Shown: positions 1 through 64,000 of the stretch, in pieces | How positions within the stretch are numbered: the first letter of the stretch is position 1 | How the letters are laid out: each line of letters begins with the position of its first letter | From: Caldilineae bacterium | Lineage (GTDB): Bacteria; Chloroflexota; Anaerolineae; DUEN01 | Reading direction: 5' to 3' | Length of the DNA: 64,000 nucleotides | Assembly: GCA_011176545.1 (NCBI GenBank) | Contig: DUEN01000021.1 | Span: 1-64,000 of the forward strand | Made by a program: the position numbers and the translations under genes | Notes under the pieces: generated by a model | The model's database searches: none | Seen by the model: only the letters and a program-made list of their open reading frames with translations | Told to the model about the DNA's origin: nothing

Positions 1-18
1 ACCGTATCCCTCTTCACA

Positions 19-47
19 TTGACAAACGACCCAACTTGACGTATGAT
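19..47 (+). promoter_or_regulatory. Housekeeping-sigma promoter for dnaJ-prmA-rsmE
   Basis: TTGACA at 19-24, a 17-base spacer and TATGAT at 42-47 match the sigma-70 consensus in 11 of 12 positions. Transcription should begin near 54, giving a leader of about 100 bases before dnaJ. Confidence 0.75.
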
Positions 48-77
48 GCTAATGCCGCAGATGGGAATGAACATGTG

Positions 78-120
78 AGCCCCCCGCTTCGCGCTGTGCA
101 TAGCCGACGACTGGGGGGCT
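78..120 (+). promoter_or_regulatory. Stem-loop in the dnaJ leader
   Basis: AGCCCCCC at 78-85 pairs perfectly with GGGGGGCT at 113-120 around a 27-base loop, inside the predicted dnaJ leader. No U-tract follows, so it is not a typical intrinsic terminator. It could be an attenuator or a temperature-sensitive structure; the sequence does not decide. Confidence 0.45.
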
Positions 121-155
121 GACTTTGTGAAGAGGGAAAGGCGGCTGGGCGGACC

Positions 156-1301
156 ATGAGCGAGACGAAGCGTGACTACTACGAAGTACTCGGCGTAAGC
201 CGGAACGCGACGCAAGAGGAGATCAAGCGGGCCTACCGTCGCCTGGCGCGCCAATATCATCCGGATGTCAACAAGTCACCCGATGCTGAGGCCAAATTCA
301 AGGAGATCAACGAGGCATACGAGGTCCTCAGCGATCGGGAGAAGCGCGCGGCCTACGATCGCTTCGGACATGCCGCGACGCAGGGCAACTTCGGCGGCTT
401 CAGCGACTTCGTCGATTTCGGCTTCGGGTCCATCTTCGAGGATCTGTTCGGGTTCGGTATGCGCACCTCGGGGGTGAGGCGCACGCCCACGCGCGGGGCA
501 GACCTTCGCGTGGATGTGCGTCTCACCTTCGAGGAGGCGGTCTTCGGCTGCACGAAAGAGATAGAGATCCCCCGTTCGGAGACGTGCCCACACTGCGGAG
601 GGACCGGCGCGGAGCCCGGCACGACTCCTGTTCGATGTCCGCAATGCAATGGGCTGGGCGAGGTGCAGCGACGCCAACATAACCCGCTGTTCGGGACCAT
701 CGTCACCCGCACGACATGCCCCCGTTGCGAGGGGTTGGGCGAGGTCGTGACGACGCCGTGTCGGGAGTGTCGCGGCGCGAAGCGCGTGCGTCGCACGCGA
801 CGCCTCCAGGTAGATATCCCGGCCGGCGTGGACGACGGCACCCAGATCCGCCTGGCGGGCGAGGGCGAAGCTGGGCTGTATGGCGGGCCGCCCGGCGATC
901 TCTATGTCGTACTCAGTGTGGATTCGCATCCCCTGTTCCAACGCCACGATCATAACATCCTGCTGGAGTTGCCCATCAACATCGTTCAGGCCTCCTTGGG
1001 CGCTGAGATCGACGTGCCCACGCTGGATGGCCCCGTTAAGTTGAAGATCCCGCCCGGGACCCAGCATGGCACTGTCTTCCGGCTGCGGGGGAAGGGCGTT
1101 CCCTATCTGCGACGACATGGCCGCGGCGATCAACTGGTCTCCATCCGAGTCGTCGTGCCTACGGAATTGAATGAGGAGCAACGCGAGCTCTTGCGCAAGC
1201 TGGGCGAGACCCTGGGCACGCAAAACCTGAACGAAGAAAGCCGCTCCGTATTCGGCAAGATCATGGATGCCATCGGAGATGCCTTTAAGGGCGTGGACTG
1301 A
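156..1301 (+). CDS. dnaJ: Chaperone DnaJ (type I Hsp40)
   Basis: Cytoplasmic co-chaperone that delivers unfolded clients to DnaK and stimulates its ATPase. The 381 residues show the full type I layout: a J domain (1-70) with the HPD triad at 35-37, a short Gly/Phe region (72-105), a zinc-binding domain with four CxxC pairs (C144/C147, C161/C164, C188/C191, C202/C205), and the C-terminal substrate-binding domains. The length is normal for the family. It heads a cluster with prmA (14 bases downstream) and rsmE, a gene order also common after dnaJ in Firmicutes. dnaK and grpE are not in the window. The ribosome-binding site is weak; the start is set by the conserved N-terminus. Confidence 0.97.
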
Positions 1302-1315
1302 CGGTCCGAGCAGTC

Positions 1316-2215
1316 ATGAGATGGCTGGAGATCCGTGTGCGCGCGGATGGCGAGGCGGCCGAGGCCGTCTCTGAGCTGTTCAATCGATACACCACACGGC
1401 CGGATGGCACCTCGAACACGGTGATCGAGGCCGATGGGTATGATGCCCTCGGCGAGCTCGCCGACTCCTCCGTGGTGATCAAGACGTATATCCCTCTCGA
1501 CGAACAAGCCGACGAGATCAAACGCCAAATCGAGGAGGGGCTGTGGCACCTCTCCCAGCTCTACCCTATCCCGCAGCCTGAGTTTCGCGAGCTGACGGAG
1601 GAGGACTGGCACCAGGCCTGGAAGGCCCAGTTCCAGCCTTTGAAGGTCGGCTCACGCCTGGTTATCAAGCCGAGCTGGCACGATTGGCTCCCCACTCCAG
1701 ACGAGGTCGTCATTGAGCTGGACCCGGGCATGGCCTTCGGGACGGGACTTCATCCGACGACGCGACTATGCCTGGAGCTGCTGGAGCGCTATATCCGCCC
1801 GGGGATGCGCGTCCTGGATCAGGGATCGGGCTCCGGGATCCTCTCCCTAGCAGCCGCCAAACTGGGCGCCGCGCACGTACACGCCCGGGACATCGATCCG
1901 GCAGCGGTGCGGGCGACGCGAGAGAACGCGGAGCGTAACGGCCTCAGCGAGCGCATTCGGGTGACTATGGGAGCCACCCCGCCGGAGGGACAATACGACC
2001 TCATCCTATGTAACATTTTGGCCGATGTCATCATCAAATTGTTGGAGCAGGGGCTGACCGCCCGCTTGGCGCCGGGTGGGGTGCTCCTCGTCTCCGGGAT
2101 TCTGACCACGCAAGTTGATGAGATCGTGGCGGCCATCACGGCGCAGGGGTTGCGCATCTGCGAACGACGAGAGGAGGGCGATTGGGCCGCCTTGGCGGCG
2201 AGCGCCCCGAAGTGA
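1316..2215 (+). CDS. prmA: Ribosomal protein L11 methyltransferase
   Basis: S-adenosylmethionine-dependent enzyme that methylates lysines and the N-terminus of ribosomal protein L11. The 299 residues comprise an N-terminal L11-recognition domain (about 1-110) and a Rossmann methyltransferase domain. Visible family marks are GMAFGTGLHPTT at 138-149, the SAM-binding glycine loop VLDQGSGSG at 166-174, and CNILAD at 232-237. The loop has Q and S where VLDxGCGSG is usual. It follows dnaJ by 14 bases and precedes rsmE by 6, so co-transcription is likely. Confidence 0.95.
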   Translation: MRWLEIRVRADGEAAEAVSELFNRYTTRPDGTSNTVIEADGYDALGELADSSVVIKTYIPLDEQADEIKRQIEEGLWHLSQLYPIPQPEFRELTEEDWHQAWKAQFQPLKVGSRLVIKPSWHDWLPTPDEVVIELDPGMAFGTGLHPTTRLCLELLERYIRPGMRVLDQGSGSGILSLAAAKLGAAHVHARDIDPAAVRATRENAERNGLSERIRVTMGATPPEGQYDLILCNILADVIIKLLEQGLTARLAPGGVLLVSGILTTQVDEIVAAITAQGLRICERREEGDWAALAASAPK

Positions 2216-2221
2216 TGTCCG

Positions 2222-2977
2222 ATGCACCGTTTCTTCGTGCCTCCTGAAGCGATCACGCGCGGCATGGTCCGCTTCCCCGAGCCGACGGCCCGGCAGATCG
2301 TCCGTGTGTTACGCCTGCGCCCAGGCGACACGGTGGGCGTGCTCGATGGAAGCGGGACGCTCTATCGCGTGGTGCTGGACCGTGTGGCCCGAAACGAGGT
2401 CTTGGGGCGGGTGACGAGCCAGGAGGCCGCGACGGGCGAGCCAAGCCTTCATCTAGTGATGTATATGGCCTTGATCAAGGTGGCTCGCTTCGAGTGGGTC
2501 ATCGAAAAAGGCACCGAGCTGGGCGTGGCTCGCTTCGTGCCCATGGTCACCGAGCGGTCGGTGATCCGAGACCTGGAGCTCTCCTCTCACCGCCGTGAGC
2601 GATGGGAGCGCATCGCGCGGGAGGCCGCCGAGCAAAGCGGCCGCGCCAAGGTCCCTGAGATCGAGGGCCCTATGACCTTCACGGCGGCCTGTCAGCAGGC
2701 CGCTGATGCGGAGGTGCGACTGATCGGGTGGAAGGGAGAGCGCCGCCGGTCCCTGCGGGAGCTGATCCCAGAACAGGAGGTGGGGAGCGTGGCGCTGTTC
2801 ATCGGGCCGGAAGGCGGGTTCACGCCCGACGAGATAGCCCAGGCCAGGGCCCAGGGGATCGAGCCGTTCTCATTGGGGCTGCGCACGCTGCGAGCGGAGA
2901 CGGCCGCCATCGTGGCGGCCGCACTAGTGATGGATCGCCTGGGAGAGCTGGCGCCAGGCGGGGATATAGAGACGTAG
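2222..2977 (+). CDS. rsmE: 16S rRNA (uracil-1498-N3)-methyltransferase
   Basis: SPOUT-class methyltransferase that modifies U1498 of 16S rRNA in the decoding region. The 251 residues have an N-terminal PUA-like domain (begins MHRFFVPP) and the trefoil-knot SAM site: GPEGGFTPDE at 195-204 and LGLRTLRAETA at 218-228. It is the last gene of the dnaJ-prmA-rsmE set. A palindromic element starts 13 bases after its stop codon, which probably marks the end of the transcript. Confidence 0.95.
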   Translation: MHRFFVPPEAITRGMVRFPEPTARQIVRVLRLRPGDTVGVLDGSGTLYRVVLDRVARNEVLGRVTSQEAATGEPSLHLVMYMALIKVARFEWVIEKGTELGVARFVPMVTERSVIRDLELSSHRRERWERIAREAAEQSGRAKVPEIEGPMTFTAACQQAADAEVRLIGWKGERRRSLRELIPEQEVGSVALFIGPEGGFTPDEIAQARAQGIEPFSLGLRTLRAETAAIVAAALVMDRLGELAPGGDIET

Positions 2978-2990
2978 CACGTTTGAGAAA

Positions 2991-3137
2991 CGCTCATAAT
3001 TAGAATAGGCAACGCCCGCTCTCTTAAAAGGTGTGTTTTGTAAGGGCGCAGCGGCGCTGCGCCCCTACAATTCGGCCACTCTGGTGGGGACGAGGCATGC
3101 CTCGCTTCTACGTGTGTCATGCATGCTAATATGAGCG
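2991..3137. mobile_element. MITE-like element with terminal inverted repeats and two internal palindromes
   Basis: This 147-bp non-coding element starts CGCTCATAATTAG and ends CTAATATGAGCG, an imperfect terminal inverted repeat. Inside are the palindrome at 3040-3068 (GTAAGGGCGCAGC / GCTGCGCCCCTAC) and a second around CGAGGCATGCCTCG at 3091-3104. The first two thirds are closely similar to 60902-61017, and the right end matches the right end of 24970-25052. No transposase is present, so it would have to be mobilised in trans. It separates rsmE from trxB. Confidence 0.6.
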
Positions 3138-3176
3138 TCGAGAAAAACACCTTCGAGGTAGATCGAGGAGATGGAC

Positions 3177-4160
3177 ATGAGTGATCAGGTAGAAAACGTC
3201 ATCATCATCGGCAGCGGGCCGGCGGGGCTGACGGCTGGTCTCTATACAGCCCGGGCAGAGTTGAATCCATTGCTGCTCACCGGCAACGAGATCGGAGGGC
3301 AGGTCGCCCTGACCAATGAGATCGAGAACTACCCGGGCTTCCCGGAGGGCATCGCCGGGCCGGAGCTGGTGAACCGCATGCAGCAGCAGGCAGAGAGATT
3401 TGGGTGCCGCATTGAGTATGACTACGTGACTAAGGTGGATTTCAAGCAGCATCCCTTCAGGATCGAGACGGCCAACGGCAAGACGTATCTGGCCAAGGCG
3501 GTCATCGTGGCCACCGGAGCCACCCCCCGTAAGCTGAATGTACCCGGTGAGAAGGAGTTCACCGGACGGGGGGTCTCCTACTGCGCCACGTGTGACGGCT
3601 TCTTCTTCCGCGGCAAGGAGTTGGTGGTCGTCGGCGGAGGCGATAGCGCGTTGGAGGAGGGGCTCTTCCTCACCCGCTTCGCGACGAAGGTGCGCATCGT
3701 CCATCGGCGTGATCAGTTGCGTGCCAGCCAGATCCTGCAACGCCGAGCCTTCGCCAACGATAAGATCGAGTTCATCTGGAATAGCGTCGTCACCTCGATC
3801 AACGGCGACGACGCGGTGCGGTCGGTCACGCTGAAGAATGTGAAGACGGGCGAGGAGAGCGAGCTCAAAACCGATGGCGTCTTCATCTATGTCGGGTATG
3901 TGCCCAACAGCGAGCTATTCGTTGGGCAGCTCGAGCTGGATGAGATGGGCTATATCGTGACCGACAAGCGGATGCACACCAGCGTGCCCGGCGTCTTCGC
4001 CGCGGGCGAGATCCAGGATCGGTTCTTCCGCCAGGTCGCCACGTCGGTGGGCCAGGGATGCGCGGCGGCTATGGAGGTAGAGAAATTCATCGCGGAATTG
4101 GAAGATCGAGGATACGAGGAATACAAGGAGCAAGTCGTGGCGTCCTCTCAGGCCGGCTGA
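3177..4160 (+). CDS. trxB: Thioredoxin-disulfide reductase
   Basis: FAD/NADPH flavoenzyme that reduces thioredoxin in the cytoplasm. From this start it has 327 residues: FAD-binding GSGPAG at 12-17, the redox-active CATC (C136, C139), the NAD(P)H-binding VGGGDSA near 152-158, and a C-terminal FAD segment (GVFAAGEI). An in-frame ATG at 3171 abuts GAGGAG (3165-3170) with no spacing, whereas ATG 3177 sits six bases after it, so 3177 is preferred. It stands alone between a mobile-element remnant and the convergent nuo operon. Confidence 0.93.
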
Positions 4161-4178
4161 GAGGACACCTCCAGAGGG

Positions 4179-4215
4179 TTTTGCGGGGGCGCAGCAGTGC
4201 TGCGCCCCCGCAAAA
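4179..4215. terminator. Perfect palindrome between convergent trxB and nuoN
   Basis: TTTTGCGGGGGCGCAGCA (4179-4196) and its exact reverse complement (4198-4215) are separated by one base. The 18-bp GC-rich stem is flanked by T4 and A4, so it can fold on either strand between two gene ends. It probably acts as a bidirectional terminator, and it resembles the dispersed palindrome family of this window. Confidence 0.65.
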
Positions 4216-4220
4216 CTTTA

Positions 4221-5642
4221 TCACCCTAACACAGCCTCGATGCCGCGCTGGGCGAGGGCCAGCCAAAAGCCGGGATAAACGCCGATGATCACGATGAACA
4301 GGACAGCGATGCCGGTCGCCAGGGCCAGGACCGGCCGCCAAGCCAGCGTCACGGGTTCCTCTGCCTCAGCCATATACATCATCACGACGACGCGCAGATA
4401 ATAGTAAGCTGAGATGGCGGAGTTGATCACCCCGACGATCGCCAACCAGGTCAAGTTGGCCTCCACGGCGGCCTGGAACAGATACAGCTTACCGAAGAAC
4501 CCGGCCAGCGGCGGCACGCCGGTCAGGCTGAACATAAAGATCGCCATCGCCGCGGCCAGCAGGGGATGGCGCTGCGCCAGGCCGCGCGCTTGATCGATCA
4601 AAGCATCCCCCTCGCCTTGCCGCTCCAGAGCGATGACCACCGCGAACGCGCCGATGTTCATGAACGCGTAAACGAAGAGATAGAACAGCACGGCGGCTAT
4701 GCCGCTGGCATTGGCCGCAGTCAACCCTACCAGGATATAGCCCGCGTGCGCGATGGAGGAGTACGCCAGCATACGCTTGAGGCTGATCTGTCGCAGCGCG
4801 GCCAGATTCCCCACGGTCATGGTGAGCGCCGCGATGAGCGCCACCGCGGGCATCCAGGCTCCTCGCTCCACGCTCAGCGCTCCCGCGAAGAGCCGGAGGA
4901 AGGCAGCAAATCCGGCGGCCTTGGCTCCCACGGACATGAAGGCCGTGATGGGCGTCGGCGCGCCCTGGTAGACGTCCGGCGTCCACATGTGGAACGGGAC
5001 AGCGGCCACCTTAAACCCGAACCCTACGATAAGAAGGGCGATGCCGACGAAGAGGGTTGGGTCCGAGGAGGCAGCCTGAGCGATGCCGGCGAAGTCGAAG
5101 GCGCCCGTCGCGGCGTAGATCAGGGCGACGCCGTAGAGGAAGAACGCGGTGGAGAAAGCCCCTAGGAGCAGGTACTTCAACGCCGCCTCGCCCGATGTCG
5201 CCCGCTCGCGCTCGAAGCCGGCCAGGATATACAGGCTCAATGAGAGCACCTCTAAAGCGACGAAGACGAGCATGAGATGCGTAGCCGCCGCCATCAGGGT
5301 CATGCCGATGGCCGCCAACAACAGAAGGCCATTATACTCCCCCTGCTGCTCCCCATGGGCGTCCAGCCAGTTCATGGCCACCAGCAGCCCCAGGGCCGTC
5401 GCCGCCAGGATGATCAGGCGGAAGAACGCCGTATATCCGTCGGATATGGCCATCCCCTGAAATTCCTGAGCGGGCTGCTTCGCCAACGCATAGGTCGCCA
5501 CCCCGGCCAGGATCACGCCTAGCAGCCCCACCCAGGTAAGCCACCGCTTATCCCCAACGAGGATATCCGTCATCAGCACCACGATGGCGGCGACCAGGAG
5601 GATAATCTCGGGCAACACAGGAGCAAGCGAAAGATCGTTCAT
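4221..5642 (-). CDS. nuoN: NADH-quinone oxidoreductase subunit N
   Basis: Membrane antiporter-like subunit of complex I that contributes to proton translocation. The 473 residues are almost entirely hydrophobic, with about 14 predicted transmembrane helices. It has the Mrp-antiporter/NuoN core, with conserved lysines and prolines around KVAAVPFHMWTPDVYQG and the segment SLKRMLAYSSIAHAG. It is the last gene of the operon and begins 72 bases after nuoM, across a spacer of ACGTTTT-like repeats. Confidence 0.95.
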   Translation of the reverse strand: MNDLSLAPVLPEIILLVAAIVVLMTDILVGDKRWLTWVGLLGVILAGVATYALAKQPAQEFQGMAISDGYTAFFRLIILAATALGLLVAMNWLDAHGEQQGEYNGLLLLAAIGMTLMAAATHLMLVFVALEVLSLSLYILAGFERERATSGEAALKYLLLGAFSTAFFLYGVALIYAATGAFDFAGIAQAASSDPTLFVGIALLIVGFGFKVAAVPFHMWTPDVYQGAPTPITAFMSVGAKAAGFAAFLRLFAGALSVERGAWMPAVALIAALTMTVGNLAALRQISLKRMLAYSSIAHAGYILVGLTAANASGIAAVLFYLFVYAFMNIGAFAVVIALERQGEGDALIDQARGLAQRHPLLAAAMAIFMFSLTGVPPLAGFFGKLYLFQAAVEANLTWLAIVGVINSAISAYYYLRVVVMMYMAEAEEPVTLAWRPVLALATGIAVLFIVIIGVYPGFWLALAQRGIEAVLG

Positions 5643-5655
5643 ACCCTATACCTGT

Positions 5656-5707
5656 TGCGTTTTACGTTTTACGTTACGTTTTACGCTTTACGCTTTTACG
5701 TTCTACG
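5656..5707. repeat. Degenerate ACGTTTT-type tandem spacer between nuoM and nuoN
   Basis: The span repeats GTTTTACG / GCTTTACG / GCTTTTACG in short irregular copies. The same kind of repeat appears at 10586-10622 between nuoI and nuoH. It contains no open frame and is inside the transcribed operon. Confidence 0.7.
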
Positions 5708-5714
5708 CCCACCC

Positions 5715-7229
5715 TTACCTCAGTAGTGACGCGACCACCATTCCTTGGTGTTGCGCCACATATTGTTGCAACTCCATCACCGTCGGGTTGATCCGATCGA
5801 AGAAGAGGCTCGGGAAGAGCCCGATGAGGAAGAACATCACGGTGACGGGCACCAGGATCAAGACCTCTCGCTTCGTCAGATCGGTCAGGCGCTTGTTCTC
5901 CGGTTTATCCAACGGCCCCTGCATCACCTCCCGGAAAGCATGGAGCAGGTACCAGGCCGCCACGATGACGCCCAGGGCGGCGAGGATCGCGGCCCAGCGA
6001 TGCGTTTGAAAGGCGCCGATCAGGATGCTGAACTCGCCCACGAACCCGTTCAACCCCGGCAGCCCGACCGAGCTCAGGATCGTCACCAGCAGGAACGCGC
6101 CATAAACCGGCATCACTGCCCACACGCCGCCGAAATCGGACAGGAGACGGGTATGCCGCCGCTCGTAGATCATGCCCACGAGGAGGAAGAGGGCCCCCGT
6201 GCTCAAACCATGGTTAATCATCTGGAGCACGGCGCCGCTTAATCCTTGCGGCGTCATGGCGAAGATGCCCAGCATGACGAAACCCAGATGGGCCACCGAG
6301 GAGTAGGCCACGAGGCTCTTGAAATCCCGTTGGCGCAGCGCCACCATCCCGCCGTAAAGGATGCCGATGACCGCCAGTACGATGAACAGCTCGGCCAGGC
6401 TCGCGGCCGCCTCGGGGAACAAGGGCAGCGCGAAGCGCACGTAGCCATAGGTCCCCATCTTCAGCAGGATGCCGGCCAGGATGACCGATCCCGCGGTGGG
6501 CGCCTCCACGTGAGCATCAGGCAGCCAGGTATGGAACGGGAACAGCGGGACCTTGATGGCGAAGGCCAGGGCGAAGGCCAGGAACAGCCAGCGCTGCACC
6601 CCCGGGTCTAGGGAGGTCCCGGCCAGGATCTCGACTAGATCGAAGGTGCCGCTGTAGTGGCGGAGCGCCAGGATAGCGACCAGCATCAGCGCGCTGCCAG
6701 CCATGGTGTAGAGGAAGAACTTCACCGCCGCGTACACCCGTCGCGGGCCGCCCCAGACGCCGATGATGAAATACATGGGGATGAGGGTCGCCTCCCAGAA
6801 CAGGAAGAACAGCACTAGGTCCAACGCGACGAACACGCCCAACATTCCCGTCTCTAACACCAGCATCAGGAAGAGGTAGGTCACCGGCCGATCGGCGATG
6901 CTGTTCCAGGAAGACAGGATCACGATCGGCCCCAGGAAGGTAGTCAGCAGCACCAGGAAGAGGCTGATCCCATCGACCCCGACGATGTAATTCAGCCCCA
7001 ACTCCGGCGCCCAGGGACGCCGCTCGACGAACTGATATCCCGCCTCCCCTATCTCCCACCCGAAGAAGAGCGGCAGGGAGAGCAGGAAAGTCACCGTGGT
7101 TACCAGGAGCGCCCAATACCACGGCGTTCGCCCTCTTCGGGGGAGCAGTAACAGGATCAACGCTCCCAAGAGGGGAAAGAAAGTGATGAGGCTTAACCAT
7201 GGCACGCCATTAGCCGATGTCATAGGCAT
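5715..7229 (-). CDS. nuoM: NADH-quinone oxidoreductase subunit M
   Basis: Antiporter-like membrane subunit of complex I. From this start it is 504 residues, with multiple hydrophobic helices, the motif WEATLIPMYFIIG (conserved glutamate), the lysine-bearing IKVPLFPFHTWLPDAH, and QRDFKSLVAYSSVAH. The frame stays open upstream to 7373, but that extension is hydrophilic, unlike the family, and overlaps nuoL. ATG 7229 lies five bases after GGAG and gives the expected hydrophobic N-terminus; ATG 7223 is the alternative. It sits between nuoL and nuoN. Confidence 0.94.
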   Translation of the reverse strand: MPMTSANGVPWLSLITFFPLLGALILLLLPRRGRTPWYWALLVTTVTFLLSLPLFFGWEIGEAGYQFVERRPWAPELGLNYIVGVDGISLFLVLLTTFLGPIVILSSWNSIADRPVTYLFLMLVLETGMLGVFVALDLVLFFLFWEATLIPMYFIIGVWGGPRRVYAAVKFFLYTMAGSALMLVAILALRHYSGTFDLVEILAGTSLDPGVQRWLFLAFALAFAIKVPLFPFHTWLPDAHVEAPTAGSVILAGILLKMGTYGYVRFALPLFPEAAASLAELFIVLAVIGILYGGMVALRQRDFKSLVAYSSVAHLGFVMLGIFAMTPQGLSGAVLQMINHGLSTGALFLLVGMIYERRHTRLLSDFGGVWAVMPVYGAFLLVTILSSVGLPGLNGFVGEFSILIGAFQTHRWAAILAALGVIVAAWYLLHAFREVMQGPLDKPENKRLTDLTKREVLILVPVTVMFFLIGLFPSLFFDRINPTVMELQQYVAQHQGMVVASLLR

Positions 7230-7262
7230 CCAATCTCCAATTCCTAATCTCCAATCCCTGAC
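7230..7262. repeat. CTCCAAT-type spacer repeat upstream of nuoM
   Basis: Short copies of AATCTCCAAT read on the plus strand, that is GGAGATT on the coding strand. One copy supplies the GGAG that serves as the nuoM ribosome-binding site. Related tracts lie at 9204-9269 and 25680-25715. Confidence 0.65.
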
Positions 7263-7293
7263 CTCGACGGCTAAGCCTGCGAGATCCTCTCCG

Positions 7294-9183
7294 CTACCGT
7301 GCCGCCCAGATGACGAAGTAGAGGACCAACAGCACGACGCCCGCGAACAACGTGAACGCGTAGGTGCCCACAAGCCCTGTCTGTACCCGCCGGACCTGCT
7401 GGCCGGCCCAGCCGATGACCTGCGCCACGCCGTTCACCGTGCCGTCGATGCCCTGTTGATCGAAGGCGGTGGCCAACCAGTCTCCCAACGCCTTCAGCGG
7501 GTTGACCACCAGCATCATGTAGATCTCATCCACATAGTACCGATGTTGCACCAGCGTATCCAGTGGCCCCAGGGTCTCCCGAAGGCGGGAGACGCTCTTC
7601 GGATCCACGACGAAGATCCGATAGGCGAAGTAGATGCCTCCCAACGCCACCAGGGCCGAGATGAGCATCAATACCCAGGCGACGGCGCTGGGCTCGCTTT
7701 CCGATGCGACATGTTCGAAGACCGGCATCAGCCAGCTGTGCAGCCAGGAGATCCGAGGTAGGCCGATCACGCCGCCCATCGCAGCCCCCACGGCCAGGAT
7801 GATCAACGGCCTCGTCATCACCGGCGGCGACTCATGGGCGTGCTCATGCAATCGACGATCGCGAGGGGTACCCCAGAAGGAGACGAACACAGCCCGGAAG
7901 GAATAGGTAGCCGTCAGGAAAGCCGTCGTGATCCCGATCAGCCACAGCAGGGGCGAGCGCTCCCACGCGCCCAGGAGGATCTCATCCTTCGAGAAGAAGC
8001 CGGAGAGCAACGGGAATCCCGCCAGCGCGGCCGCGCCGATCACGAACGTCTTATATGTGATGGGTAGCTTATCCTTGAGCCCGCCCATCCTTCGGATGTC
8101 GAGCTCGCCATGGAGCGCGTGCATGACGCTCCCGGCCCCCAGGAAGAGCAACGCCTTGAAGAAGGCATGCGTATAAAGGTGGAAGATGCCCGCCGTGAAG
8201 GCGCCCACGCCAACCCCCAGGAACATGTATCCCAGTTGTGAGATGGTCGAGTACGCCAGAATGCGCTTCAGGTCCGTCTGCGCCAGCGCGATGGTGGCGG
8301 CGAAGAGGGCCGTCAGCGCGCCGACCACGGCCACCCAGGTCATCGCGGTGGGCGACATGGCGTACAGGGGCGAGGTGCGGGCCACCATGTACACCCCGGC
8401 GGTGACCATGGTCGCCGCATGGATCAGGGCGCTCACAGGGGTGGGGCCTTCCATCGCATCGGGGAGCCAGACGTATAGGGGGATCTGGGCGGACTTGCCC
8501 GTCGCCGCCAGGAGCAGGAGAAGCCCGATCCCCGTCGCCGAGAGCTCCAGAGCGCTCAGATGCTCCGATTCAAAGAGCTTGAGGAAGTTCAACTGGCCGC
8601 TCAACCGGAACACCCACAGCATGGCCAGGATGAAACCCACATCCCCGATGCGATTTACCAGGAAGGCCTTCTTGCCGGCGTCCGCCGCGCTGGGCTTAAA
8701 GAACCAGAACCCGATGAGCAGATAGGATACCAGGCCGACGCCCTCCCAGCCGATGAACATCTGCACGAAATCATTGGCCATCACCAGCGTAAGCATCATG
8801 AGTACAAACAGGTTCAGGTAGACGAAGTAGCGGACGTACCGCTCGTCCTCCCACATGTACCCGATGGAATACACGTGGATGAGGAAGCCCACACCGGTGA
8901 CCACCAGGGCCATGAACACGGAGAGCGGGTCGATGAGGAGCCCGATATCCGTCTGAAAGTCACCGATGGCGATCCAGCGCCAGAGCACGCGCTCGATCGT
9001 GCGCTCCTCCGCGGGGAGCTGGTTGAGGGCGACGAAGAGCCCCAGGGCGACCAGGAAAGAGAGCAACACCATCCCTGAGGCCACCCCGCCGGTGACGTTC
9101 TTCCCCCAACGACGCCCAAAGGCCAGATTGAGGACGATCCCTAGCACGGGAAAGGCCAATAAAAGCCAGGCGTATTCCATCAT
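7294..9183 (-). CDS. nuoL: NADH-quinone oxidoreductase subunit L
   Basis: The largest antiporter-like subunit of complex I and its distal proton channel. The 629 residues include about 14 core helices, the family segments WEGVGLVSYLLIGFW, SAQIPLYVWLPDAMEGPTPV and TDLKRILAYSTISQLGYM, and a C-terminal extension that in this family forms the long lateral helix followed by a final membrane helix (residues 605-625). The start is MMEY; the second ATG (9180) has better spacing from AAGGG. It follows nuoK across an 83-base spacer that can form a hairpin. Confidence 0.96.
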   Translation of the reverse strand: MMEYAWLLLAFPVLGIVLNLAFGRRWGKNVTGGVASGMVLLSFLVALGLFVALNQLPAEERTIERVLWRWIAIGDFQTDIGLLIDPLSVFMALVVTGVGFLIHVYSIGYMWEDERYVRYFVYLNLFVLMMLTLVMANDFVQMFIGWEGVGLVSYLLIGFWFFKPSAADAGKKAFLVNRIGDVGFILAMLWVFRLSGQLNFLKLFESEHLSALELSATGIGLLLLLAATGKSAQIPLYVWLPDAMEGPTPVSALIHAATMVTAGVYMVARTSPLYAMSPTAMTWVAVVGALTALFAATIALAQTDLKRILAYSTISQLGYMFLGVGVGAFTAGIFHLYTHAFFKALLFLGAGSVMHALHGELDIRRMGGLKDKLPITYKTFVIGAAALAGFPLLSGFFSKDEILLGAWERSPLLWLIGITTAFLTATYSFRAVFVSFWGTPRDRRLHEHAHESPPVMTRPLIILAVGAAMGGVIGLPRISWLHSWLMPVFEHVASESEPSAVAWVLMLISALVALGGIYFAYRIFVVDPKSVSRLRETLGPLDTLVQHRYYVDEIYMMLVVNPLKALGDWLATAFDQQGIDGTVNGVAQVIGWAGQQVRRVQTGLVGTYAFTLFAGVVLLVLYFVIWAAR

Positions 9184-9203
9184 AGTCCCTTACGCTTCCT
9201 CAC

Positions 9204-9269
9204 TATCTCTCCAATCTCCCAATCTCCAATCTCTAATCTCTGAGGCTAGAGATTGGAGATTGGAGATTA
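9204..9269 (-). repeat. Inverted CTCCAAT/GGAGATT repeat between nuoK and nuoL
   Basis: Copies of CCAATCTC on the left half and GAGATTGG on the right half meet at GAGGCT (about 9241-9246), so the nuoK-nuoL transcript can fold into a long imperfect hairpin. This could modulate expression or stability inside the operon. No U-tract follows, so full termination is unlikely. Confidence 0.6.
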
Positions 9270-9569
9270 CCAACGTAACAGGTGAATACGATCCACGTTC
9301 GTTGTATCGCGATGCCGGATAATCCCCATGACGATGGCCAGGCCGATGGCGACCTCCGCGGCGGCCACGGCCATGATTAAGAAGACGAACACTTGCCCGT
9401 CCAGCGAGCCCCACTGCCGCGACAGGGCGACGAAGGTCAGGTTCACGGCGTTCATCATCATCTCGATGCACATAAAGATGATCAGGGCGTTCCGCCGGAC
9501 GAGGACACCCAGAGCGCCGATGGTGAAGATGATGCCCGCCAGGATCAGATAGTAGGACGTGGGGATCAC
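9267..9569 (-). CDS. nuoK: NADH-quinone oxidoreductase subunit K
   Basis: Small three-helix membrane subunit of complex I, 100 residues as usual. The two buried glutamates needed for proton transfer are present, in CIEMMMNAVNL (E36) and AAAEVAIGLA (E72). The start codon is GTG (MIPTSYY), 4 bases after the nuoJ stop, with GGAGTGAGGAA upstream, so translation is probably coupled to nuoJ. Confidence 0.95.
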   Translation of the reverse strand: MIPTSYYLILAGIIFTIGALGVLVRRNALIIFMCIEMMMNAVNLTFVALSRQWGSLDGQVFVFLIMAVAAAEVAIGLAIVMGIIRHRDTTNVDRIHLLRW

Positions 9570-9573
9570 TTCC

Positions 9574-10092
9574 TCACTCCTTCGGTCGGCCTAGTGGCGG
9601 CCTCGTGCGGCCAGCCAGCACGATGGCGCCGATCATCGCGGCCAGAAGCAGTACAGAGGCCAGCTCGAACGGCAACAGGAAGCGGGTATACAGCAGATGT
9701 CCCACCGCCTGAATGCTCCCATATTCTGGAGCCCCCGCAGGCGACGCCTGTCCTCCCATCACCAGGGCGTATGTGCCGCCTCCTAGGAAGAGCAAGGCCA
9801 GGATCAGCGCCACGATGCGTAACATCGTACGCTCGCGAGCGACCACGTCGTCCACCCTCTCGTTGCCAATCAACATGACGACGAAGATGAAGAGCACGAC
9901 GATGGCCCCCGCGTACACCAGGATCTGCGCCATGGCCAAAAATTGGGCGCCCAACAACAGGTAGAGCATAGCCATGGAGGCGAAATTGAGGAGCAGGAAC
10001 AGGGCGCTATGCACCGCATTTCGGCTGAGCACCACACCTACCCCGCCTCCCAAAGCGGCCAGGCTGAAGAGCGCGAACAAGACCCATTCCAT
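9574..10092 (-). CDS. nuoJ: NADH-quinone oxidoreductase subunit J
   Basis: Five-helix membrane subunit of complex I (172 residues). The family-typical segment LLGAQFLAMAQILVYAGAIVVL, whose helix carries the conformational pi-bulge in known structures, is present. It starts 4 bases after the nuoI stop, with GGAGGAG overlapping the end of nuoI. The C-terminus is short and basic. Confidence 0.94.
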   Translation of the reverse strand: MEWVLFALFSLAALGGGVGVVLSRNAVHSALFLLLNFASMAMLYLLLGAQFLAMAQILVYAGAIVVLFIFVVMLIGNERVDDVVARERTMLRIVALILALLFLGGGTYALVMGGQASPAGAPEYGSIQAVGHLLYTRFLLPFELASVLLLAAMIGAIVLAGRTRPPLGRPKE

Positions 10093-10096
10093 CGGC

Positions 10097-10570
10097 TCAC
10101 TCCTCCGGCCGGATGATCACGTTAGGTTCCGGCGGATTGAGCAAATCCTCCTTCGTGAGGATGAAGTCCCTGCGCTCGTAGTTCGCCAGGGCATACTCGT
10201 GTCCCAGGACGATCGCCTCCACCGGGCAGGCCTCCTCGCAATCGCCGCAGAAGATGCAACGCAGCAGGTTGATCTCATACACCCTGGCGTATCGGTCGCC
10301 AGGCGATACGGGGTTCTCCGGATCGTCCTCCGCCGCTTCCACGTAGATCGCCCCCGTCGGGCACGCGGCCTCGCACAACTGGCAGCCGATGCACCGCTCC
10401 TGCCCGTTATCATACCGGCGCAGATAGTGCCGTCCCCGGAAGCGGGGATACACCATGATCGGCTGATCCGGCGACTCGACCGTGATGGGCTTCGTAGCCA
10501 GATGCTTTAGCGTCACGCCCATCGCCTTCGCTATCTCGCGCGTCCCCTCGACGAACTCCCTGATCGACAT
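10097..10570 (-). CDS. nuoI: NADH-quinone oxidoreductase subunit I
   Basis: Peripheral-arm ferredoxin-like subunit carrying clusters N6a and N6b, which pass electrons toward N2. The 157 residues have two complete motifs, [12 protein letters not shown] and [21 protein letters not shown] precedes the ATG. It lies between nuoH and nuoJ. Confidence 0.96.
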
Positions 10571-10585
10571 CAGCCCCTCACTCCC

Positions 10586-10622
10586 TACGTTTTACGCATT
10601 ACGTTTTACGCATCACGTTTTA
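10586..10622. repeat. ACGTTTTACGCA tandem spacer between nuoI and nuoH
   Basis: Three irregular copies of ACGTTTTACGCAT run into the nuoH stop codon (10620-10622). They are related to the tract at 5656-5707. No coding potential. Confidence 0.7.
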
Positions 10623-11624
10623 TCCCAACACCACCACCAACACCGACGTAACCGCCAGATACATCAACGACATCGGCAACAGATACCGCCAGCCGAAGCT
10701 CATCAGCTGATCATAGCGAACCCGAGGGATGCTGGCCCGGACCCAGACGAACAGGAACAGGATGGCCACGATCTTGATACCCAAATACACTGGAGCCAGG
10801 ATCGGGAGCTGATCCACGAACGGGCCGCGCCACCCACCGAAGAACAGCGTCGCCGCGATAGCGCTGGAGGTGATCATGTGCAGGTACTCGGATAGATAGA
10901 AGAGAGCGAACTTGATCCCTCCATACTCGGTCTGATACCCCGCGATCAGCTCGTTCTCGGTCTCGGGCAGATCGAAGGGGGACCGGTTGGTCTCGGCCAG
11001 CACGCAGATGAAGTAGAAGGGAAATCCCAACCACAGCCAGATCCACGCCCACAACGGCCTAGGGCCGTGGACGATCTCCACGAGGCTAAGGGTGCCCGTG
11101 ATGATCAGCAGGCTGGCCACCATGACCCCCATGGGAAGCTCATAGGAGATCATCTGAGCGCTGGTGCGCAAGGCCCCCAACAGGGAGTAGTTGTTGTTGC
11201 TGGCCCAGCCGGCCAACATGATCCCATATGTGCCCACGGAGGCGATGGCCGCCACATAGAGCAGGGCTACGTTCACATCCCCCATATGCAGGGGGATCGT
11301 GCGGCCGAACAGGTGGAGGTCAGGCCCGATGGGGACCACAGCGAAGATGGCGAAGGCCGGCACCATGGCCAGGATCGGCGCCAGCAGGTAGACTGGCTTA
11401 TCCACGTGCCCGGGGATGATCTCCTCCTTGAGCATCAGCTTACCGGCATCCGCCAGGGGCTGCAGGATCCCGTACTTGCCCGCCCGGTTGGGACCGTACC
11501 GGATCTGGAATCGCGCCACCAGCTTACGCTCGAACAGGGTCAGATAGGCCGTGGCGCCCAGCAACACCAGCAAGATGATGATTCCCTTAACAGCAGGTAT
11601 GACGATAAGCCCTATCCAATCCAT
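10620..11624 (-). CDS. nuoH: NADH-quinone oxidoreductase subunit H
   Basis: Membrane subunit that forms the quinone chamber next to NuoB/NuoD. The 334 residues have about eight helices and the conserved cytoplasmic loops: YGPNRAGKYGILQPLADAGK and ETNRSPFDLPETENELIAGY with its acidic quinone-site residues. It has its own ribosome-binding site (GGAG, seven bases before the ATG). The damaged HepT-like frame overlaps its first 13 bases, so the toxin-antitoxin remnant separates it from nuoG. Confidence 0.96.
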   Translation of the reverse strand: MDWIGLIVIPAVKGIIILLVLLGATAYLTLFERKLVARFQIRYGPNRAGKYGILQPLADAGKLMLKEEIIPGHVDKPVYLLAPILAMVPAFAIFAVVPIGPDLHLFGRTIPLHMGDVNVALLYVAAIASVGTYGIMLAGWASNNNYSLLGALRTSAQMISYELPMGVMVASLLIITGTLSLVEIVHGPRPLWAWIWLWLGFPFYFICVLAETNRSPFDLPETENELIAGYQTEYGGIKFALFYLSEYLHMITSSAIAATLFFGGWRGPFVDQLPILAPVYLGIKIVAILFLFVWVRASIPRVRYDQLMSFGWRYLLPMSLMYLAVTSVLVVVLG

Positions 11625-12023
11625 AAAGCGACTCCACGATCCTTCAAGGCCTGACGGTAATTAGACGTCGCTTTCTTCACGTAAGATCTCTTTAAGATCT
11701 CTTCCAGTTGCAAAGCCACCTTGGGCAACTCGTCCACAGCAATTTGCCACACAATATCCAAATTGACACCGAAGTAATGGTGAATCAGCCGATCTCGAAC
11801 TCCCGTCATACCCTTCCATAGGTACGTTCGGATGCCTTTCTCGTAACTCCTTCGTCAGATTCTTGGTCGCTTCGCCGATGATCTCTAGGTTACGAATGAC
11901 AGCATCCTGCGTCTTTGTGTCCTCCAAGAAATTTTGATAAGTCATCCCCGCGATATACTCCTCTATGCGGCGGATGGCTTCTTGGATATCGCTCAGAAGG
12001 TCTCTATCCGCCCGCTTAGACAT
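11612..12023 (-). pseudogene. Frameshifted HEPN ribonuclease toxin (HepT-like, DUF86)
   Basis: From ATG 12023 the frame reads MSKRADRDLLSDIQEAIRRI ... RNLEIIGEA ... HPNVPMEG, the start of a HEPN/DUF86 toxin. It then leaves frame. The following frame continues as MTGVRDRLIHHYFGVNLDIVW, which holds the catalytic Rx4H motif (RDRLIH) and the typical C-terminal half. Removing one base at position 11810 (an extra T on the coding strand, GGGTATG) joins the two into a normal protein of about 136 residues. As written, no product has an intact active site. The end overlaps nuoH. A sequencing error or recent decay are both possible. Confidence 0.8.
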
Positions 12024-12319
12024 ATATGACGCTCTCCGCAATCTCCTGAGTAATATGAGATACCCTGATCGTTCGGAGACCATCAGGAGTCAATACATCC
12101 ACCTTTTTGCCCAACAAGCGTTCAAGATACTCTACAAGCTCGATGAACCTGAACCCGACAGGATGTTCAAACTCCACAATGATGTCTACATCACTGGTCT
12201 CCTCAGGTTGACCTTTAGCGTTAGGAACCAAAAATCCCTACCCTCTTAACGCCATATTCGGCGGCAAGGAAAGGATAATGCTCATGGAGCAATTCGATGA
12301 TCTGTTCTCTCGTGGACAT
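12016..12319 (-). pseudogene. Frameshifted MNT-type nucleotidyltransferase antitoxin (MntA-like)
   Basis: ATG 12319 opens MSTREQIIELLHEHYPFLAAEY and reaches the catalytic GIFGS motif, then hits a stop. One base earlier in phase the frame reads NAKGQPEETSDVDIIVEFEH and on to SVIYV, with the DVD metal-binding pair. Dropping one base at 12223 restores GSNAKG and a 100-residue minimal nucleotidyltransferase, which in intact pairs AMPylates the HEPN partner. The stop overlaps the HEPN start (ATGTCTAA), the usual coupled order. It begins 9 bases after nuoG, with GAGG upstream. Confidence 0.8.
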
Positions 12320-12328
12320 ACCAGGCCC

Positions 12329-14944
12329 TCAACCTCCCTTCTGGATGCTCACGGATATCCCCGGTCCGGCCGGGCCCATGAGCCTCTCCGCCGGGGCTCC
12401 AGGCAGGCTATACGCCAGAGCCACCACGCCAGGCCGCACCGTTACATCGGCCCGAGCCGAAAGGACCACCTGCCCATAGGGGGAGGCAATCCGCACCTGA
12501 TCTCCATCCCTCACGCCGAGCCGAGCCATATCGTCTGGATTCAACCGGGCCACCGGCTCAGCCAGCAAACGCCGGAACTGCGGCGTGGTGCGTATCAAGA
12601 TCCCGTGATCATATAATAGCCTATCTACCGCCAGCCGGAAAGGAAACTCCGAATCCGAGGCCCCGCGCGGCGGCGCCACCTCGCGGAATCGTGTGGTCGC
12701 GCCCAGGCCCTCGACGCTCCATTGCACCCCCTGATCGCCCAGGGCCTCCCAATCCAGCCCGCGATATTGCGGCACGGCACGGGCGATCTCGCGCAACACA
12801 TCCTGCGGACGCTCATACGTCCATCGTTCCTGGGGCGATCGACGGGCTCGTTTACCCTTCCGGCGCTTGCCGCGCTGCGTCTCGCCAGCCTCGCGCACCG
12901 GCCAACGGCGAGCCAGCTCCGTCAGGATCTCCCAATCGGGGCGCGCCTCCGCATAGGGCCGGAACGCGCGTGGCGCCCTCTGCACCCGGCGCTCCATGTT
13001 GGTGAAGGTGCCATCCGTCTCCGCATATGTCGTCGCCGGCAACACCACATCCGCCAGCCGCGCCGTCTCCGTCGGGAACACATCCTGGACCACTAGGAAG
13101 TCCAGCTTCTCCAGCGCGGCGGCCGCCCAATCCCCCTCCGACGCCGGATCGGCCCCCATCACGTACAACGCCTTCAGAGAGCCATCCGCGGCAGCCTGCA
13201 ACATCTGCGTATACGTCAGGCCAGGCTCCTCTGGCACCTCGCTGCCCCACAGACGCCGCAGCCGCTCACGCGCGTCGGCGTCCGTCACAGGAGCATGCCC
13301 GGGCAGGTAATCCGGCAACACACCCATATCGCGGGCGCCCTGGCTGTTGGCATCAGGACCCAAATAGGCCACGCGATCACGCCCGAGTAGAAGCTCCAGG
13401 TTAGCCAGCGCGGCCGCGCCGGCCTCCGCCTCCCGGCCACGCACCACATCCGGGCCGTATAGCACCAGAGGCCGCTCGGCCTCCGCAAGCCGCGCGGCCG
13501 CCTCTCGCAGCGCCTCCGGTTCCACCCCGCTCAGGGCAGCGACGGCCTCCGGCGAGAACGCCTCCAAACCAGCCAGAAGATCCCGGCCCCCGGCCATGCG
13601 CTGGATCTGCCTCTGGAACCGATCGTATTGAACCAGGAGCGCCATAAGGCCATTCAGCACCACGGCCTCCGTGCCCGGCAGCGCGGGCAGGTGTACCCCA
13701 TAGGCGGCGTCCTCCGTCCGCCGGGGGTGGACCACCACCACACGGGCACCATCGCGCGTCACTGCCCGCTTGAAGAACAAGGCCAGGACGGGATGTTCCT
13801 CCGCCAGATGGATGCCCACCAGCAGGAACAGGTCTGCCCGCTGAACCTCCTCGATGGAGGAGAGCCCGCGCGGATCCGCCTGCACGTCGCCGCCGAATCG
13901 ATGGTCGATGTTGTTGGTATCCACCATCAGGCGGAAGAACTTCTGCAGCAAATAATTGGCCTCGTTGCTGGCCTTGGATGAGCCGACGGCACCTACCGCC
14001 TCCGGTCGCTCCTGAGCCCAGTAAGCCAGGCGCTCGACCACGCGCCGCAACGCCTCATCCCAGGTCGCCGGCCGCAACTCGCCGTTCTCGCGAATCATAG
14101 GCTGACGTAGGCGATCCTGATGGTGGAAGAACCCTTGGGCGAATCGCCCCTTATCGCAGATCCACTGATCATTGACGGCCGGATTCTCCCGGGCGACGAT
14201 GCGGCGCACCTCGTTGGTGCGAACGTCGATACGCAGGTTACACCCTTGAGAGCAGTGGAGGCACACGCTGGGCACATAGGTTAGCCGCCAGGGACGGAAT
14301 CGGAAGCGCGCCACGCGATTCGTGAGCGCGCCGACGGGGCAAATGTCGATGATGTTGCCGCTGGTCTTGGCCGTCACCTGATGATCAGGATGGGTATCGA
14401 TGACCGTCTCGCCACCCCGGTGATAGAGCCCAAGCTGCGGCTTGTCCTCCCACTCCTCCAGGTATCGGATGCAACGCCAACAGACGACACAACGCTCCTG
14501 GTCCAGAAGGATCAAGTCGGAAATGGGATGATGTTTGTCTTTGTGGAGCTTCTCCTCGATGAAGTGGCTCACCCCTGGCCCATGCTCCATCGCCTGGTCC
14601 TGGAGGATGCACTCGCCGCCCTTGTCACAGATGGGACAGTCCAGCGGGTGATTGATGAGGATGAACTCCAGCGTGGCCTCGCGAGCCTCCCGAGCGCGGG
14701 GGCTGTTGTAGTGCACGATCAGCCCATCCGTGACCGGGGTGGTGCAGGCCGTCGTCAATTGCACCCCGCGCGGGGTCTCGATCTCCACCAGGCACATACG
14801 GCAGGCGCCGATAGGCTCCAGCTTCGGATGGTCACAGAACGTAGGGATCTCGATGCCTGCCGCCCTGGCCGCGTGGGTCAGGGGAATACCTTTCTCGGCC
14901 TTGATCTCTTTACCGTCGATCGTGATCGTTACATACTCGGCCAT
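12329..14944 (-). CDS. nuoG: NADH-quinone oxidoreductase subunit G
   Basis: Large iron-sulfur subunit of the complex I hydrophilic arm, 871 residues. The N-terminus binds the 2Fe-2S cluster N1b (C37, C48, C51, C67). Next are the His/Cys N5 site (H99, C103, C106, C112), N4 (C152, C155, C158 and the Cys of IIDICPVG), and a further CLHCSQGC...WIC set consistent with the extra cluster N7. A molybdopterin-oxidoreductase-like domain without metal follows. An unusual lysine/arginine-rich stretch (RGKRRKGKRARR) lies near residue 700. It ends 9 bases before the antitoxin remnant. Confidence 0.95.
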   Translation of the reverse strand: MAEYVTITIDGKEIKAEKGIPLTHAARAAGIEIPTFCDHPKLEPIGACRMCLVEIETPRGVQLTTACTTPVTDGLIVHYNSPRAREAREATLEFILINHPLDCPICDKGGECILQDQAMEHGPGVSHFIEEKLHKDKHHPISDLILLDQERCVVCWRCIRYLEEWEDKPQLGLYHRGGETVIDTHPDHQVTAKTSGNIIDICPVGALTNRVARFRFRPWRLTYVPSVCLHCSQGCNLRIDVRTNEVRRIVARENPAVNDQWICDKGRFAQGFFHHQDRLRQPMIRENGELRPATWDEALRRVVERLAYWAQERPEAVGAVGSSKASNEANYLLQKFFRLMVDTNNIDHRFGGDVQADPRGLSSIEEVQRADLFLLVGIHLAEEHPVLALFFKRAVTRDGARVVVVHPRRTEDAAYGVHLPALPGTEAVVLNGLMALLVQYDRFQRQIQRMAGGRDLLAGLEAFSPEAVAALSGVEPEALREAAARLAEAERPLVLYGPDVVRGREAEAGAAALANLELLLGRDRVAYLGPDANSQGARDMGVLPDYLPGHAPVTDADARERLRRLWGSEVPEEPGLTYTQMLQAAADGSLKALYVMGADPASEGDWAAAALEKLDFLVVQDVFPTETARLADVVLPATTYAETDGTFTNMERRVQRAPRAFRPYAEARPDWEILTELARRWPVREAGETQRGKRRKGKRARRSPQERWTYERPQDVLREIARAVPQYRGLDWEALGDQGVQWSVEGLGATTRFREVAPPRGASDSEFPFRLAVDRLLYDHGILIRTTPQFRRLLAEPVARLNPDDMARLGVRDGDQVRIASPYGQVVLSARADVTVRPGVVALAYSLPGAPAERLMGPAGPGISVSIQKGG

Positions 14945-14968
14945 GGATGCATCCCTTGTCCGCTCGAC

Positions 14969-16843
14969 TCAGGCACGCTCGTGGGCCGGCATGCCGACGT
15001 CCGGCCGATACATGGGGCGCACCGGCAACGGCGGGACCTCGCCGGTGGGGTTCGTCTCCTCGATGTAGTCCTCTAGCTCCGCCCGGAAGCGCCTGATGGC
15101 GCTGGTGATGCCCCACACCGCCGCGGGACCGAAGGGGCAAAACGTCTGCTGTTCGATGAACTTCGCGATACGCAAGATCTCGTCCAGATCCTCCTTGCGT
15201 CCCTTCCCCGAGCGGATGCGCTGCAGGATCTTCTCCAGCCAGCCCGTCCCCTCACGACAGGGAGCGCACTTGCCGCACGATTCCTCCCGGTAGAAGGCGA
15301 TGGTGCGCTCCATAACCTCGACCAGCGAGGTGCCCTCACATATGACGATGATGCCGGCCGATCCCAGAAGCGACCCAGCCTCCTGGACCGACTCGAAGTC
15401 CAGCGGTGTTTCCAGATGCTCCGCGGTCAACAGCGGCATAGAGAGGCCGCCCGGCACGATGGCCTTCACCGGCCGGTCATCCAGCGTCCCCCCCGCGTAC
15501 TCGTAGATCAGCTCTCGCAGCGTCACGCCATGGGGCAACTCGTAGACGCCGGGCTTCCGCACCTCGCCACTGAGGGCGAACAGGCGAAAGCCAGGGCTTC
15601 GTTCCGTGCCGAAGGAACGGTACCATTGCGCCCCGTTCTTCACGATATGAGGCACATTGGCCAGGGTCTCCACGTTGTTCACGATGGTCGGCTTGCGATA
15701 GAGGCCCTCCGACGCGGGGAAGGGCGGCTTCAATCGCGGATGACCCCGATAACCCTCCAGCGAGGTGAGCAGAGCCGTCTCCTCGCCGCAGATATAGGCA
15801 CCCGCACCCCGATGGATGACCACATCCAAGCTGAAGTTGGTCCCCAAGATGTTACGGCCCAGGTAATTGTGCTCATAGGCCTCCTCGATGGCCTGCTGCA
15901 ACCGGGCGTACGGGAATCCATACTCGCCCCGGATGTATATGAAGGCCTTCTCAGCTTGAATCGCATACGCGGTGATGATGATCCCCTCCAACACCTGATG
16001 GGGATCGTACTCCATCAGAATCCGGTCCTTGAAGGTGCCTGGTTCGCTCTCGTCGGCGTTGCAGACCAGGTAGCGAGGGAAGACACCCTGAGGGATGAAG
16101 GACCACTTCACCCCGGCGGGGAAGCCCGCTCCGCCGCGGCCCCGCAGCCCAGAAGCCTTTACCTCCTCGACCACCTGCTCGGGCGTCATCTCAAAGAGAG
16201 CTTTTCGCAGTGCCTGATACCCACCATCTTCCACGTACGTCTCGAGGCGGTGAGAATTCGGCTTCGTCACCCGGGCCAGCAGCACCTTAGGTTCCATCCC
16301 GCCGAAATGCATCGGCCCCATCGGATCCGGCTCCACGGGCAGGGGCCGGTCCGCGTTCGCTCGCAGCTCCGCCAGGATCTCATCGATGCGCTCCGGGGTT
16401 AACGCCTCGTAATAACGGGGAAGCTCTTGGCCTCGCTTGCGCACGCTCATCACCGGGGCCGTCCCGCATGACCCGAGACACTCCGCGTGATCCAGCGTGA
16501 AGAGGCCATCTTCGGTGGTCTCCCCCCATCCCTTCAACCCCAGCCGCTCCATCAGGTGACGGGCGCATTCCTCCGCCCCGCGGAGTTTACAGGAGACGTT
16601 GGTGCATATCTCTATGTGATAAAGCCCTTTGGGCTCCTTGTAATACATATTGTAGAACCCGACGAAGGCGTGGACCTCCGCGGGGTCCAGGCCGAACAGC
16701 TCGGCTATCTCTTCCTCCACCTCCGGCGGGACCCATCCCAGCTCGCGCTGGACCACATGCAGCGCCGGCCCTAACGCCGACCGGGGTTGAGGATATCTTT
16801 CCATCAGCCTTCGAATCTCATTCTTCGTCGCGTCCGAAAGCAT
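14969..16843 (-). CDS. nuoEF: Fused NADH-quinone oxidoreductase subunits E and F
   Basis: A single 624-residue frame joins two subunits that are usually separate. Residues 1-160 are NuoE: a thioredoxin-like domain with CTNVSC and CLGSC ligating the 2Fe-2S cluster N1a. From about 185 on it is NuoF, the NADH/FMN site: GRGGAGFPAGVKW, then GAGAYICGEETAL, and ESCGKCAPCREGT plus TFCPFG for the 4Fe-4S cluster N3. Fusion should fix 1:1 stoichiometry. GGGGAG lies eight bases before the ATG. It is 24 bases upstream of nuoG. Confidence 0.95.
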   Translation of the reverse strand: MLSDATKNEIRRLMERYPQPRSALGPALHVVQRELGWVPPEVEEEIAELFGLDPAEVHAFVGFYNMYYKEPKGLYHIEICTNVSCKLRGAEECARHLMERLGLKGWGETTEDGLFTLDHAECLGSCGTAPVMSVRKRGQELPRYYEALTPERIDEILAELRANADRPLPVEPDPMGPMHFGGMEPKVLLARVTKPNSHRLETYVEDGGYQALRKALFEMTPEQVVEEVKASGLRGRGGAGFPAGVKWSFIPQGVFPRYLVCNADESEPGTFKDRILMEYDPHQVLEGIIITAYAIQAEKAFIYIRGEYGFPYARLQQAIEEAYEHNYLGRNILGTNFSLDVVIHRGAGAYICGEETALLTSLEGYRGHPRLKPPFPASEGLYRKPTIVNNVETLANVPHIVKNGAQWYRSFGTERSPGFRLFALSGEVRKPGVYELPHGVTLRELIYEYAGGTLDDRPVKAIVPGGLSMPLLTAEHLETPLDFESVQEAGSLLGSAGIIVICEGTSLVEVMERTIAFYREESCGKCAPCREGTGWLEKILQRIRSGKGRKEDLDEILRIAKFIEQQTFCPFGPAAVWGITSAIRRFRAELEDYIEETNPTGEVPPLPVRPMYRPDVGMPAHERA

Positions 16844-16873
16844 CTCATCTACTCCCCGCTTCGCCTCGCTTTC

Positions 16874-18673
16874 TCACCGGTCTACCTCGCCCAACACGAT
16901 GTCCACGGAGCCGATGTTGGTCACCAGGTCCGCCACCAGATGGCCACGCGACATGGGATCCAACGCCTGCAGGTTGACGAAGGACGGTCCCCGCACCCGC
17001 ACCCGATAGGGATGGGCGCTCCCATCGCTAATGATGAAGATGCCGAACTCACCCTTAGGGTTCTCTGTGCTCATGTAGACCTGGCCGGGCGGCGGCCTGA
17101 TCCCCTCCGTGACCAGCTTGAAGTGATGAATGAGGGCCTCCATGCTGGTATCCAGCTCCTCTCGTGGCGGGAGCGTCACCTTGTGATCAGGCGTCTTATA
17201 CGGGCCATCGGGGAGGTTATCCAGGGCCTGCTCGATGATGCGCAGGCTCTGACGCATCTCGTTCACGCGCACCAGGTAGCGCGCGTATGCGTCTCCGTCA
17301 GTCGAGGTCGGGATCTCGAAATCGTAGTTCTCATACCCCGAATAGGGACGGACCTTACGCAGGTCATAGGGGACCCCGGTCGCCCGCAACATGGGGCCGG
17401 TCACGCCCAGGGCGATGGCTTGCTCCGCCGTCAATTTGCCGATCCCCTGGGTGCGCTTGCGCCAGACGGGGTTATCCGTCAACATACGCTCATATTCATC
17501 CAGGCGGGCGGGCATCAGCGCCAGGAAGTCCCGCACCCGCGATTCGAAGGCGGGCGGGATATCCCGCCACACGCCGCCGATGCGGATGTAGGAGGTGGTC
17601 AGCCGGGCGCCGCAGATCATCTCGAACATGTCGAGGATCATCTCCCGCTCCCGGAAGACGTACATCAGCAGCGCGTGGATCGTGCCGGATAGATCCATGG
17701 CATGGGTGCCCAGCCAAACCAGGTGGGCGGCGATGCGCTGCAACTCGGCGACGATGACGCGAATAACCTGCGCTCGCGGCGGGACCTCCACCCCCAGCAG
17801 CTTCTCCACGGCCAGGACGTAGCCCAAATTATTGTTCATGGCCGCGGTGTAATCCAGGCGGTCGGTGTAATAGACGAAGTCCTTGTAACGGACGCTCTCC
17901 GCCTGCTTCTCGAAACCGGAGTGCAGGTAGCCCACATCAGGCACCACCCGGACGATCCGCTCCCCCTCCAACTCCACGATCAACCGCAACACGCCATGCG
18001 TCGATGGGTGTTGAGGCCCCATGTTCACGATCAGGTATCGCTCCGGGTCCATCCCCTTGGGAACCTCCTGAGGCGGGAGCTCTGGCTTGAGGATCTGACG
18101 ACCCAGGCTCTCGAATTCGGGATCGGACCAGTTTACCGTGAAGGGGATGGGCTCCCCCCCGCGCGGGTAATCCTTGCGCAGCGGATGCCCCTCCCAATCG
18201 TAGGGCATCAGAATGCGGCGCAGGTCCGGATGTCCCTGGAAGCGGATGCCCATCAGGTCGTAGACTTCCCGCTCCAGCCAGTTGGCCGTCGGCCAGATGT
18301 CCACGACGGAGGGGACCACCGGGTTGTTCCCCCCGGGAAGCGGAACCTGCAACCTCAGGCGACGGTTATAGGGGATCGAGTGGAGTTGATAGACGGCCAC
18401 GAAACGCGGCGTCTCACCCAGGTCCAGCCGATCGTAAGACGTCACATCGACGCAATGATCGAAACGCATCTCCGGGTCATCGCGCAGGAACCGGGCCACA
18501 TCCAGCAGCCGGTCCGCCTGGATCGTCACGACCAAGTCGCCGCGATGCTCCTCGACCGCCAACACGGCATCCGGGAAGCGCTCCTGGAGCACGGCGACCA
18601 CATGCCGCTCCCCTTCGAGATCGGGGGTATATGGCACCGACATCACCGTGTCTCTCATGGCCTGACGTGCCAC
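16874..18673 (-). CDS. nuoCD: Fused NADH-quinone oxidoreductase subunits C and D
   Basis: Residues 1-175 form the 30-kDa NuoC domain (signature [20 protein letters not shown]). From about 205 the 49-kDa NuoD domain begins ([14 protein letters not shown]), with the quinone-site histidine region intact and a C-terminal DIVLGEVDR typical of the family. C-D fusions are known, for example in Escherichia coli. The start is GTG 18673, three bases after the nuoB stop, with GGAGG about eight bases upstream; ATG 18658 is an alternative. Confidence 0.95.
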
Positions 18674-18676
18674 GGC

Positions 18677-19225
18677 CTATCCCTCCTCCGACATGGCGGC
18701 CTGCTTGCGCAGCCAGGGAAGCTCTCCACGCATCGTCACGCGCTCACGGGAGATCTTCTCCTGAAGCTTCAGCAGCCCGTAGAAGAGCGCCTCGGGCCTG
18801 GGAGGACAGCCGGGGATATACACGTCAACGGGGATGATCTTATCCACCCCCTGAACGATGGCGTAGTTGTTGAAGGGGCCGCCGGCGGAGGCGCAGATCC
18901 CCATAGCGATCACCCACTTCGGCTCCAACATCTGGTCGTAGAGGCGCTTGATGACGGGTGCCATCTTGTTGGACACCCGCCCGGCCACGATCATCAGATC
19001 CGCTTGCCGCGGGGAGGCCCGAAAGACCTCCGAGCCGAAGCGGGAGATGTCATGACGGCTGGTGCCAGAGGTGATCATCTCGATGGCGCAACAGGCCAGG
19101 CCGAACAACAACGGCCAGACGGAGTACCGTCGGCTCCAGTTAATGGCCTGCTCCAACGTAGTCAATATGTATCCCTGCGTATGAGGGACCTCTGTCCCAG
19201 TGGATGAGGAGACGTCGAAAGCCAT
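18677..19225 (-). CDS. nuoB: NADH-quinone oxidoreductase subunit B
   Basis: Carries the terminal 4Fe-4S cluster N2 that reduces quinone. The 182 residues hold all four ligands: the tandem cysteines of [10 protein letters not shown], the Cys of [13 protein letters not shown], and the Cys of [13 protein letters not shown] hydrophilic tail ends 3 bases before nuoCD. It is 113 bases downstream of nuoA, the widest early gap in the operon. Confidence 0.96.
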
Positions 19226-19338
19226 TCCCCGCTCTCCTTAACTTAAACCCTCCGATCTCACTTCACAGAGCCTGCCCACACGAGGCGGCCTTACCTGCAA
19301 CCTTCAGAGGAGAAATCGAAGGCGTAATCGCTGCAGCG

Positions 19339-19695
19339 TTATAGCCAGTCCAGTCCCCCTTTGCGCCAGGCGTAGATGTAACCGATCAACAGGATCCCCA
19401 GGAAGACGGCCATCTCGAGGATGCCAAACCAGCGGAGGCGGCGCAGGAGGACCGCCCACGGATACAGGAAGAGCACCTCGATATCGAACAGCACAAAGAG
19501 GATGGCCACCATGTAGTAATGCACGGGGAAACGGCGACGGGGGAGAGAAAAGGGTCGCAGACCGGATTCATAGGGTTCCAGTTTAGTGGGGGTCGGGCGC
19601 TTAGGCCCTAACAGCGTGGGAAAAAGCAACGCGATCACGGCCAACGCCGTGGAGAGGAAAAGCATGATCAGGATCGGCACATAGTCGGCAAGCAT
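19339..19695 (-). CDS. nuoA: NADH-quinone oxidoreductase subunit A
   Basis: First gene of the operon: a 118-residue, three-helix membrane subunit with the conserved KLEPYESGLRP loop and HYYMVAILFVLFDIEVLFLYPW. The frame stays open upstream to 19941, but that stretch is not NuoA-like. ATG 19695 has GGGAGGG four bases upstream and gives the normal length. Confidence 0.95.
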   Translation of the reverse strand: MLADYVPILIMLFLSTALAVIALLFPTLLGPKRPTPTKLEPYESGLRPFSLPRRRFPVHYYMVAILFVLFDIEVLFLYPWAVLLRRLRWFGILEMAVFLGILLIGYIYAWRKGGLDWL

Positions 19696-19897
19696 GTTCC
19701 CTCCCCAGAGAAGCCCATCGTCCGCGAACACACGTCCAGGCGTTCTTCCGCCTGGGCTGGCGGCAGTTGAAAACAAGCTATCTAGTTGGATTAAACATAG
19801 GCACCGTACTGCGGGTGGTACCCATCCGCCATTCGGACACGCCCGGAGGAAAAGGGGCGCGGCCTCTCCTCGTTCCCTCTCTCTCGAAATTATGCGC

Positions 19898-19926
19898 ATT
19901 TTATGACAAAGAGAACGATCTGTCAA
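19898..19926 (-). promoter_or_regulatory. Promoter of the nuo operon
   Basis: Read on the minus strand: TTGACA (19926-19921), a 17-base spacer and TAAAAT (19903-19898). This leaves a leader of about 195 bases before nuoA. The same box pair and spacing recur at 35035-35063, ahead of the cytochrome island. Confidence 0.7.
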
Positions 19927-20013
19927 AGAAGCGAACCTCAAGAGGTGAATTCCAGATCATACATGAACCCGTGCGGCGCGGGGCGCCGCGCTACCGCCAC
20001 CAGCACACATTGC

Positions 20014-20033
20014 GATGAGCCCAATGGCTCATC
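20014..20033. promoter_or_regulatory. Small inverted repeat upstream of the fur promoter
   Basis: GATGAGCC and GGCTCATC around CAAT form an exact 8-bp inverted repeat between the divergent nuo and fur promoters, about 20 bases before the fur -35 box. It is a candidate operator. It does not match a known Fur or Zur box closely. Confidence 0.35.
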
Positions 20034-20050
20034 ACCCGCATCCTCCAGAT

Positions 20051-20079
20051 TTGTCCTTTCCCCACTACTGCGGTACACT
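20051..20079 (+). promoter_or_regulatory. Candidate promoter for the fur-metal transporter operon
   Basis: TTGTCC at 20051-20056, 17 bases, then TACACT at 20074-20079. Each box matches the consensus at four of six positions. The start of transcription would fall about 25 bases before the fur ATG. Confidence 0.45.
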
Positions 20080-20109
20080 GAGACCGAGTATCACTTACGA
20101 GGTCACGTC

Positions 20110-20565
20110 ATGTGGGACTATAAAGGGGCATCCAAGCTGCCACTGGCTAGGCGCCTGGCCAGACATGGCCTGAAGCTCACCCGGCCCCGACTCGCCATCG
20201 TACAGGTACTGAGCGAGCATCCTGGGCATCTGAGCACCCAGGAGATATGGGAGAGGGCCAAGTCGCTCTATCAGCCGCTGGGGCGGGCGACGGCCTTCCG
20301 CACCATCAACCAGATGGTACAACTGGGCCTATTGCGCCCACTTCCTCTGAGAGGGGGAGAGCAGCGGTTTATGGTCGTCCGGGAAGCGCATCACCACTAC
20401 GTGGTCTGCATTCAGTGCGGTACCGTCGTTGAATTGCCTGAGTGCCCCTTGGCCGATCTCGCCGAGGAGGTGGCGGCCTCGTCCGGCTTTCAGATCACAG
20501 GGCACATGGTAGAGTTCTTCGGCCTGTGTCATGAGTGTCAGGACACCCAGGAGGGCGGGGGATGA
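20110..20565 (+). CDS. Fur-family metal-responsive transcriptional regulator
   Basis: Metal-sensing repressor of 151 residues with the Fur fold: an N-terminal winged helix (LTRPRLAIVQVLSEHPGHLSTQEIW) and a C-terminal metal/dimerisation domain with HHHYVVCIQCG and a final CHEC. Both CxxC pairs of the structural zinc site are present. Upstream in-frame codons to 19903 lack family similarity; GAGGT before ATG 20110 supports this start. Its stop overlaps the next start (ATGA). Linkage to a cluster A-I metal importer suggests a Zur- or Mn-type role and autoregulation. Metal identity cannot be read from the sequence. Confidence 0.88.
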   Translation: MWDYKGASKLPLARRLARHGLKLTRPRLAIVQVLSEHPGHLSTQEIWERAKSLYQPLGRATAFRTINQMVQLGLLRPLPLRGGEQRFMVVREAHHHYVVCIQCGTVVELPECPLADLAEEVAASSGFQITGHMVEFFGLCHECQDTQEGGG

Positions 20566-21590
20566 TCAGGCCCCATCAGCGGATAGGGGTATATCTCGGT
20601 CGGGTCGTGATGATCCTGGCGCTGATCGGCGCGATGTGGATGGCGGGATGTGCCTCCCCAGAGCACACGGCGCGCCCCCCAGAGAGCGCAGCATCCCCAG
20701 GCGCCCGCCAGGAGGCGTTGCCCACGTTGACGCCCGTCACATTGGCGGAGGGACAGAGACTACGTGTGGTAGCCAGTACGAGCATCATCGGCGACGTGGT
20801 GGCCCATGTCGGCGATGGCCTCGTCGAGCTTACGGTGTTGATGGGGCCTGGTCAGGATCCCCACGGTTACGAGCCGACGGCCAAAGATATCGCCGCCATC
20901 TCGGAGGCCCATGTGATCTTCATCAACGGGCTGGGCCTTGAGGAGGGGCTGGAGCGAACCATCAAGGCGGCGGCCGATCGCGGCCAGCCCGTGATCGCGG
21001 TATCGACAGGGGTGCCCGCACGCGAGATGCACCTGTCGGGACAGGAGGGGACGGGCAGGCCGGATCCCCACACCTGGTTCGATCCCAACAATGTCATCCT
21101 ATGGGTGAACAACATCGAAGGCGCACTCTCCGCCCTCGATCCCGTCCATGCGTCCGAGTATGCGGCGAACGCGGAGGTCTATCGCCAGCAGCTACGAGAG
21201 CTGGATGCCTACATCCGCGAACAGGTGGCGCGCATCCCCCCGGAGCGACGTAAGTTGGTCGCCGACCATCTGGTGCTCGGCTACTTCGCCGCCCGGTATG
21301 GGTTCGAGGTCATCGGCGCGGTGATCCCCGGCTTCAGCACCGTCGCTGAGCCATCGGCATCCGACCTGGCCAGGCTGACGGCGCTGGTGCACGAGGCGGG
21401 AGTGCCCACCATCTTCGTGGGGCGGACGATGAACCCCCGTATGACCCAAGTGCTGGCGGAGGAGGTGGGCGCCCGCGTCCTCCCGCTCTATACCGGCGCG
21501 TTGGGAGAACCAGGCAGCGGCGCGGAAGATTACATCAGCATGATGCGCACGAACGTTGATACGATCGTAGAGGGGTTGAGCCATCCATGA
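20562..21590 (+). CDS. Zinc/manganese ABC transporter substrate-binding lipoprotein
   Basis: Extracellular metal-binding lipoprotein (342 residues) of the ZnuA/TroA family. A hydrophobic leader ends in a lipobox (WMAGC, Cys30 lipidated), consistent with the lgt gene in this window. Family metal ligands appear as H101 (DPHGYEP), H170 (DPHTWFDP), H236 (ADHLVLG) and an acidic residue near 323. It lacks the long His-rich loop of many ZnuA proteins. ATG 20562 overlaps the fur stop and sits six bases after AGGAGGG; an earlier in-frame ATG at 20535 is less likely. Zinc versus manganese is undecided. Confidence 0.9.
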   Translation: MIRPHQRIGVYLGRVVMILALIGAMWMAGCASPEHTARPPESAASPGARQEALPTLTPVTLAEGQRLRVVASTSIIGDVVAHVGDGLVELTVLMGPGQDPHGYEPTAKDIAAISEAHVIFINGLGLEEGLERTIKAAADRGQPVIAVSTGVPAREMHLSGQEGTGRPDPHTWFDPNNVILWVNNIEGALSALDPVHASEYAANAEVYRQQLRELDAYIREQVARIPPERRKLVADHLVLGYFAARYGFEVIGAVIPGFSTVAEPSASDLARLTALVHEAGVPTIFVGRTMNPRMTQVLAEEVGARVLPLYTGALGEPGSGAEDYISMMRTNVDTIVEGLSHP

Positions 21591-22471
21591 GCGGACGAAG
21601 AAAGAAGTCGAGGAAGCCGAGAAAGAGGAGAAGCCCGGGAACGAAGGTGACGCGGCTATTCCAGCGGCCGGTCCAACACCAGGAGGCCGAGCCCGTCATC
21701 CGGCTGACGCACGTGAGCGTGCATTACAACAACGGGACGCCGGCCCTGGAGGACATCAGCTTCACCCTACAGCGAGGAGAGCGCGTGGCGGTCGTAGGCC
21801 CCAACGGCGCGGGGAAGAGCACGCTCTTCAAGGTGATCGCAGGCATTTTGTCCCCCACATCCGGCCGGGTGGACGTCTACGGCCATGCCCCGCATGGGCA
21901 CATCTGCATCGCCTACGTGCCACAGCGAAGTCAGGTGGACTGGTCGTTTCCCGTCACCGTGGCCGACGTGGTGATGATGGGCCGGGTGGGCAAGTTGGGG
22001 CTCCTGCGGTGGCCACGACGCCGGGACTGGGAGATCGTGCGTGAGAGCCTCCGTCTGGTGGGCATGGAGGAGCTGGCCAGCCGTCAGATCGGCGAGCTCT
22101 CCGGCGGCCAACAGCAGCGCGTCTTCATCGCCCGCGCGCTGGCCCAGGAGGCGGAGATCCTGCTCATGGATGAGCCGTTCGCCGGGCTGGATATGCCCTC
22201 GCAAGAGGTCTTCTTTCGCGTCCTCGACCGGCTGCGAGAGCGCGAGGTCACGGTCCTGATCTCCACTCATGATCTGAACCAGGCGGCCGGCCGCTTCGAT
22301 CGCCTGATCTTGTTGAATCGCCGATTGATCGCTATGGGGCGCGCCAAGGAGGTACTGACCCAGGAGCATCTACTGGCCGCTTACGGCGGTCGGGTCACGA
22401 TGCTGGACACCGATGACGGCACCGTGATGGTATCAGACACCTGCTGTAGCCGAGGGATGGATCATGCTTGA
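21587..22471 (+). CDS. Metal ABC transporter ATP-binding protein
   Basis: Energy-coupling ATPase of the importer (ZnuC/MntB type), 294 residues. After a very basic N-terminal tail (about 1-25) come Walker A GPNGAGKST, the signature LSGGQQQR, Walker B ILLMDEPFAGLD and the H-loop STHD. The first codon overlaps the previous stop (ATGA) and the last bases overlap the permease start by 8, so all three parts are translationally coupled. The basic tail is unusual for the family. Confidence 0.93.
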   Translation: MSGRRKKSRKPRKRRSPGTKVTRLFQRPVQHQEAEPVIRLTHVSVHYNNGTPALEDISFTLQRGERVAVVGPNGAGKSTLFKVIAGILSPTSGRVDVYGHAPHGHICIAYVPQRSQVDWSFPVTVADVVMMGRVGKLGLLRWPRRRDWEIVRESLRLVGMEELASRQIGELSGGQQQRVFIARALAQEAEILLMDEPFAGLDMPSQEVFFRVLDRLREREVTVLISTHDLNQAAGRFDRLILLNRRLIAMGRAKEVLTQEHLLAAYGGRVTMLDTDDGTVMVSDTCCSRGMDHA

Positions 22472-23321
22472 ATGGTTGATCGAGCCGCTACGCTATACCT
22501 TCATGATCCGGGGCCTTGTAGCCGCCATCCTGGTAGGCACCGTATGCGCGGTCGTCGGCACTTACGTCGTGTTGCGCGGCATGGCCTTCCTGGGGGACGC
22601 CCTGGCCCACGCCATCCTGCCCGGGGTCGCGATCGCCTATCTGCTGGGCGGCGGCGCGCAGGGGCCGCTGTTCTGGGGCGGGCTGGCGGCCGGCATAGGG
22701 ACCGCCCTGGGGATCGGCGCCATCTCCCGGGAGGGAGAGATCAAAGAGGATACGGCCATCGGCATCCTGTTCGCTGGCATGTTCGCGTTGGGGATCGCCC
22801 TGATCTCATCCGTGCGCAGCTACACGGTGGACCTGACCCACTTCCTCTTCGGGAACGTGCTGGGGGTCACCAACCAGGACCTGTACCTGACGGCGGCCTT
22901 CGGGGGGCTCGTCCTGCTCCTGGTGCTGGCCTTCTACAAGGAGTTCCTGGTGATCTCCTTCGATCCGATCCTGGCGGAGACGCTGCGACTGCCGGATACC
23001 TTCTTTCACCACCTCCTGCTCGTCATGATCGCCATCACCATCGTGGTATCCCTCCAGACAGTGGGCATCGCCCTGATGGTGGCCATGCTGGTCACCCCGG
23101 CGGCCACGGCCTACATGCTCACCCGGAGGTTACCCGTGATGATGGCGCTCGGCGCGCTCATTGGGTCCGGCTCGGGCATCGTCGGTCTGTACCTGTCGTA
23201 TTACATGAACATCGCGTCGGGAGCGGCCATCGTGCTCACCTGCACGGCGTTGTTCCTGCTGGCGTTCCTGTTCTCACCCGGCCGTGGCCTGATGTGGCAA
23301 TGGACACATCATAAGCTGTAG
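22464..23321 (+). CDS. Metal ABC transporter permease
   Basis: Membrane channel of the importer (ZnuB/MntC family, 285 residues) with about eight transmembrane helices. The start contains the conserved GTYVVLRGMAFLGDALAHA, and the cytoplasmic coupling segment lies in the middle of the protein. It is the last gene of the fur-led operon. Its TAG stop (23319-23321) lies within a perfect 30-bp palindrome. Confidence 0.92.
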   Translation: MLEWLIEPLRYTFMIRGLVAAILVGTVCAVVGTYVVLRGMAFLGDALAHAILPGVAIAYLLGGGAQGPLFWGGLAAGIGTALGIGAISREGEIKEDTAIGILFAGMFALGIALISSVRSYTVDLTHFLFGNVLGVTNQDLYLTAAFGGLVLLLVLAFYKEFLVISFDPILAETLRLPDTFFHHLLLVMIAITIVVSLQTVGIALMVAMLVTPAATAYMLTRRLPVMMALGALIGSGSGIVGLYLSYYMNIASGAAIVLTCTALFLLAFLFSPGRGLMWQWTHHKL

Positions 23322-23346
23322 GGGCGACGCATGCGTCGCCCCTACA
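23317..23346. repeat. Perfect 30-bp palindrome overlapping the permease stop codon
   Basis: TGTAGGGGCGACGCA (23317-23331) is followed at once by its reverse complement (23332-23346). The transporter stop codon is part of the left arm. It belongs to the dispersed GTAGGGG...CCCCTAC family and may also end transcription or protect the mRNA 3' end. Confidence 0.75.
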
Positions 23347-23405
23347 AGATGTTGTGCCTTTCACTTATTATGCAACGGCTGTGTGGTGTATCTTCCGGCG
23401 TGCTC

Positions 23406-23837
23406 TCAGGCCGTGCGCACCTGGATGGTGCGTCGCCTCAGTTGCTCCGCCTTGGGCAACGTCAACGTCAGCACGCCGTTCTTGAACACCGCATCGACCT
23501 TATCCACCTGCACGGGGATGTTCAAGGTTAAAGTCCGCGTCATCTTCCCATGGGGTCGCTCCAGGGCCACCACCCGTCCAGGTGGATCCGGCCGCGGGAT
23601 CTCGGTAGTAATCGTCAACGTATCCCCTTCGATGGTGATGTCCACCTGATCCGGCTCCGCGCCGGGCAGGTTCGCCTTGATCACCAGCGCGTCATCGGTG
23701 ACCCAGGCGTCGATGGGGATCTGTGGTGCCCGCTCGCGCCTTCGCTCGCGGAAGTACGGGTCGATGAAGCTCTGCTCCAGCAGTTCGTTCACCGCATCGC
23801 GCAGTGACATGACGTTGGCAGGGAAGGTCTCATCCAT
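23406..23837 (-). CDS. Hsp20/alpha-crystallin small heat-shock protein (copy 1)
   Basis: ATP-independent holdase of 143 residues: a short N-terminal arm, an alpha-crystallin beta-sandwich (about 40-130; DDALVIKANLPGAEPDQVD, then NGVLTLTLPKAE), and a C-terminal tail. AGGAGG is six bases before the ATG. It is the last and most divergent of three hsp20 genes on this strand. It follows copy 2 by 64 bases, across a hairpin. Confidence 0.93.
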   Translation of the reverse strand: MDETFPANVMSLRDAVNELLEQSFIDPYFRERRRERAPQIPIDAWVTDDALVIKANLPGAEPDQVDITIEGDTLTITTEIPRPDPPGRVVALERPHGKMTRTLTLNIPVQVDKVDAVFKNGVLTLTLPKAEQLRRRTIQVRTA

Positions 23838-23861
23838 CGTTCGCCTCCTTGGATAAAGTGA

Positions 23862-23888
23862 GGACCGGAGCTACAACGGCTCCGATCC
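23862..23888 (-). promoter_or_regulatory. Hairpin between hsp20 copies 2 and 1
   Basis: GGACCGGAGC and GCTCCGATCC pair with one G-T wobble around a short loop. It lies between two hsp20 frames and could partly terminate or stabilise the upstream message. No clear U-tract. Confidence 0.4.
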
Positions 23889-23901
23889 TCCTCACGTTCG
23901 A

Positions 23902-24453
23902 TTACGATCGCTCCTCGACCTTGATCTCGTGCTCTCGCTTGCCGATCTTGGGCAACCGGATCTTCGGCAGGATCCGGCTGACCTTGATCTTATTCACCAG
24001 CGGCTTGCCCGCGTGAGCCTTCGGCAGGGTGATGGTCAGGATGCCGTCGCAGAGCTCCGCCTTGGCCTTGTTCACCTTGACCTCGGTCGGCAGGCGCAGG
24101 CTGCGCTGCCACAGGCCATAGCGGCGCTCTCGGATGTGCCACCCAAACGTGTGGCGTTCATCCTCGGCCTTGCTCTCGGCTCGAATGGTCAGAATGCCGT
24201 TACGCTCCTCGATATCGATATCCTCCTCACGCACGCCGGGCAACGCCGCCTTCACGACGATGGCATCATCGGTCTCGTACATGTCTACGGGCAGGTTATC
24301 GCCCCACCGCCAGAAATCCGTCTCGAACGGCCAGGCTGGCCAATCCCACAGGCTACGACGAACCGGCACGAAGGCCTCCTCGAATAGTCGATCCATCATC
24401 TCGCGCACGGTCATCACATCACGATAGGGATCCCAACGCACCAGATCAGCCAT
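23902..24453 (-). CDS. Hsp20/alpha-crystallin small heat-shock protein (copy 2)
   Basis: Small heat-shock protein of 183 residues, longer than usual. The N-terminus (MADLVRWDPYRDVMTVREMM) is shared with copy 3. A Trp-rich arm follows (LWDWPAWPFETDFWRW), then the alpha-crystallin domain (DDAIVVKAALPGVREEDID; DGILTITLPKA) and a lysine-rich C-terminal extension (KIRLPKIGKREHEIKVEER). That extension includes IRL/IKV elements like the I-x-I/V anchors that bridge dimers. GGAGGTGACGGT precedes the ATG. Confidence 0.93.
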   Translation of the reverse strand: MADLVRWDPYRDVMTVREMMDRLFEEAFVPVRRSLWDWPAWPFETDFWRWGDNLPVDMYETDDAIVVKAALPGVREEDIDIEERNGILTIRAESKAEDERHTFGWHIRERRYGLWQRSLRLPTEVKVNKAKAELCDGILTITLPKAHAGKPLVNKIKVSRILPKIRLPKIGKREHEIKVEERS

Positions 24454-24704
24454 ACCGTCACCTCCCTTCCCTTCTAATCCACGCTGATATCGCTCCCAGG
24501 TGCCTCATTGCACCCTTGTCAGGCTGATCCGAATAGCGCCTCTTCATCTCACGAATGCGTACTGGGAGCGAAAAGGTTACCCCGTTCGTTATTCTCCTCA
24601 TACCGCATAAGTCCTACATAAGATGACCATTTGTAATCCATTAGACGCACCTTGCAATGAACAGGCGCAGCAAGTCTCCGTCTTGCGGGCCTGTCCCGCC
24701 GCCA

Positions 24705-24938
24705 TCAGCGGAACAGCCGGAAGATGATGTTTAAAAGCACCGTCAGCACTACGCTGAGCAGGATCATCGTGCCCAGAGGGGCGTAAAATACGAAGTTATC
24801 TCGCTTGATCACGATATCCCCCGGCAGGCGGCCAGGCCATGGGAGACGGCCGAGAACCATCAACAGGATGCCCATGACGATCATAAAGCCGCCAAACACC
24901 ACGAGCCATCGTCCCAGGTCACCCAACATGGTGCTCAC
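24705..24938 (-). CDS. DUF2905 family small membrane protein
   Basis: A 77-residue protein with two hydrophobic helices (about 10-30 and 52-74) linked by GRLPWPGRLPGDI, the recognisable mark of DUF2905. Function is unknown. GGAGGTGAGCACC precedes the ATG. It lies between two hsp20 genes on the same strand, with about 250 bases to copy 2 and a terminator-bearing gap to copy 3. Confidence 0.85.
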   Translation of the reverse strand: MSTMLGDLGRWLVVFGGFMIVMGILLMVLGRLPWPGRLPGDIVIKRDNFVFYAPLGTMILLSVVLTVLLNIIFRLFR

Positions 24939-24969
24939 CTCCAGATGATGGGAACATCAATACTAGAGA

Positions 24970-25052
24970 CGTCCATAATAGACAGCATGACCCTTTGTGG
25001 GGGTGACCAGCCGGTCGCCCCTACGTTTCTGTCGTGTATGCCAATATGAGCG
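24970..25052. mobile_element. Short MITE-like element with one palindrome
   Basis: Its right end (ATGCCAATATGAGCG) matches the right terminus of 2991-3137 and its left end (CGTCCATAATAGACAGCA) is an imperfect inverted copy. It encloses the palindrome 24997-25024, which shares its GGGGTGACCAGCCGGTCGCC core with 28139-28166. 83 bp, non-coding. Confidence 0.5.
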
Positions 25053-25055
25053 AAA

Positions 25056-25095
25056 TAGAAAAGGGCGGGAGCCGCGCCATCGTCCGGTCCCGCCC
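25056..25095 (-). terminator. Intrinsic terminator after hsp20 copy 3
   Basis: On the minus strand GGGCGGGA (25095-25088) pairs with TCCCGCCC (25070-25063) and is followed by TTTTCTATTT. It lies 45 bases after the hsp20 stop. Confidence 0.7.
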
Positions 25096-25139
25096 ACGGG
25101 GATCATCTCACACTCTGACGGTATGACCCGTCACGAGGG

Positions 25140-25634
25140 TTACTTCTGCTCGTCCTCCTTCACCTCGGAGGCTTGACCCTCGATCATCTGACGGGTCTTC
25201 ACCGGGATGCGCTTCGGCCGGACCTCCTCAGCCTTCGGGATGCGCAATGTCAGCACGCCGTTCTCATAGGTGGCCTCCACCTTGTCCGCATCCACCGGGG
25301 CCGGCAGACGCACGGAGCGGCTGAAGGAGCCATAGCGGCGCTCCCTAATGTGATACTGCTCCTCCTTGATCTCCTCGTCCGCCTTGATCTCGCCCCGGAT
25401 GGTCAACACATTATCGGCGATGCTGACGTCCAGGTCCTCCGGCCGCACACCCGGGATGGTCGCCTTCACGATGAAATTATCCTCGTCCTCAGCGACATCC
25501 AGAGCCAGGCTCCACTCCGTCGTCGGAGCCAACAGCCGGCTCGGCATGACGAAAGCTTCCTCAAACAGACGATCCATCGCGTTCCGCAGGCTGATGAAGT
25601 CCCGGAACGGATCCCACCGCATCAGGTTCGTCAT
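25140..25634 (-). CDS. Hsp20/alpha-crystallin small heat-shock protein (copy 3)
   Basis: Small heat-shock protein of 164 residues, closest to the canonical bacterial form: N-terminal MTNLMRWDPFRDFISLRNAMDRLFEEAFV, an alpha-crystallin domain (about 45-140; EDNFIVKATIPGVRPEDLD; NGVLTLRIPKAEEVRPKRI), and an acidic tail. It is followed by a clear terminator, so it is probably a separate transcription unit from copies 1 and 2. A CTCCAAT-type repeat lies in its upstream region. Confidence 0.94.
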   Translation of the reverse strand: MTNLMRWDPFRDFISLRNAMDRLFEEAFVMPSRLLAPTTEWSLALDVAEDEDNFIVKATIPGVRPEDLDVSIADNVLTIRGEIKADEEIKEEQYHIRERRYGSFSRSVRLPAPVDADKVEATYENGVLTLRIPKAEEVRPKRIPVKTRQMIEGQASEVKEDEQK

Positions 25635-25680
25635 CCTCTCACCTCCTCAAGGAGATCTCTCCAGAAGCTCCCCTCTTCGC

Positions 25681-25715
25681 AATCACCAATCCCTAATCTC
25701 TAATCTCCAAACCTC
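25681..25715. repeat. CTCCAAT-type repeat upstream of hsp20 copy 3
   Basis: AATCACCAATCCCTAATCTC followed by TAATCTCC belongs to the same degenerate repeat class as 7230-7262 and 9204-9269. It is placed within the leader region of a minus-strand gene, as in the nuo operon. Confidence 0.55.
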
Positions 25716-25785
25716 TACCGACCTCGCCTGCCTATACTATAGGCGCGATGCATAAGCAAAACATCAGATCAACGTAAGCGATCTA

Positions 25786-26760
25786 TTAGAGTTCATCCTC
25801 CTCAGCCCCGGTCACGACGACCAACTCATCGCCTGGTCGCACGATCTCCTCCTGGTCGAAGGTCTGCACGATGCGGCCATCTCGCACGATGGCCAGCACG
25901 ACCGTGCCTTCTTTGGCCAATTGCCCAACGCTCCGCCCCGTCTCATCGGATACGGCCGCGCGCTTCTCCAGGTCAACCCCGGGGAGCAGGTGCAGCCGAT
26001 CCAGCAGGCTGGTGAACTGCGGAAGCACGGCGGCCCGCGCCAGCACCTTGCCCACCACGATCTCCGGCGCCACCACTTCGTCCGCGCCCACGCGCCGCAG
26101 CTTCGCCACGTTCTCCGGGCGGGTGGCCGTCGAGACCACGCGCAGCTTCGGGTTGAGCTCCCGGGCGGTGATGATGGTGAAGACGTTATCCGCGTCCTGT
26201 TCAAACGTGGTGATCAAAACCTGCGCCTCGGTGATGCCTGCCCGCAGGAGCGTCTCCTCCTCCCGAGCGTCGCCATGCACGACAGCCCAGTCCGTGCTTT
26301 CCACCAGGTTGCGGCAGATCGATTCATCGGCTTCTACAATGACAAAGCTCTGGCCGCTCGCCGCCAGCTCCTGCGCGATGATCCGGGCGGGCGAATTGTA
26401 ACGACATAGGACGACGTGATCCTTCAACGGCTTCACACGCTCCATACGCAATGCCTCCAACAGGCTGCTGCGCAGCCATCTCCCCAGAAAGGCCTCAGCG
26501 GTCACGCCGATCAGCCCCAACCCCAGGATCACGTACACGCTGACGAGCAGCTTCGTGATGGGGCGGCTGGCCACCAGGTCGCCATATCCTAAGGTCGTCA
26601 GGGTGACGACGGCGAAATACCAGCTATCCAGGATATTCCATCCTTCCAGCTTGTGGAACAGCCATGTCCCACTTAACAAAAAAAGCCCGGCTAGACAGGC
26701 GAGCATCCATCGCCCGTCGAGCCGAGACAACGCGCGGATCCAACGATCAGGAGACATCAT
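25786..26760 (-). CDS. TrkA-N (RCK) domain potassium channel
   Basis: Potassium-selective channel of 324 residues with a cytosolic ligand-gated ring. Helices near 18-35 and 65-88 flank a pore loop with the selectivity filter TLTTLGYGDL. An RCK-N Rossmann domain follows (VVLCRYNSPARIIAQEL ... VVHGDARE), then an RCK-C domain ending VVVTGAEE. The filter loop is standard for K+. The frame is open upstream to 27045, but ATG 26760 overlaps the stop of the phosphatidyltransferase (ATGATGA) and fits the family. Potassium uptake and osmotic or pH control are plausible roles. Confidence 0.9.
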   Translation of the reverse strand: MMSPDRWIRALSRLDGRWMLACLAGLFLLSGTWLFHKLEGWNILDSWYFAVVTLTTLGYGDLVASRPITKLLVSVYVILGLGLIGVTAEAFLGRWLRSSLLEALRMERVKPLKDHVVLCRYNSPARIIAQELAASGQSFVIVEADESICRNLVESTDWAVVHGDAREEETLLRAGITEAQVLITTFEQDADNVFTIITARELNPKLRVVSTATRPENVAKLRRVGADEVVAPEIVVGKVLARAAVLPQFTSLLDRLHLLPGVDLEKRAAVSDETGRSVGQLAKEGTVVLAIVRDGRIVQTFDQEEIVRPGDELVVVTGAEEDEL

Positions 26761-27311
26761 CGCCTGGCCCTGTGTCTCCTGATCCACTCGACCAACCAGG
26801 ATAAGTGCAGCATCTGAGCCACCTCGCAAAGCCATCGGGGAAGCCGGGTGCGAAGCCTCTGACGCTGAGCCACCGCCAACCCCGCCAGGGTGGCCGCGAT
26901 CATCCAGCGAACCTCGGGCGCACCGGTCAGCGCGACGACCCCACACGTCAGATCCACCGGCCGCATGAAGAGCACCAGCACAGCCTTTCGCTGGAGCGCG
27001 GCGACGGCGACCCCGGCCAGGAGCGTATAGACGGCCGTCACCCACATCGGCAGGAAGCCGCTTAAGGTGATGTATAGCAAAGCCCCCCAGGTCAGCAACA
27101 CATCGACGAGGAAATCATACCGCCCCAGTAAAGTGGGACGCCGCGCACGCCGGGCCAACCATCCGTCCAGCGAGTCGCCGACCCAGGCGATCAACGTGAT
27201 CGTAACCGCCATAGGCAACGCGCTCGCCCCTCGCGTTGCCCCCAACCACACCAGCCAAAGGGCGACAAGGCCACGAAATAACGTCAATAAGTCCGCAGCA
27301 CATGCCAACAT
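26757..27311 (-). CDS. CDP-alcohol phosphatidyltransferase family membrane protein
   Basis: Integral membrane enzyme (184 residues) of the family that swaps CMP for an alcohol on CDP-diacylglycerol. The metal-binding motif is seen at 46-70: D46, D49-G50, A53-R54, G63, D66 and D70. The usual spacing between the glycine and third aspartate is three residues; here it is two, a one-residue shortening that may alter activity. The substrate cannot be assigned. The gene sits between a receiver-domain protein and the K+ channel, overlapping the latter by 4 bases. Confidence 0.8.
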   Translation of the reverse strand: MLACAADLLTLFRGLVALWLVWLGATRGASALPMAVTITLIAWVGDSLDGWLARRARRPTLLGRYDFLVDVLLTWGALLYITLSGFLPMWVTAVYTLLAGVAVAALQRKAVLVLFMRPVDLTCGVVALTGAPEVRWMIAATLAGLAVAQRQRLRTRLPRWLCEVAQMLHLSWLVEWIRRHRARR

Positions 27312-27354
27312 GACCCTATCTCCCTTGTTAACGCGTGGCCACCATCGTGACCCC

Positions 27355-27744
27355 TCAGGCGCCGGGGGGTGGCAACAGCTCCTTTACCCGTTTCACGATG
27401 TCTCCCACCCGCACCGGCCGCGCCAGCAACGCCGACACCTGGCCCTCTAATGCCGCATACGCTTCGCGTTCAAAGGTTCCCGTTATTAGAACGACCGGAA
27501 TCCCCGGTAACGCGCGAATGAGATCGCGCACGCGATCCGGCGCGGCGAAGTCATCATGCCATACGTCCAGCAACACGAGCCGGGGAGCCACCCGAGAGAG
27601 AAGCACCGCCTTCAGGCCGTAACGCAGCCCCGGCAGGGCCATGACCTCGTATCCGGCCTCCTGTAACTCGGCCAGCGTCAACGCGCGGGCCTGCCAGTCG
27701 GCCGCGATCAACAGGATATCCCGTACGATCGGCCCCTTCCCCAT
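27355..27744 (-). CDS. Degenerate receiver-domain (CheY-like) protein
   Basis: A stand-alone receiver fold of about 129 residues: beta strands DILLIAADW, RLVLLDVW and PVVLITGT, and a C-terminal helix. The acidic pair that normally follows strand 1 is missing (AADW). A candidate phospho-acceptor Asp remains (LLDVW). The conserved Lys-Pro is Arg-Pro (LLARPVRVGDIV). Classical phosphorylation is therefore doubtful. ATG 27744 follows AAGGTGGGG; a GTG at 27750 is an alternative. No histidine kinase is nearby. Confidence 0.7.
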   Translation of the reverse strand: MGKGPIVRDILLIAADWQARALTLAELQEAGYEVMALPGLRYGLKAVLLSRVAPRLVLLDVWHDDFAAPDRVRDLIRALPGIPVVLITGTFEREAYAALEGQVSALLARPVRVGDIVKRVKELLPPPGA

Positions 27745-27771
27745 CCCCACCTTCAGGGGGCTTTCCCATGA

Positions 27772-28065
27772 TCAATCGATCCCCCACGACTTGCGCATCT
27801 CCATGATCTCGTTCAATTCCTTGCGCCCGAACACCTTGGGCTTCTCTTCCACGGGCTCCTCTTCCTTCGACTCGGACGAATCGTCCGAATCGGAAGCTTC
27901 GCCGGCGACGTGGATGGCGACGCGTGAGAAGAGCCTGCTCACGGAAGATGAACCGCAGGTCGGACAGGCCAGAGAGTCCTCCTCTTCCTCCGCCGCCTGA
28001 AAGGTCGCAAACCAGTGATCGAACCGATGTCCACATGCCGCACAACGGTACTCGTATAAAGGCAT
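27772..28065 (-). CDS. FmdB-family zinc-ribbon protein
   Basis: Small putative regulatory protein of 97 residues with the FmdB opening MPLYEYRCAACGH. Two CxxC knuckles (C8/C11 and C34/C37) would bind one zinc, followed by an acidic Ser/Asp/Glu-rich linker and a basic end. Its exact role is unknown. AGGAGGGAGGC lies directly before ATG 28065. The longer open frame to 28311 covers the palindrome and terminator and is not coding. Confidence 0.88.
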   Translation of the reverse strand: MPLYEYRCAACGHRFDHWFATFQAAEEEEDSLACPTCGSSSVSRLFSRVAIHVAGEASDSDDSSESKEEEPVEEKPKVFGRKELNEIMEMRKSWGID

Positions 28066-28138
28066 GCCTCCCTCCTGCTGGCCAGCGAAATGGTCAATGG
28101 GTACGCTTATAGGTTGGAATATCCGACGTAGCCCTCTC

Positions 28139-28166
28139 GTAGGGGTGACCAGCCGGTCGCCCCTAC
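28139..28166. repeat. GTAGGGG-family palindrome upstream of fmdB-like gene
   Basis: A 28-bp imperfect palindrome beginning GTAGGGGTGACC and ending GGTCGCCCCTAC. It shares its core with the copy at 24997-25024. Intergenic, between the lon terminator and the zinc-ribbon gene. Confidence 0.7.
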
Positions 28167-28230
28167 AGGGCACCCGCCGTTTCCCGAAAGTCATGTTTGT
28201 GTGCTGCTTTATCCAGGCGAAGGTCAGAGG

Positions 28231-28265
28231 TAAAAAGGCCGGGAGACGCCCTTGTCCCCCGGCCT
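28231..28265 (-). terminator. Intrinsic terminator of lon
   Basis: Minus-strand AGGCCGGG (28265-28258) pairs with CCCGGCCT (28243-28236), followed at once by a run of T ending TTTTTA. It lies about 70 bases after the lon stop. A textbook rho-independent terminator. Confidence 0.8.
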
Positions 28266-28335
28266 CTCCCACGCGAGGGGATGGAACGCCGCGAAGGGCA
28301 TTCCATCCCACCGTTGGGATCGACTCCTCCTCACG

Positions 28336-30846
28336 TCATTCCGACACCTCCAAGTCATGCCCGTGGCCATTGGCGGAGATCTTCTCCGACTCCGGCCTGT
28401 GGTCGCCGGAGGGGGCCTCCCCAGTAGCGAGCTGCGGCTGCGGCCGCAACGCGGCCTCCAACACTTGATCGATCCGCTCGACGAAGATGAAGTTCAGCTC
28501 CTCGCCCACATCCTCCGGCAGATCGTCCAGGTCCGCCTCGTTGCGCTGCGGCAGGATCACCGTCTTCAGCCCCGCGCGGTGGGCGGCCAATACCTTCTGC
28601 TTCACGCCGCCGATGGGCAACACCTGCCCCCGCAGGGTGATCTCGCCGGTCATGCCCACATCGGCGCGCACCGGGCGACCGGTCAGTAAGCTGACCAGCG
28701 CCGTCACCATGGTGACGCCCGCGCTGGGGCCGTCTTTGGGGATCGCCCCCTCCGGCACATGGATGTGGAAATCACTGTGCTCGAAGACGTCCTCCTCGAT
28801 CCCCAGATCAGGCGCGTTCGCCCGCACCCAGCTATAGGCGATCCGCACCGATTCCTCCATGACGTCGCCCAGTTGACCGGTCGTGACCAGGTTGCCCTTG
28901 CCCTTCATGCGGGTGGCTTCGACGAAGAGCACATCGCCGCCGACCGGGGTCCAGGCCAATCCAGTGGCCACACCCGGGGTCTCCGTGCGCAAGGCGGCCT
29001 CGAAGAACACCTTGGGCTTGCCCAGGTACTCGCGCACCACCTCCGGCGTGACCTCGACCCGCTCCACCTCGCCCGCGGCGATCTTCACGGCCACCTTGCG
29101 GCACACGCGGCCGATCTCGCGCTCCAGGTTGCGCACGCCAGCCTCACGCGTGTAATCGCGGATGATCTGGCGGATGGCCGCTTCGGTGAACTCGATCTCG
29201 CCCTTGCGCAGGCCGTTGGCCCGCCGCTGACGAGGAATCAGATACCCCTGAGCGATACGGATCTTCTCGTACTCGGTGTAACCCTCCAGCTCGATGATCT
29301 CCATGCGGTCGCGCAACGGCGCCGGGATCGGCTCAAGCTGATTGGCCGTGGTGATGAAGATCACGTCGCTCAAGTCGAAGTCCACGTCCAGGTAGTGGTC
29401 GCGGAAGGCATGGTTCTGTTGCGGATCCAACACCTCCAGCAGCGCGCTGGCGGGATCGCCGCGCCAGTCCATGCCGATCTTGTCCACCTCGTCCAGCATG
29501 AAGACCGGGTTGCGCGTGCCAGCCCGCTTGATGGCCTGGATGATGCGGCCGGGCATGGCGCCGATGTACGTGCGGCGGTGGCCGCGGATCTCCGCCTCGT
29601 CCCGCATGCCGCCCAGGCTCATCCGGGTGAATTTACGGCCCAACGCCCGCGCGATGGACTTGCCCAGGCTGGTCTTGCCCACGCCGGGCGGCCCTACGAA
29701 GCATAGGATGGCCCCCATGGCCTCCTGGACATCCTCCTCGCGGCCATCCTCTGACTCGATGCCGCGCTCCTTGACCAGCTTGCGCACCGCCAGGTACTCC
29801 AAGATGCGATCCTTGACCTTCTGCAGGTCGTAATGATCCTCATCTAACACCTGGCGAGCGTGCTCGATATCCAGGTTGTCCTCGCTCAGCTTATTCCACG
29901 GCAGCTCAACCAGCCAATCCAGATAGGTCTTAATGACGGAGTACTCGGCGGCCTGGGGAGGCATCTTCTCCATGCGCTTCAGCTCGCGCATGGCCTCCTT
30001 ATACGCCTCCTCCGGCAGGCCAGCCTCCTCGATCTTCTGTCGGTATTCCTCGATCTCCGCCGTCTGCTCGTCCGTCTCCCCCAGCTCCCGACGGATCGCC
30101 TCCAGCTGCTGGCGCAAGAAGTACTCGCGCTGCTGCCGGCTCATCTCCTCCTGCGCCTCCTCGGCAATCTTCTGGCCGAGGGTCAGCACCTCCTTCTCCC
30201 GCGTCAGGTGGGAGATGAGCATGCGCATCTTTTCTTTCAAATCGTCGGCCTCTAGCAGCGCCTGCTCCTGCTCCACCTCCAGCCGGGCGTTGGCCGCGAT
30301 CATGTAGACAAGCTGCCGGGGATTATCGATCTGATCCAGGAAGGCGCCCACCCCCTCCGGCAGGTTCGGCATGAGGGCCAGCACCTCCTTGGCGATCTGC
30401 GTCAGGCTGCGGCGGAGCGCCTCCGTCTCCACATCGTCCTCGACCTGATCGGGCGCCAGCACAATGCGCGCCTTCAGGTAGGGCTCCGTCTCCGTCCAGG
30501 TCTCGATCTTGAAGCGCTCCAGCCCCTGGATCACCACCTGCAGGGTGCCATCGGAGGTGCGGATGACCTTATGAATAAGCGCGACGGTGCCCACCTCATA
30601 GATCTCGCCTGGCATGGGCTCCTCAATGGAGGGGTCCTTCATCGCCACCAGGCCGATGAGGCGGTCCCCCGCCAGTGCATCCTCAACCAGCTTCACCGAG
30701 CGCGGGATACCGACGGCCAGGGGCATGATGGCGAACGGCACCGCGACGGTGTTGCGCAGAGGGAGGATCGGCAACTCCTCTGGCAATCGCTGGAGGATCT
30801 CCCGATACTCCTTCTCAAGGGCCTCTCCACTCTTAAACATCATCAT
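28336..30846 (-). CDS. lon: ATP-dependent protease Lon
   Basis: Cytoplasmic AAA+ serine protease that degrades damaged and regulatory proteins. From this start it has 836 residues: an N-terminal LON substrate domain (about 25-230), a coiled-coil middle, an AAA+ module with Walker A GPPGVGKT near 385 and Walker B FMLDEVDKIG, and a protease domain with the Ser/Lys dyad (DGPSAGVTM near 708; GGVKQKVLAA near 750). A frame open to 30912 exists, but GGAG seven bases before ATG 30846 favours this start. It groups with dnaJ and hsp20 as the proteostasis genes of the window. Confidence 0.95.
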   Translation of the reverse strand: MMMFKSGEALEKEYREILQRLPEELPILPLRNTVAVPFAIMPLAVGIPRSVKLVEDALAGDRLIGLVAMKDPSIEEPMPGEIYEVGTVALIHKVIRTSDGTLQVVIQGLERFKIETWTETEPYLKARIVLAPDQVEDDVETEALRRSLTQIAKEVLALMPNLPEGVGAFLDQIDNPRQLVYMIAANARLEVEQEQALLEADDLKEKMRMLISHLTREKEVLTLGQKIAEEAQEEMSRQQREYFLRQQLEAIRRELGETDEQTAEIEEYRQKIEEAGLPEEAYKEAMRELKRMEKMPPQAAEYSVIKTYLDWLVELPWNKLSEDNLDIEHARQVLDEDHYDLQKVKDRILEYLAVRKLVKERGIESEDGREEDVQEAMGAILCFVGPPGVGKTSLGKSIARALGRKFTRMSLGGMRDEAEIRGHRRTYIGAMPGRIIQAIKRAGTRNPVFMLDEVDKIGMDWRGDPASALLEVLDPQQNHAFRDHYLDVDFDLSDVIFITTANQLEPIPAPLRDRMEIIELEGYTEYEKIRIAQGYLIPRQRRANGLRKGEIEFTEAAIRQIIRDYTREAGVRNLEREIGRVCRKVAVKIAAGEVERVEVTPEVVREYLGKPKVFFEAALRTETPGVATGLAWTPVGGDVLFVEATRMKGKGNLVTTGQLGDVMEESVRIAYSWVRANAPDLGIEEDVFEHSDFHIHVPEGAIPKDGPSAGVTMVTALVSLLTGRPVRADVGMTGEITLRGQVLPIGGVKQKVLAAHRAGLKTVILPQRNEADLDDLPEDVGEELNFIFVERIDQVLEAALRPQPQLATGEAPSGDHRPESEKISANGHGHDLEVSE

Positions 30847-31360
30847 GTGATCACTCCACTCGTCACCCAGGGAAGACCATATGGGAATCAACATGCCTTT
30901 CATCTCTTTCATCGCGTCGTATCGCTCAAGGATTCATAGCGTCGAAGTCGCCGCGCTATCCCTTTCCCTTCCATTATCGAGAGGGGCAAGAGCTTTTGAA
31001 TCCAGGGCTGCGCGGACGGATTCCTGGACACAGCCGCCCTATGCGGCTGATCGGGTTCCGCGACAGCCGCGCCGGGGTTGGGCCAGCACGGCGGCAGGCG
31101 GGTGGCAAGCCGCTGTCCTGGGCCCGGAGCAGGCGGCAGTCACGAGATCGTGCTGCATGCCTCTCAACGGTGCTCAAGACATGGGCTTCGCATGCGTCCA
31201 AACGACCAGGGCCGGAACGGCACTGTCGCCTGCAACGCAGCGGCGCGACGCCGGGATCCCAACCATCCCGACGCGCTTTGCCCCTTGCCACGCCGCACTC
31301 CCATTAAACCACGCGGGTGTAAGGATTTCATCAGAGGCGCATTAGCATTTCGTTAGAGCG

Positions 31361-31454
31361 ATATTCCACCGCAGAGACGCGGAGGACGCAGAGTCAAGCC
31401 CATCGATCCCTCGTTTTGTCCCCTCCGCGTTCTCTCGTCTCCGCGGTGAGATAT
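31361..31454. mobile_element. Small inverted-repeat element (ACCGCAGAGACGCGGAG type)
   Basis: The left arm starts ATATTCCACCGCAGAGACGC and the right arm, read in reverse complement, starts ATATCTCACCGCGGAGACGA. This gives an imperfect terminal inverted repeat of about 33 bp in a 94-bp unit. Arms of this kind recur widely in bacterial genomes as short non-autonomous elements. No coding capacity. Confidence 0.6.
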
Positions 31455-31530
31455 GGATCATCGTCGCGCCTCTCGCGTTGCCCCTGCTCTCTTCCGATGA
31501 TACAATGCCATCGCTTTGAGAGACATTTAT

Positions 31531-31634
31531 GTAGGGGTTCGGCGGCGCTGCCCCCCTCTTCTGAGGGCGTATCTGACTTATGGACTGGCTACCAAATAGC
31601 GAAAAATGTAAGGGGCGCACGGCCGTGCGCCCCC
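31531..31634. repeat. Two GTAGGGG-family palindromes in tandem
   Basis: The first copy (31531-31557) starts GTAGGGGTTCGGCGGCG and is degenerate. The second (31608-31634) starts GTAAGGGGCGCACGG and has a near-perfect right arm CCGTGCGCCCCC. They are separated by 50 bases and lie before the ubiB-like gene. Confidence 0.65.
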
Positions 31635-31671
31635 GGACGATTGTGTTGCTTGCTCCAGTCTCGAGAGAGAA

Positions 31672-31694
31672 ATCCTCAGATGCGCTCTGAGGAT
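31672..31694 (+). promoter_or_regulatory. Hairpin just upstream of the ubiB-like gene
   Basis: ATCCTCAGA and TCTGAGGAT form a perfect 9-bp stem around TGCGC, ending 17 bases before the start codon. It may affect initiation or protect the 5' end. No partner regulator is evident. Confidence 0.45.
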
Positions 31695-31711
31695 ATCGCG
31701 TAGGGGAGCGA

Positions 31712-33376
31712 ATGCTCGTGCTTTTCCCACTAAGGCAGCCCCGGCGCCACTTTCAACGCATGCAGCAGATCACGGAAGTGCTGCTCCGCCATGGGATGGG
31801 CTACGTGGCCGCTCAGCTCGGCCTCCCATTGCCGCGCCGGATCCAGCCCGCCGCGCCACCCCCGGAGACGGCAGCCGCGCGGGTGCGCGCCGTCCTGGAG
31901 GACCTCGGGCCGACCTTCATCAAGCTAGGCCAGATCCTGAGCACGCGCGCCGATATCCTGCCAGCTGAATGGGTCGAAGAGCTCTCGCGCCTTCAAGATC
32001 AGGTGGCGCCCTTCCCCATGGACCAAGTGCGAGCCCAGATCGAGGCCGAGTTAGGCGCCCCTCTGGAGACGCTATTCCGTTGGTTCGACCCTGAGCCCAT
32101 CGCCGCCGCCTCCGTCGGACAGGTGCACAGGGCAGAGCTCATGGATGGAATGCAAGTGGTCGTGAAGGTCCAGCGTCCCGGCCTGGTGGACGAGGTGGAA
32201 GGAGACCTCGCCGTGTTGACAGAGATCGCCCGCCTGGCGGAGGGGCGCACGGCGTGGGGGAAGGTCTACTCCTTTACCGAGCTGGTCGATCATCTGGCCC
32301 GCGAGATGCGGGCGCAGCTCGACTATACCGTCGAGGGACGCCATGCGGAGCACGTGCGCGAGGTCCTGGCCGACGATCCCGACGTGATCGTGCCCGCGGT
32401 GTATTGGACCTACACCACGCCGCGCGTGTTGACCATGGAATACATCGAGGGTGAAAAGCTCTCCGACGTGATCGCCCGATGCCCTCCTCTGGAGGAACGT
32501 CGGCGCTTGGCGCTGCTCCTGGCACGCGCCATGACGCGCCAGGCCCTGCGGGACGGGGTCTATCACGCCGATCCACACCCGGGCAACCTGCTGGTCACGC
32601 TGGACGGCCGGCTGGTCTTCACCGATTTCGGGCTGGTCGGCTTTCTGGATGAGCCGCTTCGAGACGCCTTGATCGGCCTGGTCATGGGGATCATCGAGCG
32701 CGACGTGACGGGGATGTCCCTCGCGTTACAGGACCTGGGCGTCTTGACGCGCCCCGTACCCCAGCGAGCCCTTCAACGCGACCTCCAGCGCCTGCTCCAG
32801 CAATACTACGAGATCCCCCTCAGCCAGATCTCCATCGGGCAGACGCTGCAACAGATGCTCTCGCTGGCCATCAAATATGGCGTGCAGGTGCCCCCAGAAC
32901 TGGGACAGCTCTCCCGGACGCTGATCACTCTGGAGGGGGTCGTCCGGCAACTCGACCCCGATCTCAGCCTGATGGAGATCGCGGAGCCCGTCGCCGTCGA
33001 GTTGCGCCGCGAGCGGTTCTCCATGGAACGTATCAGCCGCGAGCTGCGACGCAACGCCATCATCACCGCCCGGCTGCTGGACCAACTCCCGACGCGACTA
33101 CAGGTCCTGCTCCAGCGACTGGAGGAAGGGCGGCTCCCTGTCATCATCGAACAGGGCGATCTGGATCGGAACCTGCCTCAGATCGGCCGGCTGGTCAACC
33201 GACTGGCGGCCGCGCTGGTGATATCTAGCACACTGCTCACCGCGGGGGTCCTCCTGGGCCTCGGCGCGGCGCCGACGTGGAAGGAGGTCTCCCTCCCCGG
33301 GTTGGTCGGACTCCTCCTGGGCTCCCTGGGTGGCGCCTGGTTAATGTGGTCGATCCTGCGATCCGGACGCCTATAG
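31712..33376 (+). CDS. UbiB/ABC1/AarF-family atypical kinase
   Basis: Member of the ADCK/UbiB ATPase family linked to isoprenoid-quinone biosynthesis and membrane lipid handling (554 residues). Family marks are FIKLGQILSTR (the KxGQ motif), the alanine-rich loop PIAAASVGQVH, the lysine of VVVKVQRPG, the catalytic HADPHPGN, and DFG in FTDFGLVG. Two C-terminal hydrophobic helices (about 495-550) anchor it. GGGGAG lies four bases before the ATG. In this menaquinone-type respiratory context a quinone role is plausible. It is convergent with lgt, six bases apart. Confidence 0.92.
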   Translation: MLVLFPLRQPRRHFQRMQQITEVLLRHGMGYVAAQLGLPLPRRIQPAAPPPETAAARVRAVLEDLGPTFIKLGQILSTRADILPAEWVEELSRLQDQVAPFPMDQVRAQIEAELGAPLETLFRWFDPEPIAAASVGQVHRAELMDGMQVVVKVQRPGLVDEVEGDLAVLTEIARLAEGRTAWGKVYSFTELVDHLAREMRAQLDYTVEGRHAEHVREVLADDPDVIVPAVYWTYTTPRVLTMEYIEGEKLSDVIARCPPLEERRRLALLLARAMTRQALRDGVYHADPHPGNLLVTLDGRLVFTDFGLVGFLDEPLRDALIGLVMGIIERDVTGMSLALQDLGVLTRPVPQRALQRDLQRLLQQYYEIPLSQISIGQTLQQMLSLAIKYGVQVPPELGQLSRTLITLEGVVRQLDPDLSLMEIAEPVAVELRRERFSMERISRELRRNAIITARLLDQLPTRLQVLLQRLEEGRLPVIIEQGDLDRNLPQIGRLVNRLAAALVISSTLLTAGVLLGLGAAPTWKEVSLPGLVGLLLGSLGGAWLMWSILRSGRL

Positions 33377-33382
33377 TCCTCC

Positions 33383-34276
33383 TTAGCTCTGAGCCGGAGC
33401 CCCAGGCTCGTCAGATGACGTAGCCGACTCGACGGAAGGCGTCGGCAGCGGCCGCCGGTGGTTGATGTATAGCCCGACGAGAGCGAAGAGGATGGCCAGC
33501 AACGCGATCCATTGAGCGGTAGCCATGCCCCCTATCGTCCACGCATCCGGCCGCAGCATCTCGATAAAGAACCGTCCCACGGGATACCAGATGAGGTAGA
33601 GGAAGAAGACATCACCGTTCCGCAGACGATGAGCGAAGCGCCTGCCGATCCAGAGCAGTAACGCAAAGCCGATGAGGTTCCACAGCGATTCGTACAGGAA
33701 AGTGGGATGAAACCGTGTCGTCTCCACCGGATACTTTTGGAGATCGAGGTACTCCCCGTAACGGTGCTGTGCATCGATCTTCAGTCCCCACGGCATGGGG
33801 TTCTTCATAGGGGGACCATAAAGCTCCTGGTTCATGAAGTTGCCCCAACGCCCGATGGCCTGGGCCAGCAAGACGCCCGGGGACACGATATCCAGCCAGC
33901 GCCAGAACGAGAGTTTATGGCGCCACGTGTAGATGAAGATGGCGAGGACGCCCCCGACAACGCCTCCGTAGATGCCCAGGCCGCGAAATCCGCCCTTCCA
34001 GAAGGCGATGATGTCGATCGGATGCTCCTTGTAATAGTCCCAGCCGACGAATCCGCCAGCGGGACGGGAGATGACGTGATACAGGCGCGCGCCGATGATG
34101 CCCAGAAGCAGACACCACACCAGGATATCCCAGGCGCGCTCCGGGTCCTCACCTCGACGCCGGGCCTCCGCGGAGGCGACCACAGCGGCCAGGACCGCGC
34201 CGGTGACGATGAAGAGGCCATACCAGTGAATCGTGATCGGACCGATGGTCATAGCAGGCGGGAAAGGTGGCTGCAT
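33383..34276 (-). CDS. lgt: Prolipoprotein diacylglyceryl transferase
   Basis: Membrane enzyme that adds diacylglycerol to the lipobox cysteine of prolipoproteins, the first step of lipoprotein maturation. The 297 residues have about seven helices, the signature GRWGNFMNQELYGPP and the conserved GFRGLGIYGGVVGG and IHWYGLFIVTG segments. The C-terminus carries a short hydrophilic tail. GGAGAG precedes the ATG. Its product would process the lipoproteins encoded nearby at 20562, 35391, 36904 and 43063. Confidence 0.95.
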   Translation of the reverse strand: MQPPFPPAMTIGPITIHWYGLFIVTGAVLAAVVASAEARRRGEDPERAWDILVWCLLLGIIGARLYHVISRPAGGFVGWDYYKEHPIDIIAFWKGGFRGLGIYGGVVGGVLAIFIYTWRHKLSFWRWLDIVSPGVLLAQAIGRWGNFMNQELYGPPMKNPMPWGLKIDAQHRYGEYLDLQKYPVETTRFHPTFLYESLWNLIGFALLLWIGRRFAHRLRNGDVFFLYLIWYPVGRFFIEMLRPDAWTIGGMATAQWIALLAILFALVGLYINHRRPLPTPSVESATSSDEPGAPAQS

Positions 34277-34658
34277 AACGATCTCTCCTCTCTGTCGATC
34301 GGTACACGGACCCGCCTGAGAGCTCTCAGAGCATGTCTGGGTAGAGTATAAAAAGGTCCGGCATCTGCCCTACCGAATGGCGTGTTGGCAACCATCACTC
34401 TGGGCTCCCAGGACGGGATATCTCCTTGGCTCGTCTACAGAAAAGTTCTCTCCGTCGATCAAAGTGCGACTTCCAGAGATGAGCCTGTCTCGTTCGTCGC
34501 CGTGGAGAAGATGATAGCATGTCCTTGGTAGATGGCAAGCTGCGACATGCCGTCTCCCGAGAACGAGTTGCATCCCGCGGCCTCTCCTGCTACACTGTGC
34601 TCATCCGAAGTCGTACGGTCACAAGCTTTCCGCCTACAGAAAACCACGAGGTGTCGAG
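34277..34658. other. Intergenic region between divergent lgt and small zinc-ribbon gene
   Basis: About 380 bases. The lgt side holds a TATACT-like -10 box on the minus strand near 34350 without a good -35. No convincing frame or repeat-family member is seen. Confidence 0.45.
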
Positions 34659-34916
34659 ATGTGTGAAGCCGATTCCCTGTCACTGTCCCTCTCACCGGAG
34701 GAGAGGGAGCTGATCGCCTTGTTGCGGGAGGAGATGGGACTCCCCGATGATGAAGCTGTATTGCACATGCTGGTGCGTCAGGCCGCGCAGCGCGTGGCCA
34801 TCACGTGCCCTTCTTGTGGCCACTACGCTAAACGCACCGCCGAAGACGAGGCGCGGTGCCGATCATGCCTCTCCGTGATCAAACTCGTGGAAGGGATCTG
34901 GCAGGTCAGCGGATGA
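34659..34916 (+). CDS. Small zinc-ribbon protein, function unknown
   Basis: An 85-residue protein. The N-terminal half is helical and acidic (SPEERELIALLREEMGLPDD), resembling short DNA-binding or oligomerisation helices. The C-terminal half is a zinc ribbon with CPSC (50-53) and CRSC (67-70). GAGGT lies about six bases before the ATG. Codon use matches its neighbours. No named family recognised. Confidence 0.65.
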   Translation: MCEADSLSLSLSPEERELIALLREEMGLPDDEAVLHMLVRQAAQRVAITCPSCGHYAKRTAEDEARCRSCLSVIKLVEGIWQVSG

Positions 34917-35034
34917 GGCTCGACGGCGCGTAGCGCGTTCAGGCCTCTTGCGCCCCCCTCTAGGGCCTGATATGCCTTATGAGAGATCTCCCTTTCATTG
35001 ATGATAAAGCTGAACGGCAGAACATATGTTTACA

Positions 35035-35063
35035 TTGACAGTAAAACAAATTTAAGCTAAAAT
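35035..35063 (+). promoter_or_regulatory. Strong promoter at the head of the cytochrome island
   Basis: TTGACA at 35035-35040, a 17-base spacer and TAAAAT at 35058-35063, in a locally AT-rich patch. The first gene downstream starts at 35391, so the leader would be about 320 bases. The boxes match those of the nuo promoter exactly. Confidence 0.7.
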
Positions 35064-35390
35064 ATCGCTGACTTCTATGCGTTGGATATCTCCTGGAGGC
35101 ACGTGGCGATCCAGTTCACTGTATTGTTGCATCGGACAGTATCTCCCAGAACGTGTCCGAGAAAGACCGACTGAGTCACCATTAGGCCTTAGAGAAACCG
35201 ATAGGAACACGATGTACCGTGCTTTGCCATCAATCGCCTCCGCTTCGAGCGGAGGGATCTTCAGTCAGGCTCACAGGTGAGCCGTTCCCTTAATCGGATT
35301 TTGTCCCTAGCCACACCTTTATCCATAATCGGCCGTTCCACAGAAGTTGTGGATCATAACTCAATCCTTATAAGAGGGGAGGTCATCATC

Positions 35391-36740
35391 ATGCCACACA
35401 TCTCATGGAGGGCAGCTGCGATTCTCTCGTTCATCGCCCTCATCACGTTAGGTTGTACGCAGCCGGTCCCCCTACTGATCACAACGCCTACTCCCCCCAC
35501 ACCGACACCGGTTCCACCGACCGCTACGCCTTCGGCGCCTGTCGCCACGTCACCTGGCGCCGATGACGCCTGTATGGAGTGTCACAGAGAGGTGACACCT
35601 TCCCTCGTAAGGGACTTCCAGCAGGGGAAGATGTACGAGGTGGGCATCCGTTGTAGCAATTGTCATGGCTCTGAACACACCAGTGCTGAGGATACTGCCA
35701 AGGCTCAGATCCCCACAGCCAAGACATGCGCGACCTGCCACCCGACTCAGGTGACACAGTTTGAAGCTGGTAAACATGCCCTCGCCTGGGTCGCCATGAA
35801 CGCCATGCCCACGACTCATATGCAGCCTATGGAGCTGATCCAGGGCAAGAAGGGCTGCGGTGGCTGTCATAAGATCGGGCTCAAGAGCGAAGAGGAGATT
35901 CAGGCGATGCAGGCGGCGGGAGAGACGTACGGCACGGCCTCGTGTGACTCCTGCCACACGCGACACGCCTTCTCCGTCGCCGAGGCGCGCCAGCCTGAAG
36001 CCTGCGCGACCTGCCACATGGGCTTTGATCACCCGCAATGGGAGATGTGGTCAACCTCTAAGCACGGCGTACGGTTCCTCCTGAAGCGCCAGGGAGTGCT
36101 TTCCCCAGAGGTCGCCGCGCCGGCCTGTCAGGATTGCCATATGCAGGATGGCGACCACGAGGTCCGGACGGCCTGGGGATTCCTGGCCGTGCGCCTGCCG
36201 CTGCCGGATGACCCGCAATGGGCAGATGATCGGGTGACGATCCTCAAGGCGCTGGGCGTGCTGGACCCCGAGGGTAATCCAACGGGCCGACTCGACGCGG
36301 TCAAGGCCGCGGACGTGGCGCGCCTGACGGAAGAAGACTGGCAGACAGAACGCGAGAAGATGCTCACGGCCTGTAGCCAATGTCACGCCCAAGCATATGC
36401 CGAGGCCGAATTGAAGAAGGCTGACGAGATGATCCGGGAGGCTGATCATCTGATGGCGGAGGCCATCCGGATCGTGGCCGGGCTCTACGAGGACGGGCTG
36501 TTGGAGAAGCCGGAGCACTTCTCGTACAACTACCCCGATCTGCTCGCCTTCTACGAAGTCAATCACCCCATCGAACAGAAGCTCTTCAAGATGTTCCTGG
36601 AATATCGGATGCGCACCTTCCAGGGCGCGTTCCACGCGAATCCGGATTACACCTTCTGGTACGGCTGGGCTGAAATGAAAGCGACACTGGCTGAGATCAA
36701 AGCCATGGCAGCGGAGTTGAGGGGAGGGGGCGCTCCCTGA
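35391..36740 (+). CDS. Octaheme cytochrome c lipoprotein, hydroxylamine-oxidoreductase-like
   Basis: Exported lipoprotein of 449 residues: a hydrophobic leader with lipobox ITLGC (lipidated Cys near 21), a PT-rich tether ([16 protein letters not shown]), then eight CxxCH heme sites (CMECH, CSNCH, CATCH, CGGCH, CDSCH, CATCH, CQDCH, CSQCH). The order and the segments GFDHPQWEMWSTSKHG and AWGFLAVRLPLPDD resemble the HAO-like multiheme family, and a helical C-terminal domain (FHANPDYTFWYGWAE) follows as in that family. Whether the P460-crosslinking tyrosine is present cannot be settled by eye, so oxidation or reduction of N-compounds, or pure electron transfer, all remain open. GGGGAGGT sits seven bases before ATG 35391; the frame upstream to 35277 is not signal-like. 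Confidence 0.85.
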   Translation: MPHISWRAAAILSFIALITLGCTQPVPLLITTPTPPTPTPVPPTATPSAPVATSPGADDACMECHREVTPSLVRDFQQGKMYEVGIRCSNCHGSEHTSAEDTAKAQIPTAKTCATCHPTQVTQFEAGKHALAWVAMNAMPTTHMQPMELIQGKKGCGGCHKIGLKSEEEIQAMQAAGETYGTASCDSCHTRHAFSVAEARQPEACATCHMGFDHPQWEMWSTSKHGVRFLLKRQGVLSPEVAAPACQDCHMQDGDHEVRTAWGFLAVRLPLPDDPQWADDRVTILKALGVLDPEGNPTGRLDAVKAADVARLTEEDWQTEREKMLTACSQCHAQAYAEAELKKADEMIREADHLMAEAIRIVAGLYEDGLLEKPEHFSYNYPDLLAFYEVNHPIEQKLFKMFLEYRMRTFQGAFHANPDYTFWYGWAEMKATLAEIKAMAAELRGGGAP

Positions 36741-36793
36741 CTAAGTAAGCGCCGACATGCTCCCCACGCTCTGATCTGTTCTCTATCGCCTGA

Positions 36794-36824
36794 GTAGGGG
36801 GCACGGTGACGCCGTGCCCCCTGC
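36794..36824. repeat. GTAGGGG-family palindrome between two cytochrome genes
   Basis: GTAGGGGGCACGG and CCGTGCCCCCTGC pair around a short centre. It is placed about 55 bases after the HAO-like gene and may terminate or separate its transcript. Confidence 0.65.
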
Positions 36825-36903
36825 GACTAGGCAATCCTCAGGGGGTACGCGGCCGATACGTTCCCGCTAGGTGAAGACACCCCAATGAGCAAAGGAGGAG
36901 GGG

Positions 36904-38934
36904 ATGAGGAAACGCAGGATATTGACCATCATATTGGGCCTGTTGCTGATCGGCATCCTCAGCATCGGATGCGCTCCCAAGGCGACGCCCACCCCAGTAC
37001 CACCCACGCCAACACCTGTTCCACCGACACCGACGCCGGTACCACCGACGCCGACGCCGGTGCCGCCGACACCTACACCCGTACCTCCTACGCCAACGCC
37101 TGTACCTCCTACACCGACGCCGGTCGCGGCGAAGCCCTTCACAGCGACGCTGGAGGTGTTGGCCATCAATCCCGCTCAGGGGATTACGCTTCCCATCGCT
37201 GATACTGAGGAGACGATGACGCTCTTCACGCCTGGGCTGAAGGTCGTACCGCCTGGCGTGCCTCAATATCTCCACGCGGGCGTGATCGGCCTGGCCGAAG
37301 GAGCCAGCATCGCATCCTACGAGTGGACACTGACGGCACCCGAAGGGTTGGCGGCCACGCTGGAAGAGGTAACCGCCGATGCCGAGAAGGGTATCCCAGA
37401 GGGCAGTGCCGTCTTCGTCCCGGATCAGGTGGGGACCTATGTGATCGGCGTGACGGTGACGGACGACGCCGGGAACGTGAGCACCCCGGCGGAGCTGACC
37501 ATGCAGGTGGCCACCTATGTGGGCGTAGGTGGTATGAGCGGAGAGTCGGCACCGCCGCCGCAGTGCCGCATGTGTCATGCTGATCAGGTCGCCTCCTGGG
37601 AAAAGACGGGACACGCCACATTCTTCCAGGTCAACCTGGATGAGAACCCCAGCGAGCATTATGGCCCTCAGTGCATCTCCTGCCACACCGTCGGCTACTA
37701 TCCCGCGGCCACGGCGGAGACCGGCGGCTTCGCGGATGTGGCCAAGAAGCTGGGATGGACCTTCCCCGAGGAGATCGGCGTCGAGGGGACCTATGATGCC
37801 CTACCCGCCGAATTGAAGAACCTGGCCAACATCCAGTGTGAGAACTGCCACGGGCCCGGGAGCGCTCATAGCGGCGACAAGGCCAAGATCGATCACAGCC
37901 TGAGCGCAGGCGTCTGCAACCAGTGCCATAACGACGGCCATTACCATGTCAAGGGCGAGCAACTGGCCAACTCCAAACACGCGCAGGCGGGCACGATCGG
38001 TCCTCCGAATGGGCGGGCGGCCTGTGCTCGGTGCCACTCACCGGGTGGGTTCGTGGACTTCATCAACGGCGTGCCCGAGGAGAAGCGCCGCGCCGAGGTG
38101 GGTGCCATCGAGTGCGCGACCTGCCACGATCCACACGGCAACGGCAACCCATGGCAGTTGCAGGTCGTGGATACAGTAAAAGAGGCCCCCATCGAGATCA
38201 CCGACGTCGGGCTCTCGGCCCTGTGTATGGAGTGCCACAACGGTCGTGTGACCGCGGAAGAGGTGGCCGCCGAGAAGCCGCACTTCCCGCACTACAGCAC
38301 GGCCGCGGAGGCCGTCATGGGCCAGGGTGGCTATGACTTCGGCGAGCAGATCCCGAACTCGCCACATGGCATGATCATCGGGACCGCAGCCGATCCAGAG
38401 AAGTTCGGCGGCTACAAGCCAGGGCCGTGCGTCGCATGCCACATGGAAGAAACGCCGGGTGGCAACCGCAATACAGAAGAGGCACTCCAGACGCCTGGTC
38501 ACAATTTGGTCGGCGCCCACAGCTTCAACATGGTCAGCCCCGACGGCACCTTCGAGCAGGTGACCGTCTGCCAGACCTGCCACGCCGGCATCGAGACCTT
38601 CAACTTCCCGGCCAAAGCCGATTATGACGGCGATGGCACCGTGGAAGGCGTGCAGGATGAGGTCAAGGGGCTGCTAGACCTGTTGAAGGAGGCCATCGTG
38701 GCCAGTGGTGTCCCCGCTCTGGATCATTATCCCTACTTCCAGTTGCCCGATGAAGCCACGGAGGAGCAAAAGGCGGCCATCTACAACTATCGCTTCGTCA
38801 TCGGCCCTGTGCCCGAGGGCGAAGGGCGAGCATCCGCAATCCACAACTTCAAGCGCTCCGTGGCGCTGTTACAGCTCTCCTACCGCAAGCTGACGGGACA
38901 GGATGTACCCAACGCGACCCTCATCATCAAGTAG
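36904..38934 (+). CDS. Nonaheme cytochrome c lipoprotein with PT linker and Ig-like domain
   Basis: Exported lipoprotein of 676 residues. Lipobox SIGC (Cys23) is followed by about seven PTPTPVP units (27-78), an Ig/PKD-like beta domain (about 80-205; [27 protein letters not shown]), then nine CxxCH sites (CRMCH, CISCH, CENCH, CNQCH, CARCH, CATCH, CMECH, CVACH, CQTCH). A helical C-terminal region follows. The design puts a heme module on a long flexible stalk above the membrane, suited to surface electron transfer. Named family not recognised. GGAGG is five bases before the ATG. Confidence 0.85.
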
Positions 38935-38980
38935 CGGCTGAAGGTATCAAAGCCCGCCGGCGGACCAAACGGTGGGACGA

Positions 38981-39018
38981 GGTCAGGAGGCATGGGGGAT
39001 CTCCCCCGCCTCCTGACC
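38981..39018 (+). terminator. Long hairpin after the nonaheme gene
   Basis: GGTCAGGAGGC (38981-38991) pairs exactly with GCCTCCTGACC (39008-39018), with an inner GGGGG/CCCCC stem. It lies about 45 bases after the stop. There is no U-tract, so it may be a terminator helped by a factor or an mRNA 3' protector. The remaining gap up to 39261 has a further small hairpin (39076-39092) and no gene. Confidence 0.5.
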
Positions 39019-39261
39019 TATGAACGCAGCGCATTCCTTCACATGAGGCCCTGAACCTGAGGCCTTGAACCTCCTGTCGGCTTCCAGCCGACTTCCATGG
39101 TTTAGCCTGCAATTTATCCGCGGGCGAAATGGCAGAGAGAAAAACTGTCCCGACAGCTATTAGAGGATGGCTCGCACGGCATGGATAGGGGCCCACCCCG
39201 CGCGGATAGCAGCAACTTTGCCAAGGGAGGTTTCTGCCCACGCAGGAGAGGAGGTGGGATT

Positions 39262-39756
39262 GTGCAGCAACCGGAGCAGCGGGGATCCCGGGAGGAGTCG
39301 GCAGGAATTGGGCGTCGCGGGTTCGTACGTTACCTCCTGGGTTTCTCCTTTATCAGCACCATCGTCGGCGTGTTGACCCCGATCATCGGCTACCTATGGC
39401 CTCCGGCTCGCCCGAGTGGCACCCAGGGCGGCCGGACCCTGGTGGGCACGGTGGAGGACTTCCCGCCAGGTTGGGGCAAGATCATCCCTGTGAACAACAA
39501 GCCGGTGATCGTGGTGAACACGTCACAAGGCATCCGCGTCTTCTCCGCCATCTGCACGCACTTGGGGTGTATCGTGCTGGAAAAGGAGCCCAGCTTATCG
39601 TATATCAAATGCCCCTGCCACGATGGACGATTCAATCCCATCAACGGGGAGGTGATCGCTGGCCCGCCACCGCGCCCACTGCCCGCATATGAGTTTAGCA
39701 TTGAGGAAGGCAAGATCTATGTAGGCGAGCCACTGAGCCCGCTGTACGGTGGATAA
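39262..39756 (+). CDS. Rieske iron-sulfur protein of a quinol-oxidising bc-type complex
   Basis: A 164-residue membrane-anchored Rieske protein. The N-terminus has twin arginines (GRRGFVRYLLGFS) then a transmembrane helix (about 24-46), consistent with Tat export. The cluster boxes CTHLGC (98-103) and CPCHDGRF (117-124) supply the two Cys and two His ligands plus the disulfide cysteines. The start is GTG 39262, seven bases after GGAGG; no suitable ATG exists close by. The cytochrome b pair follows, so it feeds electrons from quinol to a high-potential acceptor. Confidence 0.93.
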   Translation: MQQPEQRGSREESAGIGRRGFVRYLLGFSFISTIVGVLTPIIGYLWPPARPSGTQGGRTLVGTVEDFPPGWGKIIPVNNKPVIVVNTSQGIRVFSAICTHLGCIVLEKEPSLSYIKCPCHDGRFNPINGEVIAGPPPRPLPAYEFSIEEGKIYVGEPLSPLYGG

Positions 39757-39861
39757 GCGAGCAGCCATGGTGACGGTCCCGTGCTCACCCGACCGGACCA
39801 CCGCGCTCGCGGATAGGTGCTCATGCGCAAGATCTCGTGGTGACTGTCCTGGAGGTGCCTG

Positions 39862-40617
39862 ATGCAGGAGAGGGCTCCCTTCTACAGTGTATGGGCCCTT
39901 CGGGCCTGGCATTGGCTGGACAAGCGTTATGCACTGCAGCGCCTCTTTCACGCGCTGGTGGACGTACCCATCCCGCGTACGGCGCGGACGCTCTATTTAG
40001 GTGGCATTACCCTTTTCCTCTTCTTCGTCCAGGCAGTCACCGGCATTCTGCTCACCCTCTACTATCGCCCTACGCCCGAAGAAGCTTATGACAGCATCCT
40101 GTTCATCATGAACGATGTCCGATTCGGTTGGCTGATCCGCAGCATCCATGCCTGGGGCGCCAACCTGATGATCCTCTTCTGCATTCTTCACATGCTTCGT
40201 GTCTTCTTTCAAGGGGCCTACAAGGCTCCACGTGAGATGACCTGGGTGGTGGGGATGCTGCTATTGATCATCACACTGGGCTTCGGCTTCACGGGATACC
40301 TTCTCCCGTGGGATCAACGTGCCTTCTGGGCCACCACGGTCGGGACGGAGATCGCAGGAGCGATTCCAGTGGTGGGAAGATTCGCGATGGAGTTCTTGCG
40401 AGGTGGCCCGGAGATCTCCGCATTGACCTTGAGCCGGTTCTTCGGGACCCATGTACTGGCATTGCCCGTCACCCTGGCTGCCCTCATCCTGGTCCACCTG
40501 GTCATGATTCACCAACAGGGCCTGTCTGACCCTACCGAGCCAGCATGGCCTGCGAGTGATCCACCGAAAGAGGTAGTCACCAGTGACTCACAGCGGGAGG
40601 ATGTCGGTGAGCACTGA
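39862..40617 (+). CDS. Cytochrome b6-type N-terminal subunit
   Basis: Diheme b subunit with four helices (251 residues). Heme ligands are H96, H110, H197 and H212. The second pair is 15 apart, the spacing of cytochrome b6 rather than bc1-type cytochrome b. The conserved GYLLPWDQ loop of the quinol site is present. A C-terminal hydrophilic tail follows. GGAGGTGCCTG precedes the ATG. Its stop overlaps the next frame, so the split N- and C-terminal subunits are co-translated. Confidence 0.93.
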   Translation: MQERAPFYSVWALRAWHWLDKRYALQRLFHALVDVPIPRTARTLYLGGITLFLFFVQAVTGILLTLYYRPTPEEAYDSILFIMNDVRFGWLIRSIHAWGANLMILFCILHMLRVFFQGAYKAPREMTWVVGMLLLIITLGFGFTGYLLPWDQRAFWATTVGTEIAGAIPVVGRFAMEFLRGGPEISALTLSRFFGTHVLALPVTLAALILVHLVMIHQQGLSDPTEPAWPASDPPKEVVTSDSQREDVGEH

Positions 40618-41020
40618 GAAACACCAGCCAGAAGATCAGGGAACGAGAGGTCGATCGCAACTGCCGTTTTTCCCAAACTACTTGCTGGACGAGGTGATCG
40701 CCTGGTATGTCATGCTGGCCGTCATCATCGTGCTGGCCTCTCTGTTCCCGGCTGGATTGGAAGAGCGGGCAGATCCCTTTAAGACGCCTCCCCACATCAA
40801 GCCGGAGTGGTATTTCCTGGCCCTCTATCAGGGGCTGAAGCTCGTCCCGCGCGTTATCGGCGTGCTCATGCCGGTGGTAGGCATCCTGGTATTGTTTCTC
40901 CTGCCCTTCATCGATCGGAACCCATACAAGACATGGCGGCGCCGCCCGATCGCCATCGGCCTGAGTCTCGTCATCCTGGCGGCCGTGGTCGTCTTAACCA
41001 TCTGGGGCTGGATGAGTTAG
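40607..41020 (+). CDS. Cytochrome b C-terminal subunit (subunit IV-like)
   Basis: Completes the quinol-oxidation site, 137 residues with three helices. The PEWYF motif of the Qo site is intact (HIKPEWYFLALYQGLKLVP). GTG 40607 lies six bases after GGAGG; ATG 40601 abuts the site, so GTG is preferred. It overlaps the end of the cytochrome b6 gene. No petA/c1-like gene follows; a 13-heme cytochrome takes that place. Confidence 0.9.
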   Translation: MSTEKHQPEDQGTRGRSQLPFFPNYLLDEVIAWYVMLAVIIVLASLFPAGLEERADPFKTPPHIKPEWYFLALYQGLKLVPRVIGVLMPVVGILVLFLLPFIDRNPYKTWRRRPIAIGLSLVILAAVVVLTIWGWMS

Positions 41021-41035
41021 CAAGGAAGGGGAGAA

Positions 41036-42709
41036 ATGGTGGTTCAAAGACGTACCCTCCTTGTCATGGTCAGGCGAGGGGGTTGGCTCTTGGCCTTCGT
41101 GTTCCTGTCACTCGCCATCGCTGGCGACGTGTATGCACAGCCTCCTATTCCCACGATTCCGCATTCGCTGGAAGGCCGAGCCGCCTGTCTCGCTTGTCAT
41201 GAGGCGGGCGTAGGCGGAGCCCCGGTGATTCCTGCCAACCACACGGGTCGCACCAACGAGATGTGCACTACCTGTCACGTGGCCGCCAGCGAAGCGCCGC
41301 CTCAGCCACCTCTCATCCCTCATACGCTGGTCGGGCGCTCTGACTGTCTATTCTGTCACGAAAAGGGGGTCGGTGGAGCGACGGTGATCCCATCTGATCA
41401 TGCGGGGCGCACGAGCGAGACGTGTCGGAATTGCCATCAGCCTGGCGCCCCCATAGAGGCGCCTCCCACACCTGCGGGGCCGCCGACGCCAACTCCCGTC
41501 CCCATCCCGACGCCCATCGTACACCCTGTGAGACGTGGGCAAAATACCTGTGCGACGTGCCATCGGACGCTCGACGAGAAGCAGGCGCGTATCGTAGATG
41601 AGTGGGAGAAGAGCATTCACGCGGCTCGCAATGTTAGCTGTGCGGATTGCCATGGCGGCGATCCGGGAGCTGAGGGGATCAATGAGTCTATGGCTCCTGC
41701 CGCAGGCTATATCGGCGTGCCGGATCGAGTGAAAGTCCCGGGGCTGTGCGCGTCTTGCCACGCCGACCCGGTACGGATGCGCCAGTATGATCTGCCAACG
41801 GATCAATTCGCCAAGTATCAGGAGAGCATCCACGGACGCGCTCTGTATGAAAATGGCGATCCCAACGTGGCGACCTGCGTTGACTGTCACGGCTCTCACA
41901 AGGTCCCTGAGGTGAACGACCCCAGCGCCGACGTATACCCCATCAACGTGCCCAAGTTATGTGCTCGCTGTCACGCCGACGAGCAACTGATGGCCCCCTA
42001 TGCGATCGCCACGAATCAGTACGATCTGTACCGGAAGAGTGTCCATGGCATCGCGTTGCTGGAACGTCAAGACCTGAGGGCTCCCAGTTGTGCGACGTGC
42101 CATGGCACGCACGGCGCAGCGCCACCGGGATTTGCCGAGGTGGCCAATGTCTGCGGTAGCTGCCATTCCGCCACTCAGGACTATTATGCACGGGGGGCAC
42201 ATGCCCAGGCCGGCGATGCTGGGCCCAAATGCGTCACGTGCCATGGACGCTATGACGTCACCAAGCCCGATGAGAGCCTCTTCGTGGGAACGGAGGAGCG
42301 ACATTGCGGAAATTGCCATCCTCCAGACTCGCCCATTGGAAAAGAGGTGGCCCAGATCAGAGAGGCCATCCTTGAGGCGGCCGCGACCCTGGCAAAGGCT
42401 GAAGAGCTAGTCTCCCAGGCCGCCAGCCGTGGCATGATCGTGGCTTATGAGGAGACGAAGTTATCGGAAGCCCGAACCGGGCTGATCTCTGCTCGAGCTG
42501 CCCAGCATCAGGTCGCGCTGGATGTGGTGACGAAGCTCACCGAGGCCAGCGTAGCCGCCAGTCAAGAGGTGATGGAAGCGGCCGAACAGAAGTTGCGGGA
42601 AAGTGTGTTCCGTCGTCAGGCGATGGTAGTCGCCGTAGTAGCCATCTCTATAACCGTCGGCGCCCTGTATAGCATCAAACGAGAACTGGATCGGCGACTT
42701 GAGCCATAG
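41036..42709 (+). CDS. Tridecaheme membrane-anchored cytochrome c
   Basis: A 557-residue exported cytochrome with a signal/anchor (about 10-35, ending VYAQPP). Two diheme modules of the form IPH-GR-CxxCH-DH-GR-CxxCH come first (40-140), then a PT linker. Nine more CxxCH sites follow (13 in all) in repeated units with Y-x-x-S-[IV]-HG spacers, then a helical stretch (about 440-525) and a C-terminal transmembrane helix. Directly after the Rieske/cytochrome b genes, it is the likely electron acceptor of that complex. No enzymatic motif recognised. Confidence 0.87.
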   Translation: MVVQRRTLLVMVRRGGWLLAFVFLSLAIAGDVYAQPPIPTIPHSLEGRAACLACHEAGVGGAPVIPANHTGRTNEMCTTCHVAASEAPPQPPLIPHTLVGRSDCLFCHEKGVGGATVIPSDHAGRTSETCRNCHQPGAPIEAPPTPAGPPTPTPVPIPTPIVHPVRRGQNTCATCHRTLDEKQARIVDEWEKSIHAARNVSCADCHGGDPGAEGINESMAPAAGYIGVPDRVKVPGLCASCHADPVRMRQYDLPTDQFAKYQESIHGRALYENGDPNVATCVDCHGSHKVPEVNDPSADVYPINVPKLCARCHADEQLMAPYAIATNQYDLYRKSVHGIALLERQDLRAPSCATCHGTHGAAPPGFAEVANVCGSCHSATQDYYARGAHAQAGDAGPKCVTCHGRYDVTKPDESLFVGTEERHCGNCHPPDSPIGKEVAQIREAILEAAATLAKAEELVSQAASRGMIVAYEETKLSEARTGLISARAAQHQVALDVVTKLTEASVAASQEVMEAAEQKLRESVFRRQAMVVAVVAISITVGALYSIKRELDRRLEP

Positions 42710-43062
42710 GAGCCTAGCGATGGTAGGAGCCACTGACCCTAAATGGATGATTTGGTGTTATCTGGGAAGTTGTGGCATGATTAAAGGGAAGGGAACCTCG
42801 GATTGTCCAATTTTGTTTCCAATTCGCCATCGCTTTAGAGCACCTCATGTAATGGTCAACCCATGGCGGCTTATGCCGCGCGGCAGGTCCCCACCGGGGT
42901 CTGCTGGCCATGGCAGGCGTTGCCGTGGCGAGAGTAGGAGGTGGTCTTCGACCAGACACGGCCAACGCTGGAAAGGGGGTGAGTCATTGCGCTGAAGAAG
43001 CTCTCTGCTTATGACGCTCTATCTTTCCCATCATAGCCATTCCTCAATAGTAAGGAGGGAAT
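42710..43062. other. Intergenic gap before the collagen-linker cytochrome
   Basis: About 350 bases with no convincing frame. A GC hairpin (GCAGGTCCCC...GGGGTCTGC, near 42880-42905) lies in the middle, and no consensus promoter stands out. The short frames here do not resemble known proteins. Confidence 0.5.
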
Positions 43063-44295
43063 ATGCCGACCTTTAAACGCATCCGCAGAGCGCTGATCGT
43101 AGTAGGTGTGCTGGTGCTGGCATTGGTGCTGGCGGCCTGTGCCGCTCAGGCGGGGCCACCGGGGCCGCAAGGACCACCTGGCCCACAAGGACCGCCAGGA
43201 CCGGCTGGTCCTCCCGGACCCGAGGGACCACAGGGACCGCCCGGTCCTCCTGGGCCAGCGGGCGCCGAGTATGTGGGGGCGGAAACGTGCGGCTCGTGCC
43301 ATCAGGAGATCTACGAGGTCTTCATGAAGTCCGGGCACGCCTGGAAGCTCAACCCGGTCGTGGATGGCCAGCCGCCCGAGTACCCGTTCACCGAGGTGCC
43401 CAACCCGCCGGAGGGCTACACCTGGGATGATATCTCCTACGTCATCGGCGGCTATAACTGGAAAGCCCGCTTCATCGATAAGAACGGCTACATCATCACC
43501 GGCCCTGATGAGAACGCGAAGACGCAATATAACTTCGCCAATCCCATCGTGGGCAAGGAGGCCGGGTGGGTCGCCTATCATCCTGGGGAAGAGAAGCCCT
43601 ACAACTGCGGTACCTGCCATACCACCGGGTACAAGCCGGAGGGCCATCAGGACGACATGCCTGGCATCGTCGGCACCTGGGCGGAGCCCGGCATCAAGTG
43701 TGAGCGGTGCCATGGTCCGGGTAGCTTACACGTGGCCAACCCGTATGGCGTGCGCATGGTGGTCGATCGGGACTCCGAGCTCTGTGGCGAGTGCCACCTG
43801 CGCGGCGATCCGACCCAGGTCGACGCCAAGGGCGGGTTCATCAAGCATCATGAGCAGTATGAGGAGCAACTGCAGAGCAAGCACGTCGCCCTGGATTGTG
43901 TGACGTGCCATGACCCGCACGCTGGCGTCGTCCAGCTGCGCCAGGCGGGTGAGCCGACGACGCGGCTGCAGTGCGAGAACTGCCACTTCGAGGAGGCGAG
44001 GAACCAGAGCGAGGTCCACAAAGCCGTGGGTGTGCAGTGTATCGACTGCCATATGCCGCGCATCGTCAAGAGCGCGTGGGGCGACCCGGAGAAGTACACC
44101 GGCGACATCCGCTCCCACTTGATGGCCATCGATCCGGAGCAGGAGGGCCAGTTCACAGAGGATGGCAAGCTCGCTCTCTCGCAGATCTCGTTAGACTTCG
44201 CTTGTCGGCACTGCCACAGAGAAGGTGGCAAGGCCACGCCGAAGACGGACGATCAACTGCGAGAGCGAGCCACGGACTACCACGCGCGACCATAG
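43063..44295 (+). CDS. Octaheme cytochrome c lipoprotein with a collagen-like linker
   Basis: Exported lipoprotein of 410 residues. Lipobox LAAC (Cys26) is followed by twelve Gly-Pro-X triplets (about 31-66), a collagen-like rod where sister proteins carry PT-rich tethers. Eight CxxCH sites follow (CGSCH, CGTCH, CERCH, CGECH, CVTCH, CENCH, CIDCH, CRHCH). A non-heme insert (about 85-170; [18 protein letters not shown]) separates hemes 1 and 2, as in cytochrome c554/NrfA-like multiheme folds. Followed by a strong terminator. A rigid or trimeric stalk is inferred from the repeat alone. Confidence 0.85.
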
Positions 44296-44317
44296 TCTTA
44301 TCCTCCCGAGAAAGCAA

Positions 44318-44361
44318 CGGGAAGGCCTCCCTCGAAGTGAGGGAGGCCTTCCTTATGTCCT
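44318..44361 (+). terminator. Intrinsic terminator after the collagen-linker cytochrome
   Basis: GGAAGGCCTCCCTC (44318-44331) and GAGGGAGGCCTTCC (44337-44350) form a perfect 14-bp stem with a five-base loop, followed by TTATGTCCTTTT. Confidence 0.8.
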
Positions 44362-44454
44362 TTTCTGGAACTTAAGGGCGCCCTTGCGTGACAGACGTTC
44401 TCAACCACCTTAGTGGCTCCATACTACACCTCATGCTTTGCATGATGAGCGTCA

Positions 44455-44483
44455 TTGGTGCATAATTACTCAAATGATATATT
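44455..44483 (+). promoter_or_regulatory. Candidate promoter for the second half of the cytochrome island
   Basis: TTGGTG at 44455-44460, 17 bases, then TATATT at 44478-44483, in an AT-rich patch just after a terminator. The -35 is weak (three of six). It would give a 50-base leader before the nonaheme gene at 44541. Confidence 0.5.
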
Positions 44484-44540
44484 GAGCTTACGATCCCACA
44501 GTTCGTTCAACCTGTCGCATGCTGGAGGAGATGCGAGAGC

Positions 44541-45647
44541 ATGGATACACGGCTGCCACGAAGCAAGTGGGCACTGATGTTGCTCACGGCTTTATCAGTG
44601 CTGCTCATTCTCACGATCGATGCCGGAGCGAGCTCCACGGGGCAGCAGGGCGATGAGAACATCGTGTGCTTGGGTTGCCATGCCAACCCAGAGCTCAAGA
44701 TGCAGCTCCCCAGTGGCGAGGAGCTCTCCCTCTACGTCGATCCGGACGCGTTCAACGCCTCGGTTCACGGCCAACTGGGCCAAAAGTGCACGGCCTGCCA
44801 TGATGGCATCTCCGGCTATCCCCATCCCCCCCTGTTCGCCGTGGACCGCCGAGATCTCTCCCTGGGGCTGTATACGAGTTGTCGCCGGTGCCACGAGAAG
44901 CAATATCGGGAGGGGCTAGATAGCGTCCACGCCCGATTGTTAGCTGGCGGGGATCGACGGGCGCCCATATGTACCGACTGCCACGGGTACCATGATGTGG
45001 CACCGCCCGACGAGCCGCGGTCCCGGATCACCCACACATGCTCCAAATGCCATTCGACGATCTACAACGAATACAAAGAGAGCGTTCACGGGGCAGCCCT
45101 GCTGGAGGAGAGCAATCCCGACGTGCCCACGTGCATCGATTGTCACGGGGCACATCATATGGAGGATCCACGCACGGCCAGATTCCGACTCAAATCACCC
45201 TGGATATGCGCTGGATGTCACACCGACCCAGTCCGTATAGGCAAATATGGCATCTCCACTGATGTCTTGGATACCTATGTGGCTGACTTCCACGGCACGA
45301 CGGTGGAGTTATTCGCCAAGCAGTCTCCTGATCAGCCGACGAACAAGGCCGTATGTTACGATTGTCATGGCATCCACAACATCAAGAAGGTGACGGATCC
45401 AGAGGCGACGGTCGTGAAGGAGAACCTCCTGCGCACATGTCGCCAGTGTCATCCGGATGCCACGGCTAACTTCCCTACGGCATGGGTGAAGCACTACCGA
45501 GCCAGCCCACAGCAGTACCCGCTGGTCTATTACGTCCAGCTCTTCTATCGGATCCTGATCCCGACCCTCATCGGCTTCTTCGTAGTCTACATCCTGCTGG
45601 ATATCGCACGTCGAACGGTAGAGCGCTTCGCTCAGAGGGGAGCGTAG
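44541..45647 (+). CDS. Nonaheme membrane-anchored cytochrome c
   Basis: A 368-residue cytochrome with a signal peptide (about 8-30) and nine CxxCH sites (CLGCH, CTACH, CRRCH, CTDCH, CSKCH, CIDCH, CAGCH, CYDCH, CRQCH). Repeats of the form Y-x-E-S-VHG-AL-NP-VPTC-DCHG also occur in the 13-heme protein, so the two are related. A C-terminal membrane helix follows (about 330-352; LIGFFVVYILLDIARR). It abuts the b-type cytochrome by one base, so the two should form a complex that accepts electrons from quinol. Confidence 0.87.
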   Translation: MDTRLPRSKWALMLLTALSVLLILTIDAGASSTGQQGDENIVCLGCHANPELKMQLPSGEELSLYVDPDAFNASVHGQLGQKCTACHDGISGYPHPPLFAVDRRDLSLGLYTSCRRCHEKQYREGLDSVHARLLAGGDRRAPICTDCHGYHDVAPPDEPRSRITHTCSKCHSTIYNEYKESVHGAALLEESNPDVPTCIDCHGAHHMEDPRTARFRLKSPWICAGCHTDPVRIGKYGISTDVLDTYVADFHGTTVELFAKQSPDQPTNKAVCYDCHGIHNIKKVTDPEATVVKENLLRTCRQCHPDATANFPTAWVKHYRASPQQYPLVYYVQLFYRILIPTLIGFFVVYILLDIARRTVERFAQRGA

Positions 45648-45648
45648 G

Positions 45649-47004
45649 ATGGAGTACAAGACACAAAAGACTTACCAACGGTTTACCCTCTCGCAGCGTA
45701 TCGAGCATTGGGTGCTCATGCTATCATTTACCATCCTGGCCGTGACGGGCCTTCCGCAGAAATATGTGGGCCATGAGTGGGCCGAGACGCTGATCGGCTG
45801 GATGGGGGGTATCGAGACCGTCCGAGAGATCCATCACATCGCCGCGGTCATCCTCCTTTTGGAGAGCATCTACCACGTCGTGGCTGCGGGATACCGGCTC
45901 TTCGTCCTGAGGGTAAGCCCCTCTATCCTCCCCAGCCCCAAGGATCTCATCGACCTGATCGACGATCTCCGTTACAACCTCGGCCTGACGAAGCGGCGGC
46001 CCCGAATGGACCGCTATACGTACCAGGAGAAACTCGAGTACTGGGCGGTGGTCTGGGGTACCGTCATTATGGCGATCACGGGGTTCATGATGTGGAACCC
46101 CATCACGACGACGCGCTTCCTGCCCGGGGAATTCGTCCTCGCGGCCAAAGCTGCGCACAGCGGTGAGGCGCTGCTGGCCGTCTTAGCTATCATCACGTGG
46201 CATGTCTACCATGTGCATATTAAACACTTCAATAAAAGCATCTTCACGGGTAAACTCACAGAGGAGGAGATGCGCCATGAGCATCCCCTGGAGCTGGAGC
46301 GCATCGAGGCAGGCCAGGTGCCTCAGCCCCCGGATGAGAAAACGCGACGCCAACGCGAGAGGATCTACCTGCCGATCTCCGTTCTCATATCTGGCCTGCT
46401 CCTCCTGGGCTTGTATGAGTTCGTCACCTACGAGCAGACGGCCATCACCACGTTGCCCCGGCGCGCTGTGGTGGCCTACGCCCCCGCCACACCGACGCCC
46501 ACACCGACGCCTGCTCCCTCTCCCACTCCAAAGGCGGTCCCTACTACAGCCCAGCCTGCGGGCTCACAAGCCGCGGTCGCCGTACCGCACACGATAGCCG
46601 ACCACGAGCACTGTCTGCTCTGTCATGGCGTGGGTGCGATAAAGCCGTTCCCCTCGGACCACACCGGCCGGGGCAATGAGACGTGTCTCCTCTGCCACCC
46701 GTTGGCGGCCGCTGAGGAAACGCTGCCGACGGCCGAGCCAGCGACTGCTCCCAGCTTCTCGACCATGGTGCTCCCTATCTTCCAGGCCAAGTGCGCCGTC
46801 TGCCATGGGGAGATGGCCGGGCTTAACCTCAGCAGCTACGAGGATATCATGCGAGGCAGTGACAATGGACCGGTCATTGTGCCTGGGCAGCCGGAGGCCA
46901 GCCCACTGATCCAGAAGATGTCAGGCACGCATCCGGCCCGGTTGAGCGAAGAGGAACTTGCCATCGTGCGAGCCTGGATCGCGGCGGGCGCACCTAATAA
47001 CTGA
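45649..47004 (+). CDS. Membrane b-type cytochrome fused to a c-type heme tail
   Basis: The N-terminal half (1-215) is a four-helix diheme b module of the FdnI/PhsC/HydC type, with histidines in QRIEHWVLM, REIHHIAAV, SIYHVVAAG and TWHVYHVH. A further helix (about 243-262) leads to a PT linker, then a diheme PH-DHTGR module (two CLLCH) and a last CAVCH in a planctomycete-type cytochrome c domain. The b module likely oxidises menaquinol; the c tail relays electrons outward. The idea resembles Geobacter CbcL, which also joins a b module to multiheme c, though the order differs. Tight coupling to the preceding nonaheme gene (1 base). Confidence 0.85.
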   Translation: MEYKTQKTYQRFTLSQRIEHWVLMLSFTILAVTGLPQKYVGHEWAETLIGWMGGIETVREIHHIAAVILLLESIYHVVAAGYRLFVLRVSPSILPSPKDLIDLIDDLRYNLGLTKRRPRMDRYTYQEKLEYWAVVWGTVIMAITGFMMWNPITTTRFLPGEFVLAAKAAHSGEALLAVLAIITWHVYHVHIKHFNKSIFTGKLTEEEMRHEHPLELERIEAGQVPQPPDEKTRRQRERIYLPISVLISGLLLLGLYEFVTYEQTAITTLPRRAVVAYAPATPTPTPTPAPSPTPKAVPTTAQPAGSQAAVAVPHTIADHEHCLLCHGVGAIKPFPSDHTGRGNETCLLCHPLAAAEETLPTAEPATAPSFSTMVLPIFQAKCAVCHGEMAGLNLSSYEDIMRGSDNGPVIVPGQPEASPLIQKMSGTHPARLSEEELAIVRAWIAAGAPNN

Positions 47005-47185
47005 TCGCTGGGATTCAAGGTGATGGCCGAAGCTTGACCTTCTATACTTCCTGAGGCATCTATCTAATAGGAGGGACGGGTAGCGGAGGACACCGTCTTC
47101 AGCCATCTAAAGGACTACGTTAGGGGTCACCATCTGCATTCTCGGAGGATAAGCCTCAAGTCTCATCAACAAGGAGGGGAAAAGG

Positions 47186-49561
47186 TTGAACACGATCCTA
47201 ACCACGCTGAGCTCCAATCGTACATATTTCTTTGTATTCGGTACCATCATCGTCATCGTGGTCGGATCCCTGCTTTTCGCTGGAGGTGTCACCGTCTGGG
47301 AATACACCAACAGCTCTGAGTTCTGCGGGACGACCTGCCACACGATGCCGCCGGAATATACCGCCTACAAGATCTCACCCCATGCCCGCGTCCCATGTGT
47401 GGATTGTCACCTGGGCATGGAAAGCGTGCTCACCATTGTGCCGCGGAAGGTGAAGGAGGTCCGGCATGTCCTCTTCGCTCTGACTCAGAACTATGAGACA
47501 CCTATCTACGTCAAAAGCCTGCGTCCCGCGCGATACACCTGCGAGAAGTGCCATAACCCCGAAAAGTTCTCCGACGATAGCCTGCGCGTGATCCGACACT
47601 ACAGCACGGACGAGAAGAATAGCGAGACTCGAATCTATCTCGTGATGAAAACCGGCGGCGGGACCCGGCGCGAAGGACTGGGCAAGGGCATCCACTGGCA
47701 TATCGAGAACGAGGTCTGGTATATCGCCACCGACGAGCATAAGCAGAACATCCCTTATGTACGTCAGGTGGATGAGAACGGGCAGGTTATCGAGTATTTC
47801 GACGTGACAGCCGCTCTGCCGTCCGATTTCGTAGCCAGGAACAGTGATAAACTGCGTCGCATGGACTGCATTGATTGTCACAATCGCATCTCTCACACGT
47901 TCCGCTCACCCGAGCGGGCCATGGATTGGGTCCTTTCCCGTCGGCTGATCGACAGGAATATCCCCTACATCAAGGCAAAAGGGGTTGAGGTGCTCAGTGC
48001 GACGTATGAGAGTCACGACGAAGCAGCCGCGGCCATTGAGCGGCTTGAGGAATGGTATCGTGCCAATTATCCAGAGTGGTATCAGGTCCCCGATAATCAG
48101 GCGAAACTGAAAAAGGCTATCGAGGAGCTAAAGCGCATCTACTCGGAAACGGTCTTCCCGGAAATGGACGTAGGATGGGAGACCCATCCCGATAATATCG
48201 GACATCTCGAGTTCCCCGGATGTTTCCGGTGTCATGATGGGAAACACCTCAGCCCCCAGGAACAAGCTATCCGACTGGAGTGTAACATCTGTCACTCCAT
48301 CCCGGAGGTCGTAGGCCCTGGTGATCCTGCACCGGTCATCTCTGTGGAGAAGCCCAACGAGCCTGATTCGCACAAGGATACCCAATGGCTGGCCCGACAC
48401 CGATTCGAGTTCGATCAGACTTGCACGGCGTGCCATGATGTGGCCAATCCTGGAGGAGCCGATAACTCGAGTTTCTGCTCGAACAGTGCCTGCCATGGTG
48501 TCGAATGGAGATATGCGGGGCTGGATGCCCCGGCAATCGCCCAGAAGTTGAAGCCGGCGAAGGAGAAGGCGCCTATCGGGGTACCCGCACAGGTACCACA
48601 TCCGGTGGGGCCACGCACGGACTGCGAGATCTGCCACGGGCTTCAGAAGGTACATCCTTATCCAGAGAATCACACGCAATTCGATGCAACCCAGTGCACG
48701 GGTTGCCATCCGGTTATCCAGGAGGCCCTCATCGCACCCTCGGGGAGCCCAACGCCCGAGGCAGTTACTGGGCCCGCTCCCATTCCACACCCTCTGGAAG
48801 GCCGGGAGGATTGCCTAATCTGCCACGCGGTGGGTAGCGGTGTCAAACCGGCACCGCCAGATCACGAGGGGCGCACATCAGATCTATGCCAAGCGTGTCA
48901 CAAACCAGCGGCGACCCCGACGCCTGCGAGCGGTCGCCCCACCAACACACCGACACCCACACCGGCGCAGCCCGTGAGCACGCCGACGCCCCAGGCAACC
49001 GTTGGGCCCGCCTCTATCCCCCATCCCCTGGAAGGTCGGGAGGACTGCCTGATCTGTCACGCCGTGGATAGCGCCGTGAAGCCAGCACCGCCAGATCACG
49101 AGGGGCGCACGTCAGATCTATGCCAAGTGTGTCACAAACCAGCGGCGACCCCGACGCCTGCGAGCGGTCGCCCCACCAACACACCGACACCCACACCGGC
49201 GCAGCCCGTGAGCACGCCGACACCTCAGGCAACCGTTGGGCCCGCCTCTATCCCCCATCCCCTGGAAGGTCGGGAGGACTGCCTGATCTGTCACGCCGTG
49301 GATAGCGCCGTGAAGCCAGCGCCCCCCGATCATGAGGGACGAACATCGGATCTGTGCCAGGCATGCCATGCAGCCGCCCCGACGTCCCAGGCTGGCGAGG
49401 AGGAAGTGGCCTCGCCACCAAGTATGCCACAGCACCCTCTAGAGGTTGGGGATGACTGTCTGCTTTGTCACGCGGTGGATAGTCAGCTCAAGCCCGCGCC
49501 TGAGGATCACGAGGGACGCTCCGTGGAGTCGTGTCAGGTGTGCCACAAACCCGAATCGTGA
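47186..49561 (+). CDS. NapC/NirT-like 18-heme cytochrome c
   Basis: A 791-residue protein with an N-terminal membrane anchor (about 14-38) and a NapC/NrfH-like head: its first site is C47-GTT-C51-H, a CX3CH motif. Canonical CxxCH sites follow, one CX4CH (C431 to H437) and, from about residue 470, five diheme PH-GR-CLICH-DHEGR-CQACH modules joined by PT linkers. Total: sixteen CxxCH plus the two variant sites. The start is TTG 47186, eight bases after AGGAGG. It could be a quinol dehydrogenase that delivers electrons along a repeating heme wire. Ends at a strong terminator. Confidence 0.85.
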   Translation: MNTILTTLSSNRTYFFVFGTIIVIVVGSLLFAGGVTVWEYTNSSEFCGTTCHTMPPEYTAYKISPHARVPCVDCHLGMESVLTIVPRKVKEVRHVLFALTQNYETPIYVKSLRPARYTCEKCHNPEKFSDDSLRVIRHYSTDEKNSETRIYLVMKTGGGTRREGLGKGIHWHIENEVWYIATDEHKQNIPYVRQVDENGQVIEYFDVTAALPSDFVARNSDKLRRMDCIDCHNRISHTFRSPERAMDWVLSRRLIDRNIPYIKAKGVEVLSATYESHDEAAAAIERLEEWYRANYPEWYQVPDNQAKLKKAIEELKRIYSETVFPEMDVGWETHPDNIGHLEFPGCFRCHDGKHLSPQEQAIRLECNICHSIPEVVGPGDPAPVISVEKPNEPDSHKDTQWLARHRFEFDQTCTACHDVANPGGADNSSFCSNSACHGVEWRYAGLDAPAIAQKLKPAKEKAPIGVPAQVPHPVGPRTDCEICHGLQKVHPYPENHTQFDATQCTGCHPVIQEALIAPSGSPTPEAVTGPAPIPHPLEGREDCLICHAVGSGVKPAPPDHEGRTSDLCQACHKPAATPTPASGRPTNTPTPTPAQPVSTPTPQATVGPASIPHPLEGREDCLICHAVDSAVKPAPPDHEGRTSDLCQVCHKPAATPTPASGRPTNTPTPTPAQPVSTPTPQATVGPASIPHPLEGREDCLICHAVDSAVKPAPPDHEGRTSDLCQACHAAAPTSQAGEEEVASPPSMPQHPLEVGDDCLLCHAVDSQLKPAPEDHEGRSVESCQVCHKPES
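48782..49370 (+). repeat. 234-bp tandem repeats encoding diheme modules
   Basis: Units start at 48782, 49016 and 49250, exactly 234 bp (78 codons) apart; the third is partial. Units one and two are nearly identical at the DNA level, including silent positions and the PT linker, indicating recent duplication. A more diverged module follows near 49425. Confidence 0.9.
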
Positions 49562-49596
49562 GGAACAGCTCGGCAAGAAGAAAGTTCTCAGCGAGC

Positions 49597-49635
49597 AAAA
49601 AGGCCAGCGGAGAGAATTCCGCTGGCCTTTTCTTT
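49597..49635 (+). terminator. Intrinsic terminator of the cytochrome island
   Basis: AAAAGGCCAGCGGA (49598-49611) pairs with TCCGCTGGCCTTTT (49618-49631), followed by CTTTAA. It lies about 35 bases after the 18-heme gene. Confidence 0.82.
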
Positions 49636-49647
49636 AATCGAGAGAAG

Positions 49648-49675
49648 GTAGGGACGACGCATACGTCGTCCCTAC
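49648..49675. repeat. GTAGGGA-family palindrome between convergent genes
   Basis: GTAGGGACGACG and its exact complement CGTCGTCCCTAC around CATA. It sits between the cytochrome-island terminator and the end of the S8 protease gene, where it may terminate the latter. Confidence 0.7.
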
Positions 49676-49685
49676 TCTGTTTTCC

Positions 49686-52600
49686 CTACTCGGGAGGCAC
49701 AGGAGCCCGGTATTCGATGTGGATGTACGGCCTCACCGAGTCATCCCAGTACTCGCTGCTGGCCAGGTTGAAGCGGGTCCAGCTTTCCCCCGTAGCCCGC
49801 AGCATCAGGCCCAGGTTGGTGCTGGGATCGGCCACCCACTGCTGCACCAGCGGCGTGATGTCGATCGTCACCCAGCGACCGGCATCCGCGGCGCTGATGG
49901 TCGTCGAGCCGACCACGGTGGGGTCGTAGTCACCGCCAGCGGCGGCCCACGGCGCGTTCCACGTTGTCGTGGGCTCATCCCAGGCGCTCAGGACCTGATG
50001 GACGGTCAGGTCGTGCGGGCTACCACCACCGGCGAACGAGTCCACCCAGACGTACAGGGTGGCCTGATCCACCGGATAGGGAGCCGGGATGCTCGACACA
50101 TCCGCCCAGAGCACGGCCCGCAGCGTGTCGTTGGCGCCCACGTGCAGCTTGGGCCACTCGCCGAAGTTCGTGTCAGGTTCACCGCCATGCATATGGGTGT
50201 CCATCACCACGGGCACATCTGTGCTCATCGGCTCGCTGAAGACGGCGGCCCGGATGCGCACCGGGATCGCCAGGGCGCCAGGCGCCATAGATGGCCCCAG
50301 CAGCAGCAGGCCCTCCGCGGATTCACCCTCAGCCAACGCCTTAGTCCAATGCAAGTTGAAGGTGATCTCCTGACCGGGGGCGAACGGCCCTTCGGGCACA
50401 TCCGTCACCTGAAGGTCGTATCCCTGCACCGCGTTGACGGTGAGCTCGAACGTCGTCACGCCCGTCGGGACGGACCACCCGTGCACCGCGATCAGATACT
50501 GCCCATCGGGCGGGAAGGTGATGCTGACGAACTCATCGGCCGTAGGCGTGAAGGAGGACCCGAGCAGGATCAGGTTCTCGCCATCTACGTAGTACACGTA
50601 GAGATCCAGATCATCGCCCGCCTGCCCGTGTATCTCCACGTCCAGCCGCGCGCCATGCTCGATGGTCACGGTGCGAGTGTATGAGGCGGTGCTGGGGTCG
50701 TCCGGATCATCCTGATACACCACCTGATCCGGATAGACCTCTGGCTTGCCCAGGCCGAACCCCTCCGCGACCAGGTCCGGCAGGGGCACGGTGGCGTTCA
50801 CCGTCACCTGCACGGTGCCACTATCGGTCACCGCCACCTCATCGATGACGGAGGGCTCGGCCATGATCAGACCCGCCTGGCCGGTGACGCTCTCGTAGAT
50901 GGCATCACCACCGAAGATGACGTTATGCAGGGCGATGACGTGGAGCCCTTCCCGCGCCGGGGCGGTCACGATCTCCCGATTGAGACCCGTGGCCGTGTCC
51001 CACAGCCATCGACCGCCACCTTGATTGGTATCAGCGCTGCGCCCCACCGTGTCCAGCGTATACGGACCGTAGTATTCGGGCTCCTCATCGCTGTAATCGG
51101 AGGGCACAGGCCCCATGATGATGGTGTCGATATCCGTCCCTGGGTAATCCCAGCGGGTATCCACGATGAGGCTGCTGTTCTCGGGGACCTCCGGGATATC
51201 GACCATGTAGAATCGCCAGTCGCCGTTGGCCGCCTGGCCAACCCAGTCCTGACCGGGATACACGCGGCCGTTGTCATACGGCCCCTCGGAAGCAGGCGGA
51301 CCTCCGAAGGTGAAGTTAGGGCTGAAGGCCGCCACGTTGACGAGGGCCGGGATCACGCTTGTGTGAGAACCGTCATCCACCCGAATGCTCCCCTCGTAGA
51401 TGCCGTATGCGGCCGAGGACGGCACGGTCATCGTGGCCTCGAAGGTAGCAGAGCCGCCGGCCGGCACGGTCAGGCTGGTGGGCTCCACGCTCAGCCACGG
51501 CCACGGCGCATGCTGATAGAATTCCACCTTGAACTTGAAGTGGGTCTGTGGGATCGCCTCGTTGCGCTGGCGATGGATTAGCCCGAGATAGATGCCGTCA
51601 TGCATGCGCTCCAGCGGACGCTGTACAGTCATATGCCCGCCGATGTTATAGGGTCGCCAGTAAGTGAAGAGGACGAGCTCTCGCTCATCCATCTCACCAG
51701 CGTCGCGATCGACCGCGCCGTCGCCGTCCAGATCCTCCCACAGATCACCATCCCCGTTGACGTCCGTCCAGTCATAGATAGCGCCGTACCACCGCTGATC
51801 CCAGTTCAGATCGCCATCTGGATCGAACTCATCCAGCGGTATGGTCCAGCGTACGATCATCAGGTCCGTCCCTTCCGGGATATCTGGCGTCAGATCGCGC
51901 AGATAATCCGGCATCGGGAACTCGTACGGCCCCTCATCACTTACTGGAGCGGTGGTCCAATCGAAGTTCATCTCGCCGATCTTGACCAGACGGTCAGTCG
52001 CGATGGTCACGACCTGATCCGTGGGGCCAGGGTTGTAGACGGTGAAGGCCTTGGTGCTGGACTGGCCGGGGAACATGATGTTAGCGAAGCCCGGGTAGTT
52101 GACGCCGCGATAGTCGCCGAAGCTCCAGGAATCCGGCTCCACATAGACGCCACCCAGGCCAGCGGCGATGTCAGTGGCCCGATCGGCGTTCACCCGACCA
52201 GCACCCTGGACCAACACATCATAGTTGCTGTCATCGGCGCCAGCCATCAGGATCGCGCGGGCGGTTTCATAGTCAGGCCAGACGCCATGTACCTGCCGAT
52301 AGGCATCGTACACCAGCGCCAGGTTGCCCGCGGTCACCGGCGCCGAGCGGCTGGTGCCACCCCAGGTCTGCCACGCCGTCCAGCCATCTCCGACCTCGTT
52401 CAGGGAGAGCGCTCCAGCGCCCCACGCGCCGTTGGCGACGACGTGCACGCCAACTTCACCTCGCGCGCTGGGCCCACGGCTGGAGAAGGAGCTCACATCC
52501 CCATACGTGATCTGATCCATCGAGGCCAGCTCCATCGCGCCGAACTCGGAGGAGCCGTATTGGGTGGAGGCACCCACGCCAATCACGTTCATGGGGCTGG

Positions 52601-54296
52601 GCGGCGTGACGGTCCCATAGCCGGGGGCGTAGTTACCGGTGGAAAAGAGGATGCTCAATGCCGGGTTCATCCGTTGGATACTATCCAGCAACCGATCCCG
52701 TTCCTGCCATCCATCGTTGTCTCCGCCCGGATTGCCCCAGGAGTTAGTAACGATCTGAATGTCATCTTCAGTGCCGGGGAAGCCGTCATACCCCAGAGCG
52801 GAGAACAGGAAGGCGTCCTCATCGATGGGGGAGACGTAGAAGTTGCCGTTGACCGTTAACTTGACGTCCTTCCCCCCGCCGACGACCATGCCCGTGCCAG
52901 GTGTGCCGTCGCCGGCCGGCTTCCAGTCCGGCGCGTTGCCATCGATTACGCCCTGACCGGCGACGTTGGAGGCGACCAACTGGCCGTGATCCCCGCCAGC
53001 CTCAGTGAAATCCTGGACGATGAAGGCAACCAGGTCCCCATTACCAGGCTCGCCGAAGTCCTGCACGCCGTTGCCGGCCACCCCCATCCCCCATAGCCAG
53101 TCCGCGGTGGGGATTGGGTTGACGCCATCAGCGATGAAGTAGACCAGGCCACCGGACACGTCCGCGTACCCGTCGCCGTCCAGGTCCTTACAGGCCGTCT
53201 CGTCACCCTTGCGCACCGGCTTCTCATCGGTGAAGTCGTAGTCGTTGTCCAGGTCCACGTATACCGTGTCGTATACGCCAGGCTCGTTCTCGTCCACGAC
53301 CAGCACGGCGACCCGCTCATCATACCAGTATTCCTGCAGGGTCCTATCGGGGTGGCTGCCGATGTGGTAGACGCCGCTCTTGCTGGTACCAGGGACACGG
53401 TAGACATGTCCTTCCGGATCGGTGGAGCCGATGGGCGTGTAGATCAGGCTGTAGGTCCCATCGCCGTTGTCGATCAGCTCGTCGCCCGAGCGCGTCGTCG
53501 AGGTGTCGGCGTAATCGGCCTCCCCTCCGGCGACGAAGCTCGTGCCCCAGAAATGATCCAGGACCCAAAGGAGCATGGAGTAACTATCGAACATCTCGGG
53601 CCAGCCGTAGTATGGCGAACTCGGGTCCGTGATGCGAGCCTGGGTGCCTTCCAGGTCTGGATGGCAGAAGTCAACGCCCGAGTCGTTCACCATGACTTTG
53701 ACGCCCTGCCCGGTGAACCCCTTCTCCCAGGCGGCCTTGGATTTGTGGTTATCCAGGACGTCGAACCACCCGGAGATGCCCTGAGCGGCCTCAGGACGTG
53801 CCCGTTGGGCCTTCGCGCCGCTGCGGATGGCCGCCAGGCGGGCCTGAATCGCGTCGCGATCGGGCGAGCGAGCGATCTCTGGTTCCACCGGCTTCGGGGG
53901 CTCATAGACGTTAGCCAGCGGGCGCACGGCGACCACTGTGTCGAGGGAGGCGATCTTCGGGATCACCCCGGCCTTAGCCGTACCCACGATCAGTTGCAGT
54001 CCGTTGGGATACACAAACGGGCGCACCACCTGTCGTACCAGGTACTGGCTGAGGTCCGTGCCCGCTTTGACGTATACCAGTATATCGATCGTGTCCCGAG
54101 CCGCTGCTCCCTCCAGTTGCTTGGCCAGTTTGGTGTGGATCTTACGCGCGGCCACGTCACTGGCCGCGCTCACTGTCGTCGGCCCTCCCCAATGGGGCGC
54201 GGCAGTCGAATCCGCCTGAGCCGAGATAGCGAACAACGGCAACACCAGGACGACGATCAGCAACACTGCCGTGGCTCGAGAGATGCTTACTCTCAT
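49686..54296 (-). CDS. Secreted S8 (subtilisin-like) serine protease, 1536 residues
   Basis: Large exported protease: a signal peptide (about 8-28, cut near AQA), an I9-like propeptide (about 50-130), and a subtilase domain with Asp205 (NDSGVDF), His437 (GDHGQLVAS), oxyanion Asn518 (TNSWGNPGG) and Ser649 (GTSRSAP). About 230 residues separate Asp and His, far more than usual, including DxDxDG calcium-type loops (DLDGDGYAD). Downstream come beta-sandwich domains, another DLDGDGAVD loop, a pre-peptidase C-terminal domain (about 1210-1330), and a DNRLRE-type C-terminal domain (about 1400-1530). No cell-wall anchor is seen, so it is probably free or glycan-bound. Nutrient proteolysis is likely. 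Confidence 0.9.
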   Translation of the reverse strand: MRVSISRATAVLLIVVLVLPLFAISAQADSTAAPHWGGPTTVSAASDVAARKIHTKLAKQLEGAAARDTIDILVYVKAGTDLSQYLVRQVVRPFVYPNGLQLIVGTAKAGVIPKIASLDTVVAVRPLANVYEPPKPVEPEIARSPDRDAIQARLAAIRSGAKAQRARPEAAQGISGWFDVLDNHKSKAAWEKGFTGQGVKVMVNDSGVDFCHPDLEGTQARITDPSSPYYGWPEMFDSYSMLLWVLDHFWGTSFVAGGEADYADTSTTRSGDELIDNGDGTYSLIYTPIGSTDPEGHVYRVPGTSKSGVYHIGSHPDRTLQEYWYDERVAVLVVDENEPGVYDTVYVDLDNDYDFTDEKPVRKGDETACKDLDGDGYADVSGGLVYFIADGVNPIPTADWLWGMGVAGNGVQDFGEPGNGDLVAFIVQDFTEAGGDHGQLVASNVAGQGVIDGNAPDWKPAGDGTPGTGMVVGGGKDVKLTVNGNFYVSPIDEDAFLFSALGYDGFPGTEDDIQIVTNSWGNPGGDNDGWQERDRLLDSIQRMNPALSILFSTGNYAPGYGTVTPPSPMNVIGVGASTQYGSSEFGAMELASMDQITYGDVSSFSSRGPSARGEVGVHVVANGAWGAGALSLNEVGDGWTAWQTWGGTSRSAPVTAGNLALVYDAYRQVHGVWPDYETARAILMAGADDSNYDVLVQGAGRVNADRATDIAAGLGGVYVEPDSWSFGDYRGVNYPGFANIMFPGQSSTKAFTVYNPGPTDQVVTIATDRLVKIGEMNFDWTTAPVSDEGPYEFPMPDYLRDLTPDIPEGTDLMIVRWTIPLDEFDPDGDLNWDQRWYGAIYDWTDVNGDGDLWEDLDGDGAVDRDAGEMDERELVLFTYWRPYNIGGHMTVQRPLERMHDGIYLGLIHRQRNEAIPQTHFKFKVEFYQHAPWPWLSVEPTSLTVPAGGSATFEATMTVPSSAAYGIYEGSIRVDDGSHTSVIPALVNVAAFSPNFTFGGPPASEGPYDNGRVYPGQDWVGQAANGDWRFYMVDIPEVPENSSLIVDTRWDYPGTDIDTIIMGPVPSDYSDEEPEYYGPYTLDTVGRSADTNQGGGRWLWDTATGLNREIVTAPAREGLHVIALHNVIFGGDAIYESVTGQAGLIMAEPSVIDEVAVTDSGTVQVTVNATVPLPDLVAEGFGLGKPEVYPDQVVYQDDPDDPSTASYTRTVTIEHGARLDVEIHGQAGDDLDLYVYYVDGENLILLGSSFTPTADEFVSITFPPDGQYLIAVHGWSVPTGVTTFELTVNAVQGYDLQVTDVPEGPFAPGQEITFNLHWTKALAEGESAEGLLLLGPSMAPGALAIPVRIRAAVFSEPMSTDVPVVMDTHMHGGEPDTNFGEWPKLHVGANDTLRAVLWADVSSIPAPYPVDQATLYVWVDSFAGGGSPHDLTVHQVLSAWDEPTTTWNAPWAAAGGDYDPTVVGSTTISAADAGRWVTIDITPLVQQWVADPSTNLGLMLRATGESWTRFNLASSEYWDDSVRPYIHIEYRAPVPPE

Positions 54297-54513
54297 GATG
54301 ACGCTACTCCTTTTCTCAGAGAATGGAGATTCGATGAACCGAGGAGAAGATCAGATTATCCTATGCGGGACCTCACCTCCTTTCTCTCCTACGGCCTGCC
54401 TTAGTGGATCTCTATGAGGACATCGAGGAGATGAAATACCTCCTGCTTCCGAGGCATCTTCGCTTGTCAGGGAACCTCTCTCAAGGGGACTAACCATGAA
54501 AGCCTTTTCAGGA

Positions 54514-54541
54514 ATTATAGCCAGGCTGAGTGCGTTGTCAA
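54514..54541 (-). promoter_or_regulatory. Consensus promoter for the S8 protease
   Basis: On the minus strand TTGACA (54541-54536), a 16-base spacer and TATAAT (54519-54514), a perfect match to both boxes. Transcription would start near 54507, giving a leader of about 210 bases with no other gene in it. Confidence 0.75.
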
Positions 54542-54565
54542 AGACGGATTTCCCCGGCCCCGTCT
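54542..54565 (-). terminator. Terminator-like hairpin after the NERD gene
   Basis: Minus-strand AGACGG (54565-54560) pairs with CCGTCT (54547-54542), and the next bases are TTTGACA, so the T-run of the hairpin merges into the -35 box of the protease promoter. Short stem, moderate strength. Confidence 0.45.
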
Positions 54566-54579
54566 AAACCGAATCGCCT

Positions 54580-56457
54580 TTAGGGTGCTTCGCCTTCAGC
54601 GGGACGCGTCGCCTGAGGTGATGGCTCCACCACAGGTTGCGCGGGCGCCCGACGATCGTAGTAAAGTAGGTAGACGCGATCGATCAGGGTATTTACCTCG
54701 GACTCGAAGCGAATCCACTGATCCTCGGCCTGGATCCGGGCTGACGTGATCCATCTCGCCGCATCCAATTGCTGCCACGTCGGACCAAAGGAGCGCGCTC
54801 CAAACGCCAGGGTACCTCCCAAGAGAGCGCCACAGAGGATCAACAGGGCCCATCGCAGCCACAACCGCCGCGTGATCCTCCCTCTCCTGCGCCACGCCGA
54901 TCCACGCCATATCCCGCCCAGGGCGGCGAAGACGGCGGTGAGGAAGGAGGCGAAGAACCAAGCACCGCCTCGCACGGTGTTCACGGTATACGCATTTAAC
55001 CCAGGATGGGAACGCTCCCAGGCCAGCAAGGTCACGCCGGTCAGGGAGAAGAAGATTAGCATCCAGATGAGTACCCGTCGGAGCCAGTGTCGGGTTGCAT
55101 ATAAGATGGGCCACGCCGGGGTCTGAAAGCCTCCCCGGATCCCGCCCAGGATCGCCCAGACACCCCCGATGAGGGCGCTCCATATATAGCCTGACGCCAG
55201 TTGGGACGATCCGATGGCGGATGGATTCGATCTCGTCCACAGCGATCCCAACCATCCCAGGATCACGCCCAGAACCCCTGCGCTCACCAGGCCAGCGAGA
55301 GGACGGAACAGATATCGATTGAGGGGAGAGGGCCTTCCCACGACGCGCAGCCGGACGGGTATCTCGATCGGGTCCTCGGACGCGCTCGACTCCACGTAAA
55401 TCCTCGCCTCATGAGGCCGCTCTCGGATAGGAAGGGCTTCCGTGTTCACCCTCACGAGGGCCTCCAAAGGCTGGCCGCTAAACGTCCGAGGCTCCACCCG
55501 CAGCCACGGAACGCTCGTCTGCAGTACGCCGAAAAGATAGCCGCGTCCCCGTCCTTTACACACCCGTAACGTGGCCGTTCCCGTCTGCCCGGAGAGGAGG
55601 TATCCGAAGTCAAGCTGCCTCGGCTTGATCGAAAGCCGCGGCCGGGGGACCAGGCCCGTCCCAATCAGGAAGGTCTCCAGGAGGATCCGGGGATCCGTCT
55701 CCCGCTGGCGGACGACATCGCGGGCCAGTTCCGCCAAGTGCCTGGCCCCCTGCTCATCCAGCCATCGCGCCAGCGTCCCGTTGCGCAGATGATAGATGCC
55801 ATCCTCCGGATGTCGGTCCATGTGTCTGATCGCCGCCCGGACATCCCAGACTTTCTTGCCGCTTCCCAGCAGCCCGCCTGATCGGAAGATGAAAGGCTCC
55901 GACGCCCGTCGCGGCATCCATGGCCGATCACGTAACGCCGTGGCCAGGGCTTCCCGGAGATGACGATCGGATAAGGTCGGCTCATACGAGGGTTTCATCG
56001 AGGTCACCGCTTCCGCCAGGGTATCCATCGTTACGAAATGGAACCCGGCCTCCTGATGGTTTTGCCTCTCGACATCCGACTGGGACAGGACCACCATGTG
56101 ATAGATCGGGGGACGCAACGCCGGGAACCTCTCTCGCAGAAAGGACCGCAGCTCATGCGCCACTGATCTCGCCTCCTCGGCGAGATTGGACGAGGGGATC
56201 GCCCCTCCCGAGAGGCGTCTTTTCAGCCAGGACTTACGTCGCACTCGCCAGGCACCTCCCTCCCGCCGTCGGCCCTCTATGTAGACGACGAACACGCCTT
56301 GTGGGCCGACGACGATGGCATCCGGCGCGCGACGGTGAGCATGGGGATTGGCGACGACGATGTAGTCCTCGGGAAGAGCGTCCTCCAACAACGATATTAA
56401 CAGCTCAGGAGCGGCCTTTCCGTCCTCTGCCAGCGGATCGGCCATCACCTTTGCCAT
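54580..56457 (-). CDS. NERD-domain membrane protein with Ig-like middle domain
   Basis: A 625-residue protein. Residues about 25-150 resemble the NERD nuclease-related domain (PDAIVVGPQGVFVVYIEG), though the usual E-x-K catalytic pair reads E-G-R, so activity is uncertain. Residues about 270-385 form an Ig-like beta domain of the type with LDFG...TATLRV and VPWLRVEP. The C-terminal third has five or so transmembrane helices (about 395-590) and a charged tail. It follows a DnaB-like ATPase by 98 bases. Function unknown; a link to Tad pili rests only on position. Confidence 0.65.
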   Translation of the reverse strand: MAKVMADPLAEDGKAAPELLISLLEDALPEDYIVVANPHAHRRAPDAIVVGPQGVFVVYIEGRRREGGAWRVRRKSWLKRRLSGGAIPSSNLAEEARSVAHELRSFLRERFPALRPPIYHMVVLSQSDVERQNHQEAGFHFVTMDTLAEAVTSMKPSYEPTLSDRHLREALATALRDRPWMPRRASEPFIFRSGGLLGSGKKVWDVRAAIRHMDRHPEDGIYHLRNGTLARWLDEQGARHLAELARDVVRQRETDPRILLETFLIGTGLVPRPRLSIKPRQLDFGYLLSGQTGTATLRVCKGRGRGYLFGVLQTSVPWLRVEPRTFSGQPLEALVRVNTEALPIRERPHEARIYVESSASEDPIEIPVRLRVVGRPSPLNRYLFRPLAGLVSAGVLGVILGWLGSLWTRSNPSAIGSSQLASGYIWSALIGGVWAILGGIRGGFQTPAWPILYATRHWLRRVLIWMLIFFSLTGVTLLAWERSHPGLNAYTVNTVRGGAWFFASFLTAVFAALGGIWRGSAWRRRGRITRRLWLRWALLILCGALLGGTLAFGARSFGPTWQQLDAARWITSARIQAEDQWIRFESEVNTLIDRVYLLYYDRRAPAQPVVEPSPQATRPAEGEAP

Positions 56458-56555
56458 TGCCGTTACCCCGTCCCCGCCCCCTTGTGGGAGCTGTTGGGCC
56501 GGTTTGCCGATGGCTCATCGATGCGATGGGGATCTCCGCCCCCACACGGGGCTCA

Positions 56556-57608
56556 CTATTCCAACGTGACCTTCTCATCCACCAACCGTTCACGCACGAA
56601 ACCACCTATAGGCACCATGCGGAAATGAGCCGCATCCAGGGCGAACTCCATATCCACGTGATGACGGCCGGCCCGGTTTTTCTCGACGCTGAGGACGACC
56701 CAGTTACGCATGGCCTCGGCCTTCAGGGGGTTATATATTAGGTGCTCGCGACTGATGATGTCGTACTTGTTATTCAGCATGAGGCCGATGTCCGCCTCGT
56801 ACTGCAACGCGGAGCTGCCACGCAGGTCAGATAGCCGCATGCGCTTCACCTTCAATCCCGGACGATCCGAGGCCGCGATGGCGATGACCTGGATCCCCAT
56901 CGACATGGCCAGGTCCTTCAGCCCCTGGGCCAAATAGGTCGTCACCTCCGTCTCCGGCTGCAAACTGCTCGATTCCACCGGCACCTTCTGCAGGTAATCC
57001 ACCACCAACAGCAGCTCCTGCAACCCGGAGTCCAGGGCTTCCCGCACCCACTGCCGGATATGCTCCAGTGTCGAGATCCCGCCACCGGCCTTCACCAGGA
57101 TCAGGCGATCGGCATAAGCCTTCATCGCGTCGAGGAGCGGCGCGTAACGGGGGATATGCCCTAGCTTCGTGAGGAGGCCAACGCCATCGGAGCTCTCCAG
57201 CGCCAGATCGCTGAGCTTACGCAGGGTCAGCGCCCGATCCGCCTGTCCCAACTCCGCGCTCTCCAAGCATATTAAACGCAACATCAGATGGACGCGGTCA
57301 TGCTCGTAACACACGTACATGGCCCCGGCGTCGGGGTGATCGCGCACGACGTTGCGAGCCACCTGAAGGCCGAAGATGGTCTTACCTACCCCGAAGGGGC
57401 CGCCCACAACCATCAATTCGCCACGCCGCAGCCCCCCGTTGAGGACGTCATCCAAGGGAGTGAAGCCCGTGGCCAACGGCCGGAAGCGCGTCACCTCCCC
57501 ACTGGCCGTCTGCTCCTCCGTCTCTTGCATCACCTGGGCCAGCGTGGCCGGCCCGATCCTCTCCCGCCCCCACGGACTGGCCCATTGTCCGCTTTCCATA
57601 AAGCCCAC
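56556..57608 (-). CDS. DnaB/RadA-like RecA-fold ATPase
   Basis: A 350-residue P-loop ATPase related to the C-terminal domain of replicative helicase DnaB: GFTPLDDVLNGGLRRGEL, Walker A GGPFGVGKT (about 69-77), Walker B LLLVVDYLQKV, and a DLRGSSALQYEAD...SVEKNRAGRHH stretch like the sensor/DNA-loop region. The primase-interacting N-terminal domain of DnaB is absent, so it is not the main helicase. It lies just after cpaF in the Tad cluster (25 bases) and before the NERD gene. Substrate is unknown; a chromosomal or mobile-element origin are both possible. Confidence 0.75.
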   Translation of the reverse strand: MGFMESGQWASPWGRERIGPATLAQVMQETEEQTASGEVTRFRPLATGFTPLDDVLNGGLRRGELMVVGGPFGVGKTIFGLQVARNVVRDHPDAGAMYVCYEHDRVHLMLRLICLESAELGQADRALTLRKLSDLALESSDGVGLLTKLGHIPRYAPLLDAMKAYADRLILVKAGGGISTLEHIRQWVREALDSGLQELLLVVDYLQKVPVESSSLQPETEVTTYLAQGLKDLAMSMGIQVIAIAASDRPGLKVKRMRLSDLRGSSALQYEADIGLMLNNKYDIISREHLIYNPLKAEAMRNWVVLSVEKNRAGRHHVDMEFALDAAHFRMVPIGGFVRERLVDEKVTLE

Positions 57609-57633
57609 CTCATGCGCTTCCTAATAATCCGCC

Positions 57634-58986
57634 TCACCTGCGTACGGGAGCGAAGATAGAAGGAGACAGGAAGATCCCCGCCGCCTCGATTTTATCCATG
57701 AACTTGGGGCGCACTCCCATCCCCGTGAAGTATCCCTGCACTCGGCCCTCCCGCACACCTGTCTGCACGAAGCGGAAGAGATCCTGCATGACGATGACAT
57801 CCCCCTCCATGCCCTGCACCTCCGTGATCTGCACCACCTTGCGGCTGCCGTCGATCAGGCGATCGAGGTGCACCACGAGATCGAAGGCGGAGGCGATCTG
57901 CTCACGCACGGCGCGCAACGGGAGATCCATCCCTGCCATCAAAGCCATCGTCTCGATGCGGCGTAACGTATCTCGCGGGCTGTTCGAATGCGCGGTGGTG
58001 AGCGAGCCATCGTGACCGGTGTTCATGGCCTGTAGCATGTCCAGGGCCTCCCCGCCGCGGACCTCGCCCACAATGATGCGGTCGGGCCGCATACGCAGCG
58101 CGTTGATGACCAGTTGCCGGATCGTGACCTCACCCCGCCCCTCCACGTTAGGCGGCCGAGACTCCAGGCGCACGACGTGCCGCTGGTGAAGTTGCAGCTC
58201 CGCGGCGTCCTCGATGGTGATGATGCGCTCCCTGGAGGGCAGGAAGCTGGAGAGGACGTTCAGGAGCGTCGTCTTGCCGGTAGACGTCCCGCCTGACACG
58301 ACGATGTTAAGCCGGGCCAGCACGCAGGCCCGCAGGAACTCCGCCATCTCCTCCGTCAGGGTGCCCAGCCGGATCAGATCATCGACCGTGTACACCGTGC
58401 GGGCGAACTTGCGGATGCTGATGCAGGGGCCGACGAGGGAGAGCGGCGGGATGATGATGTTCACCCGGGAGCCGTCAGGGAGGCGCGCATCCACCATCGG
58501 GCTGCTCTCATCCACACGACGCCCCAGCGGCGCGACGATGCGGTCGATGATGCGGAGCAGCTCCTCCACATCCCGGAAGCGGATGTCCGTCTCCTCCAGG
58601 ACGCCGTTCCGCTCGATATATACCTGATCCGGCCCGTTCACCAGGATCTCGGTGACGGTCTCATCGCGGAGCAAGGGCTCGATCGGACCGTACCCCAGGA
58701 CGTCCGCCACGATTTGCTCGAAGAGATCGGCCCGCTCGGCGCGGCTCAGGGGCACCTTCTCCTCAGCCAGCACCTCGACGAAGATCCGCTCCAGGGCGCG
58801 GCGCACCTCTTCCACGTTCTTCGTATCAATCTGGGGGCTCAACTCGGCCAACAGCCGCTGCTGTACGCGCTGCTTCAGCCTGGTATAGGGCTCGCCATCG
58901 CCTGAGCGCGGGGTTCCGCTATGTCCATTGCGCGTGCCATCGCGCGTGGAGGAATCGAGGCGACTACTTCGGAAGAAGTTCATCAT
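57634..58986 (-). CDS. cpaF: CpaF/TadA secretion ATPase
   Basis: Hexameric type II/IV secretion ATPase that powers Tad/Flp pilus assembly (450 residues). An N-terminal helical domain (about 35-110) precedes the conserved [21 protein letters not shown], Walker [10 protein letters not shown], the Asp box [12 protein letters not shown], Walker [20 protein letters not shown], and the His box [12 protein letters not shown]. All catalytic motifs are intact. It is separated from tadC by the TPR/propeller gene rather than adjacent, which is unusual for tad loci. Confidence 0.94.
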
Positions 58987-59020
58987 ACATCAACTCCTGA
59001 TCATTGGGATATATTATTCG

Positions 59021-60895
59021 CTACTTCACCCAAATCGGATCGTATTCATCCCACTCCGTATTGCTGATGTTGCGCACGTTGCGCCCCTCGGCGTCCATCA
59101 CGTAAATCTGCTTCACGCCGGTACGGTTGGACCAGAAGACGATGCGCGTGCTATCTGGAGACCACGAGGGGTGCTTATCCCACTCCCACGTGTTCCTGGT
59201 CAGCGCCTTGGGCTCGCTGCCGTCGGCGTAGATCACCCAGATGTCATCGCTGCCGTTCTCCTGGCTGACGAAGGCGATGCGGCTGCCGTCTGGGGACCAG
59301 ACCGGATCGTAGCTCAGCCCGGTCAGCCGCGTGAGCTGCCTCGGTGGCAGGTCGCCGTAGACCTCGTGGCGCGGCAGCGCGATGAAGATCTGAGCCGAGG
59401 GGGTTGTGTCCTTCACGAAGGCCCGATAGCGCCCATCCGGCGAGAATTGCTCCCGCTCATAAAGCTCGCGGAACTGTCGCCGCAGATCGCCGGAATCGCC
59501 CAGGTATTGACGGTTGCTCCCGTCGGGATCCATCACCCACAGCCCGGGCTGATCCTCTTTATCGGACCAGAAGAGGATCCGGCCATGATACGTCGCCAGA
59601 GGACGGGGCGTCGGGGTGGGGACGATGGGTGTCGGCGTCGGTATGGGGGTCGCGGTCGGCGTAGCCGTTGGAGTGGCCGTGGGCGTCAACAATGGCACGA
59701 CCTCAAACATGCGCCCGCGCGCCAGGACCGTGTCCTCCATGGGGAGCTCAGCCGCTCTGCGATACTGCTCATAGGCGAAGTAGAGATCGCCAGCGGCCCG
59801 ATGTTGATCGCCGCTCCGTATGTAGGCCTCATACAGCAGATCCGCGACAGCCCCTCCCAGATAGTCAGGGCGCAGATCATACACCGCGCGGAGCTGCGCG
59901 ACCGCGCCATCCCAGTAACCCGACTCGAACAGATGCTGTCCCTCCAGATACGACTGGGCCAACTGCTTCTCCAGCGCCGCATCCGTATCCCGCGGCCGCA
60001 GGGCCAAAGCCTTGGTGAAATAGTCAAGCGCCTGAGATACGTCCTGAATCGTGGGGGAGGCCCGCTCGAGCGATTCCCGCCCCAATCCCAGGTAGAGCTC
60101 GAAGAGGCGATCCGTGATGGTCTCGGAACGATAATCGAGGTCGAGCCCCCTGATCTGCTCATACTTCGCGATGGCGTCCAGGACCGAACCTTCTTGATAC
60201 GCCGCCTCCGCCTCGGCGAATAGGCGGTCCAATTCCTTCTGTCGCTTGACTTGGGTGATACGCAGGCTGACGTCCCGATATCCCGGTGATCGGATCGAGA
60301 TCTCGGTCAGCAGGTTCAACGCCTTCTCGTTACGCCCCTCCTCCTGCAGAGCGATGGCCCGCTGGTATAGGTCCTGAAGCTCTCGTTGCTCCTTGACCCG
60401 CGCCAGCCCTTGCAACGCCCCCAGGTGATCGGGCACCTCGGCGAGCAGGGTCTCGTAGCGGGCCTGGGCAGCGTCGAGGTCGCCGGCCTCCAGGTAGGCA
60501 TTTCCCTCCGCCAATAGCCGCGCCCGCCATCGCTCCTGTTGCATCCGCGCCCAGATGGGAGCGATCTGGTGGCTGATCAGGCGCGCCCCTTGCACGACCA
60601 GCACGCCGATCATGAGGACAATCAGGGTACGGATCAGAATGGCCCGCCATGGGATGGTCCATCGCCTCGGCCTGACCCGTGTCTTGGCATCGATATCCGC
60701 CTTAAAGCGCGCCTCGGCCAGCATCCGCTGCACCACCCGGCTCTCCGGGAGCTCGCGCGCGAGCGCCTCAAAGCAGCGGATCGCCTGCTCCCACTCCCCT
60801 GCTTGGAGGTGAGCCATCCCCTCCTTGAAGAGGGGATGCTCCCGTTCCACGCCTTCTTTCCCCACGGCTACCGCCATCCGGCTCCCACCATCCAT
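59021..60895 (-). CDS. TPR protein with TolB-like beta-propeller domain
   Basis: A 624-residue single-pass membrane protein. The cytosolic N-terminus (about 15-65) is a TPR-like repeat, then a transmembrane helix (about 88-106). A long extracellular helical region with several TPR units follows (120-390), then a PT-rich linker (TPTATPTATPTATPIPTPTP). The C-terminus is a TolB/WD40-like propeller whose blades repeat SPDG-R-AF/V and DxWVIYADGSEPKALT. It lies between cpaF and tadC in the same orientation. A scaffold or cell-surface binding role is inferred; not a standard Tad component. Confidence 0.75.
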   Translation of the reverse strand: MDGGSRMAVAVGKEGVEREHPLFKEGMAHLQAGEWEQAIRCFEALARELPESRVVQRMLAEARFKADIDAKTRVRPRRWTIPWRAILIRTLIVLMIGVLVVQGARLISHQIAPIWARMQQERWRARLLAEGNAYLEAGDLDAAQARYETLLAEVPDHLGALQGLARVKEQRELQDLYQRAIALQEEGRNEKALNLLTEISIRSPGYRDVSLRITQVKRQKELDRLFAEAEAAYQEGSVLDAIAKYEQIRGLDLDYRSETITDRLFELYLGLGRESLERASPTIQDVSQALDYFTKALALRPRDTDAALEKQLAQSYLEGQHLFESGYWDGAVAQLRAVYDLRPDYLGGAVADLLYEAYIRSGDQHRAAGDLYFAYEQYRRAAELPMEDTVLARGRMFEVVPLLTPTATPTATPTATPIPTPTPIVPTPTPRPLATYHGRILFWSDKEDQPGLWVMDPDGSNRQYLGDSGDLRRQFRELYEREQFSPDGRYRAFVKDTTPSAQIFIALPRHEVYGDLPPRQLTRLTGLSYDPVWSPDGSRIAFVSQENGSDDIWVIYADGSEPKALTRNTWEWDKHPSWSPDSTRIVFWSNRTGVKQIYVMDAEGRNVRNISNTEWDEYDPIWVK

Positions 60896-60901
60896 CCCTT
60901 T

Positions 60902-61017
60902 CGCTCATAATCGAAATAGGCAACATCCGCAAAGGCGTGTTTTGTAAGGGCGCACGGCCGTGCGCCCCTACAATTCGCCCATTCTGGTAGAGGCACGGCG
61001 CCGCCGTGCCTCTACCA
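60902..61017. mobile_element. Copy of the palindrome-bearing repeat element (partial)
   Basis: It begins CGCTCATAATCGAAATAGGC and stays similar to 2991-3110. It holds the palindromes 60944-60971 (GTAAGGGCGCACGG / CCGTGCGCCCCTAC) and 60985-61017 (TGGTAGAGGCACGG, five-base loop, CCGTGCCTCTACCA). The right terminal repeat is not recognisable. It lies between the TPR gene and tadC, on a shared transcript. Confidence 0.6.
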
Positions 61018-61056
61018 TAGGCGAGCATTCCGCTCTCAGCATATCCCGATGATGCG

Positions 61057-62022
61057 CTATCCGCCGCCCAATCGCTTGAGCCAGAACATCGCCGTCGGGA
61101 TCACCGGCCCCAGGATAACGGCGAACAACGCCGGGAAGATCAGGAAGACCAGCGGGAAGACCATCTTCACGCTGGCCTGCCGCGCCAACTCCTCCGCCCG
61201 TTGTCTGCGACGCGTGCGCATCTGCGCCGCCTGAGAGTGCAACACCTGCGCGATGCTGACGCCTAACTGGTTAGACTGGATGAGGATAGCCACGAAGGTG
61301 CGTAAATCCTGGACACCAGTCCTCTCGGCCATCCGTTGGAGGGCGACATCCCGCGGCGTCCCCACGCGCATCTCCGCCACCGCCCGGCGGAATTCCCGGG
61401 TCAACGCGTTATTCCACCGCTCGCCCACCCGTAGCAACGCCGACTCGAACGCCAACCCGGCCTCGACGCTGATCGTCAGCATATCCAGGGCATCGGGCAA
61501 CGCCCGGATGATCTCGCGTTGTCGACTCTTGGCGCGCGATCGCAGCCACAGGAGGGGGACGAAGAAGCCGAGCCCGCCCATGATGAGCGCGTTGCGCAGC
61601 GCCAACGGGAAGGCCAACGTGGGGCCGATGAGGAAGAAATAGCCGCCGCCCAGGAGCACGGCGGCAAGCAGCCGCAATCCCAGGAAATCGAGGGCGGTCA
61701 GCCCCCATGGCTCCCCCGCCTCCAACAGCATCTGCTGGATAACCTCCATGTTGCGTTTGGGGGCCAGCGTTCCCAAGGCGCGCAGGAGGCGATGAAGGAG
61801 CGGTATCACCACGCGAGAGACGAATGGACGACGCATCTCGTCCTCTTCGATCACGTCGTCCCGCCTCAGATATTCGTCTAAGCGTTGACGCACCAGCCTG
61901 GTTGACCAGGAGGGGGCGAAGGCCAGCCAGATCAACCCCGTCGCCAGGCTGACCAATATGGCGAAAGTCAGAGGTGACCAGAGGAAGGCCGTCGCCCCGA
62001 TCAACGTCCCGAGATCTACCAT
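61057..62022 (-). CDS. tadC: Tad pilus assembly membrane protein TadC
   Basis: Inner-membrane platform protein of the Flp pilus (321 residues) with a type II secretion GspF-like domain (about 150-300): ALPDALDMLTISVEAGLAFESAL, QLGVSIAQVL, and terminal hydrophobic helices. It pairs with TadB, which ends 4 bases upstream, and would hold CpaF to the membrane. The start follows GAGGTGTGAGGGG. Confidence 0.9.
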   Translation of the reverse strand: MVDLGTLIGATAFLWSPLTFAILVSLATGLIWLAFAPSWSTRLVRQRLDEYLRRDDVIEEDEMRRPFVSRVVIPLLHRLLRALGTLAPKRNMEVIQQMLLEAGEPWGLTALDFLGLRLLAAVLLGGGYFFLIGPTLAFPLALRNALIMGGLGFFVPLLWLRSRAKSRQREIIRALPDALDMLTISVEAGLAFESALLRVGERWNNALTREFRRAVAEMRVGTPRDVALQRMAERTGVQDLRTFVAILIQSNQLGVSIAQVLHSQAAQMRTRRRQRAEELARQASVKMVFPLVFLIFPALFAVILGPVIPTAMFWLKRLGGG

Positions 62023-62026
62023 CCCC

Positions 62027-62980
62027 TCACACCTCGATGTCCACGATACGACGGATGACCAAGAAGCCCGCCAGTTGCATGAGGCCGGCCGTGATGGGCA
62101 CGATCCGTATCCAGCCGGGGCTGAAGAGACGGCTGATATATGAGGGATTGAGGATATAAAGGATCAGCGCCAACGTCACCGGTAGCGCGCCCAGGATATA
62201 TCCCGTCAGGCGCTGCTGAGCCGTCAGGGTGCGGATCTCTCGCTGAATGCGAAGGCGATCGCGCACGGTCTCGCTGATGATCTCCAGGGTTTGGGCCAGG
62301 TTGCCGCCGGTCTCATATTGGATATTGATCGCCGTCACCACCATCTCCATATCTTCGATGTCCACCCGCTCCACCATCTCTCTCAAAGCCCGTTGCACCG
62401 GCACGCCCAGGCTCACGGCGCGTATCACCCGAGTTAGCTCCGTGGCGATGGGGGGGGAGAGCTGCTCGACGATGACCTCCAGCGATTGGGAGAGCCCATA
62501 ACCCGCCCTCAGCGCGCCTACCAACAGCGTCAACATATCCGGCAATTGCTGGGTGAGCGCACGGCGCCGACGCTGTTGCATGACCCGCAGATAGAAGATG
62601 GGGAGATAAGCCAGGACAGCTCCCAACATGACGCCCGAGGCGAGGCCCAACCGCCAGAAGCCGAAGAGGAAACCCAATGCCGCCATGCCCAGGACGATCA
62701 TGGTAAACTCCGCCGCCGTGATGGGCAGATCGGCGCGGGCCAGGGCTAACGCCAGGCGCGGCCCCAGGCCGAATCCGTTCAGCAGCCGGCCGGCACCTGA
62801 CCACTCAACTCGCCTTGGGAGGTATTCGTCGATCTCGGCTTCCGCCGGGGGCATCCCGCCATACTGCTGCAGCCGTACCTCCACCGCGCCCTGCGTCCCC
62901 GCGAGCCGCCACACGGCCCCGAAGGCGATCAACACGCCAAAGGCGACGAGCACGCCGAAGAGCAAGGGACCCGCCGTCAT
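62027..62980 (-). CDS. tadB: Tad pilus assembly membrane protein TadB
   Basis: Partner of TadC (317 residues from this start) with the same GspF-like fold: QLPDMLTLLVGALRAGYGLSQSLEVI, ETGGNLAQTLEIISETVRDR, and membrane helices at both ends. A GTG at 62989 is in frame, but ATG 62980 sits five or six bases after AGGTGG and fits better. It begins 9 bases after a 51-residue membrane protein. Confidence 0.9.
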   Translation of the reverse strand: MTAGPLLFGVLVAFGVLIAFGAVWRLAGTQGAVEVRLQQYGGMPPAEAEIDEYLPRRVEWSGAGRLLNGFGLGPRLALALARADLPITAAEFTMIVLGMAALGFLFGFWRLGLASGVMLGAVLAYLPIFYLRVMQQRRRRALTQQLPDMLTLLVGALRAGYGLSQSLEVIVEQLSPPIATELTRVIRAVSLGVPVQRALREMVERVDIEDMEMVVTAINIQYETGGNLAQTLEIISETVRDRLRIQREIRTLTAQQRLTGYILGALPVTLALILYILNPSYISRLFSPGWIRIVPITAGLMQLAGFLVIRRIVDIEV

Positions 62981-62989
62981 ATCCCCCAC

Positions 62990-63145
62990 CTACTTCCCAC
63001 GCCGATAGAAGATGAGGCCAGCGACAAGGAATACCAGCCCTAACAGGACGAGGTTCATCCCCTGGTCGCCCACCAAGATGCCGATAATGACCAGTAGGAT
63101 AGCAAGTGCGAACAGTGCATAGCTCACAATGCGACGGTTCTGCAT
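62990..63145 (-). CDS. 51-residue membrane protein in the tad operon
   Basis: ATG 63145 lies six bases after GGAGGT and opens MQNRRIVSYALFALAILLVI, then GILVGDQGMNLVLLGLVFLV and AGLIFYRRGK, ending at a TAG 9 bases before tadB. It has two hydrophobic helices joined by GDQG, with basic ends on one side. It is too small and lacks the Flp pilin cleavage motif, so it is probably not the pilin. Function unknown. The strong ribosome-binding site and operon position support that it is expressed. Confidence 0.7.
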   Translation of the reverse strand: MQNRRIVSYALFALAILLVIIGILVGDQGMNLVLLGLVFLVAGLIFYRRGK

Positions 63146-63184
63146 GGGAGACCTCCTCGGATAGCAAGGAAAGAGCGGATGCGA

Positions 63185-64000
63185 TCACACCCTCGCGTGG
63201 GATGTCCTCCGGAACAGGCGCCTCAAGAAGCCAACGCCGGCCCTCCTCTCGTCTACAGGTTCCACCACCCCCATCATCTCCTCTGCCAGCCGCCGAGCCA
63301 GATCTCGAAAAGCCCGAGCCAGGGCGCTGCGACGATGGCTCATCACCAGGGGGACACCTCGATTAATGCTATGCGTGGCCAGCGGCTGATCGTCCGGGAT
63401 GCGATACGCGATATGCACATGCAAGCGCTCCTCAATATCACCCGCGGAGATACCTCCATTCATCGTGGCCCGATTGAGCACCAGCCAGGTCTTCCGCTCC
63501 GGATAGCCCCGCCCTTTGAATTGATCGAGCATCAACCGCGTGTTGCGCAGCCCCACCATCTCGGGTAACACGCACAGGATGATGCGGTCCGCGCTGTCCA
63601 GGAACGCGAAGGCCGTCTCGTCCATCGGCAATCCCACGTCCACGATCACCCAGGGGAACAGGCGGCGCAACCAATGCAACACCTCCTGCGCCTGGGACGG
63701 CGAGACAGGGCTGGCGAGATCCGCGGGCGGCGGTGCCAACAGGACGTGAATCCCCGACACGTGCCTGGTCAGGACCCCGAAGATCAGCTCTTCATCCAGG
63801 AGCGAAAGGCGCGGCAGAAGGTCGGAGATATCGCGCTCCTCCGGCAGGTTCAAGGCCACGTCGAGGGCCGGGGCTGCGTAATCGGCATCGACCAGGACGA
63901 CCGGCACGTTGGTGATCTGGCGCAGGCTTATGGCCGTGTTGATGGCTAACGTCGTGCGGCCCGTGCCCCCTCTGGGCGCGCAGAAGACGATGGTACGCCC
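63185..64000 (-). CDS. cpaE: CpaE/MinD-like Tad pilus ATPase, 5' end cut by the window
   Basis: The frame is open to the window edge, so the true start and N-terminal part lie outside. The visible 271 residues have a ParA/MinD-type fold: a deviant Walker A (RGGTGRTTLA, with Arg in place of both lysines), VVLVDADY after strand 2, WVIVDVGLPMDE as Walker B, and a C-terminal basic tail. CpaE proteins often have weakened P-loops and act in placing the pilus machine. The following genes (51-residue protein, tadB, tadC, cpaF) support the call. Confidence 0.85.
   Translation of the reverse strand, partial: GRTIVFCAPRGGTGRTTLAINTAISLRQITNVPVVLVDADYAAPALDVALNLPEERDISDLLPRLSLLDEELIFGVLTRHVSGIHVLLAPPPADLASPVSPSQAQEVLHWLRRLFPWVIVDVGLPMDETAFAFLDSADRIILCVLPEMVGLRNTRLMLDQFKGRGYPERKTWLVLNRATMNGGISAGDIEERLHVHIAYRIPDDQPLATHSINRGVPLVMSHRRSALARAFRDLARRLAEEMMGVVEPVDERRAGVGFLRRLFRRTSHARV

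What the first reader, a model, noticed from the sequence alone, without database searches (positions are those of the whole stretch)
35035..49635. A 14-kb respiratory island with seven multiheme cytochromes (68 heme-attachment motifs) in an apparent monoderm
By count of CxxCH-type sites: 8 (35391), 9 (36904), 13 (41036), 8 (43063), 9 (44541), 3 (45649) and 18 (47186). They are interleaved with a Rieske protein, a split cytochrome b and a membrane b-type cytochrome. No porin, MtrA/MtrB-like or secretin gene is present. Lipoprotein stalks plus C-terminal or N-terminal membrane anchors could carry electrons from quinol across a single membrane and cell wall. The sequence shows the parts; the conduit is inference.
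Basis: partly seen in the sequence, partly recalled or inferred. Interest (0 to 1): 0.9.

Follow-up and report, generated by a model that had tools for sequence, protein, structure and literature searches.

The report
Collagen-stalked cytochromes in respiratory gene island
A bacterium with apparently one membrane carries a cluster of heme proteins that probably moves respiratory electrons from its membrane outward, and one of these proteins seems to sit on a collagen-like rod, an arrangement also seen in many of its relatives.

Summary
In detail: seven multiheme cytochromes with 68 heme-attachment motifs (66 CxxCH, one Cx3CH, one Cx4CH), interleaved with Rieske and split cytochrome b genes.

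The island is modular. C5+C6 resemble a split CbcL (nine hemes plus a b561-type protein): neighbours in 80 and fused in three of 84 loci. C7 is ImcH/NapC-like. Rieske, cytochrome b and C3 form a bc-type block, absent at this place in the same-genus island.

C1, C2 and C4 are probable lipoprotein heads. C4 and C2 match best, among solved structures, OcwA and then OmhA, surface cytochromes of monoderm Fe(III) reducers. C1 is a HAO-family octaheme without the cross-linking Tyr, so probably a reductase.

Unexpected: C4 has a lipobox, 13 perfect Gly-X-Y triplets, then the octaheme domain. Of 37 homologs that reach the head start, 30 keep 8-21 uninterrupted triplets. It is the genome's only collagen match. 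Three paper searches showed me no such protein.

Export of quinol electrons to tethered reductases is likely; direction and acceptor are not shown. The lipoprotein stalks hold no heme motifs, so they tether heads rather than conduct.

The parts
35035..35063 (+). sigma-70-like promoter match upstream of C1 (11 of 12)
   Evidence: consensus match only (9 found in the region, 5.2 expected)
35391..36740 (+). C1: probable lipoprotein (TLGC), Pro/Thr-rich linker, HAO-family octaheme; catalytic Asp-His kept, cross-link Tyr replaced by Phe
36904..38934 (+). C2: lipobox-like start (SIGC, by eye; the script's pattern did not match), Pro/Thr-rich linker from a 21-bp tandem repeat, PKD-like domain (below Pfam cut-off, beta strands in the model), nonaheme domain related to OcwA
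39181..39756 (+). Rieske 2Fe-2S protein, one predicted TM helix
39862..40617 (+). cytochrome b, N-terminal part (b6-like)
40583..41020 (+). cytochrome b, C-terminal part (subunit IV-like)
41036..42709 (+). C3: 13-heme cytochrome with C-terminal TM helix, 15 bp after cytochrome b; found with Rieske/cytochrome b in five other loci
41153..41437 (+). two diheme modules at the N terminus of C3
43063..44295 (+). C4: lipoprotein (LAAC) with collagen-like stalk and octaheme head related to OcwA/OmhA
43153..43269 (+). collagen-like stalk of C4: 13 uninterrupted Gly-X-Y triplets (residues 31-69), Pro at X in 12
44319..44353 (+). 16-pair terminator-like hairpin that may split the island into two transcription units
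   Evidence: 12 terminator-like sites found, 9.0 expected; this is the longest stem
44541..45647 (+). C5: nonaheme cytochrome with C-terminal TM helix (CbcL-type periplasmic part)
45649..47004 (+). C6: b561/FdnI-type membrane cytochrome with one diheme module and a PSCyt1 heme at its C terminus
46579..46698 (+). diheme module in C6
47186..49561 (+). C7: NapC/NrfH/ImcH-type anchor (one hydrophobic helix, first motif Cx3CH) followed by a multiheme domain and diheme beads; 18 motifs
48590..49546 (+). five diheme modules of C7, partly on Pro/Thr-rich linkers; a 234-bp tandem repeat of 2.5 copies lies inside
49647..49676 (+). 13-pair terminator-like hairpin after C7

Best explanation
A respiratory electron-export island of a monoderm anaerobe. 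Menaquinol is oxidised at the cell membrane by up to three kinds of quinol dehydrogenase: the split CbcL-like pair C5/C6, the ImcH/NapC-like C7, and a Rieske/cytochrome b complex whose electrons pass to C3. Electrons then move through the diheme beads of C3, C6 and C7 to three lipid-tethered heads outside the membrane (C1, C2, C4), which reduce external acceptors. C4 is held on a collagen-like rod, which implies a trimer. Shown: gene content, heme motifs, family matches, conserved neighbourhoods, stalk periodicity. Inferred: the quinone type, electron direction, order of transfer, trimerisation, surface location and the acceptor (metal oxides, electrodes or other cells for C2/C4; nitrite, NO or hydroxylamine for C1).
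For: C5 is directly followed by C6 in 80 of 84 distinct loci; three of the other four are fusions and the fourth (L042) overlaps through an over-long ORF (loci were chosen by C5 or C6). C6 matches formate-dehydrogenase gamma/b561 and keeps H20, H62, H76, H170, H185 and H212 in at least 95% of 91 aligned sequences. C7 has one hydrophobic helix and then Cx3CH; 40 of 42 complete homologs have Cx3CH as first motif, a feature PMC6295460 (passages) gives for ImcH homologs. C4 and C2 profiles hit OcwA best in the PDB (9.9e-23 and 3.2e-13) and OmhA second. C4 co-occurs with C5: 33 of 37 C4 genomes have C5 against 112 of 298 overall, and C4 lies within 1.5 kb upstream of C5 on the same strand in 14. 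Cytochrome-assembly proteins are present (3 matches); no heme-copper oxidase and no NrfA was found.
Against: No acceptor, localisation or activity is known. C1 points to a soluble N-oxide substrate rather than a mineral. C4 aligns with OcwA mainly over the N-terminal c554-like part (query 60-252) and lacks a long C-terminal helix bundle. The C2 model failed over the hemes and the C4 model is weak (pLDDT 48 and 61). Neighbours differ: of 84 loci only 10 have C4, 8 have C2, 1 has C1 and 45 have C7 (many loci end at contig ends, so these are lower bounds), so only C5/C6 is constant. Four genomes have C4 but no C5 match. Family matches of C5-C7 to named quinol dehydrogenases are all below NCBIfam's cut-offs. 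The genome is 5.6% contaminated and incomplete.
Confidence: 0.6

Rival explanations
1. Soluble N-oxide (or similar oxyanion) respiration or detoxification: the island supplies electrons to C1, a reductive HAO-type nitrite/NO/hydroxylamine reductase, with C2 and C4 as further enzymes of the octaheme reductase superfamily. No mineral or electrode is involved.
For: C1's best PDB hit is 6h5l, recorded as 'Similar to hydroxylamine oxidoreductase'; the Asp267/His268 pair of the Nitrosomonas HAO chain is kept and the Tyr467 position is Phe (numbered by eye; roles of these residues recalled, role of the Tyr also). No NrfA in the genome. The C4 profile also hits the sulfite reductase MccA (1.9e-10). 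OcwA itself reduces nitrite slowly and reacts with hydroxylamine (PMC6703420, passages). C2 and C4 are more conserved between the window and some relatives than C5-C7 (C4 86% against 50-60% in L028), as expected of enzymes.
Against: C1 is rare: 3 of 298 class genomes at E <= 1e-30 and 1 of 84 island loci. Long lipid-tethered stalks are not needed for a soluble substrate. The closest solved relatives of C4 and C2 are surface Fe(III) reductases. The 86% for C4 in L028 could also come from gene transfer.
Confidence: 0.25
2. The same machinery runs inward: electrons from a partner cell or mineral enter through the heads and reduce quinone.
For: CbcL/MtrH/MtoC homologs occur in Fe(II) oxidisers as well as Fe(III) reducers (PMC6295460, passages). 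No heme-copper oxidase was found, which leaves several anaerobic lifestyles open.
Against: C7 is ImcH-like; the same paper reports ImcH homologs only in Fe(III) reducers and takes them as quinol oxidases only. A bc-type block and a reductive HAO favour outward flow.
Confidence: 0.1
3. The collagen-like stretch of C4 is a flexible low-complexity linker like the Pro/Thr linkers of C1 and C2, without a triple helix.
For: C1 and C2 have Pro/Thr-rich linkers in the same place; 7 of 37 homologs that reach the head start have no stalk.
Against: Gly falls at every third residue without a break in 8-21 triplets in 30 homologs although X/Y residues vary; 0 of 30000 residue shuffles of the stalks reach the observed runs.
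Confidence: 0.25

Closest known systems
CbcL of Geobacter sulfurreducens (inner-membrane quinol dehydrogenase for low-potential extracellular acceptors)
   Same: nine c-type hemes in the periplasmic part and a HydC/FdnI-like b-type membrane part (PMC6295460, PMC9129911, passages)
   Different: here two genes (C5, C6), with a diheme bead and a further heme added to C6; no direct sequence comparison with CbcL was possible; TM helices of C6 were not reliably counted (a simple hydropathy scan flagged two; CbcL has six); that survey lists 0 CbcL homologs in Chloroflexi
ImcH of Geobacter
   Same: NapC/NirT-type anchor with an atypical CX3CH beside the membrane helix; an ImcH homolog with one TM was already noted in Anaerolinea thermophila (PMC6295460, passages)
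   Different: C7 has one hydrophobic helix instead of three and 18 motifs (6-10 in that survey), the extra ones mostly as diheme beads
OcwA of Thermincola potens (6I5B) and OmhA of Carboxydothermus ferrireducens (6QVM)
   Same: best PDB relatives of C4 and C2; surface reductases of monoderm Fe(III) reducers (PMC6703420, PMC12203936, PMC7829351, passages)
   Different: C4 has eight hemes, a collagen-like stalk with lipid anchor and no long C-terminal helix bundle; OcwA has nine hemes and is a dimer
Reductive HAO-type octahemes (HAOr of anammox bacteria, Campylobacterota Hao)
   Same: octaheme family match, Asp-His kept, no cross-linking Tyr (PMC12758564, PMC8940962, passages)
   Different: C1 is a probable lipoprotein on a Pro/Thr-rich linker inside a quinol-dehydrogenase island
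PgcA of Geobacter
   Same: lipid attachment site and heme motifs separated by Pro/Thr-rich repeats, heme number varying between homologs (PMC5732950, passages)
   Different: single motifs between repeats, not diheme beads; secreted and processed; its authors report no unusual secondary structure by CD
Thermincola ImdcA-PdcA-CwcA-OcwA pathway
   Same: proposed quinol-to-surface route across one membrane and a wall by multiheme cytochromes (PMC7911101, passages)
   Different: wall crossing there is assigned to CwcA, modelled on OmcS; no search for an OmcS-like gene was made here, and stalks plus beads are the candidate

Membership tests
CbcL-type quinol dehydrogenase | nine CxxCH in the periplasmic part | tested here: met
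   C5 has 9; most C5 rows listed have 9
CbcL-type quinol dehydrogenase | HydC/FdnI-like b-type membrane domain | tested here: met
   C6: Ni_hydr_CYTB 6.1e-14, over the Pfam cut-off; formate-DH gamma 2.9e-14, below the NCBIfam equivalog cut-off
CbcL-type quinol dehydrogenase | both parts in one polypeptide | tested here: not met
   two genes 1 bp apart in the window; fused in L061, L084, L086. It may work like CbcL; it is not filed as CbcL
CbcL-type quinol dehydrogenase | sequence homology to Geobacter CbcL | not tested
ImcH family | NapC/NirT-like N terminus with CX3CH next to the TM helix | tested here: met
   Cytochrom_NNT 7.3e-12; helix 15-33, Cx3CH at residue 47; 40 of 42 homologs have Cx3CH first
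ImcH family | three N-terminal TM helices | tested here: not met
   one hydrophobic helix in C7; the survey admits one for two homologs, among them Anaerolinea thermophila
HAO-family octaheme | eight hemes and PF13447 match | tested here: met
   8 motifs, PF13447 2.8e-29
HAO-family octaheme | catalytic Asp267-His268 | tested here: met
   'GFDH' in C1 aligned to 'GVDH' (numbered by eye; catalytic role recalled)
Oxidative HAO | Tyr cross-linked to the catalytic heme | tested here: not met
   Phe (or Trp if the alignment shifts by one) at the Tyr467 position; lack of the Tyr marks reductive forms by PMC12758564 and PMC8940962 (passages)
OcwA/OmhA surface reductases | sequence similarity over the c554-like tetraheme part | tested here: met
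   C4 9.9e-23, C2 3.2e-13 as several short stretches
OcwA/OmhA surface reductases | long C-terminal three-helix bundle (OcwA) | tested here: not met
   C4 ends 25 residues after its last CxxCH (residues 381-385 of 410); the weak model shows only short helices there
OcwA/OmhA surface reductases | Fe(III)/electrode reduction at the cell surface | not testable with these tools
   needs cells or protein
Collagen-like proteins | uninterrupted Gly-X-Y run | tested here: met
   13 triplets; PF01391 28.0 bits against a cut-off of 27.2; 30 of 37 homologs have 8-21 triplets
Collagen-like proteins | triple helix and trimer | not testable with these tools
   needs protein
bc1/b6f complex | Rieske plus cytochrome b | tested here: met
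   Rieske 4.2e-13, Cytochrome_B 8.5e-57, Cytochrom_B_C 7e-20
bc1/b6f complex | cytochrome c1 or f subunit | tested here: not met
   none among the island proteins; the multiheme C3 follows by 15 bp and would be the partner (inference)
Porin-cytochrome conduit (MtrCAB type) | outer membrane and MtrB-like barrel | tested here: inconclusive
   no Omp85 or LptD in the genome and no barrel hit among the island proteins; the MtrB family itself was not searched. C3 and C5 have below-cut-off similarity to the DmsE decaheme family

The most novel reading that the evidence does not exclude
C4 defines a widespread family of trimeric octaheme cytochromes raised on a lipid-anchored collagen triple helix and fed by a CbcL-like quinol dehydrogenase: a monoderm way of placing a respiratory head some 7-18 nm above the membrane (8-21 triplets at about 0.86 nm each, recalled value) without an outer-membrane conduit.
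Probability: 0.5. Interest if true: 0.78.

Novelty: new variant of a known kind. Interest (0 to 1): 0.62.

Why it matters
How monoderm bacteria place respiratory cytochromes outside the membrane is known from few organisms. This island offers a testable architecture that recurs in its class (C5 in 112 of 298 sampled genomes at E <= 1e-60, C4 in 37 of 298 at E <= 1e-50), and two named isolates carry the C5-C6 pair (Thermanaerothrix daxensis GNS-1, Levilinea saccharolytica KIBI-1). A collagen-like stalk on a multiheme cytochrome would be a new building principle, and the variable diheme beads suggest how heme tails lengthen by module duplication.

Tried and rejected
Rejected or weakened: an MtrCAB-like porin conduit (no Omp85 or LptD; MtrB itself not searched). 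Rejected: heme-bearing lipoprotein stalks (no heme motif in the linkers of C1, C2 and C4). Rejected: C1 as a hydroxylamine-oxidising HAO (no Tyr).

Led nowhere or weakly: AlphaFold2 of C2 failed over the heme part (pLDDT 48), so no fold search was run on it. The C4 head model is weak (pLDDT 61); its fold search put OmhA (6qvm) and MccA first, but with TM-scores of 0.30-0.40 (query-normalised) and rmsd above 13 A, so I give it little weight. Whether one of the eight C4 hemes lacks a distal His stayed open: 6 invariant and 2 nearly invariant extra His in 30 sequences. The C5 profile's best PDB hit is only 3.6e-9, to 6r2q_A, recorded as 'Cystathionine beta-synthase' though multiheme (I recall 6R2Q as an MtrCAB complex), so C5 has no close solved relative. 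The first genome-wide heme-pair pattern used too short a spacing and found one site; a second spacing found 32 pairs, 26 of them in the island. No sequence of Geobacter CbcL or ImcH was at hand, so the likeness to these rests on architecture and text. Papers: for novelty I ran. 'collagen-like' with 'multiheme cytochrome' gave 0 papers; 'collagen' with 'multiheme' gave 9, and 'collagen' with 'c-type cytochrome' and 'extracellular electron transfer' 11; I read the collagen passages of two (both in both lists) and only the listing of the others. The library holds open-licence papers only.

For C4, ORFs under 40% identity or under 250 aligned residues were dropped; 43 remained, window included, 6 of which start inside the head. 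L049, L061, L084, L086, L088 and L095 bear labels of other phyla and L080 none; labels were not checked.
Full report
Observation. The seven ORFs hold 66 CxxCH, one Cx3CH and one Cx4CH, that is 68 sites, at the stated places; shuffled proteins give at most 2. Rieske, cytochrome b N and C parts and a b561-type domain are confirmed. The window is part of a 76-kb contig of a 4.43-Mb genome, 92.7% complete and 5.6% contaminated. The class is probably Anaerolineae, inferred from the titles of named relatives. Of 32 close heme-motif pairs found in the genome with one spacing pattern, 26 lie in this island and 6 on four other contigs, so it looks like the main multiheme locus of the genome.

Organisation. 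A good promoter match lies at 35035 and hairpins follow C4 (44319-44353, 16 pairs) and C7 (49647-49676, 13 pairs), so two transcription units are likely: C1-C2-Rieske-bN-bC-C3-C4 and C5-C6-C7. These are consensus matches; the region's totals (9 promoter-like, 12 terminator-like) are not far above shuffled ones (5.2 and 9.0). In the same-genus genome (L021) the order is C1-C2-C4-C5-C6-C7 and the Rieske/cytochrome b/C3 block is missing between C2 and C4; whether that genome has it elsewhere was not searched. The block thus looks like a separable module.

Quinol-side modules. C5 (nine hemes, C-terminal helix) and C6 (b561/FdnI-like) are neighbours in 80 of 84 distinct loci; three of the other four have them fused in one protein and the last (L042) overlaps through an over-long ORF. 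These loci were chosen by C5 or C6, so the number tests adjacency, not frequency. By frequency, C5 occurs in 112 of 298 sampled genomes of the class at E <= 1e-60, and 351 places in the species-level genome collection encode a relative, of which the best 80 were given; 73 of these 80 titles name Chloroflexota lineages or lower taxa that I know to belong there (some genus names by recall). Nine hemes plus an FdnI-like membrane part is the layout given for CbcL (PMC6295460 and PMC9129911, passages). C7 begins like NapC/NrfH/ImcH; a Cx3CH next to the helix is reported for ImcH homologs, including a one-helix form in Anaerolinea thermophila (PMC6295460, passages), and 40 of 42 complete C7 homologs have Cx3CH first. 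C7 is next to C6 in 36 of 84 loci and somewhere in 45. Rieske/cytochrome b genes with a C3-like partner recur in L045, L051, L068, L069 and L071, and in other loci (for example L070, L075, L091) the cytochrome b C-terminal part matches within a ~700-residue ORF with seven hemes, which supports direct transfer from a bc-type complex to multiheme proteins (inference).

Heme beads. A module of about 40 residues with two CxxCH and two more conserved His (consensus HPLxGRxxCLxCH...DHxGRxxxxCxxCH, by eye) occurs twice in C3, once in C6 and five times in C7. In 90 distinct C6 homologs its detected number ranges from 0 to 6 and C6 hemes from 0 to 12; in 42 C7 homologs from 0 to 5, with 7 to 19 hemes. 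Within C7 a 234-bp unit is repeated 2.5 times with 91% matches. Length variation of the heme tails in module steps is therefore shown; that they act as wires is inference.

Lipoprotein heads. C1 has a lipobox, a Pro/Thr-rich linker and an HAO-family octaheme domain; the residues aligned to Asp267/His268 of the Nitrosomonas enzyme are kept and the cross-link Tyr position is Phe (read by eye). A relative in G115 has His there and a C-terminal hydrophobic helix (read by eye). Absence of the Tyr is taken in PMC12758564 and PMC8940962 (passages) as the mark of reductive enzymes. C1 is rare: 3 of 298 genomes at E <= 1e-30. C2 and C4 are, among solved structures, closest to OcwA (6I5B) and then OmhA (6QVM): C4 9.9e-23 and 2.4e-12, C2 3.2e-13 and 4.7e-5. 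C4 also hits MccA (1.9e-10). The identity of both entries comes from PMC6703420 and PMC12203936 (passages). OcwA also reduces nitrite slowly and reacts with hydroxylamine, so surface reduction and N-oxide reduction need not exclude each other.

The collagen-like stalk. Between the lipobox Cys (residue 26) and the heme domain C4 has 13 uninterrupted Gly-X-Y triplets, 12 with Pro at X. It is the only Collagen (PF01391) match in the window's genome, and C4 is likewise the only match in G001 and G007; 12 of 41 genomes have any match, and most of the other matching proteins were not examined. Of 43 distinct C4 homologs, 37 reach the start of the head; 30 of these have 8-21 uninterrupted triplets and 7 have none. 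A lipobox pattern was found in 27 of the 30; one of the other three is cut by a contig end and two have a Cys in AAQC (read by eye). X/Y residues vary while Gly stays every third, and 0 of 30000 shuffles of the stalk residues reach the observed runs. This argues for selection on a triple helix and hence for a trimer (inference). C4 is present in 37 of 298 genomes; 33 of these 37 have C5 (expected 13.9; one-sided Fisher p = 5e-12, relatedness not corrected), and in 14 genomes C4 lies within 1.5 kb upstream of C5 on the same strand. No paper with this combination was seen in three searches of the open-licence library, within the limits told under Tried and rejected.

Envelope and physiology. No Omp85, LptD, heme-copper oxidase or NrfA match was found; three cytochrome-assembly matches were. 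Each absence rests on one family search with controls ringing, in an incomplete genome. bd-type oxidases and nitrate reductases were not searched. This fits an anaerobe with one membrane but does not prove it.

Mechanism and verdict. The most likely role is outward transfer of menaquinol electrons through C5/C6, C7 and the bc/C3 block, over diheme beads, to tethered heads; C1 probably handles an N-oxide, C2 and C4 more likely metal oxides, electrodes or other cells. Shown are parts, families, neighbourhoods and periodicity; direction, order, location and acceptor are inferred. I class it as a new variant of a known kind (monoderm multiheme respiration), with the collagen-stalked head as the most novel element.

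Noticed in passing
L024 4562-8290 (also L045, L054, L071): Proteins of about 1020-1250 residues with 28-34 heme motifs, and 22-heme proteins, upstream of C5 in several relatives; the L024 locus alone holds about 94 motifs in seven genes.
   Followed up: no
L061 5398-9396 and L084 5409-9503: Single polypeptide of 1333-1365 residues and 27 motifs: eight or seven diheme beads, then C5, then C6 with one or two more beads; both records are labelled Deltaproteobacteria.
   Followed up: partly
window 57634-62989 (-): T2SSE and two T2SSF genes downstream of the island, which look like a Tad-type pilus locus (the name Tad is my reading).
   Followed up: no
window 33383-34276 (-): Prolipoprotein diacylglyceryl transferase gene next to the island that encodes three probable lipoproteins; perhaps chance.
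   Followed up: no
L028 409-1650: C4 is 86% identical to the window's although C5-C7 of the same contig are 50-60%, which hints at strong constraint or recent transfer of C4 between families.
   Followed up: no
G037, G068, G113, G180, G253, G289: One in-frame stop is reported inside the C5 match in several genomes, all six of family f35; cause not examined.
   Followed up: no
G000:C189:20775-21218: Another locus with heme-motif pairs in the same genome, outside the window.
   Followed up: no
window 36983-37124: 21-bp tandem repeat of 6.8 copies that encodes the Pro/Thr-rich linker of C2.
   Followed up: no

What the first reader, a model, noticed from the sequence alone, without database searches (positions are those of the whole stretch)
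48782..49370. Recent 234-bp tandem duplication of diheme modules within one gene
Units at 48782, 49016 and 49250 have an exact 234-bp period and near-identity even at silent sites and in the PT linker. The number of heme pairs could change by slippage or recombination, varying wire length between strains.
Basis: seen in the sequence. Interest (0 to 1): 0.75.

Follow-up and report, generated by a model that had tools for sequence, protein, structure and literature searches.

The report
Recently duplicated heme-pair module in cytochrome
A membrane cytochrome gene in a Chloroflexota bacterium has recently copied one 234-base piece of its own tail, adding one pair of predicted heme sites on a flexible proline/threonine tether, and related species carry 0 to 5 such pairs, so the number of electron-carrying groups in this protein really does change in evolution.

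Summary
The repeat is real but more specific than described. In gene 47186-49561 (NapC/NrfH-like membrane cytochrome, 18 predicted heme motifs) only one block, 48851-49086, recurs near-identically 234 bp downstream (236 bp, 4 differences, 3 silent). Outside that block the same units are saturated with silent changes. The middle unit is a hybrid, with the head of unit 3 and the tail and linker of unit 1. That is the signature of one in-register unequal crossover (or template switch) between two older modules. Across Chloroflexota the 8-heme core is conserved, while the C-terminal tail holds 0-5 two-heme modules (PF09699, Paired_CXXCH_1). The window species and its congener G001 each carry their own recent expansion, and three species of another genus differ by one module in two different genes. 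Module number is therefore evolutionarily labile. Strain-level variation could not be tested: one genome per species is held and no reads are available. The 37-residue Pro/Thr linkers suggest tethered beads, as in Geobacter PgcA, rather than a packed wire; this is inference. Verdict: a real, recent duplication in a lineage-variable array; a new variant of a known kind, moderately interesting.

The parts
47186..49561 (+). Gene: membrane-anchored NapC/NrfH-like multiheme cytochrome, 791 aa; 16 CXXCH + one CX3CH + one CX4CH = 18 predicted heme sites
47186..48499 (+). Conserved core (to about residue 438): N-terminal membrane helix (predicted ~12-41) and 8 heme motifs, invariant in 17 aligned orthologs
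48590..48709 (+). Diheme module m1, the old anchor module; its orthologs group together in the module tree (weakly supported)
48779..48901 (+).
49013..49135 (+).
49247..49369 (+).
49424..49546 (+). Diheme module m5, older and divergent (61-66% aa to m2-m4)
48851..49084 (+). Duplicated 234-bp segment, copy A (tail of m2 + Pro/Thr linker + head of m3)
49085..49318 (+). Duplicated 234-bp segment, copy B (tail of m3 + Pro/Thr linker + head of m4)
49085..49086 (+). Inferred recombination junction: m3 switches from m4-like to m2-like with only 2 bp common to both parents
   Evidence: mismatch map; alignment
48902..49012 (+). Pro/Thr-rich linker between m2 and m3 (37 aa)
   Evidence: low confidence (28-39) in the AF2 model
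49136..49246 (+). Pro/Thr-rich linker between m3 and m4 (37 aa), copy of the previous one

Best explanation
The gene encodes a quinol-dehydrogenase-like (NapC/NrfH-type) membrane cytochrome with a conserved 8-heme core and a C-terminal tail of self-contained two-heme modules joined by flexible linkers. The tail evolves by gain, loss and exchange of whole modules through recombination between the repeats. In this genome one recent in-register unequal crossover (or template switch) between two old modules duplicated 234 bp and added one heme pair plus one linker. Most likely the tail is a string of tethered bis-His diheme beads that carries electrons from the core outward to partner cytochromes or an outside acceptor; more beads mean more reach and more electron storage. 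Shown here: the duplication, its hybrid structure, its youth relative to the species split, purifying selection on modules, variable module number among relatives. Inferred: heme attachment, bis-His ligation, flexibility, direction and purpose of electron flow.
For: Block boundaries and hybrid unit. Block dS 0.05 against saturation (pS 0.74) between the cores of window and congener G001; G001's own modules m3-m5 differ by pS 0.26-0.35, so both expansions postdate the split. Module tree: window m2-m4 form one supported group (97/86), G001 m3-m5 another (91/74). Module counts 0-5 on a well resolved core tree, at least 11 changes among 34 rows. Counts of 3, 3 and 4 also occur in megabase contigs or a closed chromosome (L036, L037, L033). 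Congeneric differences in two genes. Other recent duplications: G073 122 bp/2 mm and 249 bp/3 mm, G001 period 201. All 38 modules keep a His ahead of each CXXCH, mostly 8 residues before. NrfH is the only PDB sequence hit, 2.7e-6. Gene order cytochrome 44541 - b561 - this gene conserved in many relatives.
Against: No reads, no second strain and no experiment. The genome is a draft of 239 contigs. AF2 gave only a poor model (mean pLDDT 52), and the single-module model had no PDB fold match. Two gene-conversion events could give the same hybrid. Same total (5) in window and G001 could mean selection for that number rather than free variation. The outward direction of electron flow is not shown by any data here.
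Confidence: 0.72

Rival explanations
1. Assembly artefact: a misjoin or mis-resolved repeat inserted an extra unit, or collapsed others.
For: Draft metagenome-style assembly of 239 contigs; tandem repeats are error-prone.
Against: The longest exact repeat is 95 bp, shorter than common assembly k-mers or reads, and the copies differ at 4 places. At the junction the two parent modules share only 2 bp exactly, too little for an overlap-driven misjoin. Relatives independently show similar recent duplications, and variable counts occur in closed or megabase assemblies.
Confidence: 0.07
2. Concerted evolution: an older set of three modules was homogenised by gene conversion, so copy number did not change recently.
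For: Hybrid units also arise by conversion; G001's modules are homogenised too.
Against: Two separate conversions (head from m4; tail and linker from m2), with matching boundaries exactly one period apart, are needed; one crossover explains the block of 236 bp = period + 2. Counts do differ between close relatives.
Confidence: 0.18
3. The array number is selectively neutral: modules come and go by drift and the tail works the same with 1 or 5.
For: Counts vary widely (0-5) and one clade replaces the array by a single PSCyt1-like monoheme domain.
Against: Modules themselves are under strong purifying selection: m2 vs m4 differ at 26 of 30 synonymous sites but only 3 nonsynonymous differences; every heme and distal His is kept.
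Confidence: 0.3
4. The tail acts mainly as an electron store (capacitor) or partner-docking surface inside the cell envelope, not as an outward relay.
For: GSU1996, built of repeated c7 domains, is discussed as a capacitor (PMC10138318); adjacent cytochromes in the operon carry the same module.
Against: Long Pro/Thr linkers resemble those that give reach in PgcA (PMC11520253); no direct data either way.
Confidence: 0.3

Closest known systems
PgcA of Geobacter sulfurreducens (tethered-heme cytochromes; PMC11520253, PMC5732950)
   Same: Heme domains joined by Pro/Thr-rich repeats; number of heme motifs differs among homologs (one in G. metallireducens, six in G. bemidjiensis); tethered diffusion over up to 18 nm demonstrated there.
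   Different: PgcA is an extracellular lipoprotein of monoheme domains; here the beads are diheme PF09699 modules on a membrane NapC/NrfH-like 8-heme core in Chloroflexota. No homology claimed.
GSU1996-type dodecaheme cytochromes (four triheme c7 domains; PMC10138318)
   Same: Array of repeated small multiheme domains in one chain.
   Different: c7 domains there have three hemes, short linkers and a continuous packed heme chain; here two hemes per module and long linkers.
NapC/NirT/NrfH quinol dehydrogenases (PF03264, TIGR03153; PDB 2j7a)
   Same: N-terminal membrane helix and first hemes align (Pfam 45.8 bits, above cut-off 24.1; PDB 2j7a at 2.7e-6).
   Different: Below the NrfH equivalog cut-off (53.1 vs 134.2 bits); larger 8-heme core and added module tail.
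Magnetochrome domain repeats (PMC3971196)
   Same: Small c-type heme domains duplicated independently in different proteins after their divergence.
   Different: Different, monoheme domain; only chance-level Pfam matches (E about 0.09, 2 of 14 modules).

Membership tests
Paired_CXXCH_1 (PF09699) | Two CXXCH motifs in a ~41-residue unit scoring with the model | tested here: met
   All 14 modules scanned match it, best E 1.2e-5; the window module scores 22.9 against gathering 20.6.
NapC/NirT family (PF03264) | N-terminal region scores above the gathering cut-off | tested here: met
   45.8 bits vs 24.1, residues 13-109.
NrfH equivalog (TIGR03153) | Score above the curated cut-off | tested here: not met
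   53.1 vs 134.2 bits.
PgcA-type tethered cytochromes | Heme domains separated by Pro/Thr-rich linkers | tested here: met
   Two 37-aa Pro/Thr linkers between modules; low AF2 confidence there.
PgcA-type tethered cytochromes | Single-heme domains | tested here: not met
   Modules have two CXXCH each.
PgcA-type tethered cytochromes | Freely moving domains, extended in solution | not testable with these tools
   Needs SAXS/NMR.
GSU1996-type c7 arrays | Triheme c7 domains with short linkers | tested here: not met
   Two hemes per module; single module scores below the PF14522 cut-off (16.0 vs 24.8), though the whole protein passes it.
Bis-His diheme module (structural claim) | One distal His available per heme | tested here: met
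   38 of 38 modules have a non-motif His before each CXXCH, at -8 in 26 and 33 cases; ligation itself not shown.
Strain-variable (VNTR-like) locus | Different copy number among strains of one species | not testable with these tools

The most novel reading that the evidence does not exclude
The tail is a tunable locus: module number varies between strains or within populations by ongoing recombination between near-identical units, so cells of one species carry electron tethers of different length and heme content, and selection by acceptor distance or type sets the number.
Probability: 0.15. Interest if true: 0.75.

Novelty: new variant of a known kind. Interest (0 to 1): 0.45.

Why it matters
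It gives a natural series: one conserved membrane cytochrome core with 0, 1, 2, 3, 4 or 5 two-heme modules in different species, with recent, datable additions. That makes the question of what heme number and tether length do for electron transfer testable with natural variants, and shows how long multiheme proteins can grow, by recombination that adds whole self-contained heme units with their linker in frame.

Tried and rejected
(1) Three near-identical units: rejected; only one 236-bp block is near-identical. (2) Whole-protein AlphaFold2 model: mean pLDDT 52, not used for fold search. (3) Single-module model (pLDDT 77) gave no PDB match by Foldseek. (4) PDB profile search with the module: only chance-level hits to many c-type cytochromes, NapB at E 0.049; not pursued as homology. 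(5) The first module alignment, A2 (used), had a typing slip in one row, three residues after the module; corrected in A3, effect on those searches judged negligible. (6) Exact DNA search for the block in viral contigs: none. (8) Literature searches for strain-level heme-module number variation or this Chloroflexota cytochrome found no description; the library holds open papers only.

Full report
OBSERVATION. The gene 47186-49561 (+) reads as 791 aa from a TTG start. It has 16 CXXCH motifs plus one CX3CH (C47-H52) and one CX4CH (C431-H437) that are invariant in 17 aligned relatives, so 18 predicted heme sites. TRF finds an array 48769-49359, period 234, 2.5 copies. Comparing each base with the one 234 bp on shows a sharp pattern: 48778-48850 has 18 mismatches in 73, 48851-49086 has 4 in 236, and 49087-49137 has 16 in 51 (Fisher p 1.3e-13). 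Silent sites: 3 changes in 62.7 synonymous sites inside the block, 13 of 17 left of it, saturated right of it.

WHAT HAPPENED. The middle module (m3, 49013-49135) has the head of m4 and the tail and linker of m2. If two older modules x (m2) and y (m4) recombine out of register by one unit, the product is x, a hybrid (y-head + x-tail), y, with a self-match of one period plus whatever the parents share at the junction. The observed self-match is 236 = 234 + 2 bp. The parents share only 2 bp exactly at the switch point (49085-49086) but are clearly alike around it, so pairing was probably guided by the homologous modules. The parents are old: m2 and m4 differ at 26 of 30 synonymous sites but are 93% identical in protein, which shows purifying selection on the module. 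Gene conversion in two steps is possible but less economical.

IS IT AN ARTEFACT? The genome is a draft of 239 contigs. The longest exact repeat is 95 bp, and the 2-bp junction overlap makes an overlap misjoin unlikely. Reads are not available here, so this is argued, not shown; extra identical copies could be collapsed.

RELATIVES. Searches of 60 relatives, the family and GTDB contigs found orthologs across Chloroflexota, with record titles Anaerolineae, Anaerolineales and Caldilineae. In all, the core is conserved and the C-terminal tail varies: one module in G052, G017 and Caldilineae J102; two in G003 (same family), CG2_30_64_16 and the partial G041; three in Dive96_bin3.112, H5_CFX5, H5_CFX7, G033 and G014; four in the closed chromosome CP070811.1; five in the window and in congener G001 (plus one extra CXXCH there). 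One clade has no array and a single PSCyt1-like heme domain instead. On a core tree of 34 rows the module count changes at least 11 times.

AGE AND INDEPENDENCE. The module tree groups window m2-m4 (97/86) and G001 m3-m5 (91/74) separately, with the first modules m1 falling together only weakly (few columns, so most deep forks are unresolved). Synonymous divergence between the cores of the two species is saturated (pS 0.74), against 0.048 inside the duplicated block and 0.26-0.35 among G001's last three modules. Both expansions, or homogenisations, are therefore younger than the species split.

CLOSER COMPARISONS. In genus g4 (G004, G042, G073) this gene has 2, 1 and 2 modules, and G073's two are 98% identical over 122 bp. 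A second cytochrome gene of the same genus has 3, 2 and 3 N-terminal modules, in G073 with a 249-bp block at period 153 and 3 mismatches. G176 has about seven modules in a relative of window gene 41036, where the window has two. Strain level is untested.

MODULE AND MECHANISM. Each ~41-aa module matches PF09699. All 38 modules examined carry a His ahead of each CXXCH, usually 8 residues before, enough for bis-His ligation of both hemes (inference). The core aligns with NapC/NirT and weakly with NrfH, so it probably takes electrons from the quinol pool (inference from the family). Neighbours are other multiheme cytochromes and a b561 protein that carry the same module; the order cytochrome 44541 - b561 - this gene is kept in many relatives. 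In the AF2 model the modules have confidence about 50-70 and the linkers about 28-39, which fits beads on flexible strings but is weak evidence. The best-characterised working analogue is PgcA, where Pro/Thr-tethered heme domains pass electrons by tethered diffusion over up to 18 nm (PMC11520253) and heme number varies between homologs (PMC5732950). I therefore read the tail as a tether of diheme relays rather than a packed wire.

VERDICT. Real, recent, and part of recurrent module turnover; process and architecture each have known precedents, and the combination was not found described in the papers searched. New variant of a known kind.

Noticed in passing
window 43063-44292 (+): Multiheme cytochrome with a collagen-like (GPP/GPQ)n stretch after its N-terminal signal (PF01391); the G001 relative and one HyVt-442 protein have it too. 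A collagen stalk could trimerise or extend a cytochrome.
   Followed up: partly
window 35277-36737 (+): HAO-like octaheme cytochrome (PF13447; weak resemblance to hydrazine dehydrogenase, 80 bits vs cut-off 900) at the head of the cytochrome cluster.
   Followed up: no
window 39181-42706 (+): Rieske, cytochrome b6, cytochrome b C-terminal part and a multiheme cytochrome form a block that is absent at this position in congener G001 (L056), though present together in other relatives such as L034 and L036.
   Followed up: partly
L012 (G024:C463), ORF on the - strand: Four PSCyt1-like heme domains in one protein, two of them recently duplicated (period 270, 238 bp, 13 mismatches): a parallel intragenic heme-domain duplication.
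   Followed up: partly
L113 (G073:C1), N-terminal part of the cytochrome ORF: Three near-identical diheme modules, 249 bp at period 153 with 3 mismatches: a more recent-looking array than the window's.
   Followed up: partly
window 47186-48499: Core carries one CX3CH and one CX4CH heme motif, both invariant in the 17 aligned orthologs; easily missed by CXXCH counts.
   Followed up: partly
window 49686-54293 (-): Large secreted subtilase with pre-peptidase C-terminal and CBM96 domains, convergent with the cytochrome gene.
   Followed up: no
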